From Marivita lacus (GTDB taxonomy: Bacteria > Pseudomonadota > Alphaproteobacteria > Rhodobacterales > Rhodobacteraceae), in contig NZ_BMFC01000001.1 in the NCBI RefSeq assembly GCF_014637725.1, positions 560,632-624,631 of the forward strand: DNA of 64,000 nt, in the 5' to 3' direction. Made by a program: the position numbers and the translations under genes. Position 1 is the first letter of the stretch; each line of letters opens with the position of its first letter. The notes below the pieces were generated by a model. That model ran no database searches. It worked only from the letters and a program-made list of their open reading frames with translations, and was not told the DNA's origin. Positions 1 to 64,000 of the stretch are shown here, piece after piece.

Positions 1-2046
1 CGCGTCGATCTTGTCCCGATGCGCCGCAACCGCGCTGTCGTGGGCGGCGCGGATCTCCGGATCGGCCAGCAGCCGCGCCAGTTCTTCCCGCATCAGTGGC
101 AGTCGCGTTTGGATCGACAGATCTTCCTCGAAATTGTTGTTCATCCGGAACCAGTAGGCCAGCCCCTGATCCCGGTCGACATGGTTCACGCGTCCGCGGT
201 CACGCTTGACGAGAAAGCTCTCGGCAGAGCGCACGGCGTAGTGATTGAGCTGCACCAGATCATAGCCATAGGTCTCGGTCGTCGAGCGCCAGCCATTTCG
301 GAACATCTCGCGGGGCAGCGGCTTGCCCGACCCGTTGACCCAGTTGATCTCTTCCCAAAGCTGCGGGTTCAGCCCCTTGGGCCGGTGAACGCCCATCTTC
401 TTGAACAAGCCGATATTCCGGAACAGCGTCTTGAAGCCCCAGGCCTGATGCGGCTTGCGCGCGAATTCGGGCGCGCAGCGCAGGAACTGTTCGGTGATCG
501 GCCGGTCCTCGTATTCATGCACGTCGCAATTGCCGAAGAGCCGCCATGTCATCGCGATCATGTTGGCATCCGGCACGGCATCAAAGAGCGCATCCAGCGT
601 GCCGTCACCCACCTTGATGTTCACGAACTCATCGACGTCGATACAGGTCAGCCACGCGGCGTTCTTGACCAAGGGTTCATCATCCGACGCGTGCAAGGCG
701 GCGTGCTGCGGTTTGAGACCACTTTCGCGGAACGGATTTTCGCGGTGCTGCACGAACCCCTTGCGTTCCAGCGTCCGGAGCATCGTGTCGGTGCCATCGG
801 TGCAATCATTGGTGTAAACCAGAATGTCGTCGAACCCGATGGCCCGGTGATAGGCCAGCCACTCGAGGATGAACGGCCCCTCGTTCTTCATCGTGGTGAC
901 GATGACCCGACGCCCCTTGCCTCTGGGCAACGCGTCGGTGGCGAGTTCCGGCATCCGCACGGGTTTGTGGCCCCAGTGGTGCTCGGACATCTCCAGCAGC
1001 GGCGGGTGTTCGATGAGCGAGGTCTTGGGCACGATCTTTGAGATCGACGGCGTCGGGTGCCGCAGCGCCATGTGCCGGTAGAACAGCTGCGTGCGGCGTC
1101 TGTCGGGCACCGCGTTCCCGATCCGGATCATCCGCCAGATCGCGGCCTCGGGCGCCTTGGCCGGTGCGATACACCAGCGCTGTCGCCCGCTTTTCGAGTC
1201 GAACTGCACACAGATGTGATCGGCAAAACGGGTCGGGTCGTCCTTGCGCACGCGCCACGGGTAGCAATGCCGCCCGAAGAGCGCAATCAGACCGCCCTCA
1301 GCCTCCACCGCGCTGTCGAACACGTTTGGCGCATCCGGCGGCAAAAGGTCGTGCACGTCGATATTGCATACCGCCCGCGCCTGCCCGAGGAACCGCGCGC
1401 GCAGGATTTCGTACAGCGACATCGCGCCAAGCGGCGAGTCCCAGGGCGATGGCGGTGGCACCTCCATCCGGTCCTTGCCGGGGGCTTCGGGCACGCAGAA
1501 GGGGTGCGCCTCGGCGGGGGCATCGGTTCGCCCCAATGGCAGATCGCTGGTCAGGATGGTCACATCGCACCCCAGAGACAGGCGCTCCATCTCGGCGGCA
1601 AGCTGCGCGGCAAATTCGGGGTCTGTCCCCGGTTGCGCCCGGTCCACGATGACCGCCGCCTGAAGCGACTGGGTCTGTACATGGTGTTGCAGCCAGACCG
1701 CAACAGTCTGTGCATTCTCGCCATTGCGCACCGCGGCGATGCAGTTCAGCCCTTCGAACCGGTCCTGTTCCGACGCGGCCAGCATGATCTCCACAGGCGC
1801 GCCGTTCAGCGTCAGTCGCAGGTCGCCATCCTCGGACAGTGGATAGGTGACGCAGGCAGCACCGCCGACACTGGCCTGAGACAATGGCGCGACCCCATCC
1901 GCATGGGCAAGCGCTGCAACATCGCTGCCCGCCGCAAGAAACAGCGTCGCACAGGGCTGGCCATCCTGCAGCACCGATACGGCGTCCAGAACCGTGATCG
2001 GACCAAGGGCCAAACCCGGCAAGCGCCTTTCGATCACCTGTCCCAT
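1..2046 (-). CDS. Glycosyltransferase family 2-like protein with a long N-terminal extension (3' end outside the window)
   Basis: Open from the ATG at 2046 to the left edge (682 codons seen, no stop), so the C-terminus is missing. From about residue 372 the protein carries a glycosyltransferase domain: TTMKNEGPFILEWLAYHRA, then YTNDCTDGTD and CIDVDEF, the Asp-rich segment expected to bind metal and nucleotide sugar. This half matches the next gene (2116-3084) closely, including NHYAVRSAESFLVKR near the end, so the two are tandem paralogues. Residues 1 to about 370 resemble nothing I recognise and include Asp- and Glu-rich stretches. The probable role is adding sugars to a surface glycan; donor and acceptor cannot be read from sequence. 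The start is the first ATG in frame after the upstream gene; no strong Shine-Dalgarno was noted. Confidence 0.75.
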   Translation of the reverse strand, partial: MGQVIERRLPGLALGPITVLDAVSVLQDGQPCATLFLAAGSDVAALAHADGVAPLSQASVGGAACVTYPLSEDGDLRLTLNGAPVEIMLAASEQDRFEGLNCIAAVRNGENAQTVAVWLQHHVQTQSLQAAVIVDRAQPGTDPEFAAQLAAEMERLSLGCDVTILTSDLPLGRTDAPAEAHPFCVPEAPGKDRMEVPPPSPWDSPLGAMSLYEILRARFLGQARAVCNIDVHDLLPPDAPNVFDSAVEAEGGLIALFGRHCYPWRVRKDDPTRFADHICVQFDSKSGRQRWCIAPAKAPEAAIWRMIRIGNAVPDRRRTQLFYRHMALRHPTPSISKIVPKTSLIEHPPLLEMSEHHWGHKPVRMPELATDALPRGKGRRVIVTTMKNEGPFILEWLAYHRAIGFDDILVYTNDCTDGTDTMLRTLERKGFVQHRENPFRESGLKPQHAALHASDDEPLVKNAAWLTCIDVDEFVNIKVGDGTLDALFDAVPDANMIAMTWRLFGNCDVHEYEDRPITEQFLRCAPEFARKPHQAWGFKTLFRNIGLFKKMGVHRPKGLNPQLWEEINWVNGSGKPLPREMFRNGWRSTTETYGYDLVQLNHYAVRSAESFLVKRDRGRVNHVDRDQGLAYWFRMNNNFEEDLSIQTRLPLMREELARLLADPEIRAAHDSAVAAHRDKIDA

Positions 2047-2115
2047 GTCGCCCCTACCTGCGGTTCTCACTCGGATCGGCCGGGCATCCCCGGATCACGG
2101 ATGTGGTCCGCACAC

Positions 2116-3084
2116 TCACAACGCCGCCTTCAAGCCATTGACCAGCTCGTCCATGTCCGGGTCGATCTTCAACGATGCCGCCTTGCGCGTGTGCCAGTCC
2201 ACCGCGCGCGCGTGCAGGTCTTGCAGCACCGGATCGGATTTCAACTCCTTGGCCAGCTTGGACACCTTGGTCTTGTACCGGTCGATGGACGTATCCTTGT
2301 CGTGGTTCAGGTTGAACCGCTCCCAATACTCCATCCCCAGCACGTGATGCGAATGGTTGGCCCGACCGCGCGCGCGTTTGACAAGGAAACTGTCCATGGA
2401 GCGCAGCGCATAATGGTTCACCTGCGCATGGGTGAACAGCGGCGGATTGTCGGTGCGCTCGCCACCGATGATATACTCGATCCCGCCCGGCAGAACGCGG
2501 CGCGTGTCGGCGACATGCTCCTCAAGCGACACCGGCGCATGCAGGCCCATGCGCTGAAACTTGTGCTGGTTGGTATAGAGCGACTTGACGAATTTCCCGG
2601 TCTCGGGCCGCAATTCGGCATCCCATTCGTCTTCACCCATGCGGAACTGCTGCGTCACGGGTGTGTCGGCAAAGTTTTCGATCCCACCCGCCCCGAACAC
2701 CCGCCACGGCACAGAGATCACGTCGGCATCCGGCCCGGACCCGTCAACAAGCGCCTGCACCGACCCGTCACCGATATGGATGTTGAGGTATTCGTCCACG
2801 TCACACACGAAGACCCATGTGGCGTCCATCACGATGTCATAGCGACGGCTGGCCTGACGCAGCGCCGAGCGGTGAATCCCGCCCTTGCGCACGATCGTGT
2901 TGTGCTGCGTCACCAACCCCATCTCTTGCAGGCGCAAGAGGATCTCCACGGTCGTGTCCGTGCAATCATTGGTGCAGACAAGGATATGGTCAAACCCCAG
3001 CACCTTGTAATGGGCCACCCAGTCAATGATGTAGGGGCCTTCGTTTTTCATGGTTGAGACAACCGTGTAGGTGTCACCGCTCAT
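2116..3084 (-). CDS. Glycosyltransferase family 2-like protein
   Basis: A 322-residue protein that begins almost directly with the domain motif VVSTMKNEGPYIIDW, followed by CTNDCTD (about residue 38) and CDVDEYLNIH (about residue 93), the Asp-containing site expected to hold metal and nucleotide sugar. It ends with NHYALRSMDSFLVKRARGR, also found in the C-terminal half of the downstream paralogue. There is no signal peptide or membrane segment, so it is probably cytosolic. The ATG at 3084 has GAGG a few bases upstream. The downstream paralogue starts about 70 bp after its stop, so the two are probably co-transcribed. A divergent intergenic region of about 220 bp separates it from the fused glycosyltransferase on the other strand. 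Family assignment is firm; substrate unknown. Confidence 0.8.
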   Translation of the reverse strand: MSGDTYTVVSTMKNEGPYIIDWVAHYKVLGFDHILVCTNDCTDTTVEILLRLQEMGLVTQHNTIVRKGGIHRSALRQASRRYDIVMDATWVFVCDVDEYLNIHIGDGSVQALVDGSGPDADVISVPWRVFGAGGIENFADTPVTQQFRMGEDEWDAELRPETGKFVKSLYTNQHKFQRMGLHAPVSLEEHVADTRRVLPGGIEYIIGGERTDNPPLFTHAQVNHYALRSMDSFLVKRARGRANHSHHVLGMEYWERFNLNHDKDTSIDRYKTKVSKLAKELKSDPVLQDLHARAVDWHTRKAASLKIDPDMDELVNGLKAAL

Positions 3085-3308
3085 TACTGCCTCGCCTAGC
3101 GGGTCAATTTACACCCGCAATTATTGATGTTTTGCAAAAAAGGTAACGTGTCGTCGGTCATTCTGGCAAGCTGCATGGCACCAAAGGCACGAATGATGCA
3201 AAAACTGGGTCAGATATCACGCAGGCTACACAACCCGATATTTTGTGCTTAGGATTCCGAAAAAGACAGCGCCCGATCGGAACAAGAGGCGCGGATGAGG
3301 TGACGCAG

Positions 3309-5519
3309 ATGCCACGCACGCGCGAGGTCGGAACGCTCTGGATCGGGGGGCCGCTCAGTTGGCTGGAACAGCTGTGCCTCAAGTCCTTTGTCGACAAGGG
3401 CCAGAAGATCACCCTGTTCAGCTATGAGGACATCCCCAACGTCCCCGACGGCGTGATCCGCCGCGACGGGCGCGAGATCATCGATACAGAAGACTTCATC
3501 AAGTACGAACAGAAGAACAGCTACGCGCTCTTTGCGGACTGGTTTCGCTTGCACATGATCCACCAGAACCCCGGCATGATCTGGGTGGATACGGATGTCT
3601 ATTGCCATCGCCCGATGGAGTACGACAGCGATTATGTCTTCGGATATGAACTGCCCGGCGAACACCGGGTGAATAATGCCGTGCTTGGCCTGCCCGCCGA
3701 CAGCGACGCGCTGCGCCAGATGATCGACTTTACCAACGACCGCCATTCCATCGCGCCCTTCCTGCCCCGCAAACGACAGGACGAGATGCGCAAGAAGGCC
3801 GAAAAGGGCAAGCCGGTGCATATCACCGAACAGCCCTGGGGCGTCTGGGGGCCGATGATGGTCACGCATTACGTTCATGCTCTGGGCCTCGAAGACCATG
3901 TGCAACCGCTCAACGCGTTCTATCCGATCACCTTTCGCGAACGGTTCAAGTTCATGCGCCGCGCCGAACTGGCCGAGGGTCTGATCACCTCCCAGACCAC
4001 CGCGCTGCACCTCTGGGCGTCGAACAAGCGCCAGTTGGGCGCCCTGCATGGCGGTCTGCCGCCCAAGGGGTCCTACCTCGAAAAGCTGGTGCAGGCGCAT
4101 GGGATCAACCCGGCGCTGGCCCCGATCAAGGGACGTGGCAACACCATTTTTGACGGCGCGCTGATCGACGCGCTGGATCTCGACGAGGTCACCAGCGTCG
4201 CCGACCTGACCGGTGCCGCGCGCAGCTTCGTGCTGTCGCTGCATCACAAGTTCGACTGCGACATCCACCTTGTGAACACCAACCGCCGCGCCAGGTTCAA
4301 GGACGAGGACATGCCGTGGCTGGCCGAATACATCACCTTCCTGACCGACAACGAGGTCGATCCCGACAGGATCAAGGTGATCCGTTCCGAGGCCGAGCTG
4401 CGCCCGGTTGATGTGCTGTGCAACCTTCAGGGCTTTGGCGATCTTTGGAAGACGCAGTTCCTTGAGGTGTTCCTGCAACGCTGTCTCCATTCCGACACGC
4501 GCGTCTTCATGGATGTGCGCCGCGGGTCCGGCGCGTTTCCGTTCCTCAAGCCCTACGGCACCAACACCACCCTTTCGACGCGCGAGGACGAGGGCAAACC
4601 CGTCACGCGCATCAAGATCACACCAAACCCGCCCGAACCTGCCACCGACGAAAGCTGGGACGCCATCGCGCTTCAGCTTGCCGGAGCCAAGGGATGGTAC
4701 CGGCCCGGCACCAACGGGCACAGTTTCCTCTACATCTCGCGTGATCCCGACACGCTGGTGGTGTCCTTCGACAACCTCGATATCGCGATGACCAAACGCG
4801 AGGATCGCCGCCCCTGGGGCTACAGCTTCATCAAGGATCAGGGCTGGTCGATGCTCGGCGTGCTGGCCGGCGGCTGGACCTGGTACCGCGAACAATGGGT
4901 CCATGACCAGTTCGACGATCTGAAAGACAGCGGGTTCTTCAGGCAGTTCAAACGCGTGGTCTTCTATGGCGCGTCGATGGGCGGCTATGCGGCTTGCGCC
5001 TTTTCACCGGCCGCACCGGGATGCGACGTGGTGGCGATCTCGCCGCAATCGACGGTCGACAAAGCCATCGTGCCGTGGGAATCCCGCTACAAGGTGGTTT
5101 GGGACCGCGATTTCAGCGGCAAGTATGGCGACGCCGCGCAGGTCAGCGAAGCCGCCAATCGTGTCTCGATCCTCTATGACCCGTATGAGCCGCTCGATGC
5201 GCAACATGCGGCGCGCTTTACAGGTGCGAACGTGCAACACCTGCGCGCGCCCTTGCTGGGGCACCGGCTCGGCAGTTCGCTGAACCAGATGGGCATTCTC
5301 AGCCCGATCATCCTTGGCGCGCTGAACGGCACCCTGAACAGCGACGCCTATTACAAGCTGCTCCGCGAACGCCGCAGCTTTCCGCGCTACCAGCGGGAAC
5401 TGTTCAACCGCGCTGTGGAAAAGGGCCACACCCGGCTTGCGAAATCGCTGGGCGAACACATCCTCAGACAGAACTCCAACCGTGCCGTACGCATGGGGCT
5501 CAAGGATCTGACGGGCTAG
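3309..5519 (+). CDS. Glycosyltransferase (DXD type) fused to an alpha/beta-hydrolase-like domain
   Basis: A 736-residue protein. The N-terminal third looks like a capsular or GT32-type glycosyltransferase: LWIGGPLSWLEQLCLKSF at the start and WVDTDVY at residues 92-98, whose DTD is the likely metal/nucleotide-sugar site. The C-terminal part contains FYGASMGGYAA with a candidate nucleophile Ser near 556, an acidic LYDPYEPLD stretch near 617 and a candidate catalytic His near 652 (LLGHRLGSS), an order that fits an alpha/beta hydrolase. The frame is also open from 3243, but the ATG at 3309 has GAGG about 10 bases upstream and starts where conserved sequence begins. The gene ends convergently with galE, sharing the bases CTAG. 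A glycan-modifying dual enzyme is an inference; the hydrolase-like part could instead have lost activity. Confidence 0.7.
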   Translation: MPRTREVGTLWIGGPLSWLEQLCLKSFVDKGQKITLFSYEDIPNVPDGVIRRDGREIIDTEDFIKYEQKNSYALFADWFRLHMIHQNPGMIWVDTDVYCHRPMEYDSDYVFGYELPGEHRVNNAVLGLPADSDALRQMIDFTNDRHSIAPFLPRKRQDEMRKKAEKGKPVHITEQPWGVWGPMMVTHYVHALGLEDHVQPLNAFYPITFRERFKFMRRAELAEGLITSQTTALHLWASNKRQLGALHGGLPPKGSYLEKLVQAHGINPALAPIKGRGNTIFDGALIDALDLDEVTSVADLTGAARSFVLSLHHKFDCDIHLVNTNRRARFKDEDMPWLAEYITFLTDNEVDPDRIKVIRSEAELRPVDVLCNLQGFGDLWKTQFLEVFLQRCLHSDTRVFMDVRRGSGAFPFLKPYGTNTTLSTREDEGKPVTRIKITPNPPEPATDESWDAIALQLAGAKGWYRPGTNGHSFLYISRDPDTLVVSFDNLDIAMTKREDRRPWGYSFIKDQGWSMLGVLAGGWTWYREQWVHDQFDDLKDSGFFRQFKRVVFYGASMGGYAACAFSPAAPGCDVVAISPQSTVDKAIVPWESRYKVVWDRDFSGKYGDAAQVSEAANRVSILYDPYEPLDAQHAARFTGANVQHLRAPLLGHRLGSSLNQMGILSPIILGALNGTLNSDAYYKLLRERRSFPRYQRELFNRAVEKGHTRLAKSLGEHILRQNSNRAVRMGLKDLTG

Positions 5520-6535
5520 CCTTCGGCCTTTTGCGCCGAATTCTGCATCCAGACCCAACTGGTGCGGCACATGTCGAACAGGTCGTACTGCGCCTCGAAC
5601 CCCAGAACCGTCTTGGCAAGCGACGGGTCGGCATAGCTCGACGCCGCATCCCCATCGCGGCGGGGCGCGATCTTGTAGGGGATGTCGCGGTTGCTCGCGC
5701 GGGCATAGGTCGCGATCAGGTCCAACACCGAATATCCCCGCCCCGTGCCAAGATTCACGACATGACCTGTCCCGTCACGCTCCAGCGCGGCCAGCGATTG
5801 CACATGACCCTGCGCCAGATCGAAGACATGGATGTAATCACGCACACCCGTACCATCGGGCGTGGGATAATCGTCGCCGAACACCGACAGCACGGGCAAT
5901 TGGCCTGCCGCCACCTTGGCGACATAGGGCATGAGGTTGTCGGGTAGGCCTGCCGGGTCTTCGCCGATCAGCCCGGACGGATGCGCCCCCACCGGGTTGA
6001 AGTAGCGCAGCACGCCCACCGCCCAGCGCGGGTCGGAGGCCACGGTCTGTTCGATGATCTGTTCGCAGACCAGCTTGGAATGGCCGTACGGATTGCCATA
6101 GCTCAGCGGTTCGGTTTCCCGGATCGGCAGGTCGGCGGCGCTGCCATAGACGGTGGCCGAGGACGAAAACACCAGACGCCGCACATCGGCCGCATCCATC
6201 GCCTGCATCAGGGTGACCAGCCCGACGATGTTGTTCTGCATGTAGGCCAGCGGCTTGCGCATGCTTTCGCCGACCGATTTCGACGCCGCGAAATGGATCA
6301 CCGCGTCGATGTCGTGATCGGCAAACACCCGGTCCAGAAGAGCACGATCCAGCACATCGCCTTCGATGACATGCACGGCCTGACCGGTGACGGTCTCAAG
6401 CCGCGACGGAACATCCCGTGCGGAATTGCTGAAATTGTCGAGGACAAGAACCTCGTACCCGGCATTGACCAAAGCGACATGGGTGTGCGAGCCGATATAC
6501 CCGGCCCCTCCCGTCAAAAGCACGCGCTGTGTCAC
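5516..6535 (-). CDS. galE: UDP-glucose 4-epimerase
   Basis: A 339-residue short-chain dehydrogenase/reductase of the extended class. It interconverts UDP-glucose and UDP-galactose with tightly bound NAD. The nucleotide-binding motif TGGAGYIGSHT lies at the N-terminus, FSSSATVYG marks the catalytic Ser region and YGNPYGHSK holds the Tyr-x-x-x-Lys pair; RYFNPVGAHPSG and GTGVRDYIHV are typical of GalE. The chosen start is GTG at 6535 because GGAGG sits seven bases upstream and the resulting length fits the family; the longer frame to 6583 would add an unlikely leader. It stands next to glycosyltransferases, so it probably supplies UDP-galactose for surface glycan synthesis. Its stop overlaps the stop of the convergent gene. 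Confidence 0.93.
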   Translation of the reverse strand: MTQRVLLTGGAGYIGSHTHVALVNAGYEVLVLDNFSNSARDVPSRLETVTGQAVHVIEGDVLDRALLDRVFADHDIDAVIHFAASKSVGESMRKPLAYMQNNIVGLVTLMQAMDAADVRRLVFSSSATVYGSAADLPIRETEPLSYGNPYGHSKLVCEQIIEQTVASDPRWAVGVLRYFNPVGAHPSGLIGEDPAGLPDNLMPYVAKVAAGQLPVLSVFGDDYPTPDGTGVRDYIHVFDLAQGHVQSLAALERDGTGHVVNLGTGRGYSVLDLIATYARASNRDIPYKIAPRRDGDAASSYADPSLAKTVLGFEAQYDLFDMCRTSWVWMQNSAQKAEG

Positions 6536-6810
6536 AGGACACCTCCAGAAAACCCGCCCAGAACCGATGTTCTGCCTGCGCAACCGCTGCGCAAGCCCGT
6601 GTCCTACGCGCCAAATATGTTGTCAATCGGTACCTGTTCATGGTGAATTTCCGATCATTTCTGTCGCCGTGGTGACCACATTGTGGAAGGACCGCGGTGG
6701 GCTCAGGCCATGTGCGCCCTCTATAACAGCTCACTCTGAGCGGGTGCGCATAGCGCGTCAGACGTCGTCCGAATACAGACACAATGATTTCGGTCCCGCT
6801 CGGAACGCGT

Positions 6811-7689
6811 TCACCTGATCCGCATCATCGCCCGCGGGCGGCGCGACACCGTCAACGATGCAGCGGCCAGCACAACGAGTGTTGCGCCCGCCATGAACCG
6901 CAAGGTCGGCGTTTCGCCAAAGGCAAAGTATCCGGCGGCGGTAGAGAGCGGCAGGCTCATGTAGCCCAGCACCGACAGCACGCCTGCATCGCCGTTGAAA
7001 TGCGCCCGCAGGAAACAGGCCTGCGCGGATTGCGCGAACACCCCGATGGCCAGCAATGGCACAAGGTGGTCAGACGGGATGGGCTGCCATGACCAGAGCG
7101 CGAATGGCAGGGTGCAGAGCCCCAGACCCACGGTGTAGAAGGTCATCAGCACGATCGTCGGAGTGGCGCGCAATCGGCGGGTGACGATCACGGCACCCGA
7201 CCCGGTCAAAACGACCAACGCCAGCGCCATCAGCCCCGGACCCAGCGTGGTGCCATCGGGGTCGATGGCGATCAGCACCCCCAGCATGGCGACAATCGCG
7301 GCAAGCCATTGCCCACCGGTGACCCGTTCCCGCAGCAGCAGAGCCGCCAGTACCATCACCACAAGCGGACGGGTGAAATTCATCGTCGTGAACAGCGCCA
7401 GAGGCACGCGGGCGATGGCGAAATAGCTGGCGGTCAGCGTGGCCGCGCTCAGCCCGACGCGCAGCACTTGCAGGGGCAGGTCCGGCACCAGGGCAAAGCT
7501 GTGGCGGTTGCGCAGGATCCACGGCAACAACAGCACCAAACCGATCCCGGCCCGCAGGAACACGATCTGCGCCACGGGATAACCCAGCCCCAGCGCCTTG
7601 ACGATGCCCAGCGCCCAGATGTTCAGCGCCATATCGGCCAATAGCCACGCACCGCCCCTGACATTGTCGCGCGGCGCGTCTGGGTTCAT
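6811..7689 (-). CDS. EamA-family (drug/metabolite) permease
   Basis: A 292-residue, very hydrophobic protein with about ten membrane segments in two repeated halves, the EamA/DMT layout. The first repeat includes VFLRAGIGLVLLLPW and the second ALVVLTGSGAVIVTRRL. The start is ATG at 7689, which overlaps the PIG-L stop in the arrangement ATGA, so translation is probably coupled. Members export metabolites or amino acids, or import nucleotide sugars; the substrate cannot be read from sequence. As third gene of the ROK/PIG-L operon it is a good candidate to export a product of the deacetylase or of the divergent ABC import system. Confidence 0.85.
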   Translation of the reverse strand: MNPDAPRDNVRGGAWLLADMALNIWALGIVKALGLGYPVAQIVFLRAGIGLVLLLPWILRNRHSFALVPDLPLQVLRVGLSAATLTASYFAIARVPLALFTTMNFTRPLVVMVLAALLLRERVTGGQWLAAIVAMLGVLIAIDPDGTTLGPGLMALALVVLTGSGAVIVTRRLRATPTIVLMTFYTVGLGLCTLPFALWSWQPIPSDHLVPLLAIGVFAQSAQACFLRAHFNGDAGVLSVLGYMSLPLSTAAGYFAFGETPTLRFMAGATLVVLAAASLTVSRRPRAMMRIR

Positions 7690-10019
7690 CGGCGCGGAGC
7701 GATCAGGTTCGCCATCAGGCGGTAGGCACCGGGCACCAGCCGCGCAATCTGGGTGTGCAACACGAGGCTGCAATGGGTGTGCCGCCCATTGCCGATCTCG
7801 GCGGTCAACAGCCCACCTTTCAGCGGCTCTTCACCGGGGTCGGACATGGACAGCAAAGGCGTATAGGCGTCATCCCAGCTCTTGGCGAAATAGAGACCGC
7901 GTTCCTTGACCCATCCCTGCCAATCCGCGTCGGTGATCCGGTTCGGCTCGGACAGCACCGGATGGTCGGTCAGATGCGTGACTTCGGCCTCTGCATCGGT
8001 CACGCGCCAGCGCAGCGAGGGCTGCCCGATTTCGAGCCTGCGCGGCGGAACAGTCTCTGGATCCCAGTTGTCCCATGGCCTGTGATAGAGGGTCAGAAGC
8101 GTACCGCCGGCCTCGACCCAGTCCCGCAAGCGGGGCATTTCCGACACCAGCCCGTCCCGGAACCGCAGCGCGAAGATGCCGATCACAATCGTGTCGAACC
8201 CGGCCAGCGCATCGTCACTGGTGATCTGATCGTCGCTCAGTACGGTCACATCGACACCCAGCGCGTTCAGCCACTCTGCCACCGCATCATGCCCGCTGCC
8301 GATATAGCCGACCTTGGCCTCAGGCAGCGCCACGTCCAGCACGCGGACGGTCAGCGCGGCAGGTCGGGCATGCACGGTCGGGTCGACATGGTCATGGGCG
8401 ATGCGCTGTTCGGTCATCGCCGGATCATCCCCGACAAACAGCGGCAGGGAATGAAGCCCCGGCTCCGGGTCGTCGGGCAGAACGATCTCGACACCACCCG
8501 CCGCCTGCTGCGTGCTCCAGCCTTCGGGCAGATCGAAACTCACCCGGCGGCCTGCCGGGCTGACATCGGCGATCCCGACCAAGACACTGCGTTTGGGCGT
8601 TTTCAGGTTGATCAGAGCCGCATCCGGCGCGATCAGCGCGGCGCGGTCCGGCAGGATCACCGGCGGTGTCTCGAACGGCACCGCAACCGTGGCAGTCCCG
8701 AGCTTGATCTCGATGCGGGGCAGCGGGGGATCGGCTGGATCGTATTCAGGGCGGTACGGGTCAGTCTGATTGGCGTTGGCGGTAATGGTGATCCGACCGT
8801 CCTCTTCCGACCAGCCATAGGGCAGCGCAAGGCTGTGGCTGCACGCCTCGGCCGCGCCGGGGTCGAATTCGACCGTCACATCTGTGGTGTCGCCGGGGCG
8901 CAGCCACGTCTGGCCCGTGCGCGCGCGGGCCTCGACGCCAAGGGCAAGCCGCAGGACATGGGCAAGCTGCCGGTGCTTTGCAGCCAGTCGGTGGGCCATG
9001 TGCGCAGGGGCGTCCGCCTCGGCCAATTGGACCTGCTTGAGCGCATTCTGTGCCGTCACCGCCATATGGGTGACATGCGGGAAAGCCGATATGGTCTCGG
9101 TGATATGACCATGCGCCGCCAGGAGAAGATCTGCGATCTCGGGCGCCTGACCGGCCAGATCCGCCAGGGTTTGCGGCAAGCCCGCGCCCAGCGCATCATC
9201 CGGCCCGTCCACATGGCTGACGGCAAGGTGCAGGGGCCAGTCCCTGCCCGGTCCGGCAGGGACCCAACGCCCCATGCCTTGGGTGCGGTGACAGGCGCGC
9301 GACATCTGGCCGATGCGGGCATATCTCCAGCCGGACATCGGGTCTTTCCCTGCGCCGTCGATGGTCAGCGTCGCCTCGGGGGGCGGCAGATCGTCGTCAT
9401 AGGCCTGCCCTGCACCGGACCACGCGGGCAGGTACATCTTGGACACCTGCCAGGGCGGCAGATTCGACGGAAAGTCGGGATCGGCGGCAGCGGTCATCAC
9501 CTCATGCGCGGCTTGGGTCATGGCGCGGTGGTGGCCGTGCTGACCGGGCACGTCGAGGAAAGTGGGCAGGATGATATCCGGGCGATCGGTGCGCACAATC
9601 TCGACAAAGCGGTGCAGGAGATGGTCGTGCCCCCAGATGCCCATCGTCTCTTCGCCGCTTTTCGAGAACCGGAAATCCCGGATCGGATCGTCGGGCGAGG
9701 TGCCGTGCCAGTAAAGCCGCATGTTCAGAAGATCGCAGGCGCGTTCCATCTCACGCGTCCGCAAAGCGCCCAGCGCCGGGCCGCTTTCGGTGCCGATGTC
9801 ATTCTGTCCGCCCTCGCCACGGGTGGAGCACGCGTAGCTGAGGTTGATGCCGTCACGCAGACCGATGGCGGCAAGCAGCGCGGTGGTTTCGTCGTCGGGA
9901 TGCGCGCCGGTGTTCATCAGCCGCACCACCGATTGCAGCGGACGCAGCGCCCACCACAGATCAAGCACGCGCGGGCGCATCCGGGTCTCTTGCAGGCGGG
10001 TCTGGTCTTGGGTCGGCAT
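7686..10019 (-). CDS. PIG-L (LmbE) family deacetylase with a large C-terminal extension
   Basis: A 777-residue protein. The N-terminal 250 residues are a PIG-L zinc-dependent de-N-acetylase: the metal motif GAHPDDE at 38-44 and HGHHRAMTQ at 161-169. Known members remove acetyl from N-acetylglucosaminyl compounds, such as mycothiol and bacillithiol precursors or GPI intermediates. Residues of about 380-560 look beta-rich. The last 220 (TIVIGIFALRFRD, then GGTLLTLYHRPWDNWD) resemble a class I amidotransferase-like or ThuA-like fold without an obvious catalytic Cys. Single-domain members are about 230-300 residues, so this is a multidomain form. The start ATG at 10019 has GAGGT upstream. It lies 3 bp after the ROK regulator and overlaps the permease start, so one operon is likely. 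Substrate unknown. Confidence 0.85.
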   Translation of the reverse strand: MPTQDQTRLQETRMRPRVLDLWWALRPLQSVVRLMNTGAHPDDETTALLAAIGLRDGINLSYACSTRGEGGQNDIGTESGPALGALRTREMERACDLLNMRLYWHGTSPDDPIRDFRFSKSGEETMGIWGHDHLLHRFVEIVRTDRPDIILPTFLDVPGQHGHHRAMTQAAHEVMTAAADPDFPSNLPPWQVSKMYLPAWSGAGQAYDDDLPPPEATLTIDGAGKDPMSGWRYARIGQMSRACHRTQGMGRWVPAGPGRDWPLHLAVSHVDGPDDALGAGLPQTLADLAGQAPEIADLLLAAHGHITETISAFPHVTHMAVTAQNALKQVQLAEADAPAHMAHRLAAKHRQLAHVLRLALGVEARARTGQTWLRPGDTTDVTVEFDPGAAEACSHSLALPYGWSEEDGRITITANANQTDPYRPEYDPADPPLPRIEIKLGTATVAVPFETPPVILPDRAALIAPDAALINLKTPKRSVLVGIADVSPAGRRVSFDLPEGWSTQQAAGGVEIVLPDDPEPGLHSLPLFVGDDPAMTEQRIAHDHVDPTVHARPAALTVRVLDVALPEAKVGYIGSGHDAVAEWLNALGVDVTVLSDDQITSDDALAGFDTIVIGIFALRFRDGLVSEMPRLRDWVEAGGTLLTLYHRPWDNWDPETVPPRRLEIGQPSLRWRVTDAEAEVTHLTDHPVLSEPNRITDADWQGWVKERGLYFAKSWDDAYTPLLSMSDPGEEPLKGGLLTAEIGNGRHTHCSLVLHTQIARLVPGAYRLMANLIAPRR

Positions 10020-10022
10020 GTG

Positions 10023-11198
10023 TTACCTCGCTTCGGCGATGGTGGGTGTAAAGGCCTGGTGCAACACGAGGGCGGCGGCACCCAGAGTTGCGGTCATGCG
10101 GCCTGACGTGCCGCGCATCAGACGTGGATGCACGCGGTCTGGCCGGTTGGACACAGAGCGTTCGGGCAGCACCGTGCGGGCGATGATGTGATCCAGCAGC
10201 ACATCGGGCATCGCGCCACCAAGTATCACGGTTTCCGGATCGAACAGGTTTTCAATGATCGACAGCGCCGCAGACAATGCCTGCGCCGCCTGATCCAGCC
10301 ACAGCATCAGATGCCGGTTTGCGCTGGAATAGAGACTGGTAAGATCATCCATGGTCGTGACATCCATGCCCTGTCGGGCCAAACAGGCTTGCACCGACAA
10401 ACGACTGGTCGCGCTTTCGAGTTCCACCGGTCGCCCGTCGACAAGCACCTGAATGTGGCCGATCTCTCCGGCGTTGCCGAAAGCGCCTTGCAGGATCTGA
10501 CCGTTCTGGACAAGGCCGAGGCCAAGCCCCTGACCGAAATAGAGATAGGCGAAATCATCCAGACCGCGTGCCACACCGTTCATCCGTTCGGCCATCGCCG
10601 CTGCGTTGGCATCGTTCTCGACAAAGACCGGAAGCTCAAGCGCGGTTGCGAAGATCTCCGCGGGGTCGCCGATGTTCCAGCCGGGAAGCTCGGACGCGGT
10701 GCCGGTCAGGCCGGTGTCGCCAAACGGGCCGGGCATGACGATCCCTGCGCCCATGAGCATGTGTCTCTGCACCTGCGTTTGCGACAGGGCGTGATCGAGT
10801 TGGGCACAAACAGTGTCGAGGATCACGCCTTTCGTCGGGTCTTTCAGCGGTGTGCGGTGCGTGAGGATCGGGGTTCCCACCAGATCGACCAGCGCGGTGA
10901 ACATCGCGGTGGGCCGCACCTCGACACCAAAGGCATAGCCGCCTCCGGGTCTGATGGCATATTGCTGCACCGGCAGGCCGCGCCCGGCGCTGCGGTGGCC
11001 CTGTTCGACCAGCAGCCCTTCGGCCAGCAGATCAGAGATGATGTTCGATACCGCTTGAGTGGACAGCCCAGAGGCGCGGGCGATTTCGGCGCGCCCGATG
11101 GTGCCGGAATGGCGCACCGCCCGCAGAACCAACTGTTTGTTGTGGCTGCGCGCGCGTTCGGGATTCGCGCCAAGTTTCGGTTTCAGCGTCGTGACCAT
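10023..11198 (-). CDS. ROK-family transcriptional regulator
   Basis: A 391-residue protein with an N-terminal winged helix-turn-helix (GRAEIARASGLSTQAVSNII, about residues 35-55) and a C-terminal ROK sugar-kinase-like fold (VENDANAAAMAER; GEIGHIQVLVDG). ROK repressors usually sense a sugar or amino sugar. The usual zinc motif CxCGxxGCxE after GEIGH is absent: VDGRPVELESATSRLSV stands there instead. The frame is also open to a GTG at 11228; I prefer the ATG at 11198 because a 17-bp inverted repeat covers the GTG. It probably controls both its own operon (PIG-L deacetylase, EamA permease) and the divergent ABC operon. Confidence 0.85.
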   Translation of the reverse strand: MVTTLKPKLGANPERARSHNKQLVLRAVRHSGTIGRAEIARASGLSTQAVSNIISDLLAEGLLVEQGHRSAGRGLPVQQYAIRPGGGYAFGVEVRPTAMFTALVDLVGTPILTHRTPLKDPTKGVILDTVCAQLDHALSQTQVQRHMLMGAGIVMPGPFGDTGLTGTASELPGWNIGDPAEIFATALELPVFVENDANAAAMAERMNGVARGLDDFAYLYFGQGLGLGLVQNGQILQGAFGNAGEIGHIQVLVDGRPVELESATSRLSVQACLARQGMDVTTMDDLTSLYSSANRHLMLWLDQAAQALSAALSIIENLFDPETVILGGAMPDVLLDHIIARTVLPERSVSNRPDRVHPRLMRGTSGRMTATLGAAALVLHQAFTPTIAEAR

Positions 11199-11226
11199 GC
11201 CTTCGCTTAGCGCACCAAACTTGAAC

Positions 11227-11243
11227 ACTCAAGAAAGTTGAGT
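11227..11243. promoter_or_regulatory. Inverted repeat between the ROK regulator and the ABC operon (candidate ROK operator)
   Basis: ACTCAA, five bases, TTGAGT: perfect 6-bp arms, seen directly. It lies in the short divergent region between the ROK gene (minus) and the solute-binding protein gene (plus), about 75 bp upstream of the latter. Position and symmetry fit an operator for the adjacent ROK protein; the assignment is inferred. Confidence 0.5.
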
Positions 11244-11316
11244 TAACGCTTGGAGATTGACCGGTCCCGACCAAGGATGGGCTGGCGTTTCAACAGATCT
11301 CAACAGGGAGAGGTCC

Positions 11317-12585
11317 ATGACATTCTTCAACGTCAAAGCATTGGCCGTTGCGACAGCAACCAGCGCCGCTGCTCTTTTCAGCACTGCCGCACAGGCAGTA
11401 GAAATCGAATACTGGCAATACTTCTTCGACACTCGGGTCGAGGCGATGGAAACACTGATCGAGAATTTCGAGGCGGCGAACCCGGACATCACGGTCAAGA
11501 TGACCCATTTCCCCTATGCCGATTACCGCACCAAAGTTGCCGCAGCGATCCCGGCCGGCGAAGGCCCGGATGTGGTGCAGCTGTTCTACGGCTGGCTGAA
11601 CGATTATGTCGCCGCCGACCTGATCCAGCCGCTGCCTTCGGACGTGTTCCCCGCAAGCAAGATCGACGCGGAGTTCTTTCCGATGGTGCAGGCCATGAAG
11701 GAAGGCGATCAGTACTGGGCGCTGCCCACTGCCGTACGGTCGCTTGCCCTGTTCTACAACACACGCCTGCTGGAGGAAGCCGGGGTCGAGCCGCCCACCA
11801 CGCTGGACGAGATGATCGCCGCTGCAAAGGCGATGACCAAGCGCGATGGCGCGGGCAACCTGACGCAAGTTGGCATGACCGCCGGCATGACCGCGCAGGA
11901 TCACCATTGGTGGCGCGAGGGCCTTGTGCGGCAGTTCGGCGGGGAGCCTTATGTCGATGATTACCAGACGGTGAACTACAACAATGAGGCGGGTCTCGAG
12001 GCGCTGAATTTCTATTCGAGCCTCTTCATGGGCGACGACGCGGTGACGTCGATCGGGTTCATGGACGAGCCTCAGGCGGCCTTCAAGGCCGGGCGCGCGG
12101 GGCTGCATATCGACGGGTCGTTCCGCATCGGGTCGCTGGAAGGCCAGCGCGGCCTGAATTGGGGTGTGACCGAGCTTCCGGCGACGGCGGATGGCACGCA
12201 GTCGAATTATGCGTCCTACTGGGTGAACGCGATCACCACCAAGGCCGAGGGCGAGAAATACGACGCGGCGGTCAAGTTCATGGAGTACATCACCGGTGAC
12301 GAGGCGATGCAGGTCTGGCTGGATGTGGTCGGTGAACTGCCCGCCAAGCCTTCGGTCGGCATGACGGATGAAAACGCGAGTGACCCGGTCTTTGGCCCGT
12401 TCATTCGGGGGCTGGAATACGCCCACACCACCAAGTTCGCCAATGAAAGCGGCCAGCGGCAGGTGATGGTGGAAATGGTCGAGCGCATGACCCTTCAGGG
12501 CATGAGCGCCGAGGACAGCCTTGCCATTGCGGCCGAAGCCGAACAGAAGATCCTCGACGATTATTACAAGAGCGCGTCGAACTGA
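11317..12585 (+). CDS. ABC transporter extracellular solute-binding protein (sugar type)
   Basis: A 422-residue periplasmic protein with a clear signal peptide (Lys near the N-terminus, an Ala-rich hydrophobic core, likely cleavage after AQA, mature start VEIEYWQYFF). It is like family 1 solute-binding proteins: MTHFPYADYRTKVAAAIPAG, GPDVVQLFYGW, and RSLALFYNTRLLEEAGVEPP, where the linker motif for sugar-type proteins sits. The start at 11317 has GGGAGAGG upstream; the longer frame from 11257 would bury the signal peptide. It is the first gene of an importer operon with two permeases, a lyase and an ATPase. The ligand cannot be read; a carbohydrate or sugar conjugate is most likely by family and by the ROK regulator. 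Confidence 0.9.
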   Translation: MTFFNVKALAVATATSAAALFSTAAQAVEIEYWQYFFDTRVEAMETLIENFEAANPDITVKMTHFPYADYRTKVAAAIPAGEGPDVVQLFYGWLNDYVAADLIQPLPSDVFPASKIDAEFFPMVQAMKEGDQYWALPTAVRSLALFYNTRLLEEAGVEPPTTLDEMIAAAKAMTKRDGAGNLTQVGMTAGMTAQDHHWWREGLVRQFGGEPYVDDYQTVNYNNEAGLEALNFYSSLFMGDDAVTSIGFMDEPQAAFKAGRAGLHIDGSFRIGSLEGQRGLNWGVTELPATADGTQSNYASYWVNAITTKAEGEKYDAAVKFMEYITGDEAMQVWLDVVGELPAKPSVGMTDENASDPVFGPFIRGLEYAHTTKFANESGQRQVMVEMVERMTLQGMSAEDSLAIAAEAEQKILDDYYKSASN

Positions 12586-12601
12586 TCGCACGAAACGGAC
12601 G

Positions 12602-12624
12602 CCCCGGGAGCCTTTGGGCCGGGG
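12602..12624 (+). terminator. Hairpin between the solute-binding protein and permease genes
   Basis: CCCCGG and CCGGGG form a perfect 6-bp GC stem with an 11-base loop in the 61-bp gap. There is no following run of T, so it is more likely a mRNA-stabilising or attenuating hairpin that keeps the binding protein more abundant than the permeases. Confidence 0.4.
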
Positions 12625-12646
12625 TGTCCCCTTTTCGGACACAGGC

Positions 12647-13534
12647 ATGTATCGCAATCTGACCATCCGGCAGAAACAGATCGTCTGGGCATGGGCGTTT
12701 CTGGCCATTCCAATCCTGTTCTACACGGTGATCCGGTTCTATCCGACAGGCAACGCCATCCTGATCAGCTTTCAGGACTGGAACCTGCTGGGCGACCGGA
12801 CCTGGACTGGTTTTGACAATTACCAGACGCTGTTCGCCGATCCGGTGTTCTGGAAGGTGTTCCGGAACACCTTTGTCTATCTGCTGATCGGCACGCCCGT
12901 CAGCCTGATCATTTCCTTCGTGATCGCCTATCACCTGGATCAGGTTCGGTTCATGCACGGGTTCCTGCGGATGCTTTACTTCCTGCCCTTCATGACCAGC
13001 GCCGTTGCGATGGCCTGGGTGTGGCGGTGGTTTTACCAGCCGGTGCCGGTGGGGTTGTTCAACAATGCACTGGCGAGCATGGGCATCCCCCAGTTCCCGT
13101 TCCTGCAATCGACCACCTGGGCGCTGCCGTCGGTTCTGGCCCCGGCGGTCTGGGCAGGGCTTGGATTTCAGGTGATCATCTTCATGGCCGGGTTGCGGGC
13201 GATCCCGCGCAGTTATTACGAGGCCGCACGGATCGACGGGGTGTCGTGGTGGACGGTGCTGTGGGAAATCACGCTGCCGCTCTTGAAGCCGACCATCGTG
13301 TTCATCGTGGTGTTCAGCTCCATCGGGTTCCTGCGCATCTTTGACCACGTGTTCAACATGACGACGAACAATCCCGGCGGGCCGTTGAACAGCACCAAAC
13401 CGCTGGTGCTGATGATCTACGAGACCGCATTCAGCGCCTTCGACATGGGGTATGCGGCCGCGCAGACGGTGGTGTTGTTCCTTGTTCTGCTGGTGGTGAG
13501 CCTGATCCAGCTGCGCATCCTGAGGGACAGCTGA
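12647..13534 (+). CDS. ABC transporter permease, MalF/UgpA type
   Basis: A 295-residue inner-membrane protein with six predicted membrane segments. The cytoplasmic EAA loop that contacts the ATPase reads EAARIDGVSWWTVLWEITLP near residue 195. It starts at ATG 12647, where conserved sequence begins (MYRNLTIRQKQIVWAW); the longer frame from 12521 overlaps the preceding gene. It pairs with the next permease as the channel of the importer. The stop overlaps the next start by one base (TGATG), so the two are translationally coupled. Confidence 0.9.
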   Translation: MYRNLTIRQKQIVWAWAFLAIPILFYTVIRFYPTGNAILISFQDWNLLGDRTWTGFDNYQTLFADPVFWKVFRNTFVYLLIGTPVSLIISFVIAYHLDQVRFMHGFLRMLYFLPFMTSAVAMAWVWRWFYQPVPVGLFNNALASMGIPQFPFLQSTTWALPSVLAPAVWAGLGFQVIIFMAGLRAIPRSYYEAARIDGVSWWTVLWEITLPLLKPTIVFIVVFSSIGFLRIFDHVFNMTTNNPGGPLNSTKPLVLMIYETAFSAFDMGYAAAQTVVLFLVLLVVSLIQLRILRDS

Positions 13535-14409
13535 TGGCCGTTACCGAAATCCGCCCGACGACCGACGCGCTGCTCAAGACGGACGCGCCGAAGAAGCCCG
13601 CGAACATGGGGCAGATCATCCGCTGGACGCTGCTGTTTCTGGGTGGCGTCGCGATGGTGATGCCCATCGCCTACATGATCTCGACCTCGCTGAAATGGCC
13701 GCATGAGGTCTATAACCTCAAGCTGATCCCGGACGAGCCGCATCTCGAGAACTACACCTATGTGCTCGAGGACGGGCGGTTCTACTGGTGGTTCCTCAAT
13801 TCGATGATCATCGCGGTGATCACCACCGTGTGTAACGTGATCTTCGACTCTCTGGTGGGCTACACGCTGTGCAAGTTCCGCTTTCCGGGCCGGTACATCG
13901 TGTTCATCGCGATCCTGTCGACGTTGATGATCCCGACCGAGATGCTTGTGATCCCCTGGTACCTGATGAGCCAGCAATTCGGGTGGCTGGACACCTATTG
14001 GGGCATCATGTTCCCCGGCCTGATGACGGCCTTCGGCACCTTCCTGATGAAGCAGTTTTTCGAAACCGTTCCCGACGATTTCATCGAAGCGGCGCGAATC
14101 GACGGGCTGAACGAGTTGCAGATCTGGTGGACCGTGGCGATGCCATTGGTGAAGCCCGCGCTGGCCGCACTGGCGATCTTTGTCTTCCTCGGAAACTGGA
14201 CCGCGTTCATCTGGCCGCTGATCGTCACCAATTCGGTCGAAATGTATACCCTGCCGGTCGGGCTGTCGTCCTTTGGCGACGAGGCCGATGTGGCCTGGGA
14301 GTTGATCATGACGGGGGCCGCGATTTCGACCATTCCGACACTGATCGTGTTCCTGATCTTCCAGCGCTACATCATCCAGGGCGTGGTGATGGCGGGGCTC
14401 AAGGGATGA
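13534..14409 (+). CDS. ABC transporter permease, MalG/UgpE type
   Basis: A 291-residue inner-membrane permease and second half of the channel. A first membrane segment follows a soluble N-terminus (LLFLGGVAMVMPIAYMISTS), then a periplasmic loop with a Trp-rich stretch (FYWWFLNSM). The EAA motif EAARIDGLNELQIWWTVAMP lies near residue 188. It begins on the last base of the previous gene's stop codon. After its stop come 64 bp, including an A/G-rich stretch, before the lyase gene, all on one strand. Confidence 0.9.
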   Translation: MAVTEIRPTTDALLKTDAPKKPANMGQIIRWTLLFLGGVAMVMPIAYMISTSLKWPHEVYNLKLIPDEPHLENYTYVLEDGRFYWWFLNSMIIAVITTVCNVIFDSLVGYTLCKFRFPGRYIVFIAILSTLMIPTEMLVIPWYLMSQQFGWLDTYWGIMFPGLMTAFGTFLMKQFFETVPDDFIEAARIDGLNELQIWWTVAMPLVKPALAALAIFVFLGNWTAFIWPLIVTNSVEMYTLPVGLSSFGDEADVAWELIMTGAAISTIPTLIVFLIFQRYIIQGVVMAGLKG

Positions 14410-14473
14410 CGGGGCACGGTTTGGCAGGCGTCGTTTTGGCATATTTGGAAAAAGAAGAAGCAGGGGGCGGCGC

Positions 14474-15961
14474 ATGACGGACCAGAGCGTGTTTCCGGAC
14501 CCGACCTATCGGGACACCGTGCTTGCACCTTTGTTCGAGGGTGTGAAGGCGCATTACGCGGGGCATATGGGCGCGATCAACCGCGCGCATCTGGTGATGC
14601 TGGCGGAGACCGGGATCCTGCCTGCGGGTGAGGCGGACGCGATAGCGAGGGCCTTGCGGGAAATCGAGACAGAGACAGATATCGACGCGCTGACCTATAC
14701 CGGCGAGTTCGAGGATTATTTCTTTCTGGTCGAGGCAGAGTTGAAACGCCGGTTGGGCGATCTGGGCGGGGCCCTGCACACCGCGCGGTCGCGCAATGAC
14801 ATGGACCATACGCTGTTCAAGCTGGCGCTTCGGGATCGGGTGGCGGTGCTGCTGAAGCAGGCGTTGACCTTGACCGAGGCGCTGATTGCCAAGGCGGAGG
14901 CCGAGAAAGCGACTTTGATCGTGGCTTATACGCACGGGCAACCGGCGCAACCGACGACCTGGGGGCATTATCTGGGTGCGGTGATCGAGGTTCTCTTGAG
15001 GGACATTGCGCGGCTCAACGCGGCGGCGGACGGGTTGGAGCATTGCCCGATGGGCGCTGCCGCGATCACCACAAGCGGGTTCCCGATAGACCGGGCGCGC
15101 ATGGCGGACTTGCTGGGGTTTTCCGGACCGTTGGTCAATTCCTATGGCTGTATCGCGTCCGTCGATTACGTGACCGGGCTTTATTCCGCGATGAAGCTGA
15201 TGTTCCTGCATCTGGGCCGGGTCATTCAGGACATGCAGTTCTGGACCGCCTTCGAGGTGGGGCAGCTGTATGTGCCCAACAGCCTTGTGCAGATCAGTTC
15301 GATCATGCCGCAAAAGCGCAACCCGGTGCCGATCGAGCATCTGCGCCATCTGGCGAGCGCGACGGTGGGGCAATGCGATGCCATCGTGAATGTCATGCAC
15401 AACACGCCCTTCACCGACATGAACGACAGCGAAGGCGAGGTGCAGCAGTTGGGATATGCCGCGTTCGACCGCGGTGCGCGGGTGTTGCAGTTGCTGACCG
15501 CGCTGATCCCGGCCTGCCGGGTGAATGTGGATCGGGTGCGACGGACCACCGACTCGGCCTGCATCACGATCACCGAACTGGCGGACACGCTTGTCCGCGA
15601 CGAAGGGCTGAGTTTTCGTGCGGCACATGAGGTCGCGGCGGCGACAGCGAAGGCAGTGATTGCCGAAGGGGCAGCTTTGGGGGATGGGTTTGCGCCGTTT
15701 CGCAGCGCTTTTGCCGCGCAGACCGGGCGCGAGACCGGGTTGTCGGAGGAGCAGTTCCGCACGGCCGTTGCGCCCGAGACATTCGTGGCGCGGCGGGATC
15801 GGACCGGGGGACCGGCGGAGGCTGCCATGTCCGAGGCCTTGGGGCAGTATTCGGCGACGGCGCAGGCCGCCCGCGCGGTCTGTGCCGAACGCAAAAACAG
15901 ACACGAAACCGCACAACAGAGACTGAATACGGCGTTTGACGCGCTGCTGGTGAAGGACTGA
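14474..15961 (+). CDS. Argininosuccinate-lyase-like enzyme of the fumarase/aspartase superfamily
   Basis: A 495-residue lyase with the superfamily motifs in order: HTARSRNDMD near 105, AYTHGQPAQPTTWGH near 155, and the signature loop SSIMPQKRNPVP near 275 carrying the catalytic Ser. Members eliminate fumarate from substituted aspartates or succinates. It differs from housekeeping ArgH in detail (ArgH usually has HTGRSRNDQ and GYTHLQRAQP) and lies inside an ABC importer operon between permease and ATPase, so arginine synthesis is an unlikely role. A catabolic lyase acting on the imported compound, comparable in principle to ethylenediamine-disuccinate lyase, is my inference. The ATP-binding gene follows after 2 bp. 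Confidence 0.75.
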   Translation: MTDQSVFPDPTYRDTVLAPLFEGVKAHYAGHMGAINRAHLVMLAETGILPAGEADAIARALREIETETDIDALTYTGEFEDYFFLVEAELKRRLGDLGGALHTARSRNDMDHTLFKLALRDRVAVLLKQALTLTEALIAKAEAEKATLIVAYTHGQPAQPTTWGHYLGAVIEVLLRDIARLNAAADGLEHCPMGAAAITTSGFPIDRARMADLLGFSGPLVNSYGCIASVDYVTGLYSAMKLMFLHLGRVIQDMQFWTAFEVGQLYVPNSLVQISSIMPQKRNPVPIEHLRHLASATVGQCDAIVNVMHNTPFTDMNDSEGEVQQLGYAAFDRGARVLQLLTALIPACRVNVDRVRRTTDSACITITELADTLVRDEGLSFRAAHEVAAATAKAVIAEGAALGDGFAPFRSAFAAQTGRETGLSEEQFRTAVAPETFVARRDRTGGPAEAAMSEALGQYSATAQAARAVCAERKNRHETAQQRLNTAFDALLVKD

Positions 15962-15963
15962 CC

Positions 15964-17019
15964 ATGGCCGACCTTGCGATCAGAAATCTGGTCAAACGCT
16001 ATGACAAGACCGAGGTGCTGCATGGCATCAGCCTTGATGTCGAAGATGGCGAGTTCGTCGTGTTTGTCGGCCCGTCGGGCTGTGGCAAATCCACAACGCT
16101 GCGTCTGATCGCGGGGCTGGAGGACGCGACACAGGGCGAGATCGTGATCGGTGGGCGCGTGGTCAACAACCTCGAGCCCAAGGACCGGGATATCGCGATG
16201 GTGTTCCAGAACTACGCGATCTACCCGCACATGACCGTGCGCAAGAATATCGGCTTTGGACTGCGCACAGCAAAGATGTCGAAGGCGGACAAGGAAGCGC
16301 GGATCGACGAAGTGGCGGGCATTCTGGGGATGACCGATCTTCTGGCGCGCAAGCCCAGCCAGTTGTCCGGCGGGCAACGGCAGCGCGTTGCCATCGGGCG
16401 GGCGATGGTGCGTGATCCGGCGGTGTTTCTGTTTGACGAGCCGCTGTCGAACCTCGATGCGCAGTTGCGCACGCAGATGCGGCTGGAGATCAAGAAGCTG
16501 CACCAGCGGGTCGGCAACACGATCATCTTCGTCACCCATGATCAGGTCGAGGCGATGACGATGGCGGATCGGATCGTCATCATGAAGGACGGGCATATCC
16601 AGCAGGTCGGCACACCTGCCGAGGTCTATCACAAGCCCGCCAACACCTTTGTCGCCGGGTTCATTGGTGCGCCGTCGATGAACATGCTGTCGGGTTCGGT
16701 GTCGCAGGGCAAATTGCGGCTTGGGTCGGGGACCATGCTGGACCTTGGGCTGGACATGGCGGAAGGGCGCGCTGTCACGGTGGGTGTGCGGCCCGAAGAC
16801 CTGCATCCCGGTGATGGCCCTGCGCTTGTACGCGGGCCGGTGACGGTGCGCGAACCGCTGGGGCACGAGACGCTGATCTATGTCGGGGCCGAGGGGCAGG
16901 AAGTGATTGCCAAGGCGGATGGGCGCACGCCGCCGGAGGTCGGGCAAGAGGTGACCTTGACCGCTGCGGTGGAGACGCTGCACATTTTCGATGCAGCAAC
17001 CGGCGATGCGTTGCGGTGA
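15964..17019 (+). CDS. ABC transporter ATP-binding protein, MalK/UgpC type
   Basis: A 351-residue ATPase that drives the importer. Walker A is GPSGCGKSTT (about 37-46), the Q-loop is VFQNYAIYPHMT, the ABC signature LSGGQRQRVAIGRA lies near 136, Walker B is VFLFDEPLSNLD and the switch His is in THDQVEAMTMADR. A C-terminal regulatory region of the MalK/TOBE type starts near residue 235 (FIGAPSMNML; GVRPEDLHPG). Every catalytic motif is intact. It lies two bases after the lyase gene, so the lyase is physically embedded in the transporter operon. Confidence 0.93.
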   Translation: MADLAIRNLVKRYDKTEVLHGISLDVEDGEFVVFVGPSGCGKSTTLRLIAGLEDATQGEIVIGGRVVNNLEPKDRDIAMVFQNYAIYPHMTVRKNIGFGLRTAKMSKADKEARIDEVAGILGMTDLLARKPSQLSGGQRQRVAIGRAMVRDPAVFLFDEPLSNLDAQLRTQMRLEIKKLHQRVGNTIIFVTHDQVEAMTMADRIVIMKDGHIQQVGTPAEVYHKPANTFVAGFIGAPSMNMLSGSVSQGKLRLGSGTMLDLGLDMAEGRAVTVGVRPEDLHPGDGPALVRGPVTVREPLGHETLIYVGAEGQEVIAKADGRTPPEVGQEVTLTAAVETLHIFDAATGDALR

Positions 17020-17043
17020 AGTGACCACGAAAGGCAGGATGCA

Positions 17044-17670
17044 ATGATCGATCTTTACACCTGGACCACACCGAACGGGCGCAAGGTGTCCATCCTTCTC
17101 GAAGAGCTGGGCGTGCCCTACAGCGTGCACTCGATCGACATCGGCAAGGACGAGCAGTTCGCGCCGGAGTTCCTCAGGATCTCACCCAACAACAAGATCC
17201 CGGCGATTGTCGATCAGGAGACTGGGCTTTCGCTGATGGAGAGCGGGGCGATCCTGCTGTATCTCGCGCAGAAGCATGACCGGTTCCTGGCCAAAGGCGA
17301 CGCGTATTGGCGGATGATGGAATGGCTGATGTGGCAGATGGGCGGGTTTGGCCCGATGCTGGGTCAGGCGCATCATTTCCTGAAGTTCAACAGGGGTGTG
17401 TCGGATTATGCCGAGGTGCGGTACGGCACAGAGGCCGCGCGGCTCTATTCCGTGCTCAACACCCATCTGGACGGGCGGGATTACGTGGCCGGGGACTATG
17501 GCATCGCCGATATGGCGATCTTTCCATGGGCGGCGCGGTTCGAGTGGCAGGATGTGGACCTGAACGATTTTCCCCATGTCAGGGACTGGTATCTGCGGAT
17601 TTCAGATCGACCGGCAGTACAGAAGGGCTATCAGGTTCCGAAATTCGTCACGGAGATTCCGATGCCCTGA
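17044..17670 (+). CDS. Glutathione S-transferase, YfcG/nu-class-like
   Basis: A 208-residue cytosolic protein with an N-terminal thioredoxin-like domain (DLYTWTTPNGRKVSILLEE; LSLMESGAILLYLA) and a helical C-terminal domain (YVAGDYGIADMAIFPW). The TPNGRKV motif is typical of YfcG/YghU-like enzymes, which reduce disulfides or conjugate glutathione. It starts 24 bp after the ABC ATPase and is probably the last gene of the operon, which hints that the imported compound or a breakdown product is electrophilic or thiol-bearing. It could also be an unrelated passenger. Confidence 0.85.
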   Translation: MIDLYTWTTPNGRKVSILLEELGVPYSVHSIDIGKDEQFAPEFLRISPNNKIPAIVDQETGLSLMESGAILLYLAQKHDRFLAKGDAYWRMMEWLMWQMGGFGPMLGQAHHFLKFNRGVSDYAEVRYGTEAARLYSVLNTHLDGRDYVAGDYGIADMAIFPWAARFEWQDVDLNDFPHVRDWYLRISDRPAVQKGYQVPKFVTEIPMP

Positions 17671-17682
17671 ACCGGGCATCGG
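17659..17682. terminator. Perfect hairpin between convergent gst and ask genes
   Basis: CCGATGCC and GGCATCGG pair perfectly (8 bp) around an 8-base loop that contains the gst stop codon. It fills most of the 23-bp gap to the convergent aspartokinase gene, so it may end transcription from both sides. No T run follows, so termination strength is uncertain. Confidence 0.45.
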
Positions 17683-17693
17683 AGAGGTGTTGA

Positions 17694-19118
17694 TCAGGCC
17701 GCGCGCGACAGGTGCGCTGGGACATCTTCGATCAGTTCGGCATGGAGCGCCTTGATCACGTCTTCCATGGAATCGCGGTCCATCACGAATTGCACGTCGA
17801 CGTTGCGCGGACCCTGGCTGGCGCCGATGGCCTCGCGTCCGGCCTTGGCGATGGCTTGCAGGCCGCGCGTCAGGATGGACAGACCGTTGAGATCACGACC
17901 GATGACCGACACCATGGCCAGTCGGCGGCTGGTGATCTCTGCGGCCGGGAACAGCTTGGCGATGTCACGTTCCACCCGGCGCATCGTCTTGAGCGATGCG
18001 TCCAAATAATGTGTGATCGTGTTGGCGTTCGAGGTCTTGGACACGATGCGGACATTGTGCCGGGTCAGAACGTCAAGGATGCCTGCATCATACCCTTTGA
18101 CGCCAACCATGTCCTGTTCGAACACCTCGAGCGTCACGATATCAAGTCCGGTGACGATTTCCGCCGCAGGTTTGTCTGCAGGTTGGTCGTCGATCAGCGT
18201 GCCGGGATCGCCGGGATCAAAGGCGTTTGTGACGCGCAGAGGCACACCCGCCTGACGCAAGGTCTTGGCCGCCTTGGGGTGGATCGCCTCCATCCCCATG
18301 TTGGACAGCTGGTCCGCCACGTCATAATTCGTGCGGCCGAGTTTGCGCACCGCCCCTTCACCGACCAGCTTGGGATCGGCAGAGGACAAGTGGAATTCCT
18401 TGTGGATGATCGCCTCGCGGGCGCCGGTTAGGGCGGCCAGATGCGAAAAGGTCACTTCGGAATAGCCCCGGTCGAATTCGTTCATCAGCCCTTCGACGCA
18501 TTGCGCATAGCCGGTGACGATGGGCATTTCGACGGACGGGTCGATGCCTTCGAACGCGCCGGTGATCCGCTTTTCAAGACAGACATCGCCCTCGTCGCGC
18601 CAGCCTGACAGGTCCACGAACAGCGCTTCGACGCCGCTGCGCTGAAGCATCAGCGACGTGACATAAGCCGAATGGGATTCCCCCAGACCGGACAGCAGTT
18701 CGCGGATATGACCCATATGTTCGGGCAGGCGGAAGTGGCCGTAGGAACACAGGCGCTGCAGGTCGATCAGGCAGTTGCGGGCGCCGAGGATGCGCTCATC
18801 GACAAAAAGGTCCGCCTGCTGAATGTCAGCCTTGTGGGTCAGGAGTTCCCCGTGCGCCGCCTTCATCGCAACTGCGACATCATCCAGCGCGTCCTGCCAT
18901 TTGTGGTTGCTGTCGTTATGCGCAAAGAGCGCATAGACACCGGGTTCGCCCGATTTCTTGTGCTCCAGCAGCAGGTTGGTGATCCCGGCAAAAGCGGAAA
19001 CCACGAAGATGCGGTTGTAGATGTCCGTCATTCCGCGATCCCCGATGAAGAGCGTCTCTTTCAATTCGGAGAGGCGGGACATGGATGTCCCGCCGATCTT
19101 TTCCACAGTATGTGTCAT
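17694..19118 (-). CDS. ask: Aspartate kinase of the ectoine cluster (Ask_Ect)
   Basis: A 474-residue aspartokinase: VEKIGGTSMSRL at the N-terminus, a kinase core with GYAQCVEGLMNEFDRGYSE and ALTGAREAIIHKE, and two ACT-like regions near the C-terminus. It phosphorylates L-aspartate, the first step toward aspartate semialdehyde, the precursor of ectoine. The ectoine-linked subfamily is generally regarded as less feedback-inhibited. The start at 19118 lies one base after the ectC stop; the longer frame to 19148 overlaps ectC. Last gene of ectA-ectB-ectC-ask, it lets aspartate supply rise together with ectoine synthesis. Confidence 0.9.
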   Translation of the reverse strand: MTHTVEKIGGTSMSRLSELKETLFIGDRGMTDIYNRIFVVSAFAGITNLLLEHKKSGEPGVYALFAHNDSNHKWQDALDDVAVAMKAAHGELLTHKADIQQADLFVDERILGARNCLIDLQRLCSYGHFRLPEHMGHIRELLSGLGESHSAYVTSLMLQRSGVEALFVDLSGWRDEGDVCLEKRITGAFEGIDPSVEMPIVTGYAQCVEGLMNEFDRGYSEVTFSHLAALTGAREAIIHKEFHLSSADPKLVGEGAVRKLGRTNYDVADQLSNMGMEAIHPKAAKTLRQAGVPLRVTNAFDPGDPGTLIDDQPADKPAAEIVTGLDIVTLEVFEQDMVGVKGYDAGILDVLTRHNVRIVSKTSNANTITHYLDASLKTMRRVERDIAKLFPAAEITSRRLAMVSVIGRDLNGLSILTRGLQAIAKAGREAIGASQGPRNVDVQFVMDRDSMEDVIKALHAELIEDVPAHLSRAA

Positions 19119-19119
19119 T

Positions 19120-19521
19120 TCAGGCGTCCTCGGTTTCCGGCGCGGCATAGGACCCGTCTTCGCGGTGGACTTCGGTGCCGGTCACCGGCGGATTGAAGCA
19201 GCATGCCATGACCAGTTCTTCTTCGGCGCGCAGCACATGGCGGTCATGCTTGTCGAGCGCATACATTACGCCGGGCGTGATCTCGTGGGTCTCGTCCGTG
19301 GCAAGGTCGGTGATCGAGCCCTTGCCCTTCATGCAATACACGCTTTCGAAGTGGTTCTTGTATTCGAACGTGTGTTCGGACCCTTCTTCCAGAAAGGTGA
19401 TGTGGAACGAAAAGCCCATCTTGTCTTCGGCCAGCAGCATCCGGACGCTTGTCCAGTTGGCATTCGCGACAACGCGGTGCTTTTCTTCCGCAACGAGCTT
19501 GTTGAAGTCTCTGACGATCAT
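19120..19521 (-). CDS. ectC: L-ectoine synthase
   Basis: A 133-residue cupin enzyme that cyclises N-gamma-acetyl-2,4-diaminobutyrate to ectoine with loss of water, in the cytoplasm. The sequence [19 protein letters not shown] opens it, [19 protein letters not shown] carries cupin metal ligands, and [12 protein letters not shown] with [13 protein letters not shown] completes the barrel. Length and order are those of EctC, intact end to end. It starts just after ectB and is followed immediately by ask. A hydroxylase gene (ectD) is not in the cluster, so hydroxyectoine is not predicted from this locus. Confidence 0.96.
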
Positions 19522-19525
19522 TGTG

Positions 19526-20818
19526 TTACTCCGCTGCGAGTGTCTTGTGACTGGACAGGATATCGGTCGCTGCTGCGAGCAGGATCTCGAAGCCCTTGCG
19601 CAGGGTATCCTTGGGCGTTGTCAGAGGTGCGAGCACCTTGATCACCTGATCTTCGCTGCCCGAAGTTTCGATGATCAGACCGTTTTCATAGGCCCGCGCG
19701 CAGATCGCGCCCGCCAGATCACCTGATCCGACATCGACGCCCTGCATCAGGCCACGCCCCTTGAGGAACGCTCCGGGCACCATCGCGGCCAGATCGGACA
19801 GCGCATCGTGCACCATCTGCGATTTCTCGGACAGTTCCTTCTGGAAGCTGTCATCGGCCCAGAATTTCTCGACCGCGACCCTTGCGGTGACAAAGGCATG
19901 GGTGTTGCCCCGGAAGGTGCCGTTGTGCTCGGCCGGACCGAAAATGTCGTATTCCGGGCGCACCAGCAGCATCGCCATGGGCAGACCGAAACCGGAGATG
20001 GATTTGGCCATCGTGACGATATCGGGCATCACGTCCATCTCTTCGAACGAGAAGAACGTGCCGCAGCGGCCACAACCGGCCTGAACGTCGTCGACGATCA
20101 GAAGCGCGCCGTGGTCCTTGGCAAGCTTTGCAATCCGCTTGACCCATTCTGGGCTGGCCGCGTTCAGGCCACCTTCACCCTGGACGGTTTCCAGCAGGAT
20201 CGCGGCAGGCGCATCGATGCCGCCGGATTTGTCGGACAGCATCGCGTCAAGGAATTCCGCCGTATCGGTTTGGCCGGGGAAGTAATTGTCGAACGGCATG
20301 CGCGTGACGCCGTTCAGCGACATGCCCGCACCGCCGCGGTGATAGCCGTTGCCGGTGGCCGCAAGAGCGCCGGATGTCACACCGTGAAACCCATTGGTGA
20401 AGGCAATCACGTTGGTGCGTCCCGTGACCTTGCGCGCGATCTTCATCGCTGCTTCGACGGCATTGGCACCGGTCGGACCGGTGAACATCACCCGGTGATC
20501 CATGCCGCGCGGTTCAAGGATGTGCTGTTCAAAGCTTTCCAGGAACGCCGCCTTGGTGTTGGTGTGCAGGTCGAGACCATGCGCGATTCCGTCGTTCGAG
20601 ATATGCTCGATCAGCGCAGCCTTCATGTCGGGGTCGTTGTGGCCGTAGTTCAGCGAAGAACATCCGGCGAGGAAGTCGATATAGGTCTTGCCGGTGTCGT
20701 CGGTGATCTCGGACCCGCGCGCCATCGTGAAGGTTGCGGGCATCCCGCGGCAATAGGAGCGCGCCTGGCTTTCGCGGCGTTCGTAAATCGAATCGGTCGT
20801 GTTCATGTCCTTGGGCAT
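19526..20818 (-). CDS. ectB: Diaminobutyrate-2-oxoglutarate transaminase
   Basis: A 430-residue PLP-dependent class III aminotransferase that makes L-2,4-diaminobutyrate from aspartate semialdehyde and glutamate. Motifs: [20 protein letters not shown] near the start, [18 protein letters not shown] (cofactor phosphate binding), [18 protein letters not shown], and [14 protein letters not shown], whose Lys binds PLP. The frame is open upstream to 20956, but AGGA lies six bases before the ATG at 20818 and conserved sequence begins at [10 protein letters not shown]. Only about 50 bp separate it from ectA. Second gene of the ectoine operon. Confidence 0.95.
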
Positions 20819-20870
20819 CATGTGTCCTTTCAAGGCATTTGAATTGAATTTTGGGAATAGAACGCGTGGT

Positions 20871-21404
20871 TCAGGCAGCGCGCTTGAGATCGCGTGCCGA
20901 AGGAATCGTGATCGACACCATGTGTTCGGTGTCGTGACGCCCTTCAAAGTGAACATCCCGCGTAAAGTGGGGTTCGTCGGTCAGTTCGCCGCCGATGTGG
21001 CGGGCAAACCCGCGGAACAGCGCCCATGAGGCTGCGTTGTCGCGTGTGATCGTGGTCTTGAGATGCGTGGCACCGTCACAGACGTCGCGTTCGATGAGGT
21101 CGAGCAACATCTTCTTGCCCAAACCCATGCCACGCGCCTTGGCGCTGACGGCAACCTGCCAGACAAACAGGGCATTCTGGTCGGGGATCATGTGACCGGA
21201 AATCCAGCCAATGATGTCGCCATCAAGCTGGGCGACGATGCAGGTGTCGCGAAAATGGTCGGCCTGAACGAGATTACAGTACATCGAATTCTCGTCGAGA
21301 GGCTTGCAGTCTTTTACAAGCTCCCAGATTGCGGCCCCGTCCGTCGCATTCGGCTTGCGAAGACGAGGCGCACCCGTTCGGGGAATGTCACTGTGTGTTG
21401 GCAT
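20871..21404 (-). CDS. ectA: L-2,4-diaminobutyrate acetyltransferase
   Basis: A 177-residue GNAT-fold enzyme that acetylates the gamma amino group of 2,4-diaminobutyrate, using acetyl-CoA. It holds LRKPNATDGAAIWELVKDC, LDENSMYCNLVQADHFRDT, and the acetyl-CoA loop VSAKARGMGLGKKML, all typical of EctA. The frame runs up to 21482, but the ATG at 21404 has AGGG upstream and gives the usual length. First gene of the ectoine operon; a sigma-70-like promoter and an inverted repeat lie immediately upstream. Confidence 0.95.
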   Translation of the reverse strand: MPTHSDIPRTGAPRLRKPNATDGAAIWELVKDCKPLDENSMYCNLVQADHFRDTCIVAQLDGDIIGWISGHMIPDQNALFVWQVAVSAKARGMGLGKKMLLDLIERDVCDGATHLKTTITRDNAASWALFRGFARHIGGELTDEPHFTRDVHFEGRHDTEHMVSITIPSARDLKRAA

Positions 21405-21420
21405 CTTTTCTGACCCTTTT

Positions 21421-21437
21421 TTAGTTCGCCTAACTAA
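21421..21437. promoter_or_regulatory. Inverted repeat at the ectA transcription start region (candidate MarR/EctR operator)
   Basis: TTAGTT, five bases, AACTAA: perfect 6-bp arms. It lies 17 bp upstream of the ectA ATG and just downstream of the candidate -10 box, so a bound protein would block initiation. EctR, a MarR-type repressor of ect genes in methanotrophs, binds a dyad at the ectA promoter; the MarR gene divergent from ectA is the natural candidate ligand here. Function inferred. Confidence 0.55.
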
Positions 21438-21439
21438 GT

Positions 21440-21469
21440 AGTATAAGTGGTTCGTCATTTCAACAACAA
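21440..21469 (-). promoter_or_regulatory. Candidate sigma-70 promoter of ectABC-ask
   Basis: On the minus strand TTGTTG (-35, 21469-21464) is followed after 18 bases by TATACT (-10, 21445-21440). The -10 matches the consensus at five of six bases; the -35 is weaker. Initiation would fall inside the inverted repeat just downstream, about 30 bp before ectA. The surrounding region is AT-rich compared with flanking genes. Confidence 0.5.
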
Positions 21470-21623
21470 AGGCATATGTCATATTTTATACGTCTAATGC
21501 GCTTATAGCACACTTCACGTTCATACATTTATGTCCCGAGACTGGATTTGGTTCCAAAATTAATTAGTGTTGCAAAGTGCTTGTCTGCACCAAGCTCATT
21601 GAAGAGGCTGGCTTTTTCATGCG

Positions 21624-22187
21624 ATGTTTCGCGCCATGACCACGGACTCCAATGCCCGCATGGATGACAGCCTGATCGCGTTGCGCAGAATTCTGCGCGC
21701 GACAGAACTTTATGCCCGTGACCTTGCCCATGCCGTGGGGTTGACCCCGGCGCAGTTGCGGGTGCTTCAGATCGTCGGTGGGAATGACAGCGTGACGCCC
21801 AAATCGCTGGCGACCCAGATGGGTGTCAGCCAGGCGACCGTTTCGGCGCTGGTGGACAAGCTCGTGGCGCAAGGGCTGGTGGAACGTGTGCCGTCTCTGC
21901 AGGATCGCCGTCAGACCAATGTGACCGTGACAAAGGACGGGCATGTCCGGCTGGAACGTGCGCCCGATGCCTTGCAGCAGCGCTATGTGCGTGCCTTCCT
22001 GGCCATGGCCGACTGGGAGCAGGCGCAGCTTGTCGCGACACTGGAACGGGTGGCGGACATGCTGGATGCACGGGGGCTGGACGCCTCGCCTGTCCTGACG
22101 ACGGGCGAAATCAGGGCGAGCCGGAAAGCCGACTGGCCCGAGCCGTTGGCTCAGGAACCGGTGCGCGACTCGGGTGGTTCGTCGTAG
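21624..22187 (+). CDS. MarR-family regulator, candidate ectoine operon repressor (EctR-like)
   Basis: A 187-residue winged helix-turn-helix protein. The recognition region reads TPKSLATQMGVSQATVSALVDKLV (about 60-83), followed by the wing VPSLQDRRQTNVTVTKDG. An Arg-rich dimerisation helix precedes it. MarR proteins divergent from ectABC act as repressors in other halotolerant bacteria, and the same divergent layout with a dyad over the ectA start region is seen here, so the role is inferred from position. The start is uncertain (ATG 21624, or 21636 four codons later). The 3' end overlaps the convergent mrpG by 37 bp. The last 25 residues are not typical of the family. Confidence 0.8.
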   Translation: MFRAMTTDSNARMDDSLIALRRILRATELYARDLAHAVGLTPAQLRVLQIVGGNDSVTPKSLATQMGVSQATVSALVDKLVAQGLVERVPSLQDRRQTNVTVTKDGHVRLERAPDALQQRYVRAFLAMADWEQAQLVATLERVADMLDARGLDASPVLTTGEIRASRKADWPEPLAQEPVRDSGGSS

Positions 22188-22525
22188 ATCGACCAGCCAC
22201 AGGCGGTTTGGCTGTCCGGCAGATCGGATTCCTTGAGGTGCCGCGCCATGTAGGTCTTGGAGATGAAATTCGCGGTGATCGGCGCTGTCAGCAGCAGGAA
22301 GACCGAGATCAGCAATTCATGGATCGAAAGCGATCCCGTCTTGGCATAGAAAAAGATCATCGACGCCACCAGAACGCCACCAACCCCGAGCGTGGTCGCC
22401 TTGGTCGGGGCATGAAGCCGTTGCAGCGTGTCGGTCAGCTTGACCAAGCCATAAGACCCAACCAGCCCGAACACCCCGCTGACGACGAGGGCGCAGGCGA
22501 TAAGAAGTTCAACCACGAAATTCAT
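22151..22525 (-). CDS. mrpG: Na+(K+)/H+ antiporter subunit G
   Basis: A 124-residue membrane protein with three hydrophobic segments. LVGSYGLVKLTDTLQRLHAPTKATTLG is the strongly conserved MrpG/PhaG region, followed by a helix ending LTAPITANFISKTYMAR. It is the smallest essential-type accessory subunit of the Mrp hetero-oligomeric antiporter in the inner membrane. Last gene of the mrp operon; its C-terminal tail is encoded in the 37 bp that overlap the convergent MarR gene. Confidence 0.9.
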   Translation of the reverse strand: MNFVVELLIACALVVSGVFGLVGSYGLVKLTDTLQRLHAPTKATTLGVGGVLVASMIFFYAKTGSLSIHELLISVFLLLTAPITANFISKTYMARHLKESDLPDSQTACGWSIYDEPPESRTGS

Positions 22526-22534
22526 GACCTGCCC

Positions 22535-22804
22535 TCACTCGATGATGTCGCCGCGCAACAGGAAGCGGCAATAGGCGACGGTTGAAACAAAACCGACCAT
22601 GGCGACCAGCATGGCAGCCTCGAAGTAGATGGCCGAGCCGCGCCACACACCGTAGAGCACCAGAAGCGCGATCACGTTGATGACCATGGTGTCCAGCGCG
22701 AGAATGCGATCGGCGGCGTTCGGACCCAGCGCGATGCGCCAGAGGTCCAGCAGCAGGGCGATGCCGTAGCAGGCTGCTGCAAAGATGATTGCTGCTTCGA
22801 TCAT
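22535..22804 (-). CDS. mrpF: Na+(K+)/H+ antiporter subunit F
   Basis: An 89-residue protein with three membrane segments and the conserved LWRIALGPNAADRILALDTM stretch of MrpF/PhaF, near residues 21-40. Its length is normal for the family. It starts inside the end of mrpE (4-bp overlap) and ends 9 bp before mrpG, so it is co-translated with its neighbours. It is a structural part of the Mrp complex; no catalytic role of its own is known. Confidence 0.9.
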   Translation of the reverse strand: MIEAAIIFAAACYGIALLLDLWRIALGPNAADRILALDTMVINVIALLVLYGVWRGSAIYFEAAMLVAMVGFVSTVAYCRFLLRGDIIE

Positions 22805-23292
22805 TCAAAAATCTCCTTCAGCCGTCGTTCGTACCGGTTCTTGATCTCGTCCCGCACCGCATCGACATCGTCGGTGTCCAGACAATGGACAAGGATGCTG
22901 CGCGCATCCGCTGACAGCGTGGCCGAGACCGTTCCGGGCGTCATCGTGATTGTTCCGGCAAGCACCGTGATCGCCTCGGCAGAGGTGACCTCGAGGGGAA
23001 TGACGATCCATCGGGAGCGGATGTTCTTTTCACGTTTGAACAGGATGATCGCGGCCACCTGCACGTTGGCGACAACGATGTCCCACAGAACGATCGCGAC
23101 ATAGGCAAAGCCCTTGAGCGGTCGGCTGATCTTGGGACGGTCCGGCCAATAGGGGGCGGTGAGCATCGGAATGACCACACCGAACAGAACGCCTAGCAGC
23201 GCGTTGCCGACAGTGAATTTGTTGACCAGGGCCAGCCAGACAAAAACAAGGGTCAGGCTGAGCAACGGGTGGGGGATCAGGCGTTTCAACAT
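22801..23292 (-). CDS. mrpE: Na+(K+)/H+ antiporter subunit E
   Basis: A 163-residue protein with two or three N-terminal membrane segments and a soluble C-terminal domain (IPLEVTSAEAITVLAGTITM, TPGTVSATLSAD), the MrpE/PhaE pattern. The frame continues upstream to 23397, but ATG 23292 has GGAG upstream and lies 4 bp after the mrpD stop. The soluble domain faces the cytoplasm in solved Mrp complexes (family knowledge). It overlaps mrpF by 4 bp. Confidence 0.9.
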   Translation of the reverse strand: MLKRLIPHPLLSLTLVFVWLALVNKFTVGNALLGVLFGVVIPMLTAPYWPDRPKISRPLKGFAYVAIVLWDIVVANVQVAAIILFKREKNIRSRWIVIPLEVTSAEAITVLAGTITMTPGTVSATLSADARSILVHCLDTDDVDAVRDEIKNRYERRLKEIFE

Positions 23293-23296
23293 GCTC

Positions 23297-24829
23297 TCAA
23301 CGCTCCTCGACCGGGGCAAGGACCGCCGAGATATACCCGGACCGGTCGAACAATTGCGCGGAGGTCTGTTCAAGATAGGAGGCAACCGGACCCGCAAAGA
23401 TCGACAACCCGACCAGCGCGGCCAGTGCCAGCATCACCGGAGTGACTTCCGCCGGAGTGGCGTGAGCAGGAGCGGTCGTGTGGCCGGCCTCAGACGCTGG
23501 CGCGTCGATGGCGGTGGATTTCCAGAAGAGCGCGCTGCCCGCGCGGGCAAAGCCGACAATTGTCAGGAGAGACCCTGCAAGGATGGCTGTCCACGCCCAG
23601 ACGATCACATCCGGCCCACGCAATGCATCAAGGACGAGCAGCTTGCCAAGGAACCCGCTGAGCGGCGGCATCCCGGCCATGGCGATCACTGATGCGAAGA
23701 AGATCGCGGCGAAAAGCCCGTTCTGAACGGTGGCGGCAGAGGGCGTGAGCGAGTCGCTGTTCCGGCGGCTGACCACCAGATCGGCGATCAGGAACAGGCA
23801 GGCCGCCGCGAAGGTCGAGTGGATCATGTAGTACAACGCCGCTGTCGTGGCGACGGGCGAAAAGACGGCAACCGCGACCAGCAGGGTGCCCATGGAACCG
23901 ATGACCGAAAAGCTGATCAACGGCATAAGGCGGCGTGCGCCCAGCACACCGAACGCACCCAGCGCGATGGTGACGATGGCGGCGGGGAACAGCCACGCGT
24001 CGATCATGCCCTCGGTGCCAGCAACACCGGGGCCGAACACGACGGTATGAACCCGCAGGATGGCATAGGCGCCGACCTTGGTCATGATCGCGAACAGCGC
24101 CGCGACCGGAGCAGGCGCGTTGGAATAGGTGGCGGGCAGCCAGAACTGCACCGGGAAGAGCGCCGCCTTGACGGCAAAGACGATCATCAAAAGCATCGCC
24201 GCGACGCGCACCAGCCCTGCCTCATCCGCCGGGATGTCGGAGATCTTGGCGGCAAGGTCGGCGATGTTCAGGGTGCCGGTGCTGGCATAGAGCGTGCCCA
24301 GCGCAAACAGGAACAGCGTGGAGCCAGCGAGGTTCATGACCACGTATTGCAAGCCTGCGCGCATCCGTTCACGGCCCCCCGAATGGATCATCAGGCCGTA
24401 GGATGCGATCAGCAGGATTTCGAAGAACACGAACAGGTTGAAGATGTCTCCGGTCAGGAACGCGCCGCAGATGCCCATGAGCTGAAACTGGAACAGCGCG
24501 TGGAAATGACGCCCGCGATTGTCCCACCCGGTTGCCATCGCGTGCAGAAGGACCATCAGCGCCAGCACCGCCGTCAACAGGATCATGAGCGCCGACAGCC
24601 GGTCCAGCACAAGGACAATGCCGAACGGCGCAGGCCAGTCGCCCAAGCGGTAGATATGCGTGGTGCCGTCCATCGCCATCGCGATCAGCACCATCGAGAT
24701 GGCCAGAAGCAGCACCGAGCCGACCATCGACGTGACGCGCGCCAGAACGATATCGTGGCGCATCATGAAACCGATGATCGGTGCGAGCAGTGCCGGGAGG
24801 ACAACGGGAAGAATGATCCAGTGGCTCAT
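23297..24829 (-). CDS. mrpD: Na+(K+)/H+ antiporter subunit D
   Basis: A 510-residue polytopic protein of about 14 membrane segments, homologous to the proton-pumping subunits of NADH dehydrogenase (NuoM/N). FNLFVFFEILLIASYGLM carries the conserved membrane Glu used in proton transfer, and VKAALFPVQFWLPATYSNAP has the conserved Lys. Its start overlaps the mrpC stop in the form ATGA. With subunit A it forms the antiport pathways that remove Na+ under saline or alkaline stress. Confidence 0.94.
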   Translation of the reverse strand: MSHWIILPVVLPALLAPIIGFMMRHDIVLARVTSMVGSVLLLAISMVLIAMAMDGTTHIYRLGDWPAPFGIVLVLDRLSALMILLTAVLALMVLLHAMATGWDNRGRHFHALFQFQLMGICGAFLTGDIFNLFVFFEILLIASYGLMIHSGGRERMRAGLQYVVMNLAGSTLFLFALGTLYASTGTLNIADLAAKISDIPADEAGLVRVAAMLLMIVFAVKAALFPVQFWLPATYSNAPAPVAALFAIMTKVGAYAILRVHTVVFGPGVAGTEGMIDAWLFPAAIVTIALGAFGVLGARRLMPLISFSVIGSMGTLLVAVAVFSPVATTAALYYMIHSTFAAACLFLIADLVVSRRNSDSLTPSAATVQNGLFAAIFFASVIAMAGMPPLSGFLGKLLVLDALRGPDVIVWAWTAILAGSLLTIVGFARAGSALFWKSTAIDAPASEAGHTTAPAHATPAEVTPVMLALAALVGLSIFAGPVASYLEQTSAQLFDRSGYISAVLAPVEER

Positions 24830-25179
24830 TTCGCGGCATCCTCGTCGGTGTCGGTCGGGTCAATGTCGATACGGTCGGTGTCGGATTCGAGAAATGCGCC
24901 AAGCGAGATCATCACCAGAACCGCCGTCATGCCGAAGGAGATCACGATTGCGGTGAGCACCAGCGCCTGTGGCAACGGGTCGGTATAGGTGGCCTCGCCA
25001 TATTTCGACAGGATCGGCGACATGTCGATCGCCAGACGACCGCTGGAGAACAGGAACACGTTCACCGCGTAGGACAGGAGCGCCAGACCGAGGATCACGG
25101 GGAATGTCCGCAACCGCAGCAGCAGGTAGACGCCGCCTGCAGTCATTGTCCCGATGGCGCTTGCAACCAGAAACTCCAT
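24826..25179 (-). CDS. mrpC: Na+(K+)/H+ antiporter subunit C
   Basis: A 117-residue protein homologous to NuoK, with three membrane segments: GGVYLLLRLRTFPVILGLAL, YAVNVFLFSSGRL, and PLPQALVLTAIVISFGMTA. The PQALVLTAIVI motif is the family hallmark. It ends in an acidic tail (DIDPTDTDEDAAK). One base separates it from the mrpA stop upstream and its stop overlaps mrpD. Everything is of normal length. Confidence 0.93.
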   Translation of the reverse strand: MEFLVASAIGTMTAGGVYLLLRLRTFPVILGLALLSYAVNVFLFSSGRLAIDMSPILSKYGEATYTDPLPQALVLTAIVISFGMTAVLVMISLGAFLESDTDRIDIDPTDTDEDAAK

Positions 25180-25180
25180 G

Positions 25181-28042
25181 TCAGCGCGCCTCCGAGTTGT
25201 CTTCGGCCCGACTGGAGGGATCGAAATCCATCGGGTCCACGTTCACTGTGGTGCCCGCATAGCGCGCGATGCGCGACAGGCTGTAGAGCATGAGCATGAC
25301 GGCACCCAGGACGGTCAGAAAGACCCCGAGATCAAAGAGCATGGCGGTGGCCAGCTCGAATTCCTCGATCGGGGGCAGATGGACATAGGTGTAGGAACTG
25401 GTGAGGAAGGGCGCGTCGAACACCCAGGCCCCTGCGCCGGTGACACCGGCGATGATGACGCCAAAGCCGATCAGCGTGTGATATTCGATGCGTTGACGAT
25501 CCTGCGTCCAGGCAAAACCCGAAGCCATGTATTGCATCAAAAGGGCAATCGCGACGACCAGTCCCGCCACGAAACCGCCGCCCGGCTGGTTGTGGCCCCG
25601 CAGAAAGATGTAGATGCCGACCATGAGCGCAATCGGCATCAGCACGCGGGTGACAACGACCATCATGAGCGGGTGACGGTCCTTGGAGCGATCATTTGCA
25701 TAATTGGCATTGCGCAGGCGACGCGCCGCCGGTCCTTCGAGAAGGGACTGCATCAGCGCGTAGATCAGCATGCCCGCGATCCCGAGAACGATGATTTCGC
25801 CGTAGGTGTCGTAACCCCGGAAATCCACAAGGATCACGTTCACCACGTTGGTGCCGCCGCCGCCTTCGTAGCTGTTGGCGATGTGGTAGGACGAGATCGT
25901 CGAGACATCGCGTTGCATGAAGGCGAAGGCCAGACCACCGACGCCCGCCCCTGCCGTGACCGCGATGATCCCGTCGCGGATCTTGAGCGACAAGGGGCTT
26001 TCCTTCGGTGTTTCCTTGGGCAGGAAATGCAGGGCCAGCAACAGCAGCATGATCGTGACGGTTTCCACCGAGATCTGCGTCAGGGCAAGGTCGGGCGCGG
26101 ACATGTACACAAAGCCCGCTGAAATCGACAGGCCGATGATCCCGATCAGGACAAGCGCCCGGAAGCGGTGATGGTGCATGGTCACGACGGATATCGTGGC
26201 GACGACCAGCATCACCCAGCCCACGGCGATGATCGCGGGCACAGGCAGCATGTCGCGCGTGGGTTCCGACAGACCGCCACCTGCAAAGGCGATGGCACCA
26301 AGGGCAACGGAACTGACGGTGAAGATGGCAAGGTAGCGGCTGATCGCGCCGTTATGCGTGACTTCGGTCACGCTCCGGGTCATGGCGACGCACGCCGCGA
26401 TCAGGCGGTCGAAGATCGCCTTGGCCTCGGGACGCGGTGCCTTGATCCAGGCCTTGTCCAACGGCGCGTGCAGCATCAGCAGGACCGCACCGCCGACGAC
26501 CGCGATCACCGACATGTAAAGCGCAGGCGTGACGCCGTGCCAGATTTTCAGGTGCGGATCGAGGTCGGCCCCGGTCACGGCGCTCGCCGCGGCGGCGACG
26601 ATGCCATCGGCGAGGAATGGCATGACACCGATCAGCACAACCAGAATCACGAGCAGCGCAGGCGCGGCCCAAAGACCAAAGGGGGGATCATGCGGCTTGG
26701 CGGGATAATCGTCGCGCACCGGGCCGAGGAAAACGTGTTTGATGAAGCGCAGGGAATAGGCAACCGAGAGCAGCGCGCCGATGGTGGCCATCACCGGAAC
26801 CGCATAGTGGCTGGCCGCCCAGGAGGTGTGGGACGCTTCCTCAAGCATCATTTCTTTCGACAGGAACCCGTTGAACAGCGGAATCCCCGCCATCGACAGA
26901 GCCGCAACCGTCCCGATCACAAAGGTGATCGGCATCAGATGGCGCAACCCGCCCAGCCGCTTGATGTCTCGGGTGTGGGTTTCGTGGTCGATGATCCCGG
27001 CGGTCATGAAGAGCGCCGCCTTGAAGGTCAGGTGGTTGATGATGTGGAACACCGCCGCAACCGCCGCCGCTTCGGTGCCGAAGCCCAGAAGCATGGTCAG
27101 CAGGCCCAGATGGCTGACGGTCGAAAAGGCCAGAAGCGCCTTCAGGTCATCCTTGAAGAGCGCGATCAGCGCACCCAGCACCATCGTGATCAACCCAGTG
27201 GTCGCCACGATGTAGAACCACGCATCGGTGCCCGACAGCACCGGCCACATGCGGGCCATCAGGAACACACCCGCTTTGACCATTGTGGCGGAGTGCAGGT
27301 AGGCCGACACCGGCGTCGGTGCGGCCATGGCGTGGGGCAACCAGAAATGGAACGGGAATTGCGCCGATTTGGTGAACGCGCCGAGCAGGATCAGAATAAG
27401 TGCGGGCAGGTACCATTCGGACGCGCGGATCGCGTCACCCGCTTGCAGGATGTCGGTCAGGTTGTAGCTGCCTGCAATGTTTCCGAGGATCAGCATCCCG
27501 CCGATCATCGCGAGGCCACCCGCACCCGTCACGGTCAACGCCATGCGCGCGCCCTGACGGCCTTCGGGCAGGTGTTTCCAATAGCCGATCAGCAGGAACG
27601 AGGACAGCGATGTCAGTTCCCAGAACACGAGCAGCAACAAAATGTTGTCGGAAATCACGATCCCGAGCATCGCGCCCTGGAAGAGCAGCAGGTAGGTGTA
27701 GAACTGTCCCACAGGGTCGTCGCCAGACAGGTAGAACCGGGCATAGAGCGTGATCAGAAGCCCGACGCCAAGGATCATGCAGGCAAAGAGCAGCCCAAGC
27801 CCGTCGAGGAAAAACGACACGGACAGGCCCAGTTGAGGCAGCCACATGACCTCGGCCTGAATGACCTCGCCGTTCAGCACGGCGGGGGCGTAGGTGAGCA
27901 GCAGGATCAGGGCAATCGCGGTCGGTGCCGCTGTAAAACTTGCACATGCATTGCGCCCGGCACGAATCATGAGACCGGGCACGAGGGCGCCAACGAAGGG
28001 GAGCAGAGCGATGAGGAAGAGAACGTTGCCCGATGTGTTCAT
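25181..28042 (-). CDS. mrpA: Na+(K+)/H+ antiporter, fused subunits A and B
   Basis: A 953-residue, about 20-segment membrane protein. Residues 1 to about 780 are MrpA (NuoL-like), with LVFWELTSLSSFLLIGYW carrying the proton-path Glu, and GAFTKSAQFPFHFWLPHAM and HSATMVKAGVF carrying conserved Lys. The C-terminal part (RGHNQPGGGFVAGLVVAIAL; AMLFDLGVFLTVLGAVM) is the MrpB domain, fused as in group 2 Mrp/Pha operons of rhizobia and relatives. The frame runs to 28126, but ATG 28042 is the natural start, with GGATT upstream as a weak ribosome site. First gene of the mrp operon. Confidence 0.93.
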   Translation of the reverse strand: MNTSGNVLFLIALLPFVGALVPGLMIRAGRNACASFTAAPTAIALILLLTYAPAVLNGEVIQAEVMWLPQLGLSVSFFLDGLGLLFACMILGVGLLITLYARFYLSGDDPVGQFYTYLLLFQGAMLGIVISDNILLLLVFWELTSLSSFLLIGYWKHLPEGRQGARMALTVTGAGGLAMIGGMLILGNIAGSYNLTDILQAGDAIRASEWYLPALILILLGAFTKSAQFPFHFWLPHAMAAPTPVSAYLHSATMVKAGVFLMARMWPVLSGTDAWFYIVATTGLITMVLGALIALFKDDLKALLAFSTVSHLGLLTMLLGFGTEAAAVAAVFHIINHLTFKAALFMTAGIIDHETHTRDIKRLGGLRHLMPITFVIGTVAALSMAGIPLFNGFLSKEMMLEEASHTSWAASHYAVPVMATIGALLSVAYSLRFIKHVFLGPVRDDYPAKPHDPPFGLWAAPALLVILVVLIGVMPFLADGIVAAAASAVTGADLDPHLKIWHGVTPALYMSVIAVVGGAVLLMLHAPLDKAWIKAPRPEAKAIFDRLIAACVAMTRSVTEVTHNGAISRYLAIFTVSSVALGAIAFAGGGLSEPTRDMLPVPAIIAVGWVMLVVATISVVTMHHHRFRALVLIGIIGLSISAGFVYMSAPDLALTQISVETVTIMLLLLALHFLPKETPKESPLSLKIRDGIIAVTAGAGVGGLAFAFMQRDVSTISSYHIANSYEGGGGTNVVNVILVDFRGYDTYGEIIVLGIAGMLIYALMQSLLEGPAARRLRNANYANDRSKDRHPLMMVVVTRVLMPIALMVGIYIFLRGHNQPGGGFVAGLVVAIALLMQYMASGFAWTQDRQRIEYHTLIGFGVIIAGVTGAGAWVFDAPFLTSSYTYVHLPPIEEFELATAMLFDLGVFLTVLGAVMLMLYSLSRIARYAGTTVNVDPMDFDPSSRAEDNSEAR

Positions 28043-28347
28043 ATCAACAGTTAATCCAACCCTGAATGCCTCGAAGCGGCATATCTCTAAAAGTAGAGGA
28101 TGTAAAAGCCCCGGAGCGTGATGCACATGTCATGCCAGCCAGGTGACCTGGGACGAACCACGACCTCTGTGTCTGATTTCGTCCGTTCGGGTCGGAAGTT
28201 TAGCTTTGGCAAAGACAAACCCGGCATGTCACCGGGAAAGCACAGATGACCAAAGGGTAGGCTCTTTCGCGGAGCCGTCCAACCAAGCGACCGCTGGCGG
28301 CACCAAAGATAGGACGCGGATGATCCGTTCGACACGGGCTGGTATCC
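28043..28347. other. Non-coding region upstream of mrpA
   Basis: About 300 bp with no supported gene. On the minus strand it should hold the mrp promoter. I see a 5-bp inverted repeat, CTCTA and TAGAG, at about 28085-28099 but no convincing -35/-10 pair. The right part abuts the histidine-kinase fragment; reading frames here in both directions show no recognisable domain. Confidence 0.4.
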
Positions 28348-28653
28348 TTGCACGCGATCAAGTTCTCGCCTGCGGGCGGCACTGTCGGAATTCAGGCGCA
28401 GGCGATGGGAGAGGATCAGGTCGAAATCGTGTTCAGGGATAACGGTCCGGGCTTTCCCGAAGGCACCGCAGACGTGGCCTTTGTCGCGTTTGAAAGGCTG
28501 GGCCACGAGACCGGGACAAAATCGGGTGTGGGTGTCGGGCTGTCGCTGGCTCAGAAATTCGCCGAAGCGATGGGCGGCCGGATCAGAATAGATGAAACCC
28601 TGCGGTCCGGGGCGAAGGTTTCGCTCATTCTGCCACTGTCACTGCCGGAGTAA
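28348..28653 (+). pseudogene. Fragment of a sensor histidine kinase (ATPase domain only)
   Basis: A 101-residue frame matching the C-terminal ATP-binding part of a sensor kinase: AIKFSPAGGTV (N-box), VEIVFRDNGPGFP (G1), and SGVGVGLSLAQKFAEAMGG (G2), ending GAKVSLILPL. The membrane, sensory and His-phosphorylation parts are absent; a stop codon lies in frame at 28321 and I recognise no kinase sequence before it. The only initiation codon near the left end is TTG, and the usual Asn of the N-box (normally LNAIKFSP) is His. It ends about 65 bp from katG in convergent orientation. Most likely a decayed remnant. Confidence 0.75.
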
Positions 28654-28677
28654 CCACACAGCGGAACGGGTAAAAAG

Positions 28678-28710
28678 GACCTCCCGGGCGCGCGTGGCGC
28701 CCGGGAGGTC
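28678..28710 (-). terminator. Rho-independent terminator of katG
   Basis: A perfect 14-bp GC-rich stem (28678-28691 with 28697-28710) and 5-base loop, followed on the minus strand by CTTTTTA. It begins 10 bp after the katG stop. It also faces the kinase fragment on the other strand, where the tail would be T-poor. Confidence 0.9.
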
Positions 28711-28719
28711 ATGTCAGGT

Positions 28720-30942
<2,223 letters not shown>

Positions 30943-30943
30943 C

Positions 30944-30956
30944 TAGAATGGTTCTA
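30944..30956. promoter_or_regulatory. Inverted repeat upstream of katG
   Basis: TAGAA, three bases, TTCTA, 47 bp upstream of the katG start in the divergent katG-oxyR region. It may belong to the katG promoter or be one half of an OxyR contact region. Symmetry is seen; function inferred. Confidence 0.35.
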
Positions 30957-30975
30957 ACCACGTGGATCAATAATT

Positions 30976-30985
30976 TCCAATTGGA
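30976..30985. promoter_or_regulatory. Palindrome in the katG-oxyR intergenic region
   Basis: TCCAATTGGA, a perfect 10-bp palindrome, about 80 bp from katG and 30 bp from oxyR. OxyR contacts extended dyads in the region between itself and its target, so this is a candidate site for activation of katG and autoregulation. Confidence 0.4.
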
Positions 30986-31014
30986 TATTCAAAAAGAAAT
31001 GATAAGTTTTCCAA

Positions 31015-31914
31015 ATGATAGGACTGACCATCAAGCAGCTCAGATATTTCGACGCGCTGGCGCGGCATCTGCATTTCGGGCGTGCTGCCGAGGCCTGTAC
31101 GATCTCGCAACCGGCACTGTCGTTGCAGATCAAGGAGTTGGAAAACATGGCCGGGGCCATGTTGGTCGAACGCGGTGCGCGGACCTTGCGTCTGACCCCT
31201 ATCGGCGAGGATTTTGTCATCAAGGCGCGGCAGGTCTTGCTGGCCATCGACGAGCTGGAAGACCTGATGCGCGTGTCCCAAGGCCCGTTCGCCGGACGCT
31301 TTCGGCTTGGGGTGATTCCGACCGTGGCGCCGTATCTGCTGCCCGATACGATCACTGCACTGACCGGCCGCTTTCCGGATATCGACCTCGAGCTGAGGGA
31401 ATCGGTCACGAAGTCGCTGGTGGCCGATTTGTTGGACTCACGGTTGGATGCGGCTATCGTCGCGCTGCCGATTTCGGAACCCGCGCTGCGGGAGTTCGCG
31501 CTGTTCCAGGAGGATTTCGTTCTGGTGCGCCCGCGCAAGGACGATGGCAAACCCGTTCCAAGCCCGGACATGCTCAAATCCATGCGACTTCTGCTGTTGG
31601 AAGAGGGGCATTGCTTTCGCGATCAGGCGCTGTCGTTCTGCGAAATCACCAAGACCCAGCCGCGCCAGTTGATGGAGGGCAGTTCCCTGTCGACGCTGGT
31701 GCAGATGGTCGGGGCAGGCATGGGGGTCACGCTGATCCCCGAAATGGCTGTTGCGCTTGAGACGCGCAATGCGAACGTGTCGGTGGTGACCTTTGATCGG
31801 CCGAAGCCCAATCGCACTATTGGCATGGTCTGGCGCAAATCGAACCCATTGGCGGATCACCTCATGGAGGTCGGGGCGATCGTGCGCGGCGTCGGGCAGA
31901 GGAGTGATCCCTGA
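31015..31914 (+). CDS. oxyR: Hydrogen-peroxide sensing LysR regulator OxyR
   Basis: A 299-residue LysR-type regulator. The N-terminal helix-turn-helix includes HLHFGRAAEACTISQPALSL. The redox centre is exact: Cys200 in EEGHCFRDQ and Cys209 in LSFCE, the same spacing as Cys199 and Cys208 of E. coli OxyR, which form a disulfide on peroxide exposure. Divergent from katG, its classic target. I see only a weak ribosome site before the ATG at 31015, and no better start. Activation of katG is inferred from family and position. Confidence 0.93.
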   Translation: MIGLTIKQLRYFDALARHLHFGRAAEACTISQPALSLQIKELENMAGAMLVERGARTLRLTPIGEDFVIKARQVLLAIDELEDLMRVSQGPFAGRFRLGVIPTVAPYLLPDTITALTGRFPDIDLELRESVTKSLVADLLDSRLDAAIVALPISEPALREFALFQEDFVLVRPRKDDGKPVPSPDMLKSMRLLLLEEGHCFRDQALSFCEITKTQPRQLMEGSSLSTLVQMVGAGMGVTLIPEMAVALETRNANVSVVTFDRPKPNRTIGMVWRKSNPLADHLMEVGAIVRGVGQRSDP

Positions 31915-32012
31915 AACCGCCCCCTGAAGCAATAATGACTCACTTTTGGAAAAAGCGGGGGCCTAACCCGCGTTAAGTTGCGAGAAAGAAAATTGTGCTA
32001 CACGCTCAAATT

Positions 32013-32480
32013 ATGGGCGTTTTGAAAACTTTCGGATATGCCACCTTGGTCACCTGTCTCGCCGCCACGGCTGCGATACCTGACCAAGACCTTTTGCACC
32101 GCGTGACCGCTTGTGTGGGCCGCATGTCGGCGCAGATCGAACATCACTGGCTGATGTCCGACCAGCCCACGGCACAGGTCGAAACCCGGCGCGACCACCT
32201 TGAAGACATTCTTGACGCCCTGACCTCTGCTGAAGAGGCGACCCGCATCCTTGCCGAACGCATCGAGGCCAAGGTCGCGCATGCCTCTCTTTTGACCCAA
32301 GCGGCGTTTTCCCAAGACCCGCGACGGGCTTCATGGGCGGAAAAACGGGCGGAACAGGAACTGGCCCATTGCCGCTCCATATTGCTGCACCCCGCGCCGG
32401 AAGGTGCTGCTACGCCAGACAACGCCCATGATTCCGACCTGAACCGCGTGAATCAGGAGGCATGGCACGCCTCGCAATAG
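32013..32480 (+). CDS. Hypothetical exported protein upstream of urtA
   Basis: About 155 residues, not recognised. The N-terminus (MGVLKTFGYATLVTCLAATAAIP) looks like a short signal peptide or membrane anchor, and the rest is charged and probably helical (RRDHLEDILDALTSAEEATRILAERIEAK), with two further Cys residues. The frame begins at GTG 31995; ATG 32013 is the more natural start because the hydrophobic segment follows it. It is on the same strand as urtA but about 300 bp away, so it need not be part of that operon. A small periplasmic helical protein is the only description the sequence supports. Confidence 0.5.
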   Translation: MGVLKTFGYATLVTCLAATAAIPDQDLLHRVTACVGRMSAQIEHHWLMSDQPTAQVETRRDHLEDILDALTSAEEATRILAERIEAKVAHASLLTQAAFSQDPRRASWAEKRAEQELAHCRSILLHPAPEGAATPDNAHDSDLNRVNQEAWHASQ

Positions 32481-32499
32481 CGACCTTGCTCATGGCTTT

Positions 32500-32546
32500 T
32501 GCACAAATATCAGACGAAGGTAAAAAATCCGCCTAAAATTTGTGCA
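32500..32546. promoter_or_regulatory. Inverted repeat with 9-bp arms upstream of urtA
   Basis: TGCACAAAT (32500-32508) and ATTTGTGCA (32538-32546) are perfect inverted arms separated by 29 bases, about 230 bp upstream of urtA. The TGCAC half-sites resemble those bound by the nitrogen regulator NtrC, and urea transport is commonly nitrogen-controlled. The wide spacer would place two dimers or a loop rather than one classic site. Assignment inferred. Confidence 0.4.
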
Positions 32547-32776
32547 TCTGGGTCGGCAATCGCTAACAAGATCAACGACGTATTTCCCGACCTGAACATC
32601 TGCGGCCTAGATACCGGCGGCTGATGCGCGACATCAGCTGATCACGTGCGATGAAGCCGGCCGTTCAACTCCAGGCTCCACCGCACTCCGCAATAGACTT
32701 GCGTTTGCGATACCTGGGGCCTTGCTCTGCTCTTGGCAACCTTCGCGGCGCAGAACGTACAGAGGACGTTTGCATA

Positions 32777-34063
32777 ATGTCGATGAAATTTCTCAGCACA
32801 ACAGCAGCTGCCGCACTACTGGTTTCCACGCTTCCTGCTCTCGCACAGGATGTCACCTGCCCGATCAAGGTGGGTGTCCTGCATTCCCTGTCAGGCACGA
32901 TGGCGATTTCCGAGACGACCCTGAAAGACACGATGGAAATGCTTGTCGAAATCCAGAACGACAAGGGTGGTCTTCTGGGCTGCGAGCTCGAGGCGGTTGT
33001 CGTTGACCCTGCCTCCGACTGGCCGCTTTTCGCGGAAAAGGCCCGCGAGCTTCTGACCGTTCAGAACGTGGATGTGATGTTCGGCTCCTGGACCTCGGTC
33101 AGCCGCAAATCCGCGTTGCCGGTTCTGGAAGAACTCAATGGCCTGATGTTCTACCCGGTCCAGTATGAAGGCGAAGAAAGCTCCAAGAACGTGTTCTACA
33201 CGGGCGCCGCGCCGAACCAGCAGGCCATCCCGGCCACGGATTACTTCCTCGAGGAACTGGGCGTCGAGAAATTCGCGCTTCTGGGCACCGACTATGTCTA
33301 TCCGCGCACAACGAACAACATTCTTGAAGCCTACCTGAAGGACAAGGGCATCGCGGAAGAGGACATCTTCGTGAACTACACCCCCTTCGGTCATTCCGAC
33401 TGGTCCAAGATCGTCGCTGACGTCGTGGCGCTGGGTGCTGATGGCAAGAAGGTCGGCGTGATCTCGACCATCAATGGCGACGCCAATATCGGTTTCTACA
33501 AGGAACTCGCGGCCGCTGGCATTTCGGCAGATGACATCCCTGTCGTTGCGTTCTCGGTCGGTGAGGAAGAACTGTCCGGCCTGGACACAAGCAACCTCGT
33601 TGGCCACCTTGCCGCCTGGAACTATTTCCAGTCCGCAGACACACCGGCCAACGAAGAATGGGTCACCGCGTGGAAAGCCCGCATGGGTGAAGAGCGTGTG
33701 ACCAATGACCCGATGGAAGCGCATTACATCGGGTTCAACATGTGGGTGAACGCGGTCACCGCTGCAGGCACCACCGATGTGGATGCCGTTCGTACCGCGA
33801 TGTACGGGCAGGAATTCCCGAACCTGACCGGTGGAACGGCTGTGATGTTGCCGAACCATCACCTGACAAAGCCGGTTCTGATCGGCGAGATCCAGGCCGA
33901 CGGCCAGTTTGACATCGTCAGCCAGACCGATCCGGTACCGGGTGACGCCTGGACCGACTTCCTGCCGGAATCGGCAGTTCTCAAGTCGGATTGGAAAGAC
34001 CTTGGCTGCGGTATGTACAACACCGCGACATCGACCTGCGTTCAGATCAAGTCGAACTACTAA
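32777..34063 (+). CDS. urtA: Urea ABC transporter substrate-binding protein
   Basis: A 428-residue periplasmic receptor with a signal peptide (MSMKFLSTTAAAALLVSTLPALAQ). The mature part contains PIKVGVLHSLSGTMAISE, FGSWTSVSRKSALPVLEE, YPVQYEGEESSKNVFYTG and GTDYVYPRTTNNILE, all typical of UrtA in the hydrophobic-amino-acid-transporter family. The frame is open upstream to 32651, but ATG 32777 directly precedes the signal peptide and AGGA lies upstream. About 85 bp separate it from urtB. It captures urea at low concentration for the four-protein transporter that follows. Confidence 0.95.
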   Translation: MSMKFLSTTAAAALLVSTLPALAQDVTCPIKVGVLHSLSGTMAISETTLKDTMEMLVEIQNDKGGLLGCELEAVVVDPASDWPLFAEKARELLTVQNVDVMFGSWTSVSRKSALPVLEELNGLMFYPVQYEGEESSKNVFYTGAAPNQQAIPATDYFLEELGVEKFALLGTDYVYPRTTNNILEAYLKDKGIAEEDIFVNYTPFGHSDWSKIVADVVALGADGKKVGVISTINGDANIGFYKELAAAGISADDIPVVAFSVGEEELSGLDTSNLVGHLAAWNYFQSADTPANEEWVTAWKARMGEERVTNDPMEAHYIGFNMWVNAVTAAGTTDVDAVRTAMYGQEFPNLTGGTAVMLPNHHLTKPVLIGEIQADGQFDIVSQTDPVPGDAWTDFLPESAVLKSDWKDLGCGMYNTATSTCVQIKSNY

Positions 34064-34147
34064 GCCCATGAGCGGTGCGTGGGAAACCACGCACCCTACC
34101 CCTACCGTAGCGTCTGCGCGCGCGGACAAAGGACGACGGATATCTCA

Positions 34148-36106
34148 ATGCTGCGCTTTGCCGCCATTTTCTCTGCATGTCTGACGCTGGCTTTTCCGAC
34201 CTCTGCCCAGCAAACGGATGCCCCCATCCAGCAATTGCTTCAGTCCCAAAGCGAACTCATCGTCGAAAGCTCCAGAGTGACGATCGGACCGGCCATCGAT
34301 GCGCTTGCCAATAGCGGTTTGCCCGCGGCGCAGGTTGTCATGGACAAGTGGCAGACCCGAGAGATGTGGGTGAACGCCGAAACCGGCCTGTTCGTCTATG
34401 CCGAGGAGGTTGACGGCGACGCCTTGCGGATTTTCGATTTTGCCGATGGCAGCGAAATTGGCGTCGTCCCGGATGACGGGTTCGAACAGCTCAAGCCGAA
34501 CTCGGGTATTCGCGGGTTGATCGGCACGGCGCTGGTGCAATTCCAACTCAGCGACACTGACCCGGACACGCGCCGCCGCGCGCTGGATGCAATCGAACGC
34601 GGCGCCGAGGAAAGCCATCTTGCCGCGCTGCGTGCCAGCCTTGCGAAGGAACCGGACGCGGTGATCCTTGCCCGCAAGCAGCGGCTGGAGCGGTTGCTGA
34701 CCATTGCGTATGGCGCCACGAACGAAGAGCGGATCGTGGCGATCCAGAGCTTTGACGGTGATCTGGGCGTCGATGTGCGCGCAGCACTCAATCCTCTTGT
34801 TGCAGTGCGTGTCGAAGCGGCGGAAACCCTGCCCAGCGATCCCGATATCGGTCGGTCTCTGGACCCCGGATCGGACGCCCTGCCCCGCAACGATGCCTAT
34901 GCCTTGCTGGTCGACGCTGACCTTGCCAAACCGCGCATCAGTGTCGAAGACCAGCGCGAGGCGCTGATTGCCAATATTGCGGATGGGCAGGTGGCCGGCA
35001 TTCAGGTCGCTACGCTGGACAGCCAGACCGCGCGCGACATGGCTTATGCCGCCCTGGCGGACCAAGGCACCGTGACCGCTGTCGCGACCGAAGCCGAGGT
35101 CGATGAGCGGCTGTCGGACCATGTTTTCTACGAACGCTATATCGGCGCGCCCCCCGAAGTGGTTGCCGCGGCGCTGCTTGCCCTTGAGGCGATCGAGAAC
35201 AAGGTCGCGCTCAACCAGGCGTTCGATCTTGGCCTCGATGCGCTGTCGCTTGCGTCGATCTATTTCCTTGCTGCCATCGGCCTTGCCATCACCTTTGGTG
35301 TAATGGGCGTCATCAACATGGCCCATGGCGAGTTCATCATGATGGGTGCCTATACCGGCTATGTCGTGCAACTCTTCATTCCCGATTACACCCTGTCGAT
35401 CCTTGTCGCGATCCCGCTGGCCTTTGCCGTGACCTTCGGCGCAGGTGTCGCGATGGAGCGGCTGGTGATCCGCTGGCTGTACCATCGCCCGCTGGAAACG
35501 CTGCTTGCCACCTTCGGCATTTCCATCGCGCTGCAACAGCTGGCCAAGAACATCTTCGGCACGCAGGCCCGCCCGCTGACCGCGCCCGGATGGCTGGACG
35601 GGTCTCTGGTCATCAACGACATCGTGTCGATCAGCTATATTCGCATCGCGATCTTCGTGCTGGCGCTTCTGTTCCTCGCGCTGTTCCTTTTCGTGATGAA
35701 CCGCACCCGTCTTGGCCTCGAAGTGCGCGCGGTGACGCAGAACCCGCGCATGGCGGCGTCGATGGGGATCAACCCCGACAAGATCAACATGCTGACCTTT
35801 GGTTTCGGGTCGGGCATCGCCGGCATCGCCGGGGTTGCCATCGGGCTGTATGCCAAGGTGACCTCGGAAATGGGGAGCGATTACATCGTGCAAAGCTTCA
35901 TGACCGTGGTGGTCGGCGGAGTGGGCAACATCTGGGGCACACTGCTGGGCGCCACCATGGTCGGTTTCCTGCAAAAGGGGATCGAGTGGTTCAACCCGTC
36001 CAACACCCTGGCGGCGCAGACCTACATGATCCTGTTCATCATTCTGTTCATCCAGTTCCGGCCAAAGGGCATCATCGCCCTCAAGGGCCGCGCGGCGGAG
36101 GCGTGA
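34148..36106 (+). CDS. urtB: Urea ABC transporter permease UrtB with a large N-terminal region
   Basis: A 652-residue protein. A signal-like segment opens it (LRFAAIFSACLTLAFPTSAQQ), then about 330 soluble residues probably outside the membrane, and from about residue 358 the LivH-type permease (SIYFLAAIGLAITFGVMGVINMAHGEFIMMGAY), with the EAA-like AVTQNPRMAASMGINPDKINM near 535. The N-terminal region has helical repeats rich in Ala and Leu (DTRRRALDAIERGAEE). Cyanobacterial UrtB lacks it; some proteobacterial homologues have it. Start ATG 34148. Four bases separate it from urtC. Confidence 0.92.
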   Translation: MLRFAAIFSACLTLAFPTSAQQTDAPIQQLLQSQSELIVESSRVTIGPAIDALANSGLPAAQVVMDKWQTREMWVNAETGLFVYAEEVDGDALRIFDFADGSEIGVVPDDGFEQLKPNSGIRGLIGTALVQFQLSDTDPDTRRRALDAIERGAEESHLAALRASLAKEPDAVILARKQRLERLLTIAYGATNEERIVAIQSFDGDLGVDVRAALNPLVAVRVEAAETLPSDPDIGRSLDPGSDALPRNDAYALLVDADLAKPRISVEDQREALIANIADGQVAGIQVATLDSQTARDMAYAALADQGTVTAVATEAEVDERLSDHVFYERYIGAPPEVVAAALLALEAIENKVALNQAFDLGLDALSLASIYFLAAIGLAITFGVMGVINMAHGEFIMMGAYTGYVVQLFIPDYTLSILVAIPLAFAVTFGAGVAMERLVIRWLYHRPLETLLATFGISIALQQLAKNIFGTQARPLTAPGWLDGSLVINDIVSISYIRIAIFVLALLFLALFLFVMNRTRLGLEVRAVTQNPRMAASMGINPDKINMLTFGFGSGIAGIAGVAIGLYAKVTSEMGSDYIVQSFMTVVVGGVGNIWGTLLGATMVGFLQKGIEWFNPSNTLAAQTYMILFIILFIQFRPKGIIALKGRAAEA

Positions 36107-36109
36107 AGC

Positions 36110-37363
36110 ATGACTGACGCAGCCCTTCCCCGCCGCCAGCCCATCGCCCTTCGCTTCCCGTCGGTGATGATCTTTCTGGCCATCCTCGCGCTGTTCACAG
36201 TTGGTGTGACGATCCTGTCCGAAGGGTTCGGCATCGGTGTGATCTCGACCAGCTTCATCAAGACGCTGGGCAAGACCCTGTGCCTGTGCCTCGTGGCGCT
36301 CGCGATGGATCTGGTCTGGGGTTATTGCGGTATCCTCAGCCTTGGCCACATGGCGTTTTTCGGCCTTGGTGGATACGCGATCGGCATGTGGCTGATGTAT
36401 GCGCGGACCGAGATCATCGTTCTGGAAAGCCTTTCCGCAGCACCTTTGCCGCCCACGCCGACAGAAGTGTCGGACGGCATCGCCAGCCAGATCTTCGGCG
36501 TTGTCGGCGCGTCGGAGTTTCCGCCTGTCTGGGCCTTTGCCCATTCCCTGCCGCTGCAACTCTTGGCCGTTGTCCTGGTGCCCGGCCTTCTGGCGCTGGT
36601 ATTCGGCTGGCTGGCATTCCGCAGCCGCGTCACGGGTGTATACCTGTCGATCCTGACGCAGGCGATGACCTTGGCGCTTTCGCTGCATCTGTTCCAGAAC
36701 GACAGCGGCTTGCGCGGCAACAATGGCCTGTCTGGTCTTCAGAACATTCCCGGACTGTCTGACACACCGCAATCCACGGTCTCGATCTGGTTCTTCTGGG
36801 CCTCCGCTGTGGCGCTCGGCCTTGGCTATCTTCTTTGTGCCTGGGTCGTGTCGGGCAAGTTCGGATCGGTCATTCGCGCCATCCGCGACGACGAAGCCCG
36901 CGTGCGGTTCCTGGGCTATCCCGTCGAGGCGTTCAAGCTGGCGATCTTTACCCTGACGGCCGTGATCGCGGGCATCGCGGGTGCGCTTTACTATCCGCAG
37001 GCAGGCATCATCAATCCGGCCGAGATTGCGCCCATTGCGTCGATCTACCTGGCGGTCTGGGTCGCCATCGGTGGGCGCGGCAGGCTCTATGGCGCGGTCA
37101 TTGGCGCGGCGTTTGTCTCGTTGGTGTCGACATGGTTCACCGGCGGTCAGGCCCCCGACATCAACCTTGGCTTTTACACAATCAACTGGGTCGATTGGTG
37201 GACCGTGCTGCTGGGGGTGTCCTTTGTCTGTGTGACGCTGTTCGCGCCCAAGGGCATCGGCGGTCTGGTCGATATCCTGATCGACCGCAAGAGCCCCAGC
37301 AGACATGGCGCAGACCTTGGCCCGGATCAGGGCGCATTGCGCGAACAGGAGGCCGAGAAATGA
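36110..37363 (+). CDS. urtC: Urea ABC transporter permease UrtC
   Basis: A 417-residue LivM-type inner-membrane permease. DLVWGYCGILSLGHMAFFGLGGYAIGM is the conserved region for the permease core, and VIRAIRDDEARVRFLGYPVE near 250 is the loop that contacts the ATPases. The C-terminal tail is hydrophilic and Gln/Glu-rich. The stop overlaps the urtD start (ATGA), so the two are coupled. With UrtB it forms the membrane channel. Confidence 0.94.
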   Translation: MTDAALPRRQPIALRFPSVMIFLAILALFTVGVTILSEGFGIGVISTSFIKTLGKTLCLCLVALAMDLVWGYCGILSLGHMAFFGLGGYAIGMWLMYARTEIIVLESLSAAPLPPTPTEVSDGIASQIFGVVGASEFPPVWAFAHSLPLQLLAVVLVPGLLALVFGWLAFRSRVTGVYLSILTQAMTLALSLHLFQNDSGLRGNNGLSGLQNIPGLSDTPQSTVSIWFFWASAVALGLGYLLCAWVVSGKFGSVIRAIRDDEARVRFLGYPVEAFKLAIFTLTAVIAGIAGALYYPQAGIINPAEIAPIASIYLAVWVAIGGRGRLYGAVIGAAFVSLVSTWFTGGQAPDINLGFYTINWVDWWTVLLGVSFVCVTLFAPKGIGGLVDILIDRKSPSRHGADLGPDQGALREQEAEK

Positions 37364-38100
37364 GCACGCTTCTTGAAGTGTCCGGCGTGTCGGTGTCCTT
37401 TGACGGGTTCAAGGCCATCAACAACCTGTCCTTCCAGATCGCCGAGCGGGAATTGCGCGCGGTGATCGGGCCGAACGGCGCGGGCAAGACCACGTTCATG
37501 GACATCATCACCGGCAAGACAAAACCTGATGAAGGCCGTGTGATTTATGGCGAGAAGAGCGTGTCGCTGCTCAAGATGTCGGAAAGCAAGATCGCGCAGG
37601 CCGGTGTGGGCCGCAAATTTCAGCGCCCCACCGTGTTCGAGGACCAGAGCGTGTTCGACAACCTGATGATGGCGCTCAAGAAAACGCGCAGTCCTCTGGC
37701 GGTGCTGTTCTTCAAACCCGCGTCAGAGGACAACGACAAGGTGGCCGCGCTTGCCGAACAGATTGGCTTGTCGGCAGCGCTTTATCGCAAGTCGGGCGAG
37801 TTGAGCCACGGTCAGAAACAGTGGCTGGAAATCGGCATGCTGCTGGCGCAAGACCCGCGCCTTTTGCTGGTCGATGAACCCGCCGCCGGGATGACACCGT
37901 CAGAACGCGAACACACCACCGACATCCTGCGCGAGGCTGCAAAGACCCGCGCCGTTGTCGTGGTGGAACATGACATGGAATTCGTGCGCCGCCTGAACTG
38001 CAAGGTGACTGTGCTGCATGAAGGGTCGGTACTGGCGGAAGGATCGCTGGACCACGTGACGAAGAACCAACAGGTGATCGAGGTGTATCTTGGCCGATGA
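37360..38100 (+). CDS. urtD: Urea ABC transporter ATP-binding protein UrtD
   Basis: A 246-residue LivG-type ATPase. Walker A is GPNGAGKTTF; the signature region ELSHGQKQWLEIGM replaces the common LSGGQ, as is usual in UrtD; Walker B is LLLVDEPAAGMT and the switch is VVEHDMEFVR. The frame remains open far upstream inside urtC, but the ATG at 37360 overlaps the urtC stop and starts conserved sequence. All catalytic parts are intact. It overlaps urtE by 11 bp. Confidence 0.94.
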   Translation: MSTLLEVSGVSVSFDGFKAINNLSFQIAERELRAVIGPNGAGKTTFMDIITGKTKPDEGRVIYGEKSVSLLKMSESKIAQAGVGRKFQRPTVFEDQSVFDNLMMALKKTRSPLAVLFFKPASEDNDKVAALAEQIGLSAALYRKSGELSHGQKQWLEIGMLLAQDPRLLLVDEPAAGMTPSEREHTTDILREAAKTRAVVVVEHDMEFVRRLNCKVTVLHEGSVLAEGSLDHVTKNQQVIEVYLGR

Positions 38101-38797
38101 AGTCCTGCGCACGAAGGGCCTGACCCTGCATTATGGCGGCAGCCAGATCCTGAACGGCATCGACATGGCCGCGCATCGGGGTGAGATCACCTGCGTCATG
38201 GGCACCAACGGCGTCGGCAAGACAAGCCTTCTCAAGGCGATCTCGGGTACACATGCCTATTCCGGTGGGACGCTGTCGCTGAACGGCGAGGACATCAGAT
38301 CGGCGAGTGCCCATGCGCTGGCCCAGAAAGGTGTCGCCTATGTCCCGCAGGGGCGCGATATATTCCCCCTGCTCACCGTGCGCGAGAACCTTGAAACCGG
38401 GTTTGCCTGCCTGCCGAAGTCGGAACATCAGATCCCGGATCACATCTACGACCTGTTCCCGATCCTGAAGGACTTCCTGCACCGGCGGGGCGGCGACCTG
38501 TCGGGCGGGCAGCAACAACAGCTTGCGATTGCGCGGGCACTGATCACCAAGCCGAAGCTCCTGCTTCTGGATGAACCGACCGAAGGCATCCAGCCTAACA
38601 TCATCCAGCAGATCGGACGGGTGATTTCCCTGCTGCGCGAACAGGCCGACATGGCGATTGTGTTGGTCGAACAGTATTTCAGCTTTGCCTACGACCTTGG
38701 CGACCGTTTCTACGTCCTGGAACGCGGTGCCGTGAAGATGAGCGGTCCGAAAGGGGATCTGGACCGCGACGCCTTGCTGGCCGGGGTGTCGGTCTAG
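38090..38797 (+). CDS. urtE: Urea ABC transporter ATP-binding protein UrtE
   Basis: A 235-residue LivF-type ATPase. Walker A is GTNGVGKTSL, then AYVPQGRDIFPLLTVREN, the signature DLSGGQQQQLAIARAL, and Walker B LLLLDEPTEGIQPN, the last being typical of UrtE. It seems to start at TTG 38090, inside the end of urtD; no ATG near the N-terminus would keep Walker A in usual register. Last gene of urtABCDE; 17 bp separate it from the convergent racemase. No urease or amt genes are in the window. Confidence 0.93.
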   Translation: MADEVLRTKGLTLHYGGSQILNGIDMAAHRGEITCVMGTNGVGKTSLLKAISGTHAYSGGTLSLNGEDIRSASAHALAQKGVAYVPQGRDIFPLLTVRENLETGFACLPKSEHQIPDHIYDLFPILKDFLHRRGGDLSGGQQQQLAIARALITKPKLLLLDEPTEGIQPNIIQQIGRVISLLREQADMAIVLVEQYFSFAYDLGDRFYVLERGAVKMSGPKGDLDRDALLAGVSV

Positions 38798-38814
38798 GCT
38801 GCCTTGACCCTCTG

Positions 38815-39555
38815 TCAGGTCGCGGCACCCGCTACGCGCTCAGCCGCGTTTGGAGTGTTCAATTCGGGCAGGTCTGACCGTGAAAACGCGACCGTTGCAG
38901 ACACCAGAACCTGCATCGCGTCGAACACAGGTACGGTGGCCTTGATATCCTGCGCCAGAAGCGAGAATTCGGTGCAGCAGATGCAGATCACATCCGCCCC
39001 GTCGTCGACCATTTGCGTGCAGATGTCCGACAGCGTGTGCGCCGCGAATTCCGATGGCCCCTGCGCCTTGATCGACCGGATCGTGGCCAGCGCCCAACCC
39101 TGCTCCGCCGCGTAGACCGGGCTGAGGCCCGCATCCGCCAGCGCCTTTTCGAACACGCCCACCTGTTGCAGCGCGGGCGAGCCAAGCAAACCGACCTTGC
39201 CGCCGGGGGCGATCCGAGCGGCCTCAGCGCAGGACATCTCGACCATGTTCAGGAAAGGTGCATCGGTCGAAGCCGCCACCTGACCCGCATAGTAATGTGC
39301 GGTGTTGCAGGGCATGACGAGCGCCTCGGCACCTGCACCGACCAACCGCTTGGCCATCTGCACAAGAACCGGACCGGGGTCTTCGCCGCCGCCTTCGAGG
39401 ATCGCCTTGATGCGCGAAGGCACCTGGGTGTTGTTGTCCACCAGCAAGGGGATGTGATCGGCATCATCGCGCGCCTGAATGGCGTCGACGATCTGCTGCA
39501 TGAAAAAGATCGTCGCTTCCGGGCCCATACCGCCCAGCACACCAATACGCCGCAT
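38815..39555 (-). CDS. Aspartate/glutamate racemase family protein
   Basis: A 246-residue cofactor-independent racemase family protein. RRIGVLGGMGPEATIFFMQQI opens it; the two catalytic Cys candidates lie in LVMPCNTAHYYA (near 86) and ICICCTEFSLL (near 195), both present. VGLLGSPALQQVGVFEKAL follows the usual fold. Members interconvert D and L forms of aspartate, glutamate or other amino acids. The ATG at 39555 overlaps the stop of the DegT gene by one base (TGATG), so translation is coupled. Last gene of a three-enzyme operon. Substrate open. Confidence 0.87.
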   Translation of the reverse strand: MRRIGVLGGMGPEATIFFMQQIVDAIQARDDADHIPLLVDNNTQVPSRIKAILEGGGEDPGPVLVQMAKRLVGAGAEALVMPCNTAHYYAGQVAASTDAPFLNMVEMSCAEAARIAPGGKVGLLGSPALQQVGVFEKALADAGLSPVYAAEQGWALATIRSIKAQGPSEFAAHTLSDICTQMVDDGADVICICCTEFSLLAQDIKATVPVFDAMQVLVSATVAFSRSDLPELNTPNAAERVAGAAT

Positions 39556-40757
39556 CAGGCTGCTCCTTTTTGCAGGGCGCGCGCCACCACATGCGCAATA
39601 ATGTCGGCCACATGGGCGCAATCCGCGAGGCTGAACGTCAGAGGAATGCGCATGTCCAGCAATCCGGCAAGAATGGCATCCGTTTTGGGCAGGTCCTGCG
39701 GTGTCACATAGCGCCAGCTTTGGTGGTTCGAGGTGAAGCCAACCGGACTGTCCGCGCCGAACCACTTGAGCTCGACGCCAAGCGCCTTGGCCCCAGTCAC
39801 CACCTGTTGCACGGTTTCCTTGCTGGCCTCCGGCATCAGGAACTGGAAGGACGACCCGACATAGCGTTCCTGTTCCAGGCGGTGCGGGACGTAGATGCCG
39901 TTCATCCCCCGCAGCCTGTCGGCCACCAGATCGTGCCGCGCGTTCCAACGGTCGATATTGGTTTCCAACCTTGACAGCTGCGGCAGCAGGATCGACGCGC
40001 GCAGGTTGTCCATCCGCCCGGACATGTTCGGCGTGTCCAGCCGGATATCGGTGAAGACCTCGGGCGCGGGTGCCGCTCCGTGGCGATCATAGAGCATGTA
40101 CGACCCGGACAGCATGATGGCGCGGGCCATGAATTCGGGATCATCCGAGGTCAGGAACCCGCCTTCGCCGCTGTTCATGTGCTTGTAGGTCTGGGTCGAG
40201 AAACACCCGGCGATGCCGAAACTGCCCGATTTGCGCCCGTTCCAGGCAGCCCCCATCGTATGTGCGCAATCCTCGATCAGCGGCACATTGTGTCGATCCA
40301 GAAGCGCAGTCAGCGCGTCCATGTCGCACAGGTGACCGCGCATGTTGGACAGCATCACCGCCTTCGGAGAGGTGGCTTCGATCTTTTCCTCGACGTCTGC
40401 CAGATCAAGCACCAGATCGGACGTGATCTCGACCAGCACCGCATCGGCCCCGACAGCGGCAATCGCGCCCGGTACAGGGGCGAGCGTGAAGCCATTGGTG
40501 AGAACCGCATCCCCCGGACCGGCGCCCAGCGCGCGCAGGGCCGTGGCCATTGCGTAGCCGCCAGAGGTGCAGGCAAGGCAGTAGGCCGACCCCTGGTAGG
40601 CGGCATAGGCCTTTTCAAGCTCGGCCACCGGACCGAGTTCAGTGCCGACCGTGTTGTAGCGATGCAGCCGTCCACTGCGCAAAACCTCAACAGCCGCCTT
40701 GATCGCGTCATCCGCGATCGGCTCCTGCTGGGTAAAGCTGCCGGTGAACGGCTGCAT
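39555..40757 (-). CDS. DegT/DnrJ/EryC1/StrS-family aminotransferase
   Basis: A 400-residue PLP-dependent enzyme. YCLACTSGGYAMATALRALG is the phosphate-binding region, EDCAHTMGAAW holds the Asp that contacts the cofactor, and FSTQTYKHMNSGEGG carries the internal-aldimine Lys (YK). Most members aminate keto-sugars bound to nucleotides, but none of the other sugar-nucleotide genes is nearby. Here it sits between a racemase and a cysteate-lyase-like enzyme, so an amino-acid-type keto substrate is conceivable. Six bases separate it from the upstream gene. The function is not determined by family alone. Confidence 0.85.
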   Translation of the reverse strand: MQPFTGSFTQQEPIADDAIKAAVEVLRSGRLHRYNTVGTELGPVAELEKAYAAYQGSAYCLACTSGGYAMATALRALGAGPGDAVLTNGFTLAPVPGAIAAVGADAVLVEITSDLVLDLADVEEKIEATSPKAVMLSNMRGHLCDMDALTALLDRHNVPLIEDCAHTMGAAWNGRKSGSFGIAGCFSTQTYKHMNSGEGGFLTSDDPEFMARAIMLSGSYMLYDRHGAAPAPEVFTDIRLDTPNMSGRMDNLRASILLPQLSRLETNIDRWNARHDLVADRLRGMNGIYVPHRLEQERYVGSSFQFLMPEASKETVQQVVTGAKALGVELKWFGADSPVGFTSNHQSWRYVTPQDLPKTDAILAGLLDMRIPLTFSLADCAHVADIIAHVVARALQKGAA

Positions 40758-40763
40758 CAGGGC

Positions 40764-41789
40764 TTACTCCGCTGCCATGGTCGGCGCGTCATAGTCGAAC
40801 GCCGCCGTGTAGCCAAAGAGCGCCACACCACCGCCGGTGTGCAGGAAGACGATGTTCTCGTCGCCAGCAAAGGCACCCTTGCGCACAAGGTCGATCAGGC
40901 CGGCTGCGCCCTTGCCGGAATAGACCGGGTCCAGAAGGATGCCTTCGAGACGCGCGAACATCTCGATCGCGGCCAGACCGTCCTTGGTGGGGATGCCGTA
41001 GCCTTCGCCAACGTAATCAGTGTTCGCCTCGACATCCTCGCGGGTGACCACACCGGGGCACCCAAGCTTTTCGGCGGTCTTGACGGCGAGGTTATAGACG
41101 TTCTCTTCCTGCTTGGGCTTGGGCGCGCGCACGCCGATCCCCAAAAGCGGGATTTGCGCGTTGATCGCCTTGAGACCCACGATCAGACCGGCCTGTGTGC
41201 CCGCGCTTCCGGTGGCGTGGATCAGACGGTCGATCCGCAGGCCCATGGTGTTGGCCTGGGTGACAAGCTCCATCGCGGCGTTGGCGTAGCCCAGCGCGCC
41301 GGTCGGGTTCGATCCGCCACCGGGGATGGTGTAGACATTGCGCCCCTCGGCACGGAACTTGTCCGCGACGGTTTCCATTTCGGCATTCATGTCCAGACCG
41401 GAACCGGGGCGCTTTTCCGCAGTCGCGCCATGCAGGAAATCAAGAAACACGTTGCCGTTCAGATTGTAGTTCGGATCGTTCGACCCTGTGCGGTCTTCCA
41501 GAAGGATGTGGCAATCGATGCCCAACTTGGCCGCGCAGGCGGCGGTCTGCCGGGCATGGTTGGATTGCGTCGCGCCCTGCGTGATGACCAGATCGGCCCC
41601 TTGCGCCTGTGCCTCGGCCATCAGGAATTCAAGCTTGCGGGTCTTGTTGCCACCTGTGGACATGCCGGTGCAATCGTCGCGCTTGATCCAGATACGCGGT
41701 CCACCCAGTTCTTTGGACAGACGGTCCATCGGCTCAAGGGCGGTGGGCAGATGAGCAAGGTGTACGCGGGGGAATCGGGAAAAATGCAT
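40764..41789 (-). CDS. PLP-dependent D-cysteine desulfhydrase / L-cysteate sulfo-lyase family enzyme
   Basis: A 341-residue PLP enzyme of the ACC-deaminase/D-cysteine-desulfhydrase group. [23 protein letters not shown] carries the PLP Lys (GNKTRK), [15 protein letters not shown] follows, and GAGTQ-type loops such as [16 protein letters not shown] bind the phosphate. Members release sulfide from D-cysteine, or sulfite from L-cysteate (CuyA of Ruegeria pomeroyi). I cannot separate these by eye. ATG 41789 has AAAGGACG upstream; the longer frame to 41846 is less likely. First gene of a racemase/aminotransferase operon, divergent from a LysR regulator. Confidence 0.82.
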
Positions 41790-41800
41790 TGAAGCGTCCT

Positions 41801-41821
41801 TTGATGGGTTCGCAGTATCAA
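41801..41821. promoter_or_regulatory. LysR-type box upstream of the PLP operon
   Basis: TTGAT, 11 bases, ATCAA: a dyad whose inner T and A give the T-N11-A pattern used by LysR-type regulators. It starts 12 bp upstream of the desulfhydrase-family ATG, so binding could block or activate expression of that operon. The divergent LysR gene at 41895 is the likely ligand. Function inferred. Confidence 0.5.
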
Positions 41822-41864
41822 TTCTGCATGTAACCAGCCTCGTCAAATAGAAAAACGGGCGTTA

Positions 41865-41883
41865 TTATGCGCATCTTGCATAA
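41865..41883. promoter_or_regulatory. Second dyad near the LysR gene start
   Basis: TTATGC, seven bases, GCATAA: perfect 6-bp arms ending 11 bp before the LysR ATG. Its place suggests autoregulation. Together with the dyad at 41801-41821 it gives the two-site layout common for divergent LysR promoters. Confidence 0.45.
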
Positions 41884-41894
41884 AGAGGCCACCC

Positions 41895-42788
41895 ATGCGG
41901 ATAGACTGGATCGAAGACCTTGTCGCGCTGCTGGACAGTGGAGGCGTTGCCGACGCAGCACGCCTGCGCAATGTAACACAGCCCGCCTTTTCGCGCCGCA
42001 TCAAAGTGCTTGAAGAGGTGCTCGGGATCGAACTGATCGACCGGAGCGTCAAGCCCAGTGGCCCATCCACAGTGCTGCGTGACCGCGACGCCGAGCTGCG
42101 CAAACTGGCGACCGAGCAACGGCTGCTTTTGTCCGACATGCGACAGGAACAAAGCACCGGATTGCGTCAGCTTGTGATCGCCAGCCAGCACGCGATCACC
42201 ACGTCCCTGGGCACCCAGATCATCAAGTCCGTGGCCGAACCCAGCCGCACGCATATCCGCCTGCGGTCCGCCAATCGGGATGAATGCGAAACCCTGCTGA
42301 TCCGCAGGCAAGCCGCGATTTCGCTCACCTACCGGATCAAGTCCGAACCCGCGGCGGAACTGGCCTCGTTTCTGATCGAGGCCGTGATTGGTGAGGAAAC
42401 GCTGATCCCGGTCTGTGGCAGTGCTCATGCCGGTGACTTGATGGCCCGCTTCAACGACGGCGCGCTGCGGATCATCGGCTATCCGGCGGACGTGTTTCTG
42501 GGCGCAGCGGTCACGCGGCATATCCTTCCGGCGCTCGACGGTCGGTGCAGCGTCAGCGTGGTGACGGAAACCGGGCTGTCCACTGCCGCGATGCAACTGT
42601 CGCAATCGGGACTGGGTGTGGCATGGGTGCCGAAAGCACTGGCGCAACCGGATCTGTCCCGCGGGGATCTGACCAATCTCGAAGGCGACCTGGGCTGGAT
42701 CGGCATGGACATCGTGGCACAACGTTGGGCGCAGACCACAAACTCTGCCACGCTGGATGCCTGGACGCGCCTTACACTGTCGCACTGA
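41895..42788 (+). CDS. LysR-family transcriptional regulator
   Basis: A 297-residue LysR-type regulator with an N-terminal helix-turn-helix (SGGVADAARLRNVTQPAFSRRIKVLEE, about 15-41) and a C-terminal effector-binding domain. It is divergent from the desulfhydrase/DegT/racemase operon and about 105 bp away, with two dyads between. Regulation of that operon by an amino acid or amino sulfonate is the natural inference. The Arg-rich segment RIKVLEEVLGIELIDR is standard. The effector cannot be read. No second target is visible nearby. Confidence 0.88.
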   Translation: MRIDWIEDLVALLDSGGVADAARLRNVTQPAFSRRIKVLEEVLGIELIDRSVKPSGPSTVLRDRDAELRKLATEQRLLLSDMRQEQSTGLRQLVIASQHAITTSLGTQIIKSVAEPSRTHIRLRSANRDECETLLIRRQAAISLTYRIKSEPAAELASFLIEAVIGEETLIPVCGSAHAGDLMARFNDGALRIIGYPADVFLGAAVTRHILPALDGRCSVSVVTETGLSTAAMQLSQSGLGVAWVPKALAQPDLSRGDLTNLEGDLGWIGMDIVAQRWAQTTNSATLDAWTRLTLSH

Positions 42789-42899
42789 CGGTCATACGGC
42801 CAGACCTTGAAACAGCAGAAACTGCGAATTCCTTTCGAAAACCGCTAAATTTTTGGCGAGCCGTGTCGTTGAGCCTGATAACTCACAAGGGACCTTATC

Positions 42900-44189
42900 A
42901 TGTTGGACACGACATCCCATTCCACCCTCGACGAAGGTGCCGTCGCCCTTCTGTCAATGGTCGAACGCACACAGGCCGTTATTCATTTCACGGTCGACGG
43001 AACCATTCTGCACGCGAATGCAAACTTCCTCGCGGCTCTGGAATATACGGCAGATGCAGTGGTTGGAAATCACCACCGCATGTTCGTCGATGCAGAATAC
43101 GCGCGCAGCAGCGCCTATGCCAAGTTCTGGCAAGACCTCAAATCCGGGAAAACCTTTACGGATCAATTCCCGCGCCGCACCCGCACGGGGCGCACGATCT
43201 GGATTCAGGCGACCTATGCCCCCGTTTTCGACGACCACGGAGTCGTGGAGCGCGTTGTGAAGGTCGCCTCGGACATCACCGCACGGCAGGAAGCCATCCA
43301 TGATCTGGCCGAAGGATTGGACCATCTGCGCCGCGGTAACCTCACGCATCGCATCCGCGTCAGCGATCTGCCCGATCTTGCCATCCTCGGGACCGCTTTC
43401 AATCGCACGACCGAAGACTGGAATGCCCTGCTGGGTCGCGTGTCCGTCGTCACGGGGTCCGTCCAGCACATCGAACGGAACCTGAGCGCGTCGTCGGAAG
43501 AGCTTTCGAGCCGCAGTGCGTCGCAGGCCTCCGCGCTCAGCGAGACGGCTCAGGCCCTGAACCAGCTCGACACCACCGTGCGCAGCGCGGTCGAAGAGGC
43601 GCAATCGGCGGATAAAATCGCCAAGGAAACGCGCGGCAAGGCGGAGGGCAACACCAAACTTGTCGAAGACATGATGAAAGCGATGATGCTGATCCAGACG
43701 TCATCGGGGCGGATTTCCAAGATCGTCAACACGATCGAATCCATTGCCGTGCAAACCAACCTGCTTGCGCTCAACGCGGCGATCGAGGCCGCACGAGCAG
43801 GCAATGCGGGCCGGGGCTTTGCCGTGGTCGCAACGGAAGTCCGCCAATTGGCGCTGCGCAGCTCCGACTCCGCCCGCGAGATCGGCGGCCTGATCGCCGA
43901 AAGCGAAACCCATGTCGCCAGCGGTGTGACACTGGTCAACCGCGCCGGTTCGGACCTGAGCGGGTTTTTCGAGGGGATCGAACGCCTCAGCTCAACCGTG
44001 GGACGGATCGCGGACAGCATCACAACGCAATCCGTCGCCCTTTCCCAGATCAATGAAGCCGTGGGTCACATGGAAAGCATGACAGTGGAAAACGCGCAGA
44101 TGGCGACCGAAACCACATCGGCCTGCAAGTATCTGTCGGAAGCGTCGAACGCGCTGGCGACAGAGGTCTCGACCTTCCAGATCTCCTGA
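42900..44189 (+). CDS. Soluble PAS-domain methyl-accepting chemotaxis protein
   Basis: A 429-residue transducer. A PAS domain occupies about 12-135 ([49 protein letters not shown]), a linker similar to HAMP follows to about 185, and the signalling coiled coil fills the rest, with the CheA/CheW-binding tip [18 protein letters not shown]. No membrane segment or signal peptide is present, so it should act in the cytoplasm, perhaps sensing redox state or a bound cofactor. No CheB/CheR-binding pentapeptide is seen at the C-terminus. GGGACC precedes the ATG. No other che gene is nearby. It is followed by a 10-bp-arm inverted repeat. Confidence 0.9.
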
Positions 44190-44209
44190 CCAGCGATCCA
44201 AAGGGAACA

Positions 44210-44248
44210 CGGGCACCGGCAAAGATATCACATCTCCACCGGTGCCCG
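44210..44248 (+). terminator. Inverted repeat after the chemoreceptor gene
   Basis: CGGGCACCGG and CCGGTGCCCG form a perfect 10-bp stem around a 19-base loop, 20 bp after the stop codon. No T run follows, so it may act as a terminator with another factor or protect the mRNA 3' end. Confidence 0.45.
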
Positions 44249-44367
44249 CGACGTTCAGGGCTTTTCCAGATGAGACAGGGCAGGTTCTTGAGGCGGAAGT
44301 TTGCTCTTGAAGAGCTCCGGATTTTGACCTGCCTGCACCCAGCGACAAGGAAACCCCGGCGAGTTCC

Positions 44368-44589
44368 TCAGCTCCGGCCGGTTTCAACCTGAAGCGCATC
44401 GATCTGTTTCGACGCTTCTGCTTTGGAAAGCGTTGGGTCAAACTCGACATTGGCCTCTTGGCACAGCGTCTTGAGATAGCTCGCCTGCGCACCAGTCATC
44501 GGTTCATCACCGGTCACCCATTCATCGACCGGCTTGTCAGCATTGCCGGGTGCGTCTTTCTTCGGGGTGTTTGTTGGTCTTTCTGGCAT
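44368..44589 (-). CDS. Small DUF3072-family protein
   Basis: A 73-residue protein: a Pro/Lys/Asp-rich N-terminus, then EPMTGAQASYLKTLCQEANVEFD and KAEASKQIDALQ, the conserved core of DUF3072. No function is known to me for the family. The frame opens at 44643, but GGAGGG lies just before the ATG at 44589. Three GGAAC repeats lie upstream on its strand. It seems monocistronic. Its helical, charged composition fits a small cytosolic protein. Confidence 0.75.
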   Translation of the reverse strand: MPERPTNTPKKDAPGNADKPVDEWVTGDEPMTGAQASYLKTLCQEANVEFDPTLSKAEASKQIDALQVETGRS

Positions 44590-44751
44590 GATCCCTCCAC
44601 GTTCCTGTCTCAATGTTCCGGAGTATTCGGGAGTTCCTGTCATTCTGACGTCTCACACGCGGGTCTTGCAGACCTCTGGGCGCGGCAATCACGGGTGCGA
44701 CACCGCTCTGTCATGTCAGACAAAGAACACTGAAACCAGACGGATCAGTGG

Positions 44752-44824
44752 TGCCGCTGAAGGGACTCGAACCCCCGACCCCATCATTACGAATGACGTG
44801 CTCTACCAGCTGAGCTACAGCGGC
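44752..44824 (-). tRNA. tRNA-Thr (anticodon CGU)
   Basis: Read on the minus strand the 73 bases fold as a tRNA: acceptor stem GCCGCTG with CAGCGGC, D arm GCTC..GAGC, a 5-bp anticodon stem with loop TTCGTAA (anticodon CGT at 44791-44789, reading ACG) and a T arm with TTCGAGT. CCA is not encoded. It is isolated, with no integrase or direct repeat nearby, so no sign that it has served as an attachment site. Confidence 0.95.
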
Positions 44825-44895
44825 CAATCCCGAAGCGACCAGATCATCTCGGGAATGGCGCGCCTGTTAGCACCGGTTTCAGAGCAAGAAAAGTG

Positions 44896-46422
44896 TTATT
44901 TGACCTTTTCCGGCTCGGGCGTTTCAGCGTTTGTCGGGGCATCTTCAGACCCTGACGTCGTGTCAGTCTCGGGCGTCGACTCCCCCTGAGAAACGGGATC
45001 GGGGTCTATCACCTCGGCCTCGTCCACCGGCGCGGACTTGTCTTCGAGCGAGCCTACGATGAGCGGCAGCATCTCGGCACCTGCGGGCAGAACCGTTTCG
45101 CTTTGCTTTGGCGTTGTCCAACTCAGGGTGTCGAAGCTTTCGCAGGTGTTGCAGACCGGGGTCCATTCGGTGTGGATCGTCTTGCAATTGTCGCAGACCC
45201 ACTGAGGCCCGCGCGGCGCTGTCAGGGCTCTTGCCAGCCAGCCTCGGACAACGGCGTCGGAGGCGCCTTCTCCGCGTTCGATCGCCGCCGTGATGGCAAG
45301 CACCCGCGTATCCGGTTCCTTTTCCGCAAGATCTCCCATCGCGCGACGGGCTGCGGGAAAATCCTCGGCGGCAAGGTTCAGTTCTGCGAGAAGCAGCTTG
45401 GTTTCGCGGTGCTCGGGGCGCATCGATGTCAGCTGCGTGAAGCGTTTCAACCGCGCCTGTGGCGTCTCGTTCGGTTCGATCTCGGCAAAGGCGGAGGCAA
45501 GGTCAGGATGGGGCTGGGCCTGCCACGCTTTCTTGAGGAGCCGCACAGCGTATTTCGACCGGCCTTGCGCGATGTGGCTGCGCGCGGCCATGGCCGCGGC
45601 CGGGATCAGGTCGGGCGACGATTTGTTGGCCGCGATGGCAGCTTCCTGCGCCTCGATGGTCTTGCCCTCGTCCAGCACACCCTTCGCTTCTGACAAAGCC
45701 AGCACCGCATCCCGACGCTTGTGAACATCGCGCGGCAGGGCGCCGTGCTTCAGCTTTGCGTTCAGGGTCCTGCGCGCACCTGACCAATCCGCGTTTTTGG
45801 CCTGAAGGCGCAGCAGCGTGTCCTGCACCTCTTCGTGCTTGGGCTTGATGGCAAAGGCGCGTTCGGCCAGCTTGAGCGCGGTTTCGGTGTCACCGGCGTC
45901 CAGTTTCTGCTTCATCAGGCCACGGACACCGACAAACCGCGTGGTTTCGTTCTGCACGAGGCGTTTGTACACCTCTTCGGCTTTCTTGCGGTCGCCTGTC
46001 ATCTCTGCGGCCTGCGCCGTGATCAGGTCAGTCAGTTCAGGCTTGTGCAGGTATTTCTCGGCCTTGGTCGCCTTGGCCATCGCCAGACGGCCTTCACCGG
46101 AAGCCAGCGCCATCAGGCCTTCGCTGAGCGCCTGGAACCCCTTGCGTTCCCGGTTCCGGTCGAAGTAGCGCGAAATCGCGGTTTCGTCGCCGTTGATGAA
46201 TTTCAGCGTCGCGATCAAAAGCCCGAACAGCTTGAGGAACACCCAGACGACAAGGATGGCCACCAGCGCCGAGATGACCGACTGGAGCGGCCCGAGGGTG
46301 AATTCCGTGCCCCCTGCGGTGATCTGAATCCCGCCACTGCTTTCCATGAGGTAGCCAGCACCGATCGCCAGAGCGGCGACGATGACGACAAAAAGTATGA
46401 TCTTGAAAAGAGACCAAAGCAT
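44896..46422 (-). CDS. hemY: HemY-like membrane protein with TPR repeats and a C-terminal zinc ribbon
   Basis: A 508-residue protein with two N-terminal membrane segments (about 5-27 and 45-72), then tetratricopeptide-type helical repeats (SEGLMALASGEGRLAMAKATK onward), and a C-terminal zinc-ribbon motif, WVCDNCKTIHTEW with PVCNTCESFDTLSW, near 408-430. The last 50 residues are acidic. HemY co-localises with haem-synthesis genes in proteobacteria, though its exact role is unsettled; the zinc-ribbon resembles the rubredoxin-type one of LapB/YciM. Operon with the mitofilin-like gene and hemD. Confidence 0.88.
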   Translation of the reverse strand: MLWSLFKIILFVVIVAALAIGAGYLMESSGGIQITAGGTEFTLGPLQSVISALVAILVVWVFLKLFGLLIATLKFINGDETAISRYFDRNRERKGFQALSEGLMALASGEGRLAMAKATKAEKYLHKPELTDLITAQAAEMTGDRKKAEEVYKRLVQNETTRFVGVRGLMKQKLDAGDTETALKLAERAFAIKPKHEEVQDTLLRLQAKNADWSGARRTLNAKLKHGALPRDVHKRRDAVLALSEAKGVLDEGKTIEAQEAAIAANKSSPDLIPAAAMAARSHIAQGRSKYAVRLLKKAWQAQPHPDLASAFAEIEPNETPQARLKRFTQLTSMRPEHRETKLLLAELNLAAEDFPAARRAMGDLAEKEPDTRVLAITAAIERGEGASDAVVRGWLARALTAPRGPQWVCDNCKTIHTEWTPVCNTCESFDTLSWTTPKQSETVLPAGAEMLPLIVGSLEDKSAPVDEAEVIDPDPVSQGESTPETDTTSGSEDAPTNAETPEPEKVK

Positions 46423-46434
46423 CGGACGCCCCCC

Positions 46435-47883
46435 TTATTCCTGAAGTAGCTGCTGGACGAGGTCGTCCGCTGCCGTTTTAGCCTCTAGTCGTGCGCGTGC
46501 ACCGTCCTGCCAGTCGGAAAGCGCTCCCTGTGCTGCCTCGGGTAGTGCCGAAAGCTCCGACAGGGCCGCGCTCAGGTCACCCGATCTGACAGCGGCTTCG
46601 GCGCGGGACAGAACCGCATCCGCATCGTCGCCCTCCTTGGGAGCAACGGACCGTGCGCCAAGCTGGTTGGCAAAGAATGTGGTGATCCGTCCCACCCCCT
46701 CCGCGCCCTCAGTGTCGGCGCTGCGTGCTTCACGAAGCGCCGCACGCGCCGCGTCGGGGAATGCCTCTGCAAGTCCGGACTGCGTCGGCACACCGCTTTC
46801 AGCCTGTGCTGCCAAGGCTTCGGGCACGTCGACACCGTTCGAGGAAAGAACGGCAACTGCCCCGGAAAACGACGCGCCGCTTTCAAGCGCTGTGGTGATC
46901 TCTGCAAGGGCTGCACGAGAGGCGGCAAGCTGTGCATTCTCTTCGGCGTTCTCTTCGGCGGCGACCGCTTCCTGCGCCATCAGGGACACCTCGGCGCGCT
47001 GCGCTTCGACCTCGGCCTGGAGATCGGCGAGCGCGCGTTCGTAGGCAGCAATGGCTTCCTCGGACACCGCCGACTCCAGCGGCTGACGCTCCAGCGTGTC
47101 GATCCGGGAAACCATGTCTTCCAGCCGGGCTGACAGGTCCGACGTGGTTGCCTGCAATGATGCGATCTGGTCCTCGACAGGGCTCAGATCAAATGTCGGA
47201 GGCTCAACGCCTTCGAGGGTCGCGATCCGCGTCCCCAACTCGGACAATGTGCCGTCCTGCGTGGTCAGTGCGTCGCGGATTTCATCCTCGAAGGTGGAGT
47301 CCTGCGCCGCATCAAAGGGCCACACGGCCTGCGATGTATATGCCGCAACCCCGTAGCCAAGCACTGCCGCAACCGCCCCGCCCACCAACATGGGCACAAA
47401 ACCGCCTTTGCGTTCGACCGTCGTTTCCCGAATGACCTGCGGCGCAACAGGCAGCGTCTCGGGTTCGATTTCGGGTTCGGGTCTTGTGGGATGGTTGTCG
47501 CCTGCTTCCGCCGCGCCGATCAGACGTTCGGCTTCTTCGTCGGTCAGATGATCGTCGACATGTGGGGATGCGCCGGTCTCGGGCGACCCGATGTCCTTGG
47601 AGGCATCATCGACTGTCTCGTCAATCTTGGGTTCGGGCTGTTCGATCGTATCGTCCGACACCGCATCTTCGACAGTGTCCTTGGTATCTGCCTCTGGAGA
47701 TTCGCGGTCCGAAGTGTCCTCCGCAGGGGCGTAAGCCTCAACCGCTTCAACAGCGTCTGCCGCCGTATCGAGATCCTGAGACGACGGCCCGGACGATTCC
47801 GCCTGGTCTGCCACGCGGTCTCCATCAACCGATTGATCAGTGTCGTCTTTTGAGGTTTTGTCCGTGCTCTTGCGTTTCGCCAC
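46435..47883 (-). CDS. Mitofilin-like inner-membrane protein
   Basis: A 482-residue protein. Residues 1-155 are acidic and disordered (rich in Asp, Glu, Ser, Thr, Pro), a membrane segment lies near 163-182 (VPMLVGGAVAAVLGYGVAAY), a coiled coil follows (DQIASLQATTSDLSARLEDMVSRI onward), and the C-terminus resembles the mitofilin domain (PDAARAALREAR; ARLEAKTAADDLVQQLLQE). It corresponds to the alphaproteobacterial relative of Mic60 that shapes intracytoplasmic membranes, normally next to hemY and hemD as here. GTG start with AGGA upstream. It lies 12 bp before hemY. Confidence 0.85.
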   Translation of the reverse strand: MAKRKSTDKTSKDDTDQSVDGDRVADQAESSGPSSQDLDTAADAVEAVEAYAPAEDTSDRESPEADTKDTVEDAVSDDTIEQPEPKIDETVDDASKDIGSPETGASPHVDDHLTDEEAERLIGAAEAGDNHPTRPEPEIEPETLPVAPQVIRETTVERKGGFVPMLVGGAVAAVLGYGVAAYTSQAVWPFDAAQDSTFEDEIRDALTTQDGTLSELGTRIATLEGVEPPTFDLSPVEDQIASLQATTSDLSARLEDMVSRIDTLERQPLESAVSEEAIAAYERALADLQAEVEAQRAEVSLMAQEAVAAEENAEENAQLAASRAALAEITTALESGASFSGAVAVLSSNGVDVPEALAAQAESGVPTQSGLAEAFPDAARAALREARSADTEGAEGVGRITTFFANQLGARSVAPKEGDDADAVLSRAEAAVRSGDLSAALSELSALPEAAQGALSDWQDGARARLEAKTAADDLVQQLLQE

Positions 47884-47945
47884 CGGTTAATCCTTCGAAT
47901 CTATCAAGTCTGCGCGACAGTTATGTCAACTTCACCTTAAAACCG

Positions 47946-48680
47946 TCACAACCGCCGCTCAAGGTTCGTGGCGTCTGCGATCATATCCGTTACCAAGTCC
48001 ACCATCCCGTCGCGATCTGGTCGGTGCGCTATCCTCGTTCGGTGCGCCGCATCCGCGGGCAGGGCCTGTGCAACGGCTTCGCTGATCGCGGCAAACCGAA
48101 TTTGGTCAAAACCCATCGATTCGCTGCGAAGCTGCTGTGCCGTCCTCGGCGAGAATACCGGCGCGAGCGTCAATCTGTCTTGCGACAAAGCTGCCCGCGT
48201 GGCGTCTGCAAAGGGCTCAATCCCCTGAGTATATAGAACGGCGTCCGATGTTTCCACGCCCGCCGCACTCAGCCGCCCCGCGATATCCCCGATGGCGATC
48301 TCACCCCGCAGGTGCAGCAACGGGCCCTTAAAGCCATTGTCCAGAACATGCCCGATCACTTGGTCTGCTGTCCCCCCTGCAACTTCCGTCCTGAACCCCA
48401 ACGCACGAGCCGCCCTTCCCGTTGCAGTTCCCACCGCAATTGCGGGAACATCCGGAACACGCCCCCCAAGGGCCATGTACGCATCTAGAGCGTTCGCAGA
48501 GGTAAAGATCAACCCGGTCACCCCCTCGAGATCGGGCAAAGGACCGGTGACACGGATCGTCAGCAGCGGATTGATCAAAATATCAACAGCGTCCCGCGCC
48601 TGCTGCGGCAGCGCCGACACGAATGCCTCTGATGACGCCTGCGGGCGTGTCAAAAGCAGAAGAGGGCGTGGAGCAGCCAT
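47946..48680 (-). CDS. hemD: Uroporphyrinogen-III synthase
   Basis: A 244-residue enzyme that closes and inverts ring D of hydroxymethylbilane to form uroporphyrinogen III. HemD sequences diverge strongly; here LLLLTRPQASSEAFVSAL, LIFTSANALDAYM, AIAVGTATGRAAR, LLHLRGEIAIGDIA, and TLAPVFSPRTAQQL recur in the expected order. The frame extends to 48803, but the ATG at 48680 starts conserved sequence. First gene of hemD-mitofilin-hemY, divergent from tsaD; a hemC gene is not in the window, unlike some relatives. Confidence 0.88.
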   Translation of the reverse strand: MAAPRPLLLLTRPQASSEAFVSALPQQARDAVDILINPLLTIRVTGPLPDLEGVTGLIFTSANALDAYMALGGRVPDVPAIAVGTATGRAARALGFRTEVAGGTADQVIGHVLDNGFKGPLLHLRGEIAIGDIAGRLSAAGVETSDAVLYTQGIEPFADATRAALSQDRLTLAPVFSPRTAQQLRSESMGFDQIRFAAISEAVAQALPADAAHRTRIAHRPDRDGMVDLVTDMIADATNLERRL

Positions 48681-48753
48681 GGCATCCGGTGTTGTTGTGA
48701 GCAGCACCCAAGGGTGGTAACTGCTGGGCCGCATGGGTGCAACGGAAAGTCTG

Positions 48754-49824
48754 ATGAGCCACGACATCACCGTTCTTGGGCTGGAAAGCAGTTGTGATGA
48801 CACCGCAGCCGCCGTTCTGCGCGGGCGCGAAATCCTGTCCTCTGTCGTGGCAGACCAGACCGCGTTGCATGCGGCTTACGGCGGTGTCGTTCCAGAGATC
48901 GCCGCACGCGCCCATGCCGAAAAGCTGGACCTGTGTATTGAACGCGCCTTGTCTGACGCGAGAACGTCCCTGTCCGACATCGACGCCATTGCGGTCACCG
49001 CCGGCCCGGGTCTGATCGGCGGCGTGCTGTCCGGCGTGATGATGGCCAAAGGTCTGAGCGCCGCAACCGGAAAGCCCCTCATCGGGGTCAACCACCTTGC
49101 CGGACACGCGCTGACCCCACGCCTGACCGATGGCTTGGAGTACCCCTACCTCATCCTTCTTGTGTCGGGTGGGCATTGCCAATTCCTGCGCGTCGATGGT
49201 CCAACGACGTTTTACCGCCTCGGCAGCACCATTGATGACGCGCCCGGCGAAGCGTTCGACAAGACCGCACGCCTATTGGGGTTGCCGCAACCGGGTGGCC
49301 CCTCGGTTGAACACAGCGCCCTGTCCGGTGTCGAAACCCGCTTTGCCTTTCCGCGGCCTTTGCTGGACCGACCGGGATGTGACCTGTCGTTTTCCGGTCT
49401 CAAGACGGCCCTTCTGCGCCAGCGCGATCAGCTTGTATCCGATCAGGGCGGGCTGCATCCGCAGGATATCAGCGACCTCTGCGCCGGGTTTCAGGCCGCC
49501 ATCCGCGATGTTCTGGTCGAAAAATCGAACAGGGCGCTGCGTGCCTCAGACGGGATCACAGGCTTTGCCGTTGCAGGTGGTGTCGCCGCCAACACACAGC
49601 TTCGGGCAGCGTTAGAGACGCTTTCGCTGGACCACGATATCCCCTTTGTCGCGCCGCCGCTTGCCTTGTGCACCGACAACGCCGCGATGATTGCCTTTGC
49701 CGGAGCCGAGAAATTCGCCGCAGAGGGCGCGGACGATCTGACATTGACCGCCCGTCCAAGGTGGCCGCTCGACACCCGGTCGCCGTCTGCCTTGGGAAGC
49801 GGAAAGAAAGGGGCCAAGGCGTGA
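48754..49824 (+). CDS. tsaD: tRNA N6-threonylcarbamoyladenosine synthase TsaD
   Basis: A 356-residue ASKHA-fold protein that transfers threonylcarbamoyl to A37 of tRNAs that read ANN codons. [17 protein letters not shown] opens it, [14 protein letters not shown] carries the metal-binding His pair, [10 protein letters not shown] and [21 protein letters not shown] follow, and [10 protein letters not shown] is near the end. I chose ATG 48754 since GGA sits at normal spacing; ATG 48733 is possible. The stop overlaps the gpsA start. Its partner tsaE is about 10 kb away in this window. Confidence 0.95.
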
Positions 49825-50777
49825 TCGGCATCATGGGCGCCGGGGCGTTCGGCACCGCGCTGGCCATCGCTCTTGCCAAGACAGGGCAGCCCGTGACGCT
49901 ATGGTGCCGCAACGCGGATCAGGCGCAGGACATGGCCAAGTTGCGGTTTAACAGAGCCTATCTTCCCGACGCCCCGTTCCCCGAAACCCTCGAGATCACG
50001 CAGGACATACACCGGATCACCAGCGGGACCGCGCTGCTTGTCGCTGTGCCCCTGCAATCCATGCGATCCGCCGTAGCGCAGCTGGGCCGCGTCGACACGC
50101 CTCTTGTCGCGTGCTGCAAGGGCATAGAATTGACCACCGGCCTTGGCCCGATCCGGGTGCTTGAAGACGCTCTGCCCGGCATCACCACAGCAATCCTGAC
50201 TGGCCCGAGCTTTGCCGCGGATATCGCCATCGGTCGACCCACCGCCCTGACCCTCGCCTGTGCGGATGCAACGACAGGGGCGGCGCTGCAAAGCGCTCTG
50301 ACCACTCCAACCCTGCGGCTTTACCGGACAACGGACACCATTGGAGCAGAGCTGGGCGGCGCGTTGAAGAACGTCATGGCCATTGCCTGCGGTGCTGTGA
50401 TCGGCGCGGGTCTGGGGGACAGCGCACGCGCCGCGACCATGACCCGGGGCTTTGCAGAAATGCAAAGGATCGGCACCATTTTCGGCGCACGTACCGACAC
50501 TCTTGCAGGCCTGTCCGGGTTGGGAGACCTCGCCCTGACCTGCACCTCGGATCTGTCGCGCAATTACCAGCTTGGGCTGTCGCTGGGCCGAGAAGAGATT
50601 TTCGACCCGAAGATCACCGTCGAAGGTGCCGCAACGGCCAAGGCCATGTCCACGATCGCGCGCCAGAGGGGCATCGACCTGCCGATCACCGAAACCGTGA
50701 CGCGGCTGGTTGAGGGTTCAACGACGATCAAGGATGCCATAGAAACACTCATGACCCGTCCATTGAAGGAAGAATAG
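49821..50777 (+). CDS. gpsA: Glycerol-3-phosphate dehydrogenase [NAD(P)+]
   Basis: A 318-residue cytosolic enzyme that reduces dihydroxyacetone phosphate to sn-glycerol-3-phosphate for phospholipid synthesis. The N-terminal NAD motif is [17 protein letters not shown], followed by [13 protein letters not shown] and VAVPLQSMR; the catalytic part has [40 protein letters not shown] (catalytic Lys) and [14 protein letters not shown]. The start is GTG 49821, overlapping the tsaD stop as GTGA. The YciI gene begins right after its stop. Confidence 0.95.
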
Positions 50778-51049
50778 ATGCTCATCGCTCTCATCGCTCG
50801 CGACAAAGCTGGCGCGCTTGAAACCCGCAAGGCCAATCGGGATGCCCACCTGGCCTATATCGAGGCCACTGGCGTCGTCGAACAGGCCGGACCCCTGCTG
50901 GATGACGCGGACCAGATGATCGGATCTCTGGTGGTTCTGAACGTGGCCGACATGGCTGCGGCGCAGGACTGGGCCGACAATGACCCTTATGCCAAGGCCG
51001 GTCTGTTCGACAGCGTCGAGCTGATCCCGTGGAAACGCGTGATCGGCGG

Positions 51050-51053
<4 letters not shown>
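50778..51053 (+). CDS. YciI-like protein
   Basis: A 91-residue protein of the YCII-related/dimeric ferredoxin-like fold: LIALIARDKAGALETRKANRDAHLAYIE, DQMIGSLVVLNVADMAAA and NDPYAKAGLFDSVELIPW. The conserved His (AHLAY) and Asp (NDPY) of the family are present. Its biochemical role is not established. It lies immediately after gpsA and overlaps the EVE gene start by four bases (ATGA), so the trio is likely one transcript. Confidence 0.9.
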
Positions 51054-51469
<416 letters not shown>

Positions 51470-51525
51470 GGTGTGTGGTCTCAGATGGCCGTTGACCGGT
51501 TTCACCTGTCGGGGAGGGTCGGAGA

Positions 51526-51921
51526 ATGCCAATACTTCCAGTGATCGTGGCCGGGCTGGCCGGATGGGCCTTTGGCGCTTTGTGGTACAGTGTCTTCGCA
51601 AAACAATGGATCGCGGCATCTGGGGTCATGACCGATGCAGACGGCAAGCCGGTCAACCGGAAAAACCCGTTCCCCTACGTGATCAGCATTGCTGCGGCAC
51701 TAATCGTGGCGGCGACGATGTATTATGCGTTCGACATGCTTGAGATCGTGACCGTTGCAAAAGGATTTACATCCGGTCTCGGCATCGGTGCCTGTTTCGC
51801 CGCACCATGGCTGGCAACCAGCTATGGGTTCGCAGGCAGACCGTTCACATTGACGATGATTGATGCGGGATACGCGATATTCGGCTCCGCAGTGATTGGT
51901 GCCGTGATCCCCCTGTTCTGA
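51526..51921 (+). CDS. DUF1761-family membrane protein
   Basis: A 131-residue protein with four hydrophobic segments. AGLAGWAFGALWYSVFAKQWI at the N-terminus is the signature of DUF1761. Its role is unknown. A strong ribosome site, GGGGAGGGTCGGAG, precedes the ATG. About 57 bp separate it from the EVE gene, so it may be last in that transcript. A perfect 10-bp-stem hairpin follows its stop. Confidence 0.85.
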   Translation: MPILPVIVAGLAGWAFGALWYSVFAKQWIAASGVMTDADGKPVNRKNPFPYVISIAAALIVAATMYYAFDMLEIVTVAKGFTSGLGIGACFAAPWLATSYGFAGRPFTLTMIDAGYAIFGSAVIGAVIPLF

Positions 51922-51927
51922 ATTCAA

Positions 51928-51961
51928 ACGGAGGGTTGCGGCCGAAACCGAAACCCTCCGT
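51928..51961 (+). terminator. Hairpin after the DUF1761 gene
   Basis: ACGGAGGGTT and AACCCTCCGT pair perfectly (10 bp) around a 14-base loop, 7 bp after the stop codon. A C-rich stretch rather than T follows, so termination may be incomplete. Confidence 0.5.
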
Positions 51962-52096
51962 CCCCGCGCTCCCAAGTCACCACGCGCGTAAACTGAATAT
52001 GGTTTCGGTCGTCCTGACCGTCCTGAGTGTTCTACTTCAACCCAGGCTCAAAACCAAATCCCAAGTCCGGAGCATTTGTCTCAACTGCAAAGGAAA

Positions 52097-52119
52097 AGGG
52101 CGCTCCACCGGAACGCCCT
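52097..52119 (-). terminator. Terminator of the DUF2853 gene
   Basis: On the minus strand AGGGCG and CGCCCT form a 6-bp stem with an 11-base loop, followed by TTCCTTT. It lies about 25 bp past the stop codon. The T run is interrupted, so strength is moderate. Confidence 0.5.
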
Positions 52120-52143
52120 CTGGCATCGTGAGGCGCCTTGGCG

Positions 52144-52485
52144 TCAGCCGTAGACAGCTTCCTTGCCGAAATGCTTGGTCAGCATGTAATAGACCACGGC
52201 CCGGTACTTGTTGCGCTCGGACTTGCCATAGGTCTCGATCACTGAATCGATCGCATCCATAAGCTCGGGGCCATCGCTCAGGCCCAGCTTCTTGATCAGG
52301 AAGTTGGTCTTTACGGTCTCCAGTTCGGAGGGCTGAGACCCTGCGACGGTCGATGCATCGTCGTTGTAGATCGCTGGCCCACATCCGATCGTGACCTTGG
52401 TCAGCAAGTCCATGTCCGGCGTCATGCCGCACTTGGTCTTGAGGTCATCCGCATACTTTGCGATCAAATCGTCTCTCTTACCCAT
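52144..52485 (-). CDS. DUF2853-family protein
   Basis: A 113-residue protein: GKRDDLIAKYADDLKTKCGM, DMDLLTKVTIGCGPAIYNDDAST, and RNKYRAVVYYMLTKHFGK, matching DUF2853, whose function is unknown. The start ATG 52485 has GGGAGA upstream; the longer frame to 52569 is unlikely. It is a small, probably helical cytosolic protein with three Cys/Lys-rich clusters. It lies alone between the DUF1761 and Kbp-like genes, with a terminator after its stop. Confidence 0.85.
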   Translation of the reverse strand: MGKRDDLIAKYADDLKTKCGMTPDMDLLTKVTIGCGPAIYNDDASTVAGSQPSELETVKTNFLIKKLGLSDGPELMDAIDSVIETYGKSERNKYRAVVYYMLTKHFGKEAVYG

Positions 52486-52669
52486 CACTGTCTCCCTGTG
52501 AAGTCTTGGTTCCCCGGAGGACCGGCCCCCAACGAGTGGAAAGGTGGCAAAAAGCCCCGCTTCGGGCAACGAAAAATGCGATTTTGCGTCACGATCCTGC
52601 GATTTCCCTCTGGTGTATGCGCGAAAGTCACTGAATGGTCGCGTCTGTAACTATTGATTGGAGGTACAC

Positions 52670-53089
52670 ATGGGACTTTGGAATTTCGTCAAGACAGCGG
52701 GCCGCAAAATCGTTGGAGCAGAGGAACTGCCAACGGCAGCCCTGCTGCACAAGGAGGTCGCGGATCTTGGATTGGACACCAAGGGCGCAGAGATCACGGT
52801 CGAGGGTGACAAGGTTGTCGTCACCGGCGGTGACATGACCCAGGAAGAGCGGGAAAAGGTGATCCTCGCGGTCGGCAACGTTGAAGGTGTGTCGGCGGTC
52901 GAGGCGGACACTGCGGACGAACCGACGTTCCACACGGTCGAAAAGGGCGACACGCTCTGGGCAATTTCCGCCAAGACGTTGGGCAACGGATCGAAATACA
53001 ACGCGATCTTCGAGGCCAACCGCCCGATGCTAAGCCACCCGGACAAGATTTATCCGGGTCAAGTTCTGCGCATTCCGACAGAGGCGTAA
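52670..53089 (+). CDS. Kbp/YgaU-like protein with BON and LysM domains
   Basis: A 139-residue protein similar in domain order to E. coli Kbp (YgaU), a cytoplasmic K+-binding protein. MGLWNFVKTAGRKIVGAEE opens it, a BON domain covers about 25-85 (DTKGAEITVEGDKVVVTGG; VGNVEGVSAVEAD), and a LysM domain ends it (HTVEKGDTLWAISAKTLGNG; PDKIYPGQVLRIP). There is no signal peptide, in keeping with Kbp. GGAGG precedes ATG 52670. K+ binding would suit the osmotic genes elsewhere in the window, but is family inference. Confidence 0.85.
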   Translation: MGLWNFVKTAGRKIVGAEELPTAALLHKEVADLGLDTKGAEITVEGDKVVVTGGDMTQEEREKVILAVGNVEGVSAVEADTADEPTFHTVEKGDTLWAISAKTLGNGSKYNAIFEANRPMLSHPDKIYPGQVLRIPTEA

Positions 53090-53090
53090 C

Positions 53091-53118
53091 AAAAAGCCCC
53101 CGAAACCGGGGGCTTTTT
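53091..53118. terminator. Bidirectional terminator between kbp-like and ahcY
   Basis: AAAAAGCCCCCG and CGGGGGCTTTTT form a 7-bp GC stem extended by five A-T pairs, with a 4-base loop. T runs follow the stem in both directions. It fills the 31-bp gap between the convergent stops, so it should end both transcripts. Confidence 0.93.
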
Positions 53119-53120
53119 CT

Positions 53121-54509
53121 TCAATACCGATAGTGCTCCGGCTTGAACGGGCCTTCGGGTGTGACGCCGATATAGGCCGCTTGTTCCGGGGACAGTTGTG
53201 TCAGTTTCACGCCGATCCGGCCCAGATGAAGGCGGGCGACTTTCTCGTCCAGATGCTTGGGCAGGATGTAGACCTTGTTCTCGTACTGGCCGCCATTCTT
53301 CCACAGCTCGATCTGTGCAAGCACCTGGTTGGTAAAGCTGGCCGACATCACGAAGGACGGATGGCCTGTAGCGTTCCCCAGGTTGAGCAAGCGGCCTTCG
53401 GACAGCAGGAGGATACGATTGCCCGAGGGCATCTCGATCATGTCCACCTGTTCCTTGATGTTGGTCCACTTGTGGTTGCGAAGGGACGCCACCTGAATTT
53501 CGTTGTCAAAGTGACCAATGTTGCCGACGATGGCCATGTCCTTCATCTCGCGCATGTGCTCGATGCGGATCACGTCCTTGTTGCCGGTGGTGGTGATGAA
53601 GATATCGGCGCTCGAGACAACGTCTTCGAGCAGGACAACCTCGAAGCCGTCCATCGCCGCCTGAAGCGCGCAGATCGGATCGGCCTCGGTCACTTTCACA
53701 CGGGCACCCGCACCAGCGAGCGAGGCGGCAGAGCCTTTGCCGACGTCGCCATAGCCACAGACCACAGCGACCTTGCCCGCCATCATCGTGTCGGTGGCGC
53801 GGCGGATGCCGTCAACCAGCGATTCCTTGCAGCCGTACTTGTTATCGAATTTCGACTTGGTGACGCTGTCGTTCACGTTGATCGCCGGGAATGGCAACTG
53901 GCCGTTCTTGTGCAGCTCGTACAGACGATGCACGCCGGTTGTCGTTTCTTCGGACACGCCCTTGATCGCGTCGCGCGTCTTTGTGAACCAGCCGGGGGTT
54001 TCGGCCATCCGCTTGGCGATCTGCTTCTTGATCACCTCTTCTTCCTCGGACTGCGGCACCGGGATGATCTCTTCCCCAGCTTCGGCGCGTGCGCCCAGAA
54101 GAACGTAAAGCGTCGCGTCGCCGCCATCGTCGAGGATCATGTTCGCGCCTTCGGGGAACATGAAGGACTTGTCGAGGTAATCCCAATGCTCTTCAAGCGT
54201 CTGGCCCTTGATCGCGAAGACCGGAACGCCCGACTCGGCAATCGCCGCCGCCGCGTGGTCCTGCGTCGAGAAGATGTTGCACGATGCCCAGCGCACATCG
54301 GCCCCCAGCGCGGTCAGCGTTTCGATCAGAACCGCCGTCTGGATCGTCATGTGCAGAGACCCGACGATGCGCGCGCCCGACAGCGGCTTTGCAGCACCGT
54401 ATTCTTCCCGCAGCGCCATCAGGCCCGGCATTTCGGTTTCGGCGATATCCAGTTCCTTGCGACCGAACCCGGCCAGCGCGATGTCCTTGACGATATAATC
54501 TTTGGCCAT
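53121..54509 (-). CDS. ahcY: Adenosylhomocysteinase
   Basis: A 462-residue NAD-dependent enzyme that splits S-adenosylhomocysteine into adenosine and homocysteine, relieving product inhibition of methyltransferases. Motifs: [49 protein letters not shown] (substrate Lys and Asp), [18 protein letters not shown] (NAD), [11 protein letters not shown], and KPEHYRY at the C-terminus, all intact. The ATG at 54509 has GGGA close upstream; the frame extends to 54530. A 12-bp palindrome lies 19 bp upstream. No adjacent methionine-cycle gene is seen. Confidence 0.97.
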
Positions 54510-54527
54510 TCCCGGCTCTCCACATGT

Positions 54528-54539
54528 CAACCTTGGTTG
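54528..54539. promoter_or_regulatory. 12-bp palindrome upstream of ahcY
   Basis: CAACCTTGGTTG, a perfect palindrome 19 bp before the ahcY ATG. It could be an operator for a methionine-cycle regulator (SahR-type proteins act on ahcY in other proteobacteria) or part of the leader. I know no consensus well enough to assign it. Confidence 0.35.
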
Positions 54540-54633
54540 GCTGGGCAGTTAGCACGCGGTCACCGTCCGGGCAATGCGCGGCGGTTTACAAGGTCGAATT
54601 GGCGCTCTACCCAAGACAAAAACGAGGCTCCTT

Positions 54634-55230
54634 ATGGCAAAATCACCACGCGCCTGGCAACGAATGCTGTCCGGTCGCAGGCTTGATCTGCTTGATCCGA
54701 CACCGGTGGATATCGAGATCGAGGATATCGCGCATGGGCTGGCCTTTGTCGCGCGGTGGAACGGGCAGACTTTTGGTGACTATGCCTATTCGGTGGCCGA
54801 GCATTCACTGCTGGTCGAGACCTTGTTCACCCGGCTCTGCCCCAAAGCCACGGCCGCCGAACGGCTGACCGCGCTGTTGCACGACGCCCCGGAATACGTG
54901 ATTGGTGACATGATTTCGCCGGTCAAGGCTGCGGTTGGCCCCGGTTACGGCGCTTTGGACGATCGCTTGACGGCGGCGGTGCACATCCGGTTCGGCTTGC
55001 CTGCGGTGACGCCCCCCAAGCTGAAAAAACAGATCAAGAAGGCGGACCGCATCAGCGCATGGATGGAGGCGACCCAGATCGCCGGGTTCACCCGTACGGA
55101 GGCCGACAAGTTCTTTGGCGCGCCGGATCTGGACCTGATTGCGGACCTGTCCATCGTGCTGCGCGCCCCCGTCGAGGTACGGTCCGACTTCACATCGCGG
55201 CATGCGGACCTGATGAGGGACATGCTGTGA
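54634..55230 (+). CDS. HD-domain hydrolase, YfbR-like
   Basis: A 198-residue protein with the HD motif set: SVAEHSLLVETLF, LLHDAPEYVIGDM, and the basic helix KQIKKADRISAW. E. coli YfbR hydrolyses deoxynucleoside 5'-monophosphates; substrates for this divergent type are not established. The ATG at 54634 has GAGG upstream. Its stop is shared with the start of the GNAT gene (GTGA), so the two are coupled. It is divergent from ahcY, with 124 bp between them. Confidence 0.87.
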   Translation: MAKSPRAWQRMLSGRRLDLLDPTPVDIEIEDIAHGLAFVARWNGQTFGDYAYSVAEHSLLVETLFTRLCPKATAAERLTALLHDAPEYVIGDMISPVKAAVGPGYGALDDRLTAAVHIRFGLPAVTPPKLKKQIKKADRISAWMEATQIAGFTRTEADKFFGAPDLDLIADLSIVLRAPVEVRSDFTSRHADLMRDML

Positions 55231-55715
55231 TCACAATTCGCCGCGCCGGTGATCTTGATGCACGAGAGATGGCGGACCTTCTGGATGCGATTATCCGGAA
55301 AGGTGGCACGACCGCCCATACCGATCCCGTATCCCGGAGCACACTTCTGGACTGGATGCAGCGCGATCCACAGCGATCCGCATGGCATGTGGCCGAGGAC
55401 GAGGCGGGGAAAATACTGGGGTTTCAGTTCCTTGAACCACATCCCGAATTGCCCTCCGACGCCTGTGATATCGCCACTTTCGTGCGTTTGGGACAGACAG
55501 GTCTTGGTGTGGGGTCAAAGCTTTTCGAAGCGTCGAAACGGGCCGCGCGCGATTTGGGCTACAGTTGGATCAACGCGACGATCCGCGCCGATAACGAAGG
55601 CGGGTTGGCGTACTACCAAAGCCGAGGGTTCGAGAACTATGCGCGTCACGCTGGCATTGCCTTGGGAAATGGGCAGCTTGTCGACAGGATCGGCAAACGC
55701 TACGACCTGACCTAG
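55227..55715 (+). CDS. GNAT-family N-acetyltransferase
   Basis: A 162-residue GNAT protein: ITIRRAGDLDAREMADLLDAI at the start, VRLGQTGLGVGSKLFEASK as the acetyl-CoA-binding region, and NATIRADNEGGLAYYQSRGFEN, the substrate/tail motif. The start is GTG 55227, overlapping the HD gene stop. Substrate unknown. Its stop overlaps the convergent regA stop by the bases CTAG. Confidence 0.85.
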   Translation: MITIRRAGDLDAREMADLLDAIIRKGGTTAHTDPVSRSTLLDWMQRDPQRSAWHVAEDEAGKILGFQFLEPHPELPSDACDIATFVRLGQTGLGVGSKLFEASKRAARDLGYSWINATIRADNEGGLAYYQSRGFENYARHAGIALGNGQLVDRIGKRYDLT

Positions 55716-56266
55716 CGCGGGGACCGTTTTGCCAGGATGCGCTGCAAGGTGCGGCGGTGCATGTTTAAGCGACGCGCTGTCTCCGACACGTTGCGATCAC
55801 AAAGCTCGTAGACGCGCTGGATATGCTCCCAACGGACACGATCGGCGCTCATCGGGTTCTCGGGCGGCGGCGGAAGATCGTCACCCTTGGCCAGAAGCGC
55901 ATTGGTGATGTCGGTCGCATCGGCGGGTTTCGACAAATAGTCCGTCGCACCGATCTTGACCGCGGCCACGGCGGTGGCAATCGCGCCATATCCTGTCAGG
56001 ACGACCACCCGACTGTCCGGCCGCTTTTCGCGGATCACCTCGACCACATCGAGACCGTTCCCGTCTTCAAGCCGAAGATCGACAACCGCATAGGCTGGGG
56101 GACGCGCAGTGGCGATTGCAGTACCTGCAGTCACGGATTGTGCCATCTCGACCTCGAAGCCACGCTTCTCCATCGCCTTGGCCAATCTGCGGAGAAACGG
56201 CTCGTCGTCGTCAACCAGCAGGAGGCTCTTGTCGTCGCCAAGATCGTCTGTGGTACGCTCACTCAC
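55712..56266 (-). CDS. regA: Redox response regulator RegA (PrrA)
   Basis: A 184-residue response regulator, the length of R. capsulatus RegA. The receiver has LLLVDDDEPFLRRL at 16-29, the phosphorylated Asp63 in VVDLRLEDGNG, and VLTGYGAIATAVAAVKIGATDYLSKP. A four-Pro linker follows, then a Fis-like helix-turn-helix at the C-terminus (CDRNVSETARRLNMHRRTLQR). GTG 56266 was chosen because GGAGG lies upstream and gives exact family length. With RegB it controls photosynthesis, respiration, carbon and nitrogen fixation genes in relatives. Confidence 0.95.
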   Translation of the reverse strand: MSERTTDDLGDDKSLLLVDDDEPFLRRLAKAMEKRGFEVEMAQSVTAGTAIATARPPAYAVVDLRLEDGNGLDVVEVIREKRPDSRVVVLTGYGAIATAVAAVKIGATDYLSKPADATDITNALLAKGDDLPPPPENPMSADRVRWEHIQRVYELCDRNVSETARRLNMHRRTLQRILAKRSPR

Positions 56267-56344
56267 CGTGGTTCCTCCCGTCGCGTTCAAGTTATCCACC
56301 AGTATTAGCGGCGAATTTTCCAACATCAACGTTCAAATGACCCA

Positions 56345-56968
56345 CTAGTCGGCAACGTCAAGAAAGCACGACGTCCGGTCGGCAACCTGTTCAGGAGTCA
56401 ATTCGCGGCGGAAGAACTCGACAAACCCGTCCTCGGGCATGACGAGGTAGCTGAAGGTAGAATGATCAACGAGATAGTAGTCCTCATCTCCCGGCTGCGC
56501 GCGGAAATAGGTCCGGTACGCTTGGCTCGCGGCCTTCACCTGTTCTTCGGAACCGGTCAGACCGATCATGTCTTCATGCAGGTTGGCCGCGAATTCCCCC
56601 ACCACTTCGGGGGTATCACGCTTGGGATCGACCGAGATGAAAACCGGGGTCACATCATGGCCCTGCGCCTTGAGCAGATCGACGGCTTCGGCATTGCGCG
56701 CGGTATCAAGCGGGCACACATCCGGGCAGAACGTGTAGCCGAAATAGATCAGCGACGGCTTTGTGATCACATCAGCATCGGTCACCGTCTCGCCCGCAGA
56801 ATTGACCAGCGTGAATGGCCCGCCAATCGTGTCTGCACCGCCTGCAATCTGGGTGCTCCGACAGGACGCGTACTTGTCGCCACCATCAACAGGCCTGCTC
56901 CAGTACCAGATACCGGCAATCAGGGCGACCATTGCCACACCTGCCGAAATCGCTGCCAATCGTACCAT
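56345..56968 (-). CDS. senC: SCO1/SenC-type copper chaperone (PrrC)
   Basis: A 207-residue protein anchored by an N-terminal membrane segment (AAISAGVAMVALIAGIWYW). The periplasmic thioredoxin-like domain has the Cu site FCPDVCP, plus the distant His in YLVDHSTFSYLV, and FVSVDP-like sequence VFISVDPKRDTPEVVG. SCO proteins deliver copper to cytochrome oxidase; the one in the reg/prr cluster is PrrC/SenC and links oxidase turnover to RegB signalling. It lies upstream of regA, probably in the same transcript. Confidence 0.94.
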   Translation of the reverse strand: MVRLAAISAGVAMVALIAGIWYWSRPVDGGDKYASCRSTQIAGGADTIGGPFTLVNSAGETVTDADVITKPSLIYFGYTFCPDVCPLDTARNAEAVDLLKAQGHDVTPVFISVDPKRDTPEVVGEFAANLHEDMIGLTGSEEQVKAASQAYRTYFRAQPGDEDYYLVDHSTFSYLVMPEDGFVEFFRRELTPEQVADRTSCFLDVAD

Positions 56969-57085
56969 GTGATCTCCTTCGCCCCTGCATGAACAAAGCC
57001 CTTCTCATCGGAATTGGCTCGCCTATGCTTTGCTATAGCCGAGGTAAGGATTTTGAAATCCGGGGCAAGAGGCGAAAGGGCGCAG

Positions 57086-58474
57086 ATGACGCAATCCGAG
57101 TTCGGGATCTTCCAGGAACGCCAGCGCGGCAGCTTTATCCGGCTGCGGACGATGATCTGGCTGCGATGGTGCGCCATCGTCGGACAATTGGCGGCGATCA
57201 CGCTGGCCCAAAAGATGTACAACCTGCAACTTGAACTGGGATTGTGCTATTTGGCGGTCGGCGTGTCCATCGTCGGCAACCTGATCGCCATCTTCGTTTT
57301 CCCTGAAAACAAGCGTCTGAACGAGGCCGAGAATTTTCTCATGGTCCTGTTCGACCTGCTGCAATTGTGCTTCCTGATCTACCTCACCGGCGGGCTTCAC
57401 AATCCGTTTACCATCCTGATCCTCGGTCCGGTGATCGTGTCGGCCACGATCATGACGCTTCGGTCGACCATCATCATCGGGGCCACCGCCATGACGCTTG
57501 TCACGCTCATGGTGTTCTTTCACATGCCTTTGAGGACGGAACAGGGCTTCATCATGCGGATCGCGGACGTGTTCATCTTTGGCCAATGGTCGGCGATCAC
57601 CATCGCGATCATCTTCCTGTCGCTCTACGCGCGGCAGATCACCGAAGAAATGAACTCCATGAGCGATGCCGTCGTCGCCACGCAGATGGCGTTGAGCCGG
57701 ACGCAGATGCTCAACAATCTCGGGGGCGTGGTCGCGGCCGCCGCGCATGAACTGGGCACACCATTGGCCACCATAAAACTGACAAGCGCCGAACTGATCG
57801 AAGACCTTTCCGACCAGCCCGAACTGCAGGAAGACGCGCGCCTGATCCGGGATCAGGCCAACCGCTGCCGAGATATCCTTCAATCCATGGGTCGGGCGGG
57901 TAAGGAGGATTTGCAGATCCGGTCCGCCCCCCTTGTCGAGGTGATCCGCGAAGCCGCAGAGCCGCACCTGAACCGGGGCAAGGACGTTCTGATCGACTCG
58001 GTCGGAGTGGACGACGACTCGTTCGATCCTCCCCTGACGCTGCGTCGCCCCGAGATCATTCATGGCCTGCGCAACCTGATCCAGAACGCGGTTGATTTTG
58101 CCCGGTCCTCGGTCTGGATCGAGGCGCGCTGGAACGACAGCGTCATTTCCGTGCGGATCATGGATGATGGGCCGGGTTACCCGACCAACATGCTTGGAAG
58201 GATCGGTGACCCCTTCGTGCGCAACCGTCGCAGCGACCGCGAGCGCACCGCGCGTCCCGGTTATGAAGGCATGGGGCTGGGCCTGTTCATCGCCAAAACG
58301 CTGCTTCAGCGGTCTGGTGCGGAACTGAGTTTTGCCAACGGCACGGATCGCGCGAACGGATCGTCCCGACGTCGCGGCGCCATCGTCGAAGTCGTCTGGC
58401 CACGCACTGCGATTGTGCCGCCCAGCCTGCGCAAAGGTGAGGGCATCGGCCAAAACCCCGCGTTCGAGGCCTGA
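57086..58474 (+). CDS. regB: Redox sensor histidine kinase RegB (PrrB)
   Basis: A 462-residue membrane kinase. Six membrane segments fill about 25-190, with the quinone-binding motif GGLHNPF at 102-108. The His-box AAAHELGTPLA has phosphorylated His221; the redox-sensitive Cys is at 261 (ANRCRDILQSMGRAG); then NLIQNAVDFA, DDGPGYP and EGMGLGLFIAKTLL form the ATPase. The frame begins at 57014, but ATG 57086 fits the family. It is divergent from senC-regA. All key residues are intact. Confidence 0.96.
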   Translation: MTQSEFGIFQERQRGSFIRLRTMIWLRWCAIVGQLAAITLAQKMYNLQLELGLCYLAVGVSIVGNLIAIFVFPENKRLNEAENFLMVLFDLLQLCFLIYLTGGLHNPFTILILGPVIVSATIMTLRSTIIIGATAMTLVTLMVFFHMPLRTEQGFIMRIADVFIFGQWSAITIAIIFLSLYARQITEEMNSMSDAVVATQMALSRTQMLNNLGGVVAAAAHELGTPLATIKLTSAELIEDLSDQPELQEDARLIRDQANRCRDILQSMGRAGKEDLQIRSAPLVEVIREAAEPHLNRGKDVLIDSVGVDDDSFDPPLTLRRPEIIHGLRNLIQNAVDFARSSVWIEARWNDSVISVRIMDDGPGYPTNMLGRIGDPFVRNRRSDRERTARPGYEGMGLGLFIAKTLLQRSGAELSFANGTDRANGSSRRRGAIVEVVWPRTAIVPPSLRKGEGIGQNPAFEA

Positions 58475-58488
58475 GGCATCGGACGCGG

Positions 58489-58504
58489 TTAACCCTCCAT
58501 TAAC
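58489..58504. promoter_or_regulatory. CtrA binding site upstream of the PAS-protein gene
   Basis: TTAA, seven bases (CCCTCCA), TTAAC: a perfect match to the alphaproteobacterial CtrA consensus TTAA-N7-TTAAC. It ends 44 bp before the ATG of the downstream PAS protein and lies after the regB stop. CtrA controls cell cycle, motility and gene transfer agents in this group; control of the PAS gene is inferred. Confidence 0.75.
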
Positions 58505-58548
58505 CATCTCACCGTTCAATGTCGGCTTGACGGGCCTGAAGGTGATTG

Positions 58549-60060
58549 ATGGATTCTTTTGTTCTGGCAGCAAGTCTGCTCGGTCTGGCCTGCGTCGCAG
58601 GGGGTGTCCTGCTGGTCCTTTTCCTGCGCAAGTCCAAGGCACCCGAACCGCGCCCACGATCAGCGCAGACGGTCACAATGCTGTTCCAGGACGGCATCCT
58701 GATCGACGCGAATGACCAGATCTGGTCGCTGCTGCCCGATCTGCCATCCTCGCCGACATGGGGCGACATACGACCCCTGTTGCTGCCGGTTGCCCCCGAT
58801 CTGCCGGAAACGCCGTGCCCGACCCAAATCAGCGCCGACGCGTCCCGAATGGGACTGACCATTTCGAAAGAAGGTACCACTTTTCGCGTCACGCTGGCTC
58901 CTCCGATCGCCGCAGGCGACGAATGGTTCATCACGAAACACTCCGGCGCATTCGCCAGCCATATGCAATCAGCGGTGATGCGCGCGCCGGGCCTGATATG
59001 GTGTCTCACCGAACAAGGCGAGCTGATCTGGGGCAATGATGCCTTCATGCTGTATGCACGCGCCTATGGCGGCGCGCACAGCTTTGCCGATCACATGGTG
59101 CAAGAAACCTCACCCGATACCCGGCGCTCGAAACGGGTCAAGCTCACATCGGACGACCTGAAACCGTATCTGTCCCGCTGGCTGGAAGTGACAGTCGAGG
59201 AAACGGAGACCGGACTGATCCATTTCGCAACCGGGATCGACGCAGTGATGCGCGCCGAAGCTGCGCAGCAGAATTTCGTCCAGACCCTTTCGAAGACCTT
59301 TGCGAACCTGACGACCGGCCTTGCCATCTTTGATCGCGACAGGCGGCTGGTGCTCTTCAATCCGGCGCTTGTCGATCTGAGCAAGGTGCCCATCGACTTC
59401 CTGAGCGCACGTCCAGCGATGTTCGAATTCTTCGACAAGCTGCGCGACTACCGGATCATGCCGGAGCCGAAAAATTATGACGACTGGCGCGAACGCATGG
59501 CCAAGCTGGTTGCCGCCGCCTGTGACGACCGGTTTCGCGAAACCTGGACGCTGGCCAGCGGTCAGACCTTTGACATCACCGGGCAACCCTATCCTGATGG
59601 CGCGATTGCGTTCCTGTTCAACGACATCACCGCAGAAGTGTCCCTGACCCGGGGGTTTCGTGCCGAATTGGACACGCTGCAATCGGTGATCGACACGATG
59701 GATGACGCGGTTGCGGTCTTTGATCCCCAAGGCACCCTGACGGTCTGCAACACCGCCTATGCCGATCTGTGGAACGTCGATCCCGACGCCTGCATTCCCG
59801 AAACGACAATTGTCGAAGCGACGCAATCGTGGAAATCCGCCTTTCATCCAAGCCCCGTCTGGCCGGAACTCCGCGATTTCGTCACCAGCACGACAGAGCG
59901 GGTCAGTTGGGACAGCGAATTGCGCGGCAAGGACGGGCGAGAGGTGGTCTGCCGGGTTGATCCGATCTGCCATGGTGCCACGCTCATCCGCTTCTGTTTC
60001 CGGCCCAGACAGCGCGATGCGCGGCCCGAAGCCGAGGGGTTGCAGATCGTTTCCGCCTGA
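58549..60060 (+). CDS. Membrane-anchored multi-PAS protein, DivL-like but without a kinase domain
   Basis: A 503-residue protein with an N-terminal membrane segment (SFVLAASLLGLACVAGGVLLVLFL) and at least three PAS-like regions: about 145-185, 255-350 (LTTGLAIFDRDRRLVLFNPA; SARPAMFEFFDKLRDYR), and 380-495 (IDTMDDAVAVFDPQGTLTVCN). This wording resembles the PAS part of DivL, the CtrA-pathway regulator, but there is no His-box or ATPase domain after it. The ATG at 58549 has AAGGTG upstream. A CtrA box precedes it. A truncated DivL relative or a scaffold are both possible. Confidence 0.78.
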   Translation: MDSFVLAASLLGLACVAGGVLLVLFLRKSKAPEPRPRSAQTVTMLFQDGILIDANDQIWSLLPDLPSSPTWGDIRPLLLPVAPDLPETPCPTQISADASRMGLTISKEGTTFRVTLAPPIAAGDEWFITKHSGAFASHMQSAVMRAPGLIWCLTEQGELIWGNDAFMLYARAYGGAHSFADHMVQETSPDTRRSKRVKLTSDDLKPYLSRWLEVTVEETETGLIHFATGIDAVMRAEAAQQNFVQTLSKTFANLTTGLAIFDRDRRLVLFNPALVDLSKVPIDFLSARPAMFEFFDKLRDYRIMPEPKNYDDWRERMAKLVAAACDDRFRETWTLASGQTFDITGQPYPDGAIAFLFNDITAEVSLTRGFRAELDTLQSVIDTMDDAVAVFDPQGTLTVCNTAYADLWNVDPDACIPETTIVEATQSWKSAFHPSPVWPELRDFVTSTTERVSWDSELRGKDGREVVCRVDPICHGATLIRFCFRPRQRDARPEAEGLQIVSA

Positions 60061-60109
60061 GCGGGTTTCCAATCTTGCAGCCCGCAGCCAGGCAGGTAAA
60101 CATGCCGCC

Positions 60110-60583
60110 ATGACGAAACGCAGTGCGGCCTTCACCTCGACCTCTCCCGATGAAACCGCGCAGCTTGCCATTCGGCTGGGCCGAACCTTGCGCGCAGGCG
60201 ATACGCTTCTTCTCGAAGGCGGGATCGGGGCTGGCAAAAGCCATTTCGCCCGCGCCCTGATCCTGTCGCGGCTGCCCGTTCCGGAGGATGTCCCCTCGCC
60301 GACCTTCACCATCGTGCAGGCCTATGAATTGCCGGACTGCGAGCTTTGGCACGCAGATCTTTACCGTCTTGGCGACCCGGATCAGATCATCGAACTGGGG
60401 CTTCTCGATGCGTTCCAAAACGCGATCTGCCTCGTCGAATGGCCAGACCGGCTTGACGATCTTGCCCCGCCAGAGGCGTTGACGATCAGGCTCGATGACC
60501 CCGACAAGACGGACAAGCGCGAGATCAGCCTGACATGGACAAACCCGGCATGGACGGACCGCGTGACTGAGGCGTTGGCATGA
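60110..60583 (+). CDS. tsaE: tRNA threonylcarbamoyladenosine biosynthesis ATPase TsaE
   Basis: A 157-residue P-loop protein. Walker A is GGIGAGKSHFAR at 37-48, followed by SPTFTIVQAYE, WHADLYRL, and CLVEWPDRL, typical of TsaE. It resets the TsaB-TsaD complex during t6A synthesis. The frame reaches back to 59759 inside the PAS gene, but ATG 60110 is the plausible start. Its stop overlaps the amgK start (ATGA). TsaE, AmgK, MurU and AddB form one run of overlapping genes. Confidence 0.94.
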   Translation: MTKRSAAFTSTSPDETAQLAIRLGRTLRAGDTLLLEGGIGAGKSHFARALILSRLPVPEDVPSPTFTIVQAYELPDCELWHADLYRLGDPDQIIELGLLDAFQNAICLVEWPDRLDDLAPPEALTIRLDDPDKTDKREISLTWTNPAWTDRVTEALA

Positions 60584-61548
60584 GTGTCGATGCCTTTCTT
60601 GCTGCCCAAGGCTGGGCTGATGCCGAACAGGTACCATTGGCCGGAGACGCATCATCGCGGCGGTACATCCGGCTCTGTTCAGGCCCGAAACGCGCGATCC
60701 TGATGATCGATCCGCAGGATGACACGCCGCGCTTCGCCGCCCTGTCGGCACACCTGCGCAGGCTCGGCTTGTCTGCCCCGGACATCTACGCGCAAGCGAC
60801 GGGCCTGATGCTGCTCGAAGATTTCGGCGATGCGCAATTCGCGAAGGTCGCCCAAACACAGCCAGACATGGAAATACCGCTGTATCGGGCGGCGACCGAA
60901 GTGCTGTGCCATCTCGTGACGTGCAAGGTGCCTGCCGAACTGACCCACGCGACACCCCGGATCCTCGGTCAGATGATCGAGCCGGTCTTCACCCACTATC
61001 TGCCCCTGCTGGGCACGAAACCCGATGACACCCCTTCGGAGATCACGGCACGTCTGACCGATCTCCTTGCCCTTCATCTGCCGGAAGAGGCCGTTCTTGT
61101 GCTGCGCGACTACCATGCGGAAAACATGATCTGGCTACCTGATCGTGACCATATTCGCCGGGTTGGCCTGCTGGATTTCCAGGACGCTCTGGCCGGTCCT
61201 CCGATCTATGATCTGGTGTCGCTGTTGCAGGACGCCCGCCGCGACGTGACCGATGCCTGTCACGCCGCAACGCTGCGGCACTACCTCGACCTCTCCGGCC
61301 GATCCGAGAGCGCGGTCATGCCCGCGTTTCACCTGCTTGGTCTGCAACGGAACCTGCGCATTCTGGGCATCTTTGCCCGGCTTGCGACCGAACGCGGCAA
61401 ACCCGGCTATCTGGCGCTGATCCCGCGGGTCTGGGCGCATATCCGGACAAGCCTTTCGACCCCGGTCGCACGTGAGCTTGAACCATTGATCCTCGATCTG
61501 TTTCCCGAACCAACGCCCGAGCGTCTTGGCGTGGGAGCCGTGCCATGA
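60580..61548 (+). CDS. amgK: Cell-wall sugar kinase AmgK (phosphotransferase family)
   Basis: A 322-residue aminoglycoside-phosphotransferase-fold kinase. PLAGDASSRRYIRL is the nucleotide-binding start, VLVLRDYHAENMIWL holds the catalytic His/Asp-loop residues, and VGLLDFQDALAGPPIYDLVSLLQDARRDV carries the metal-binding Asp. AmgK phosphorylates N-acetylmuramate and N-acetylglucosamine at the anomeric position in peptidoglycan recycling. Its next neighbour, overlapping by four bases, is MurU, which uses the product; that pairing supports the call. Confidence 0.88.
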   Translation: MSVDAFLAAQGWADAEQVPLAGDASSRRYIRLCSGPKRAILMIDPQDDTPRFAALSAHLRRLGLSAPDIYAQATGLMLLEDFGDAQFAKVAQTQPDMEIPLYRAATEVLCHLVTCKVPAELTHATPRILGQMIEPVFTHYLPLLGTKPDDTPSEITARLTDLLALHLPEEAVLVLRDYHAENMIWLPDRDHIRRVGLLDFQDALAGPPIYDLVSLLQDARRDVTDACHAATLRHYLDLSGRSESAVMPAFHLLGLQRNLRILGIFARLATERGKPGYLALIPRVWAHIRTSLSTPVARELEPLILDLFPEPTPERLGVGAVP

Positions 61549-62225
61549 CTGACGCCGTGATGCTCTTTGCAGCCGGGTTCGGAACGCGCATGGGCGCGCT
61601 GACGCAGGACAGGCCCAAGCCCTTGATCCCGGTCGCGGGCAAACCGCTGATCGAGCACGCCATGTGTTTTGTCCGCGACGTCGCACCCGCACGGATCGTG
61701 GCCAACGCCCACTACAAGGCGGACCAGATCGTCTCTCATTTCGCCGGAACCGACGTCAAGGTGATCGTGGAAAGCCCCGATATTCTTGACACCGGTGGCG
61801 GGCTGAAAGCAGCGCTTCCGCTGCTGGATGCGGAGGTCGTGTTCACGATGAACACGGACGCCGTCTGGGACGGGCCCAACCCGTTGACCCTGCTCAAGGC
61901 GGCTTGGACCAACGACATGCAAGCGCTGCTGTTATGTGTGCCGCAAGCCCGGACCATCGGCCATACGGGCAAGGGCGATATCGACATTGTTGACGGTGGG
62001 CGCGCGGTCTGGGGCACGGAAACGATCTATACCGGAGTGCAGATCATCCGGTCCGATATCGTCTCTGACACACCTGAAAACGTGTTTTCGCTCAAATCCG
62101 TCTGGGAGAACCTTGAAACCAAGGGACAGCTCAAAGCGGTCACCTATCCCGGTCGCTGGTGCGATGTCGGGCGCCCCGAAGGCGTCACTCTGGCCGAAGC
62201 CATGCTGAGGGATGCCGATGTTTGA
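61545..62225 (+). CDS. murU: N-acetylmuramate 1-phosphate uridylyltransferase MurU
   Basis: A 226-residue sugar-1-phosphate nucleotidyltransferase. LFAAGFGTRMGALTQDRPKPLIPVAGKPL is the full nucleotide-binding motif at the N-terminus; ESPDILDTGGGLKAAL and MNTDAVWDG carry substrate and metal contacts; WCDVGRPEGV ends it. MurU makes UDP-N-acetylmuramate from the AmgK product, bypassing de novo synthesis and fosfomycin-sensitive MurA. ATG 61545 overlaps the amgK stop; addB starts 8 bp before its stop. Confidence 0.9.
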   Translation: MTDAVMLFAAGFGTRMGALTQDRPKPLIPVAGKPLIEHAMCFVRDVAPARIVANAHYKADQIVSHFAGTDVKVIVESPDILDTGGGLKAALPLLDAEVVFTMNTDAVWDGPNPLTLLKAAWTNDMQALLLCVPQARTIGHTGKGDIDIVDGGRAVWGTETIYTGVQIIRSDIVSDTPENVFSLKSVWENLETKGQLKAVTYPGRWCDVGRPEGVTLAEAMLRDADV

Positions 62226-64000
62226 ACCAACGGACAAGCCACGCCTTTTCGCCCTGCCACCCGGCGCGGATTTTGCGCGCGAACTGGTGCATGGGCTGAA
62301 ATCCCGACTTGCGGACCAGCCCCCCGAAGCGATGGCACGGGTCGAGCTGTTCCTGAACACGCGGAGGATGCAGCGGCGGGTCGAGGCGGTGTTCGACAGC
62401 CTTGGTGCGGGGTTTCTACCCCGGATCAGGCTTGTCACCGATCTGGCCGATCCATTGGATCGCGCCCACCTGCCCCGTCCCACGCCCGCGCTGCGCCGCC
62501 AGCTTGAGCTGGCGGAATTGGTCAGAAAGCTGATCGAGGCCGATCCTGGTCTGGCACCACGGTCGGCGGTCTACGATCTTGCCCAGAGCCTTGGCGCGCT
62601 GCTCGATGAAATGCAGGCCGAGGCGGTGACACCCGACGATATCGCATCGCTCGACGTGACCGATCAATCCGGTCACTGGGAGCGGGCGCAACGGTTCCTC
62701 AAGATCGTCACGCATTATTTCGATCCCGACAGCACCGCGCCGGATGCCGCGACGGTCAACCGCCTGGCGCTTCAGATGCGGCTGCACCGTTGGCAGATTG
62801 CTCCGCCGCAGCATCCTGTCATCATCGCCGGATCGACCGGATCGCGGGGATCGGCCTTCCAGTTGATGACCGCCGCTGCCGACCTGCCGCAAGGCGCGGT
62901 GATCCTGCCGGGCTTCGACCGCGACATGCCCGCATCGACATGGGATGTTTTGCGCAACGATGTGCGCAACAGCGAGGCGATGCAGGGCGAAGACCACCCG
63001 CAATTCCGGTTTGCCCGGCTGCTGGACCACTTGAACCTCAACCATCTCGACGTGGCGCACTGGACGCAAACAGCACCGCCGAACCCGGCTCGAAACGCGC
63101 TGGTTTCGTTGGCGATGCGCCCGGCACCCGTCACAGACCAATGGCTGCTCGACGGGCCGGGCCTGCCCTCGCTGAATGACGCAACACAGTCTCTGACCTT
63201 GCTCGAAGCCGCTTCTCCGCGAGATGAGGCGCGGGCCATCGCGATGCGGTTGCGGCAGGCGACAGAGGACGGAATCACAGCCGCGCTGATCACGCCGGAC
63301 CGGATGCTGACACGCCGGGTGACGGCCCTTCTGGACCGCTGGGGTATCCTGCCCGATGACAGCGCAGGCACCCCGGCGCAGTTGACCGCACCAGGACGCC
63401 TGCTGCGCCACATTGCGCAGCTGCGTGTCAACGGACCCACCGCCGATGCGCTTCTGACCATCCTCAAGCACCCTCTGTGCCACACCGGTGCCGACCGGGG
63501 GCAACACCGGCTCTGGACCTCTGAACTCGAACTGTTCATCCGCAAGACCGGCATTCCCTATCCGGACCTGTCAAAGCTGATGGCGTGGAAAGGTGCGGAT
63601 GACGCACAGGACTGGCTTGCGTGGATCGACCGTTGCCTGCTGCAACCTGCAATCACGGGCCAGGACCCGCTTGGCGCACATGTCGAACATCACATTGCGC
63701 AGGCCGAAGCGATCTGCGCGGGGACCACAAGCGATGACGCGTCGGAGCTGTGGAACCGCAAGGCCGGGGAAACCTGTCGCAAGGCGTTCCACATGCTGAC
63801 CGAGAACGCTGGTTTTGGCGGCGTGATTTCCGCTCGTGACTATGCCGATCTGGTGGACAGCCTCTTGCGCGCCGAAGAGGTGCGGGACCGTGATGCGCCG
63901 CATCCGCATATCCTGATCTGGGGCACGATCGAGGCGCGCGTCATGGGCGCTGATCTGGTCATCCTGGGCGGGCTGAACGAACAGTCCTGGCCCGATGCCC
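62218..64000 (+). CDS. addB: Double-strand break repair protein AddB (3' end outside the window)
   Basis: 594 residues are visible and the frame continues past the right edge. The alphaproteobacterial AddB layout fits: RLFALPPGADFARELVHGL start, RVELFLNTRRMQRRV, PVIIAGSTGSRGSAFQLM at about 202-219 (a P-loop-like region lacking the usual GKT, as expected for this AddB group), LLEAASPRDEARAIAMRLRQA and HILIWGTIEARVMGADLVILGGLNEQSWPD. The C-terminal nuclease domain is outside. With AddA it processes DNA ends for recombination. ATG 62218 has AGGG upstream; ATG 62212 is also possible. Confidence 0.92.
   Translation, partial: MFEPTDKPRLFALPPGADFARELVHGLKSRLADQPPEAMARVELFLNTRRMQRRVEAVFDSLGAGFLPRIRLVTDLADPLDRAHLPRPTPALRRQLELAELVRKLIEADPGLAPRSAVYDLAQSLGALLDEMQAEAVTPDDIASLDVTDQSGHWERAQRFLKIVTHYFDPDSTAPDAATVNRLALQMRLHRWQIAPPQHPVIIAGSTGSRGSAFQLMTAAADLPQGAVILPGFDRDMPASTWDVLRNDVRNSEAMQGEDHPQFRFARLLDHLNLNHLDVAHWTQTAPPNPARNALVSLAMRPAPVTDQWLLDGPGLPSLNDATQSLTLLEAASPRDEARAIAMRLRQATEDGITAALITPDRMLTRRVTALLDRWGILPDDSAGTPAQLTAPGRLLRHIAQLRVNGPTADALLTILKHPLCHTGADRGQHRLWTSELELFIRKTGIPYPDLSKLMAWKGADDAQDWLAWIDRCLLQPAITGQDPLGAHVEHHIAQAEAICAGTTSDDASELWNRKAGETCRKAFHMLTENAGFGGVISARDYADLVDSLLRAEEVRDRDAPHPHILIWGTIEARVMGADLVILGGLNEQSWPDA

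Follow-up and report, generated by a model that had tools for sequence, protein, structure and literature searches.

Gene content of the locus

The window, that is, the whole stretch of 64,000 nucleotides of Marivita lacus DNA that was analysed, carries at positions 6811-17670 nine intact genes, all starting with ATG and lacking internal stops in a frame check (Table 1). Gene families were assigned by Pfam and NCBIfam profile searches, and all nine genes proved to belong to the families annotated in the preliminary description, which had recognised an importer, a PIG-L protein, a lyase, a GST, an exporter and a ROK repressor around one divergent region. The EamA and PIG-L genes overlap by 4 bases, and the ROK protein gave matches to MarR_2 and HTH_24 slightly below their cut-offs. 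The closest solved structure to the periplasmic binding protein is that of GacH (acarbose/maltose; 3k01, 96.6 bits), and such a resemblance to a maltose/acarbose binder counts against a bacillithiol-type substrate.

Table 1. Features of the divergent locus, in coordinates of the window
Feature	Position	Strand	Basis
EamA/DMT-family exporter, 292 aa	6811..7689	-	PF00892 70.3 bits
PIG-L/LmbE amidohydrolase, 777 aa	7686..10019	-	PF02585 62.7 bits
ROK-family repressor, winged HTH, NagC/Mlc type	10023..11198	-	PF00480 105.8 bits
Candidate divergent operator, proposed ROK site	11220..11243	.	CTTGA-N4-TCAAG overlapping ACTCAA-N5-TTGAGT
Periplasmic binding protein, CUT1 sugar-type importer (SBP_bac_1/8)	11317..12585	+	SBP_bac_8 132.5 bits
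Importer permease 1 (BPD_transp_1)	12647..13534	+	PF00528 52.8 bits
Importer permease 2 (BPD_transp_1)	13534..14409	+	PF00528 71.3 bits
ArgH-like lyase (Lyase_1/ASL_C2), 495 aa	14474..15961	+	PF00206 143.3 bits
Importer ATPase, UgpC/MalK type	15964..17019	+	PRK11650 493.5 bits, cut-off 432
Nu-class-like GST, YfcG-like disulfide reductase	17044..17670	+	PRK13972 192.3 bits, cut-off 332

The divergent region spans 118 bases, and its palindrome ACTCAA-N5-TTGAGT (11227-11243), proposed here as a candidate ROK operator, is found a single time in the 64 kb of the window, where 0.06 occurrences would be expected, with up to one mismatch allowed. In ROK/SBP intergenic regions, CTCAA-N5-TTGAG was found in 18/68 and TAATT-N6-AATTA in 13/68; in 20 shuffles used for comparison with the palindrome counts, the highest count was 2. 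A promoter scan, which says little for this bacterial group, found no sigma-70-like promoter in 6500-17800, and no tandem repeats were found.

The PIG-L protein

The PIG-L protein is built from an N-terminal Zn-hydrolase domain, a strand-rich middle and a C-terminal ThuA/GATase1-like domain. The motifs AHPDD (H40, D42, D43) and QHGHH (H164) supply the HxDD and distal His of an LmbE metal site, with ligands 2 and 3 spaced by 121 residues, a distance that ranges from 97 to 148 in LmbE-like enzymes according to the available part of a review (PMC4101496). The same portion of the review assigned substrates with N-acetyl- or N-acylglucosamine cores to all LmbE-like enzymes then known. The predicted model (pLDDT 90.2) has MshB as its nearest fold (4ewl, Z 21.1), with BshB among the top rows (6ull, Z 19.5); the C-terminal domain matches 2gk3 (Z 17.3), and the middle region (about 270-550) was scarcely covered by the fold search. 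The enzyme probably deacylates an N-acylated amino sugar. With the bacillithiol enzymes BshB and Bca it shares the catalytic motif, the fold, the expected N-acylglucosamine substrate and GlcN-malate as predicted product, but it is much larger, carries extra domains and falls far below the curated cut-offs for BshB2 (24.9 vs 195.25 bits) and Mca (26.2 vs 277.15), which speaks against a bacillithiol-type role; no Bca model was among its profile matches.

The ArgH-like lyase

The lyase keeps the fold and the elimination machinery of its superfamily, as found in ArgH, with the SS-loop SSIMPQKRNP, the catalytic His (H154) and the catalytic Ser (S276). Its predicted model (pLDDT 90.5) is closest to the solved structures of delta crystallin and EDDS lyase (1tjw and 6g3e, Z 36.1), the latter, from Chelativorans, being 28% identical in a comparison by fold and overall identity. 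The protein passes the curated argH model TIGR00838 (301.4 bits, cut-off 279.5), a point against a new activity. The genome has, however, a separate ordinary argH (G000:C1:739153), whose product is 30% identical to the operon lyase, and the alignment of both proteins reveals a changed leaving-group segment, with KGLPLAYSKDMQEDK of ArgH swapped for HNTPFTDMNDSEGEV. At the arginine-side positions, which we take to be Y323, Q328 and K331 in the duck enzyme, the own ArgH retains Y, Q and K, whereas the operon lyase shows D315, E320 and V323. The changes from Tyr to Asp and from Gln to Glu occur in 31/31 aligned copies. In place of the arginine-side segment there is a conserved N-x-P-[FY]-x-D-x-N-D motif, present in the 73 lyases checked (73/73) and reading NTPFTDMND in the window. 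A housekeeping ArgH role was rejected because a canonical argH exists elsewhere and the arginine-side residues are replaced. The plasmid records that we read name the operon lyase argininosuccinate lyase. Members of the superfamily generally act on succinate derivatives by cleaving C-N and C-O bonds, as stated in the accessible part of PMC13411527. The operon lyase probably releases fumarate, and we propose that it may be a glucosaminyl-malate lyase.

Conservation and variable partners

Conserved co-occurrence of PIG-L, ROK and lyase, a search suggested in the preliminary description, was borne out among 80 PIG-L loci sampled irrespective of context. The lyase was found in 72 of the 73 loci with at least 6 kb upstream, the ROK gene in 69/80, and EamA within 600 bp of PIG-L in 47/80. 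In 40 hand-picked genomes, PIG-L and lyase were both present in 21 and both absent in 18 (agreement in 39/40). The sole discordant genome (G012) has a split PIG-L gene and short ATPase and ROK matches; its operon is decayed. The corresponding Fisher value (1.7e-10) ignores relatedness and hence was not used as evidence. In 18 of the first 20 loci read from relatives, those genes that are present follow one another in unchanged order and orientation, which indicates that the arrangement is not due to chance. The unit is therefore a real conserved system, found in many marine and soil bacteria.

Three same-genus genomes keep PIG-L and lyase adjacent without the sugar importer, and in the one scanned with Pfam (L070) peptide-type SBP_bac_5 importer genes adjoin the pair; these two proteins thus seem to be the core. 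In another genome (G094) importer and lyase share one contig, and PIG-L adjoins a glucokinase (PF02685) on a different one. A plasmid of Deinococcus ficus carries in one run ROK, lyase, a NEW3-PIG-L protein, binding protein, permeases, a second PIG-L (best model MshB, score below its cut-off) and PfkB, with the ATPase absent. PIG-L was present in 21 plasmid records, of which we read 8; of the 251 plasmid records with a lyase match, we read 5 among the 60 listed. Contrary to a PIG-L-dependent pathway, plasmids of Paroceanicella, Shinella and Roseomonas, considered as plasmids only, have lyase and importer and no annotated PIG-L nearby, and the Shinella copy is also without annotated kinase. A Cupriavidus plasmid match to the lyase (36% identity) has none of the operon partners, and an S. 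meliloti region lacking annotation was left out of the comparison.

Clustering of the called genes of the 80 loci, with a simple caller that misses or misplaces some genes, gave no further conserved partner, and the recurrent neighbours, judged by eye, were common families only (aldehyde dehydrogenase, Opp permeases, SDR and response regulator). In four distinct loci, namely L081 (duplicate L039), L084, L089 and L093, VOC/FosA-like genes separate permease 2 from the lyase and score at most 29.0 bits with the FosA model (cut-off 250); they were set aside as supporting evidence, being too rare and too weakly matched. Thiol-related accessories are patchy across loci, which was counted against a bacillithiol-type substrate. 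The GST, for which a step of its own had been anticipated, adjoins the operon in 10/10 loci of the window's genus and 0/10 other loci, and occurs in 4/80 PIG-L loci, every one Marivita-like. It resembles 4l8e (219 bits) and YfcG (3gx0, 184 bits), so that YfcG structures are among its best matches even though it stays below the curated YfcG cut-off. Being restricted to a single genus among the loci examined, it was discarded as a core step and is regarded as accessory.

Sugar kinases of different Pfam families are found next to many copies, and NagB or NagB-II-like proteins next to copies of four genera. A PfkB kinase occurs in 54/73 loci, a glucokinase in L048, and ROK proteins of kinase type, with no HTH listed, in L149, L150, L155, L157, L074 and Loktanella; a count of 4/80 ROK kinases includes L090 and L091, the latter a ROK regulator with HTH, and only L149 and L150 were accepted there. 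NagB proteins above the TIGR00502 cut-off adjoin the operon in Loktanella, Skermanella and Paroceanicella, and the Roseomonas copy has a NagB-II-like SIS protein (313.4 bits, below the cut-off of 430). Several observations run against the pathway proposed below: 15 loci with at least 9.9 kb upstream, the window's genus among them, yielded no recognisable kinase; the own genome gave no NagB match, and no PfkB match at 1e-15 in a search without positive control; nagB did not show up in any PfkB locus; and the operon PfkB kinases are similar to ribokinases and to fructoselysine 6-kinase, always below cut-off, with no model of a hexosamine kinase among their matches. Away from the operon, the own genome has a NagB-II-like gene (314.4 bits, below cut-off) adjoining a NagA-like one.

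Alternative substrates

ArgH and EDDS lyase, the nearest relatives of the lyase by sequence and fold, cleave C-N bonds, and SIS proteins include deglycases. In this line, the substrate could be an aspartate N-linked amino sugar of the Heyns or Amadori type, for instance fructosyl-aspartate or an N-(1,2-dicarboxyethyl) hexosamine, perhaps with an N-acyl group, and C-N cleavage would split it into fumarate and an amino sugar on which kinase and NagB could act; the score of the Aminobacter PfkB with the fructoselysine 6-kinase model (59.6 bits, cut-off 247) points the same way. We nevertheless consider this substrate unlikely: it would leave PIG-L, present in 21/21 lyase-positive genomes tested, without a clear task, NagB-II is the best fit for the SIS protein of Roseomonas, and NagB proteins from three genera score above the cut-off of the glucosamine-6-phosphate deaminase model. 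An aspartyl-type compound is likewise not favoured. GlcNAc-Asn, which combines N-acetylglucosamine with a C4 amino acid, would be another candidate, whose aspartyl moiety the lyase would attack, but elimination would yield ammonia rather than sugar, and inspection of the recurrent neighbours by eye revealed no amidase for the bond left over; we give glycosylasparagine catabolism hardly any credence.

An ordinary amino-sugar oligosaccharide might also be imported and deacetylated by PIG-L, the lyase being an extra argininosuccinate lyase, present in the operon without a part in the pathway. Its score above the argH cut-off, its name in public records, a binding protein akin to oligosaccharide binders and the relationship of diacetylchitobiose deacetylase to PIG-L would fit. 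This is nevertheless quite improbable, given the separate argH, the arginine-side Tyr and Gln replaced in every aligned copy, a lyase that follows PIG-L from genome to genome and no glycosidase recognised by eye among recurrent neighbours. Salvage of succinated thiols, our initial lead, is a shade more improbable still: the lyase would be an S-(2-succino) lyase like 2SL, cleaving the C-S bond of a succinated thiol sugar, cysteine or glutathione. According to the available portion of PMC9706529, 2SL is a member of this lyase class with a preference for N-acetylated 2SC; in both systems a superfamily lyase shares a catabolic operon with an ABC importer and an enzyme for deacylation, and GST and FosA-like VOC genes are present in some copies. 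The lead was dropped since kinase and NagB would be left without a role, GST and VOC are rare, and, by annotation only, a yxe partner lies inside the operon in 0/11 named plasmid loci. Outside the operon, some of those 11 stretches carry isolated GNAT genes (in Thalassospira and Roseomonas) or importers for amino acids (in Rhizobium), which may or may not be Yxe homologues.

A proposed pathway for glucosaminyl-malate compounds

We favour, at slightly better than even confidence, the catabolism of a GlcN(acyl)-O-malate compound scavenged from producer bacteria. The likeliest candidates are bacillithiol, also as N-methyl form, disulfide or conjugates, and GlcNAc-malate. The general scheme leading to amino sugar and fumarate stands on firmer ground than bacillithiol as the substrate. 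We infer that, after uptake through the CUT1 importer, PIG-L would hydrolyse the N-acyl bond on glucosamine to leave GlcN-malate, removing either cysteine, like Mca and Bca, or acetate, like BshB. The lyase, presumably acting in second place, would then take the malyl beta proton and expel the sugar oxygen, and the glycosidic link would thus be broken by elimination, not hydrolysis, into fumarate and free glucosamine. In contrast with 2SL, the predicted cleavage is of a C-O bond, in an operon without annotated yxe partners and with kinase and NagB. Glucosamine could reach fructose-6-phosphate and glycolysis through a sugar kinase together with NagB or NagB-II; the ROK repressor may act at the divergent palindrome in response to an amino-sugar signal, and the EamA carrier may export surplus by-product, e.g. 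cysteine. The ROK regulator, the sugar-type importer and, in some copies, kinase and NagB are shared with GlcNAc catabolism (NagABC/NagK), but here PIG-L stands for NagA, is proposed to act before phosphorylation, and is accompanied by a fumarate lyase.

Of the original suggestion, a catabolic uptake unit is retained whose PIG-L probably deacylates an amino sugar and whose lyase probably frees fumarate, the GST step being lost; the suggested GlcNAc-malate or bacillithiol-like class likewise gains from the kinases, the NagB and NagB-II-like neighbours, the MshB/BshB-like fold, the altered leaving-group pocket and the separate argH, again without the GST. BshC (PF10079), detected in Bacillus, Thermus and Deinobacterium controls, was found in 0/61 genomes, including that of the window, which makes a role in bacillithiol biosynthesis unlikely. 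Joined to importer, lyase and kinase in BshC-less genomes, the operon would serve degradation rather than the synthesis performed with BshB. A Polaribacter of interest in this regard is marine. Both bacillithiol and the N-methyl variant occur widely, that Polaribacter included, as the accessible part of PMC6282198 indicates. As anticipated in the preliminary description, we found no described pathway with this gene set in the open-licence PMC literature, and the available part of PMC5270733 describes no bacillithiol degradation pathway.

It is possible, though we put it somewhat short of even, that the operon represents the first catabolic route for thiols of the bacillithiol family, by which Proteobacteria and a Deinococcus would import their neighbours' thiols, strip the cysteine by means of the multidomain PIG-L amidase and eliminate the sugar-malate bond. 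If so, sugar, nitrogen, a C4 acid and perhaps sulfur would be recovered from bacillithiol-type molecules, and a protein annotated as argH would have a new activity, that of a glycoside-cleaving fumarate lyase predicted to release the sugar from a malyl glycoside by C-O elimination. This conserved and often plasmid-borne operon would then correct the 'argininosuccinate lyase' labels in public records.

Conservation and organisation of the operon

The nine genes that the preliminary description had read in this stretch are all present, complete and in the order it gave, as the reading frames of the window attest, and Pfam and NCBIfam return the same families. The EamA, PIG-L and ROK genes run leftward from a divergent region of 118 bases, and those of the binding protein (SBP), two permeases, the ArgH-like lyase, an ATPase and a GST run rightward. 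When PIG-L was searched for in 101 genomes (the window's own and 100 relatives), 21 were positive, 11 of them among the 17 genomes of the window's genus, own genome counted; a class-wide sample of 385 gave 10 positives, two of them already in the former set. The 20 non-own loci of the first search were fetched for their gene content, and the lyase lay within the fetched stretch in 18, together with a full-length ROK in 17; it was likewise present in all eight further loci from the class-wide sample. The GST adjoins the operon in all 10 non-own loci of the window's genus and in none of the 10 from other genera.

A scan of named genomes, seeded with PIG-L motifs and not with gene context, kept the best 80 of at least 444 PIG-L relatives. 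The lyase occurs in 74 of these 80 loci and in 72 of the 73 where at least 6 kb upstream are present; in the latter we also find the SBP with both permeases (72), the ATPase (71) and ROK (64), and EamA lies close behind PIG-L in 47 of the 80. Most hosts in this set belong to the Rhodobacterales and Hyphomicrobiales; Skermanella, Granulosicoccus and a symbiotic member of the Chromatiales also occur. The presence of PIG-L on 21 plasmid records points to transfer among hosts. In three genomes of one genus the lyase and PIG-L adjoin and the sugar importer is absent; the member scanned with Pfam (locus L070) has SBP_bac_5 importer genes beside the pair.

Co-occurrence of PIG-L and the lyase, which the preliminary description had put forward, together with ROK, as a check, held in 40 hand-picked genomes (22 of the 29 PIG-L-positive ones and 18 negative ones of the same genus or family): both genes in 21, neither in 18, PIG-L alone in one and the lyase alone in none. 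Operon lyase copies scored above 560 bits in this search and the other ArgH-like proteins listed at most 212. In all seven PIG-L-positive genomes outside this set, the stretch that was fetched contains the lyase. In the one exception (genome G012, locus L038) PIG-L is in two frames, the GST is intact, and neither lyase nor importer was found; the split PIG-L and merely short ATPase and ROK matches suggest an operon decaying as one unit. Genome G094 has both genes, with importer and lyase on one contig and PIG-L beside a glucokinase on another. We regard it as almost certain that the operon is a single conserved catabolic unit.

Among 68 ROK/SBP intergenic regions, 18 contain CTCAA-N5-TTGAG and 13 contain TAATT-N6-AATTA; 20 shuffles gave no count above two. 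The kinship of the sequences inflates such counts. The former palindrome, with a copy in the window, is a candidate ROK binding site.

Around the operon, aspartokinase, EctC-like and EctB-like genes follow, recognised by eye as an ectoine cluster; aspartokinase or EctC neighbours adjoin it in several relatives of the genus. A large protein with, by eye, a glycosyltransferase-type domain and another domain is conserved near the operon in the genus. Further on, a segment of marked AT skew overlies a long minus-strand frame.

Coordinates of the features discussed
Feature	Sequence	Positions	Strand
Large protein near the operon	window	3243-5519	+
CTCAA-N5-TTGAG, divergent region	window	11227-11243	
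Aspartokinase, EctC-like, EctB-like genes	window	17694-20956	-
AT skew 0.204	window	24001-28000	
981-codon frame	window	25181-28126	-
Decaying operon copy	L038 (G012)	8478-11217	
Deinococcus ficus plasmid gene run	L158	7061-16677	

The lyase and PIG-L proteins

Elsewhere the own genome carries another ArgH, of the ordinary sequence KGLPLAYSKDMQEDK, which should make the operon lyase dispensable for arginine. In a fold search the lyase model (pLDDT 90.5) had two equal matches at Z 36.1: argininosuccinate-bound delta crystallin (1tjw; 444 aligned, 2.9 A) and EDDS lyase (6g3e; 461 aligned, 2.7 A). The SS-loop and catalytic His are retained, and the segment that in ArgH bears Tyr, Gln and Lys, which we take to be the arginine-side residues, reads HNTPFTDMNDSEGEV. 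D315 and E320 are invariant in all 31 aligned copies, and N-x-P-[FY]-x-D-x-N-D is found in each of the 73 lyases checked (a stricter form with His and Phe fits 64, not the other nine). Deinococcus ficus has HNVPFGDIND; the motif is absent from an unlinked ArgH-like protein of Cupriavidus. Judging from sequence, these additional acidic residues may favour the departure of an amino sugar. In public records for loci L059-L066 and L155-L157 the operon lyase is named argininosuccinate lyase and, in most of them, also given a GO term for arginine biosynthesis. Such naming is probably a widespread misannotation.

PIG-L keeps the metal motif H40, D42, D43 and H164. Its model (pLDDT 90.2) matched best the mycothiol enzyme MshB (4ewl; Z 21.1, 232 aligned, 3.1 A), followed by diacetylchitobiose deacetylases (Z 19-20) and the bacillithiol enzyme BshB (6ull; Z 19.5, 199 aligned, 2.6 A), and its C-terminal 210 residues resemble STM3548 (2gk3; Z 17.3, 193 aligned, 3.2 A) and also ThuA/GATase1-like folds. 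The likeness of a predicted fold to MshB and BshB does not establish function; according to passages of a review (PMC4101496), all LmbE members known at its date act on N-acetyl- or N-acylglucosamine cores.

Kinases and deaminases beside the unit

A PfkB sugar kinase follows the ATPase in most other genera; PfkB occurs in 54 of the 73 loci with at least 6 kb upstream, among the best 80 of at least 444. Where PfkB is missing, a ROK protein lacking a listed HTH may be its substitute (Loktanella, Skermanella, Wenxinia, Paroceanicella, Roseomonas and locus L074), and at locus L048 a glucokinase adjoins PIG-L. ROK and glucokinase share a superfamily and PfkB is unrelated to both; the swapping in of kinases of different families suggests a free sugar needing phosphorylation. 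No kinase was recognised in 15 loci with enough sequence among the same best 80 of at least 444. A glucosamine-6-phosphate deaminase adjoins the unit in Loktanella (250.9 bits), Skermanella (257.2) and Paroceanicella (242.1; TIGR00502, cut-off 236.9), and a NagB-II-like SIS protein does so in Roseomonas (313.4 bits, cut-off 430), neighbours that point to glucosamine. None of the PfkB loci looked at has nagB. In the own genome neither PfkB, at the threshold applied, nor NagB was matched; it contains a NagB-II-like gene (314.4 bits, under the cut-off) and, next to this, a gene that looks NagA-like by eye.

A possible substrate and pathway

To our knowledge, the sole N-acyl-glucosamines joined to a fumarate-yielding group are GlcNAc-malate, GlcN-malate derivatives and bacillithiol. 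The importer would take up a conjugate of the GlcN(acyl)-malate type, PIG-L would hydrolyse it to GlcN-malate with acetate or cysteine as the leaving part, and elimination by the lyase would yield glucosamine and fumarate, glucosamine then being phosphorylated and deaminated. As excerpts of two papers state, the lyase superfamily cleaves C-N and C-O bonds (PMC13411527) and S-(2-succino) lyase cleaves C-S (PMC9706529), which brings a malyl ether within reach of this chemistry. A Sinorhizobium meliloti kinase, whose glucosamine kinase role is deduced from mutant data in the portion cited (PMC11378808), is a precedent in the class for direct glucosamine phosphorylation.

Three kinds of neighbour lean weakly toward a thiol substrate: the disulfide-reductase-like Marivita GST, the FosA-like VOC genes of four loci, and a gene of the cysteine dioxygenase family that follows the operon copy of Roseinatronobacter. 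In the four loci (L081, L084, L089 and L093) a small VOC-fold protein lies between permease 2 and the lyase; the two scanned (L084, L093) have weak FosA/FosB similarity. The bacillithiol biosynthesis marker BshC (PF10079) is absent from all 61 genomes tested, the own genome among them, so the host bacteria probably do not make bacillithiol; sections of one paper report synthesis as predicted for some Proteobacteria, and N-methyl bacillithiol as made by Polaribacter (PMC6282198).

That the operon breaks a conjugate down to release an amino sugar together with fumarate seems to us a good probability; that this conjugate is GlcN-malate or bacillithiol is about evenly balanced. The chief results to the contrary are the low PIG-L scores against BshB and Mca models and the argH model score of the lyase, the lack of a recognised neighbouring kinase in the window's genus and the ribokinase-like scores of PfkB, and three plasmids that carry the lyase with no nearby PIG-L.

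Most of the gene set recurs in one run on a plasmid from a different phylum (D. ficus, L158). The run includes two PIG-L genes, of which one bears NEW3 and CBM9 domains, and no ATPase was found in it. Identity to the window proteins is 43% for the SBP, 44% and 51% for the permeases and 35% for the lyase. This locus merits study, since bacillithiol is reported, in the sections cited, from its own lineage, Deinococcus-Thermus (PMC6282198).
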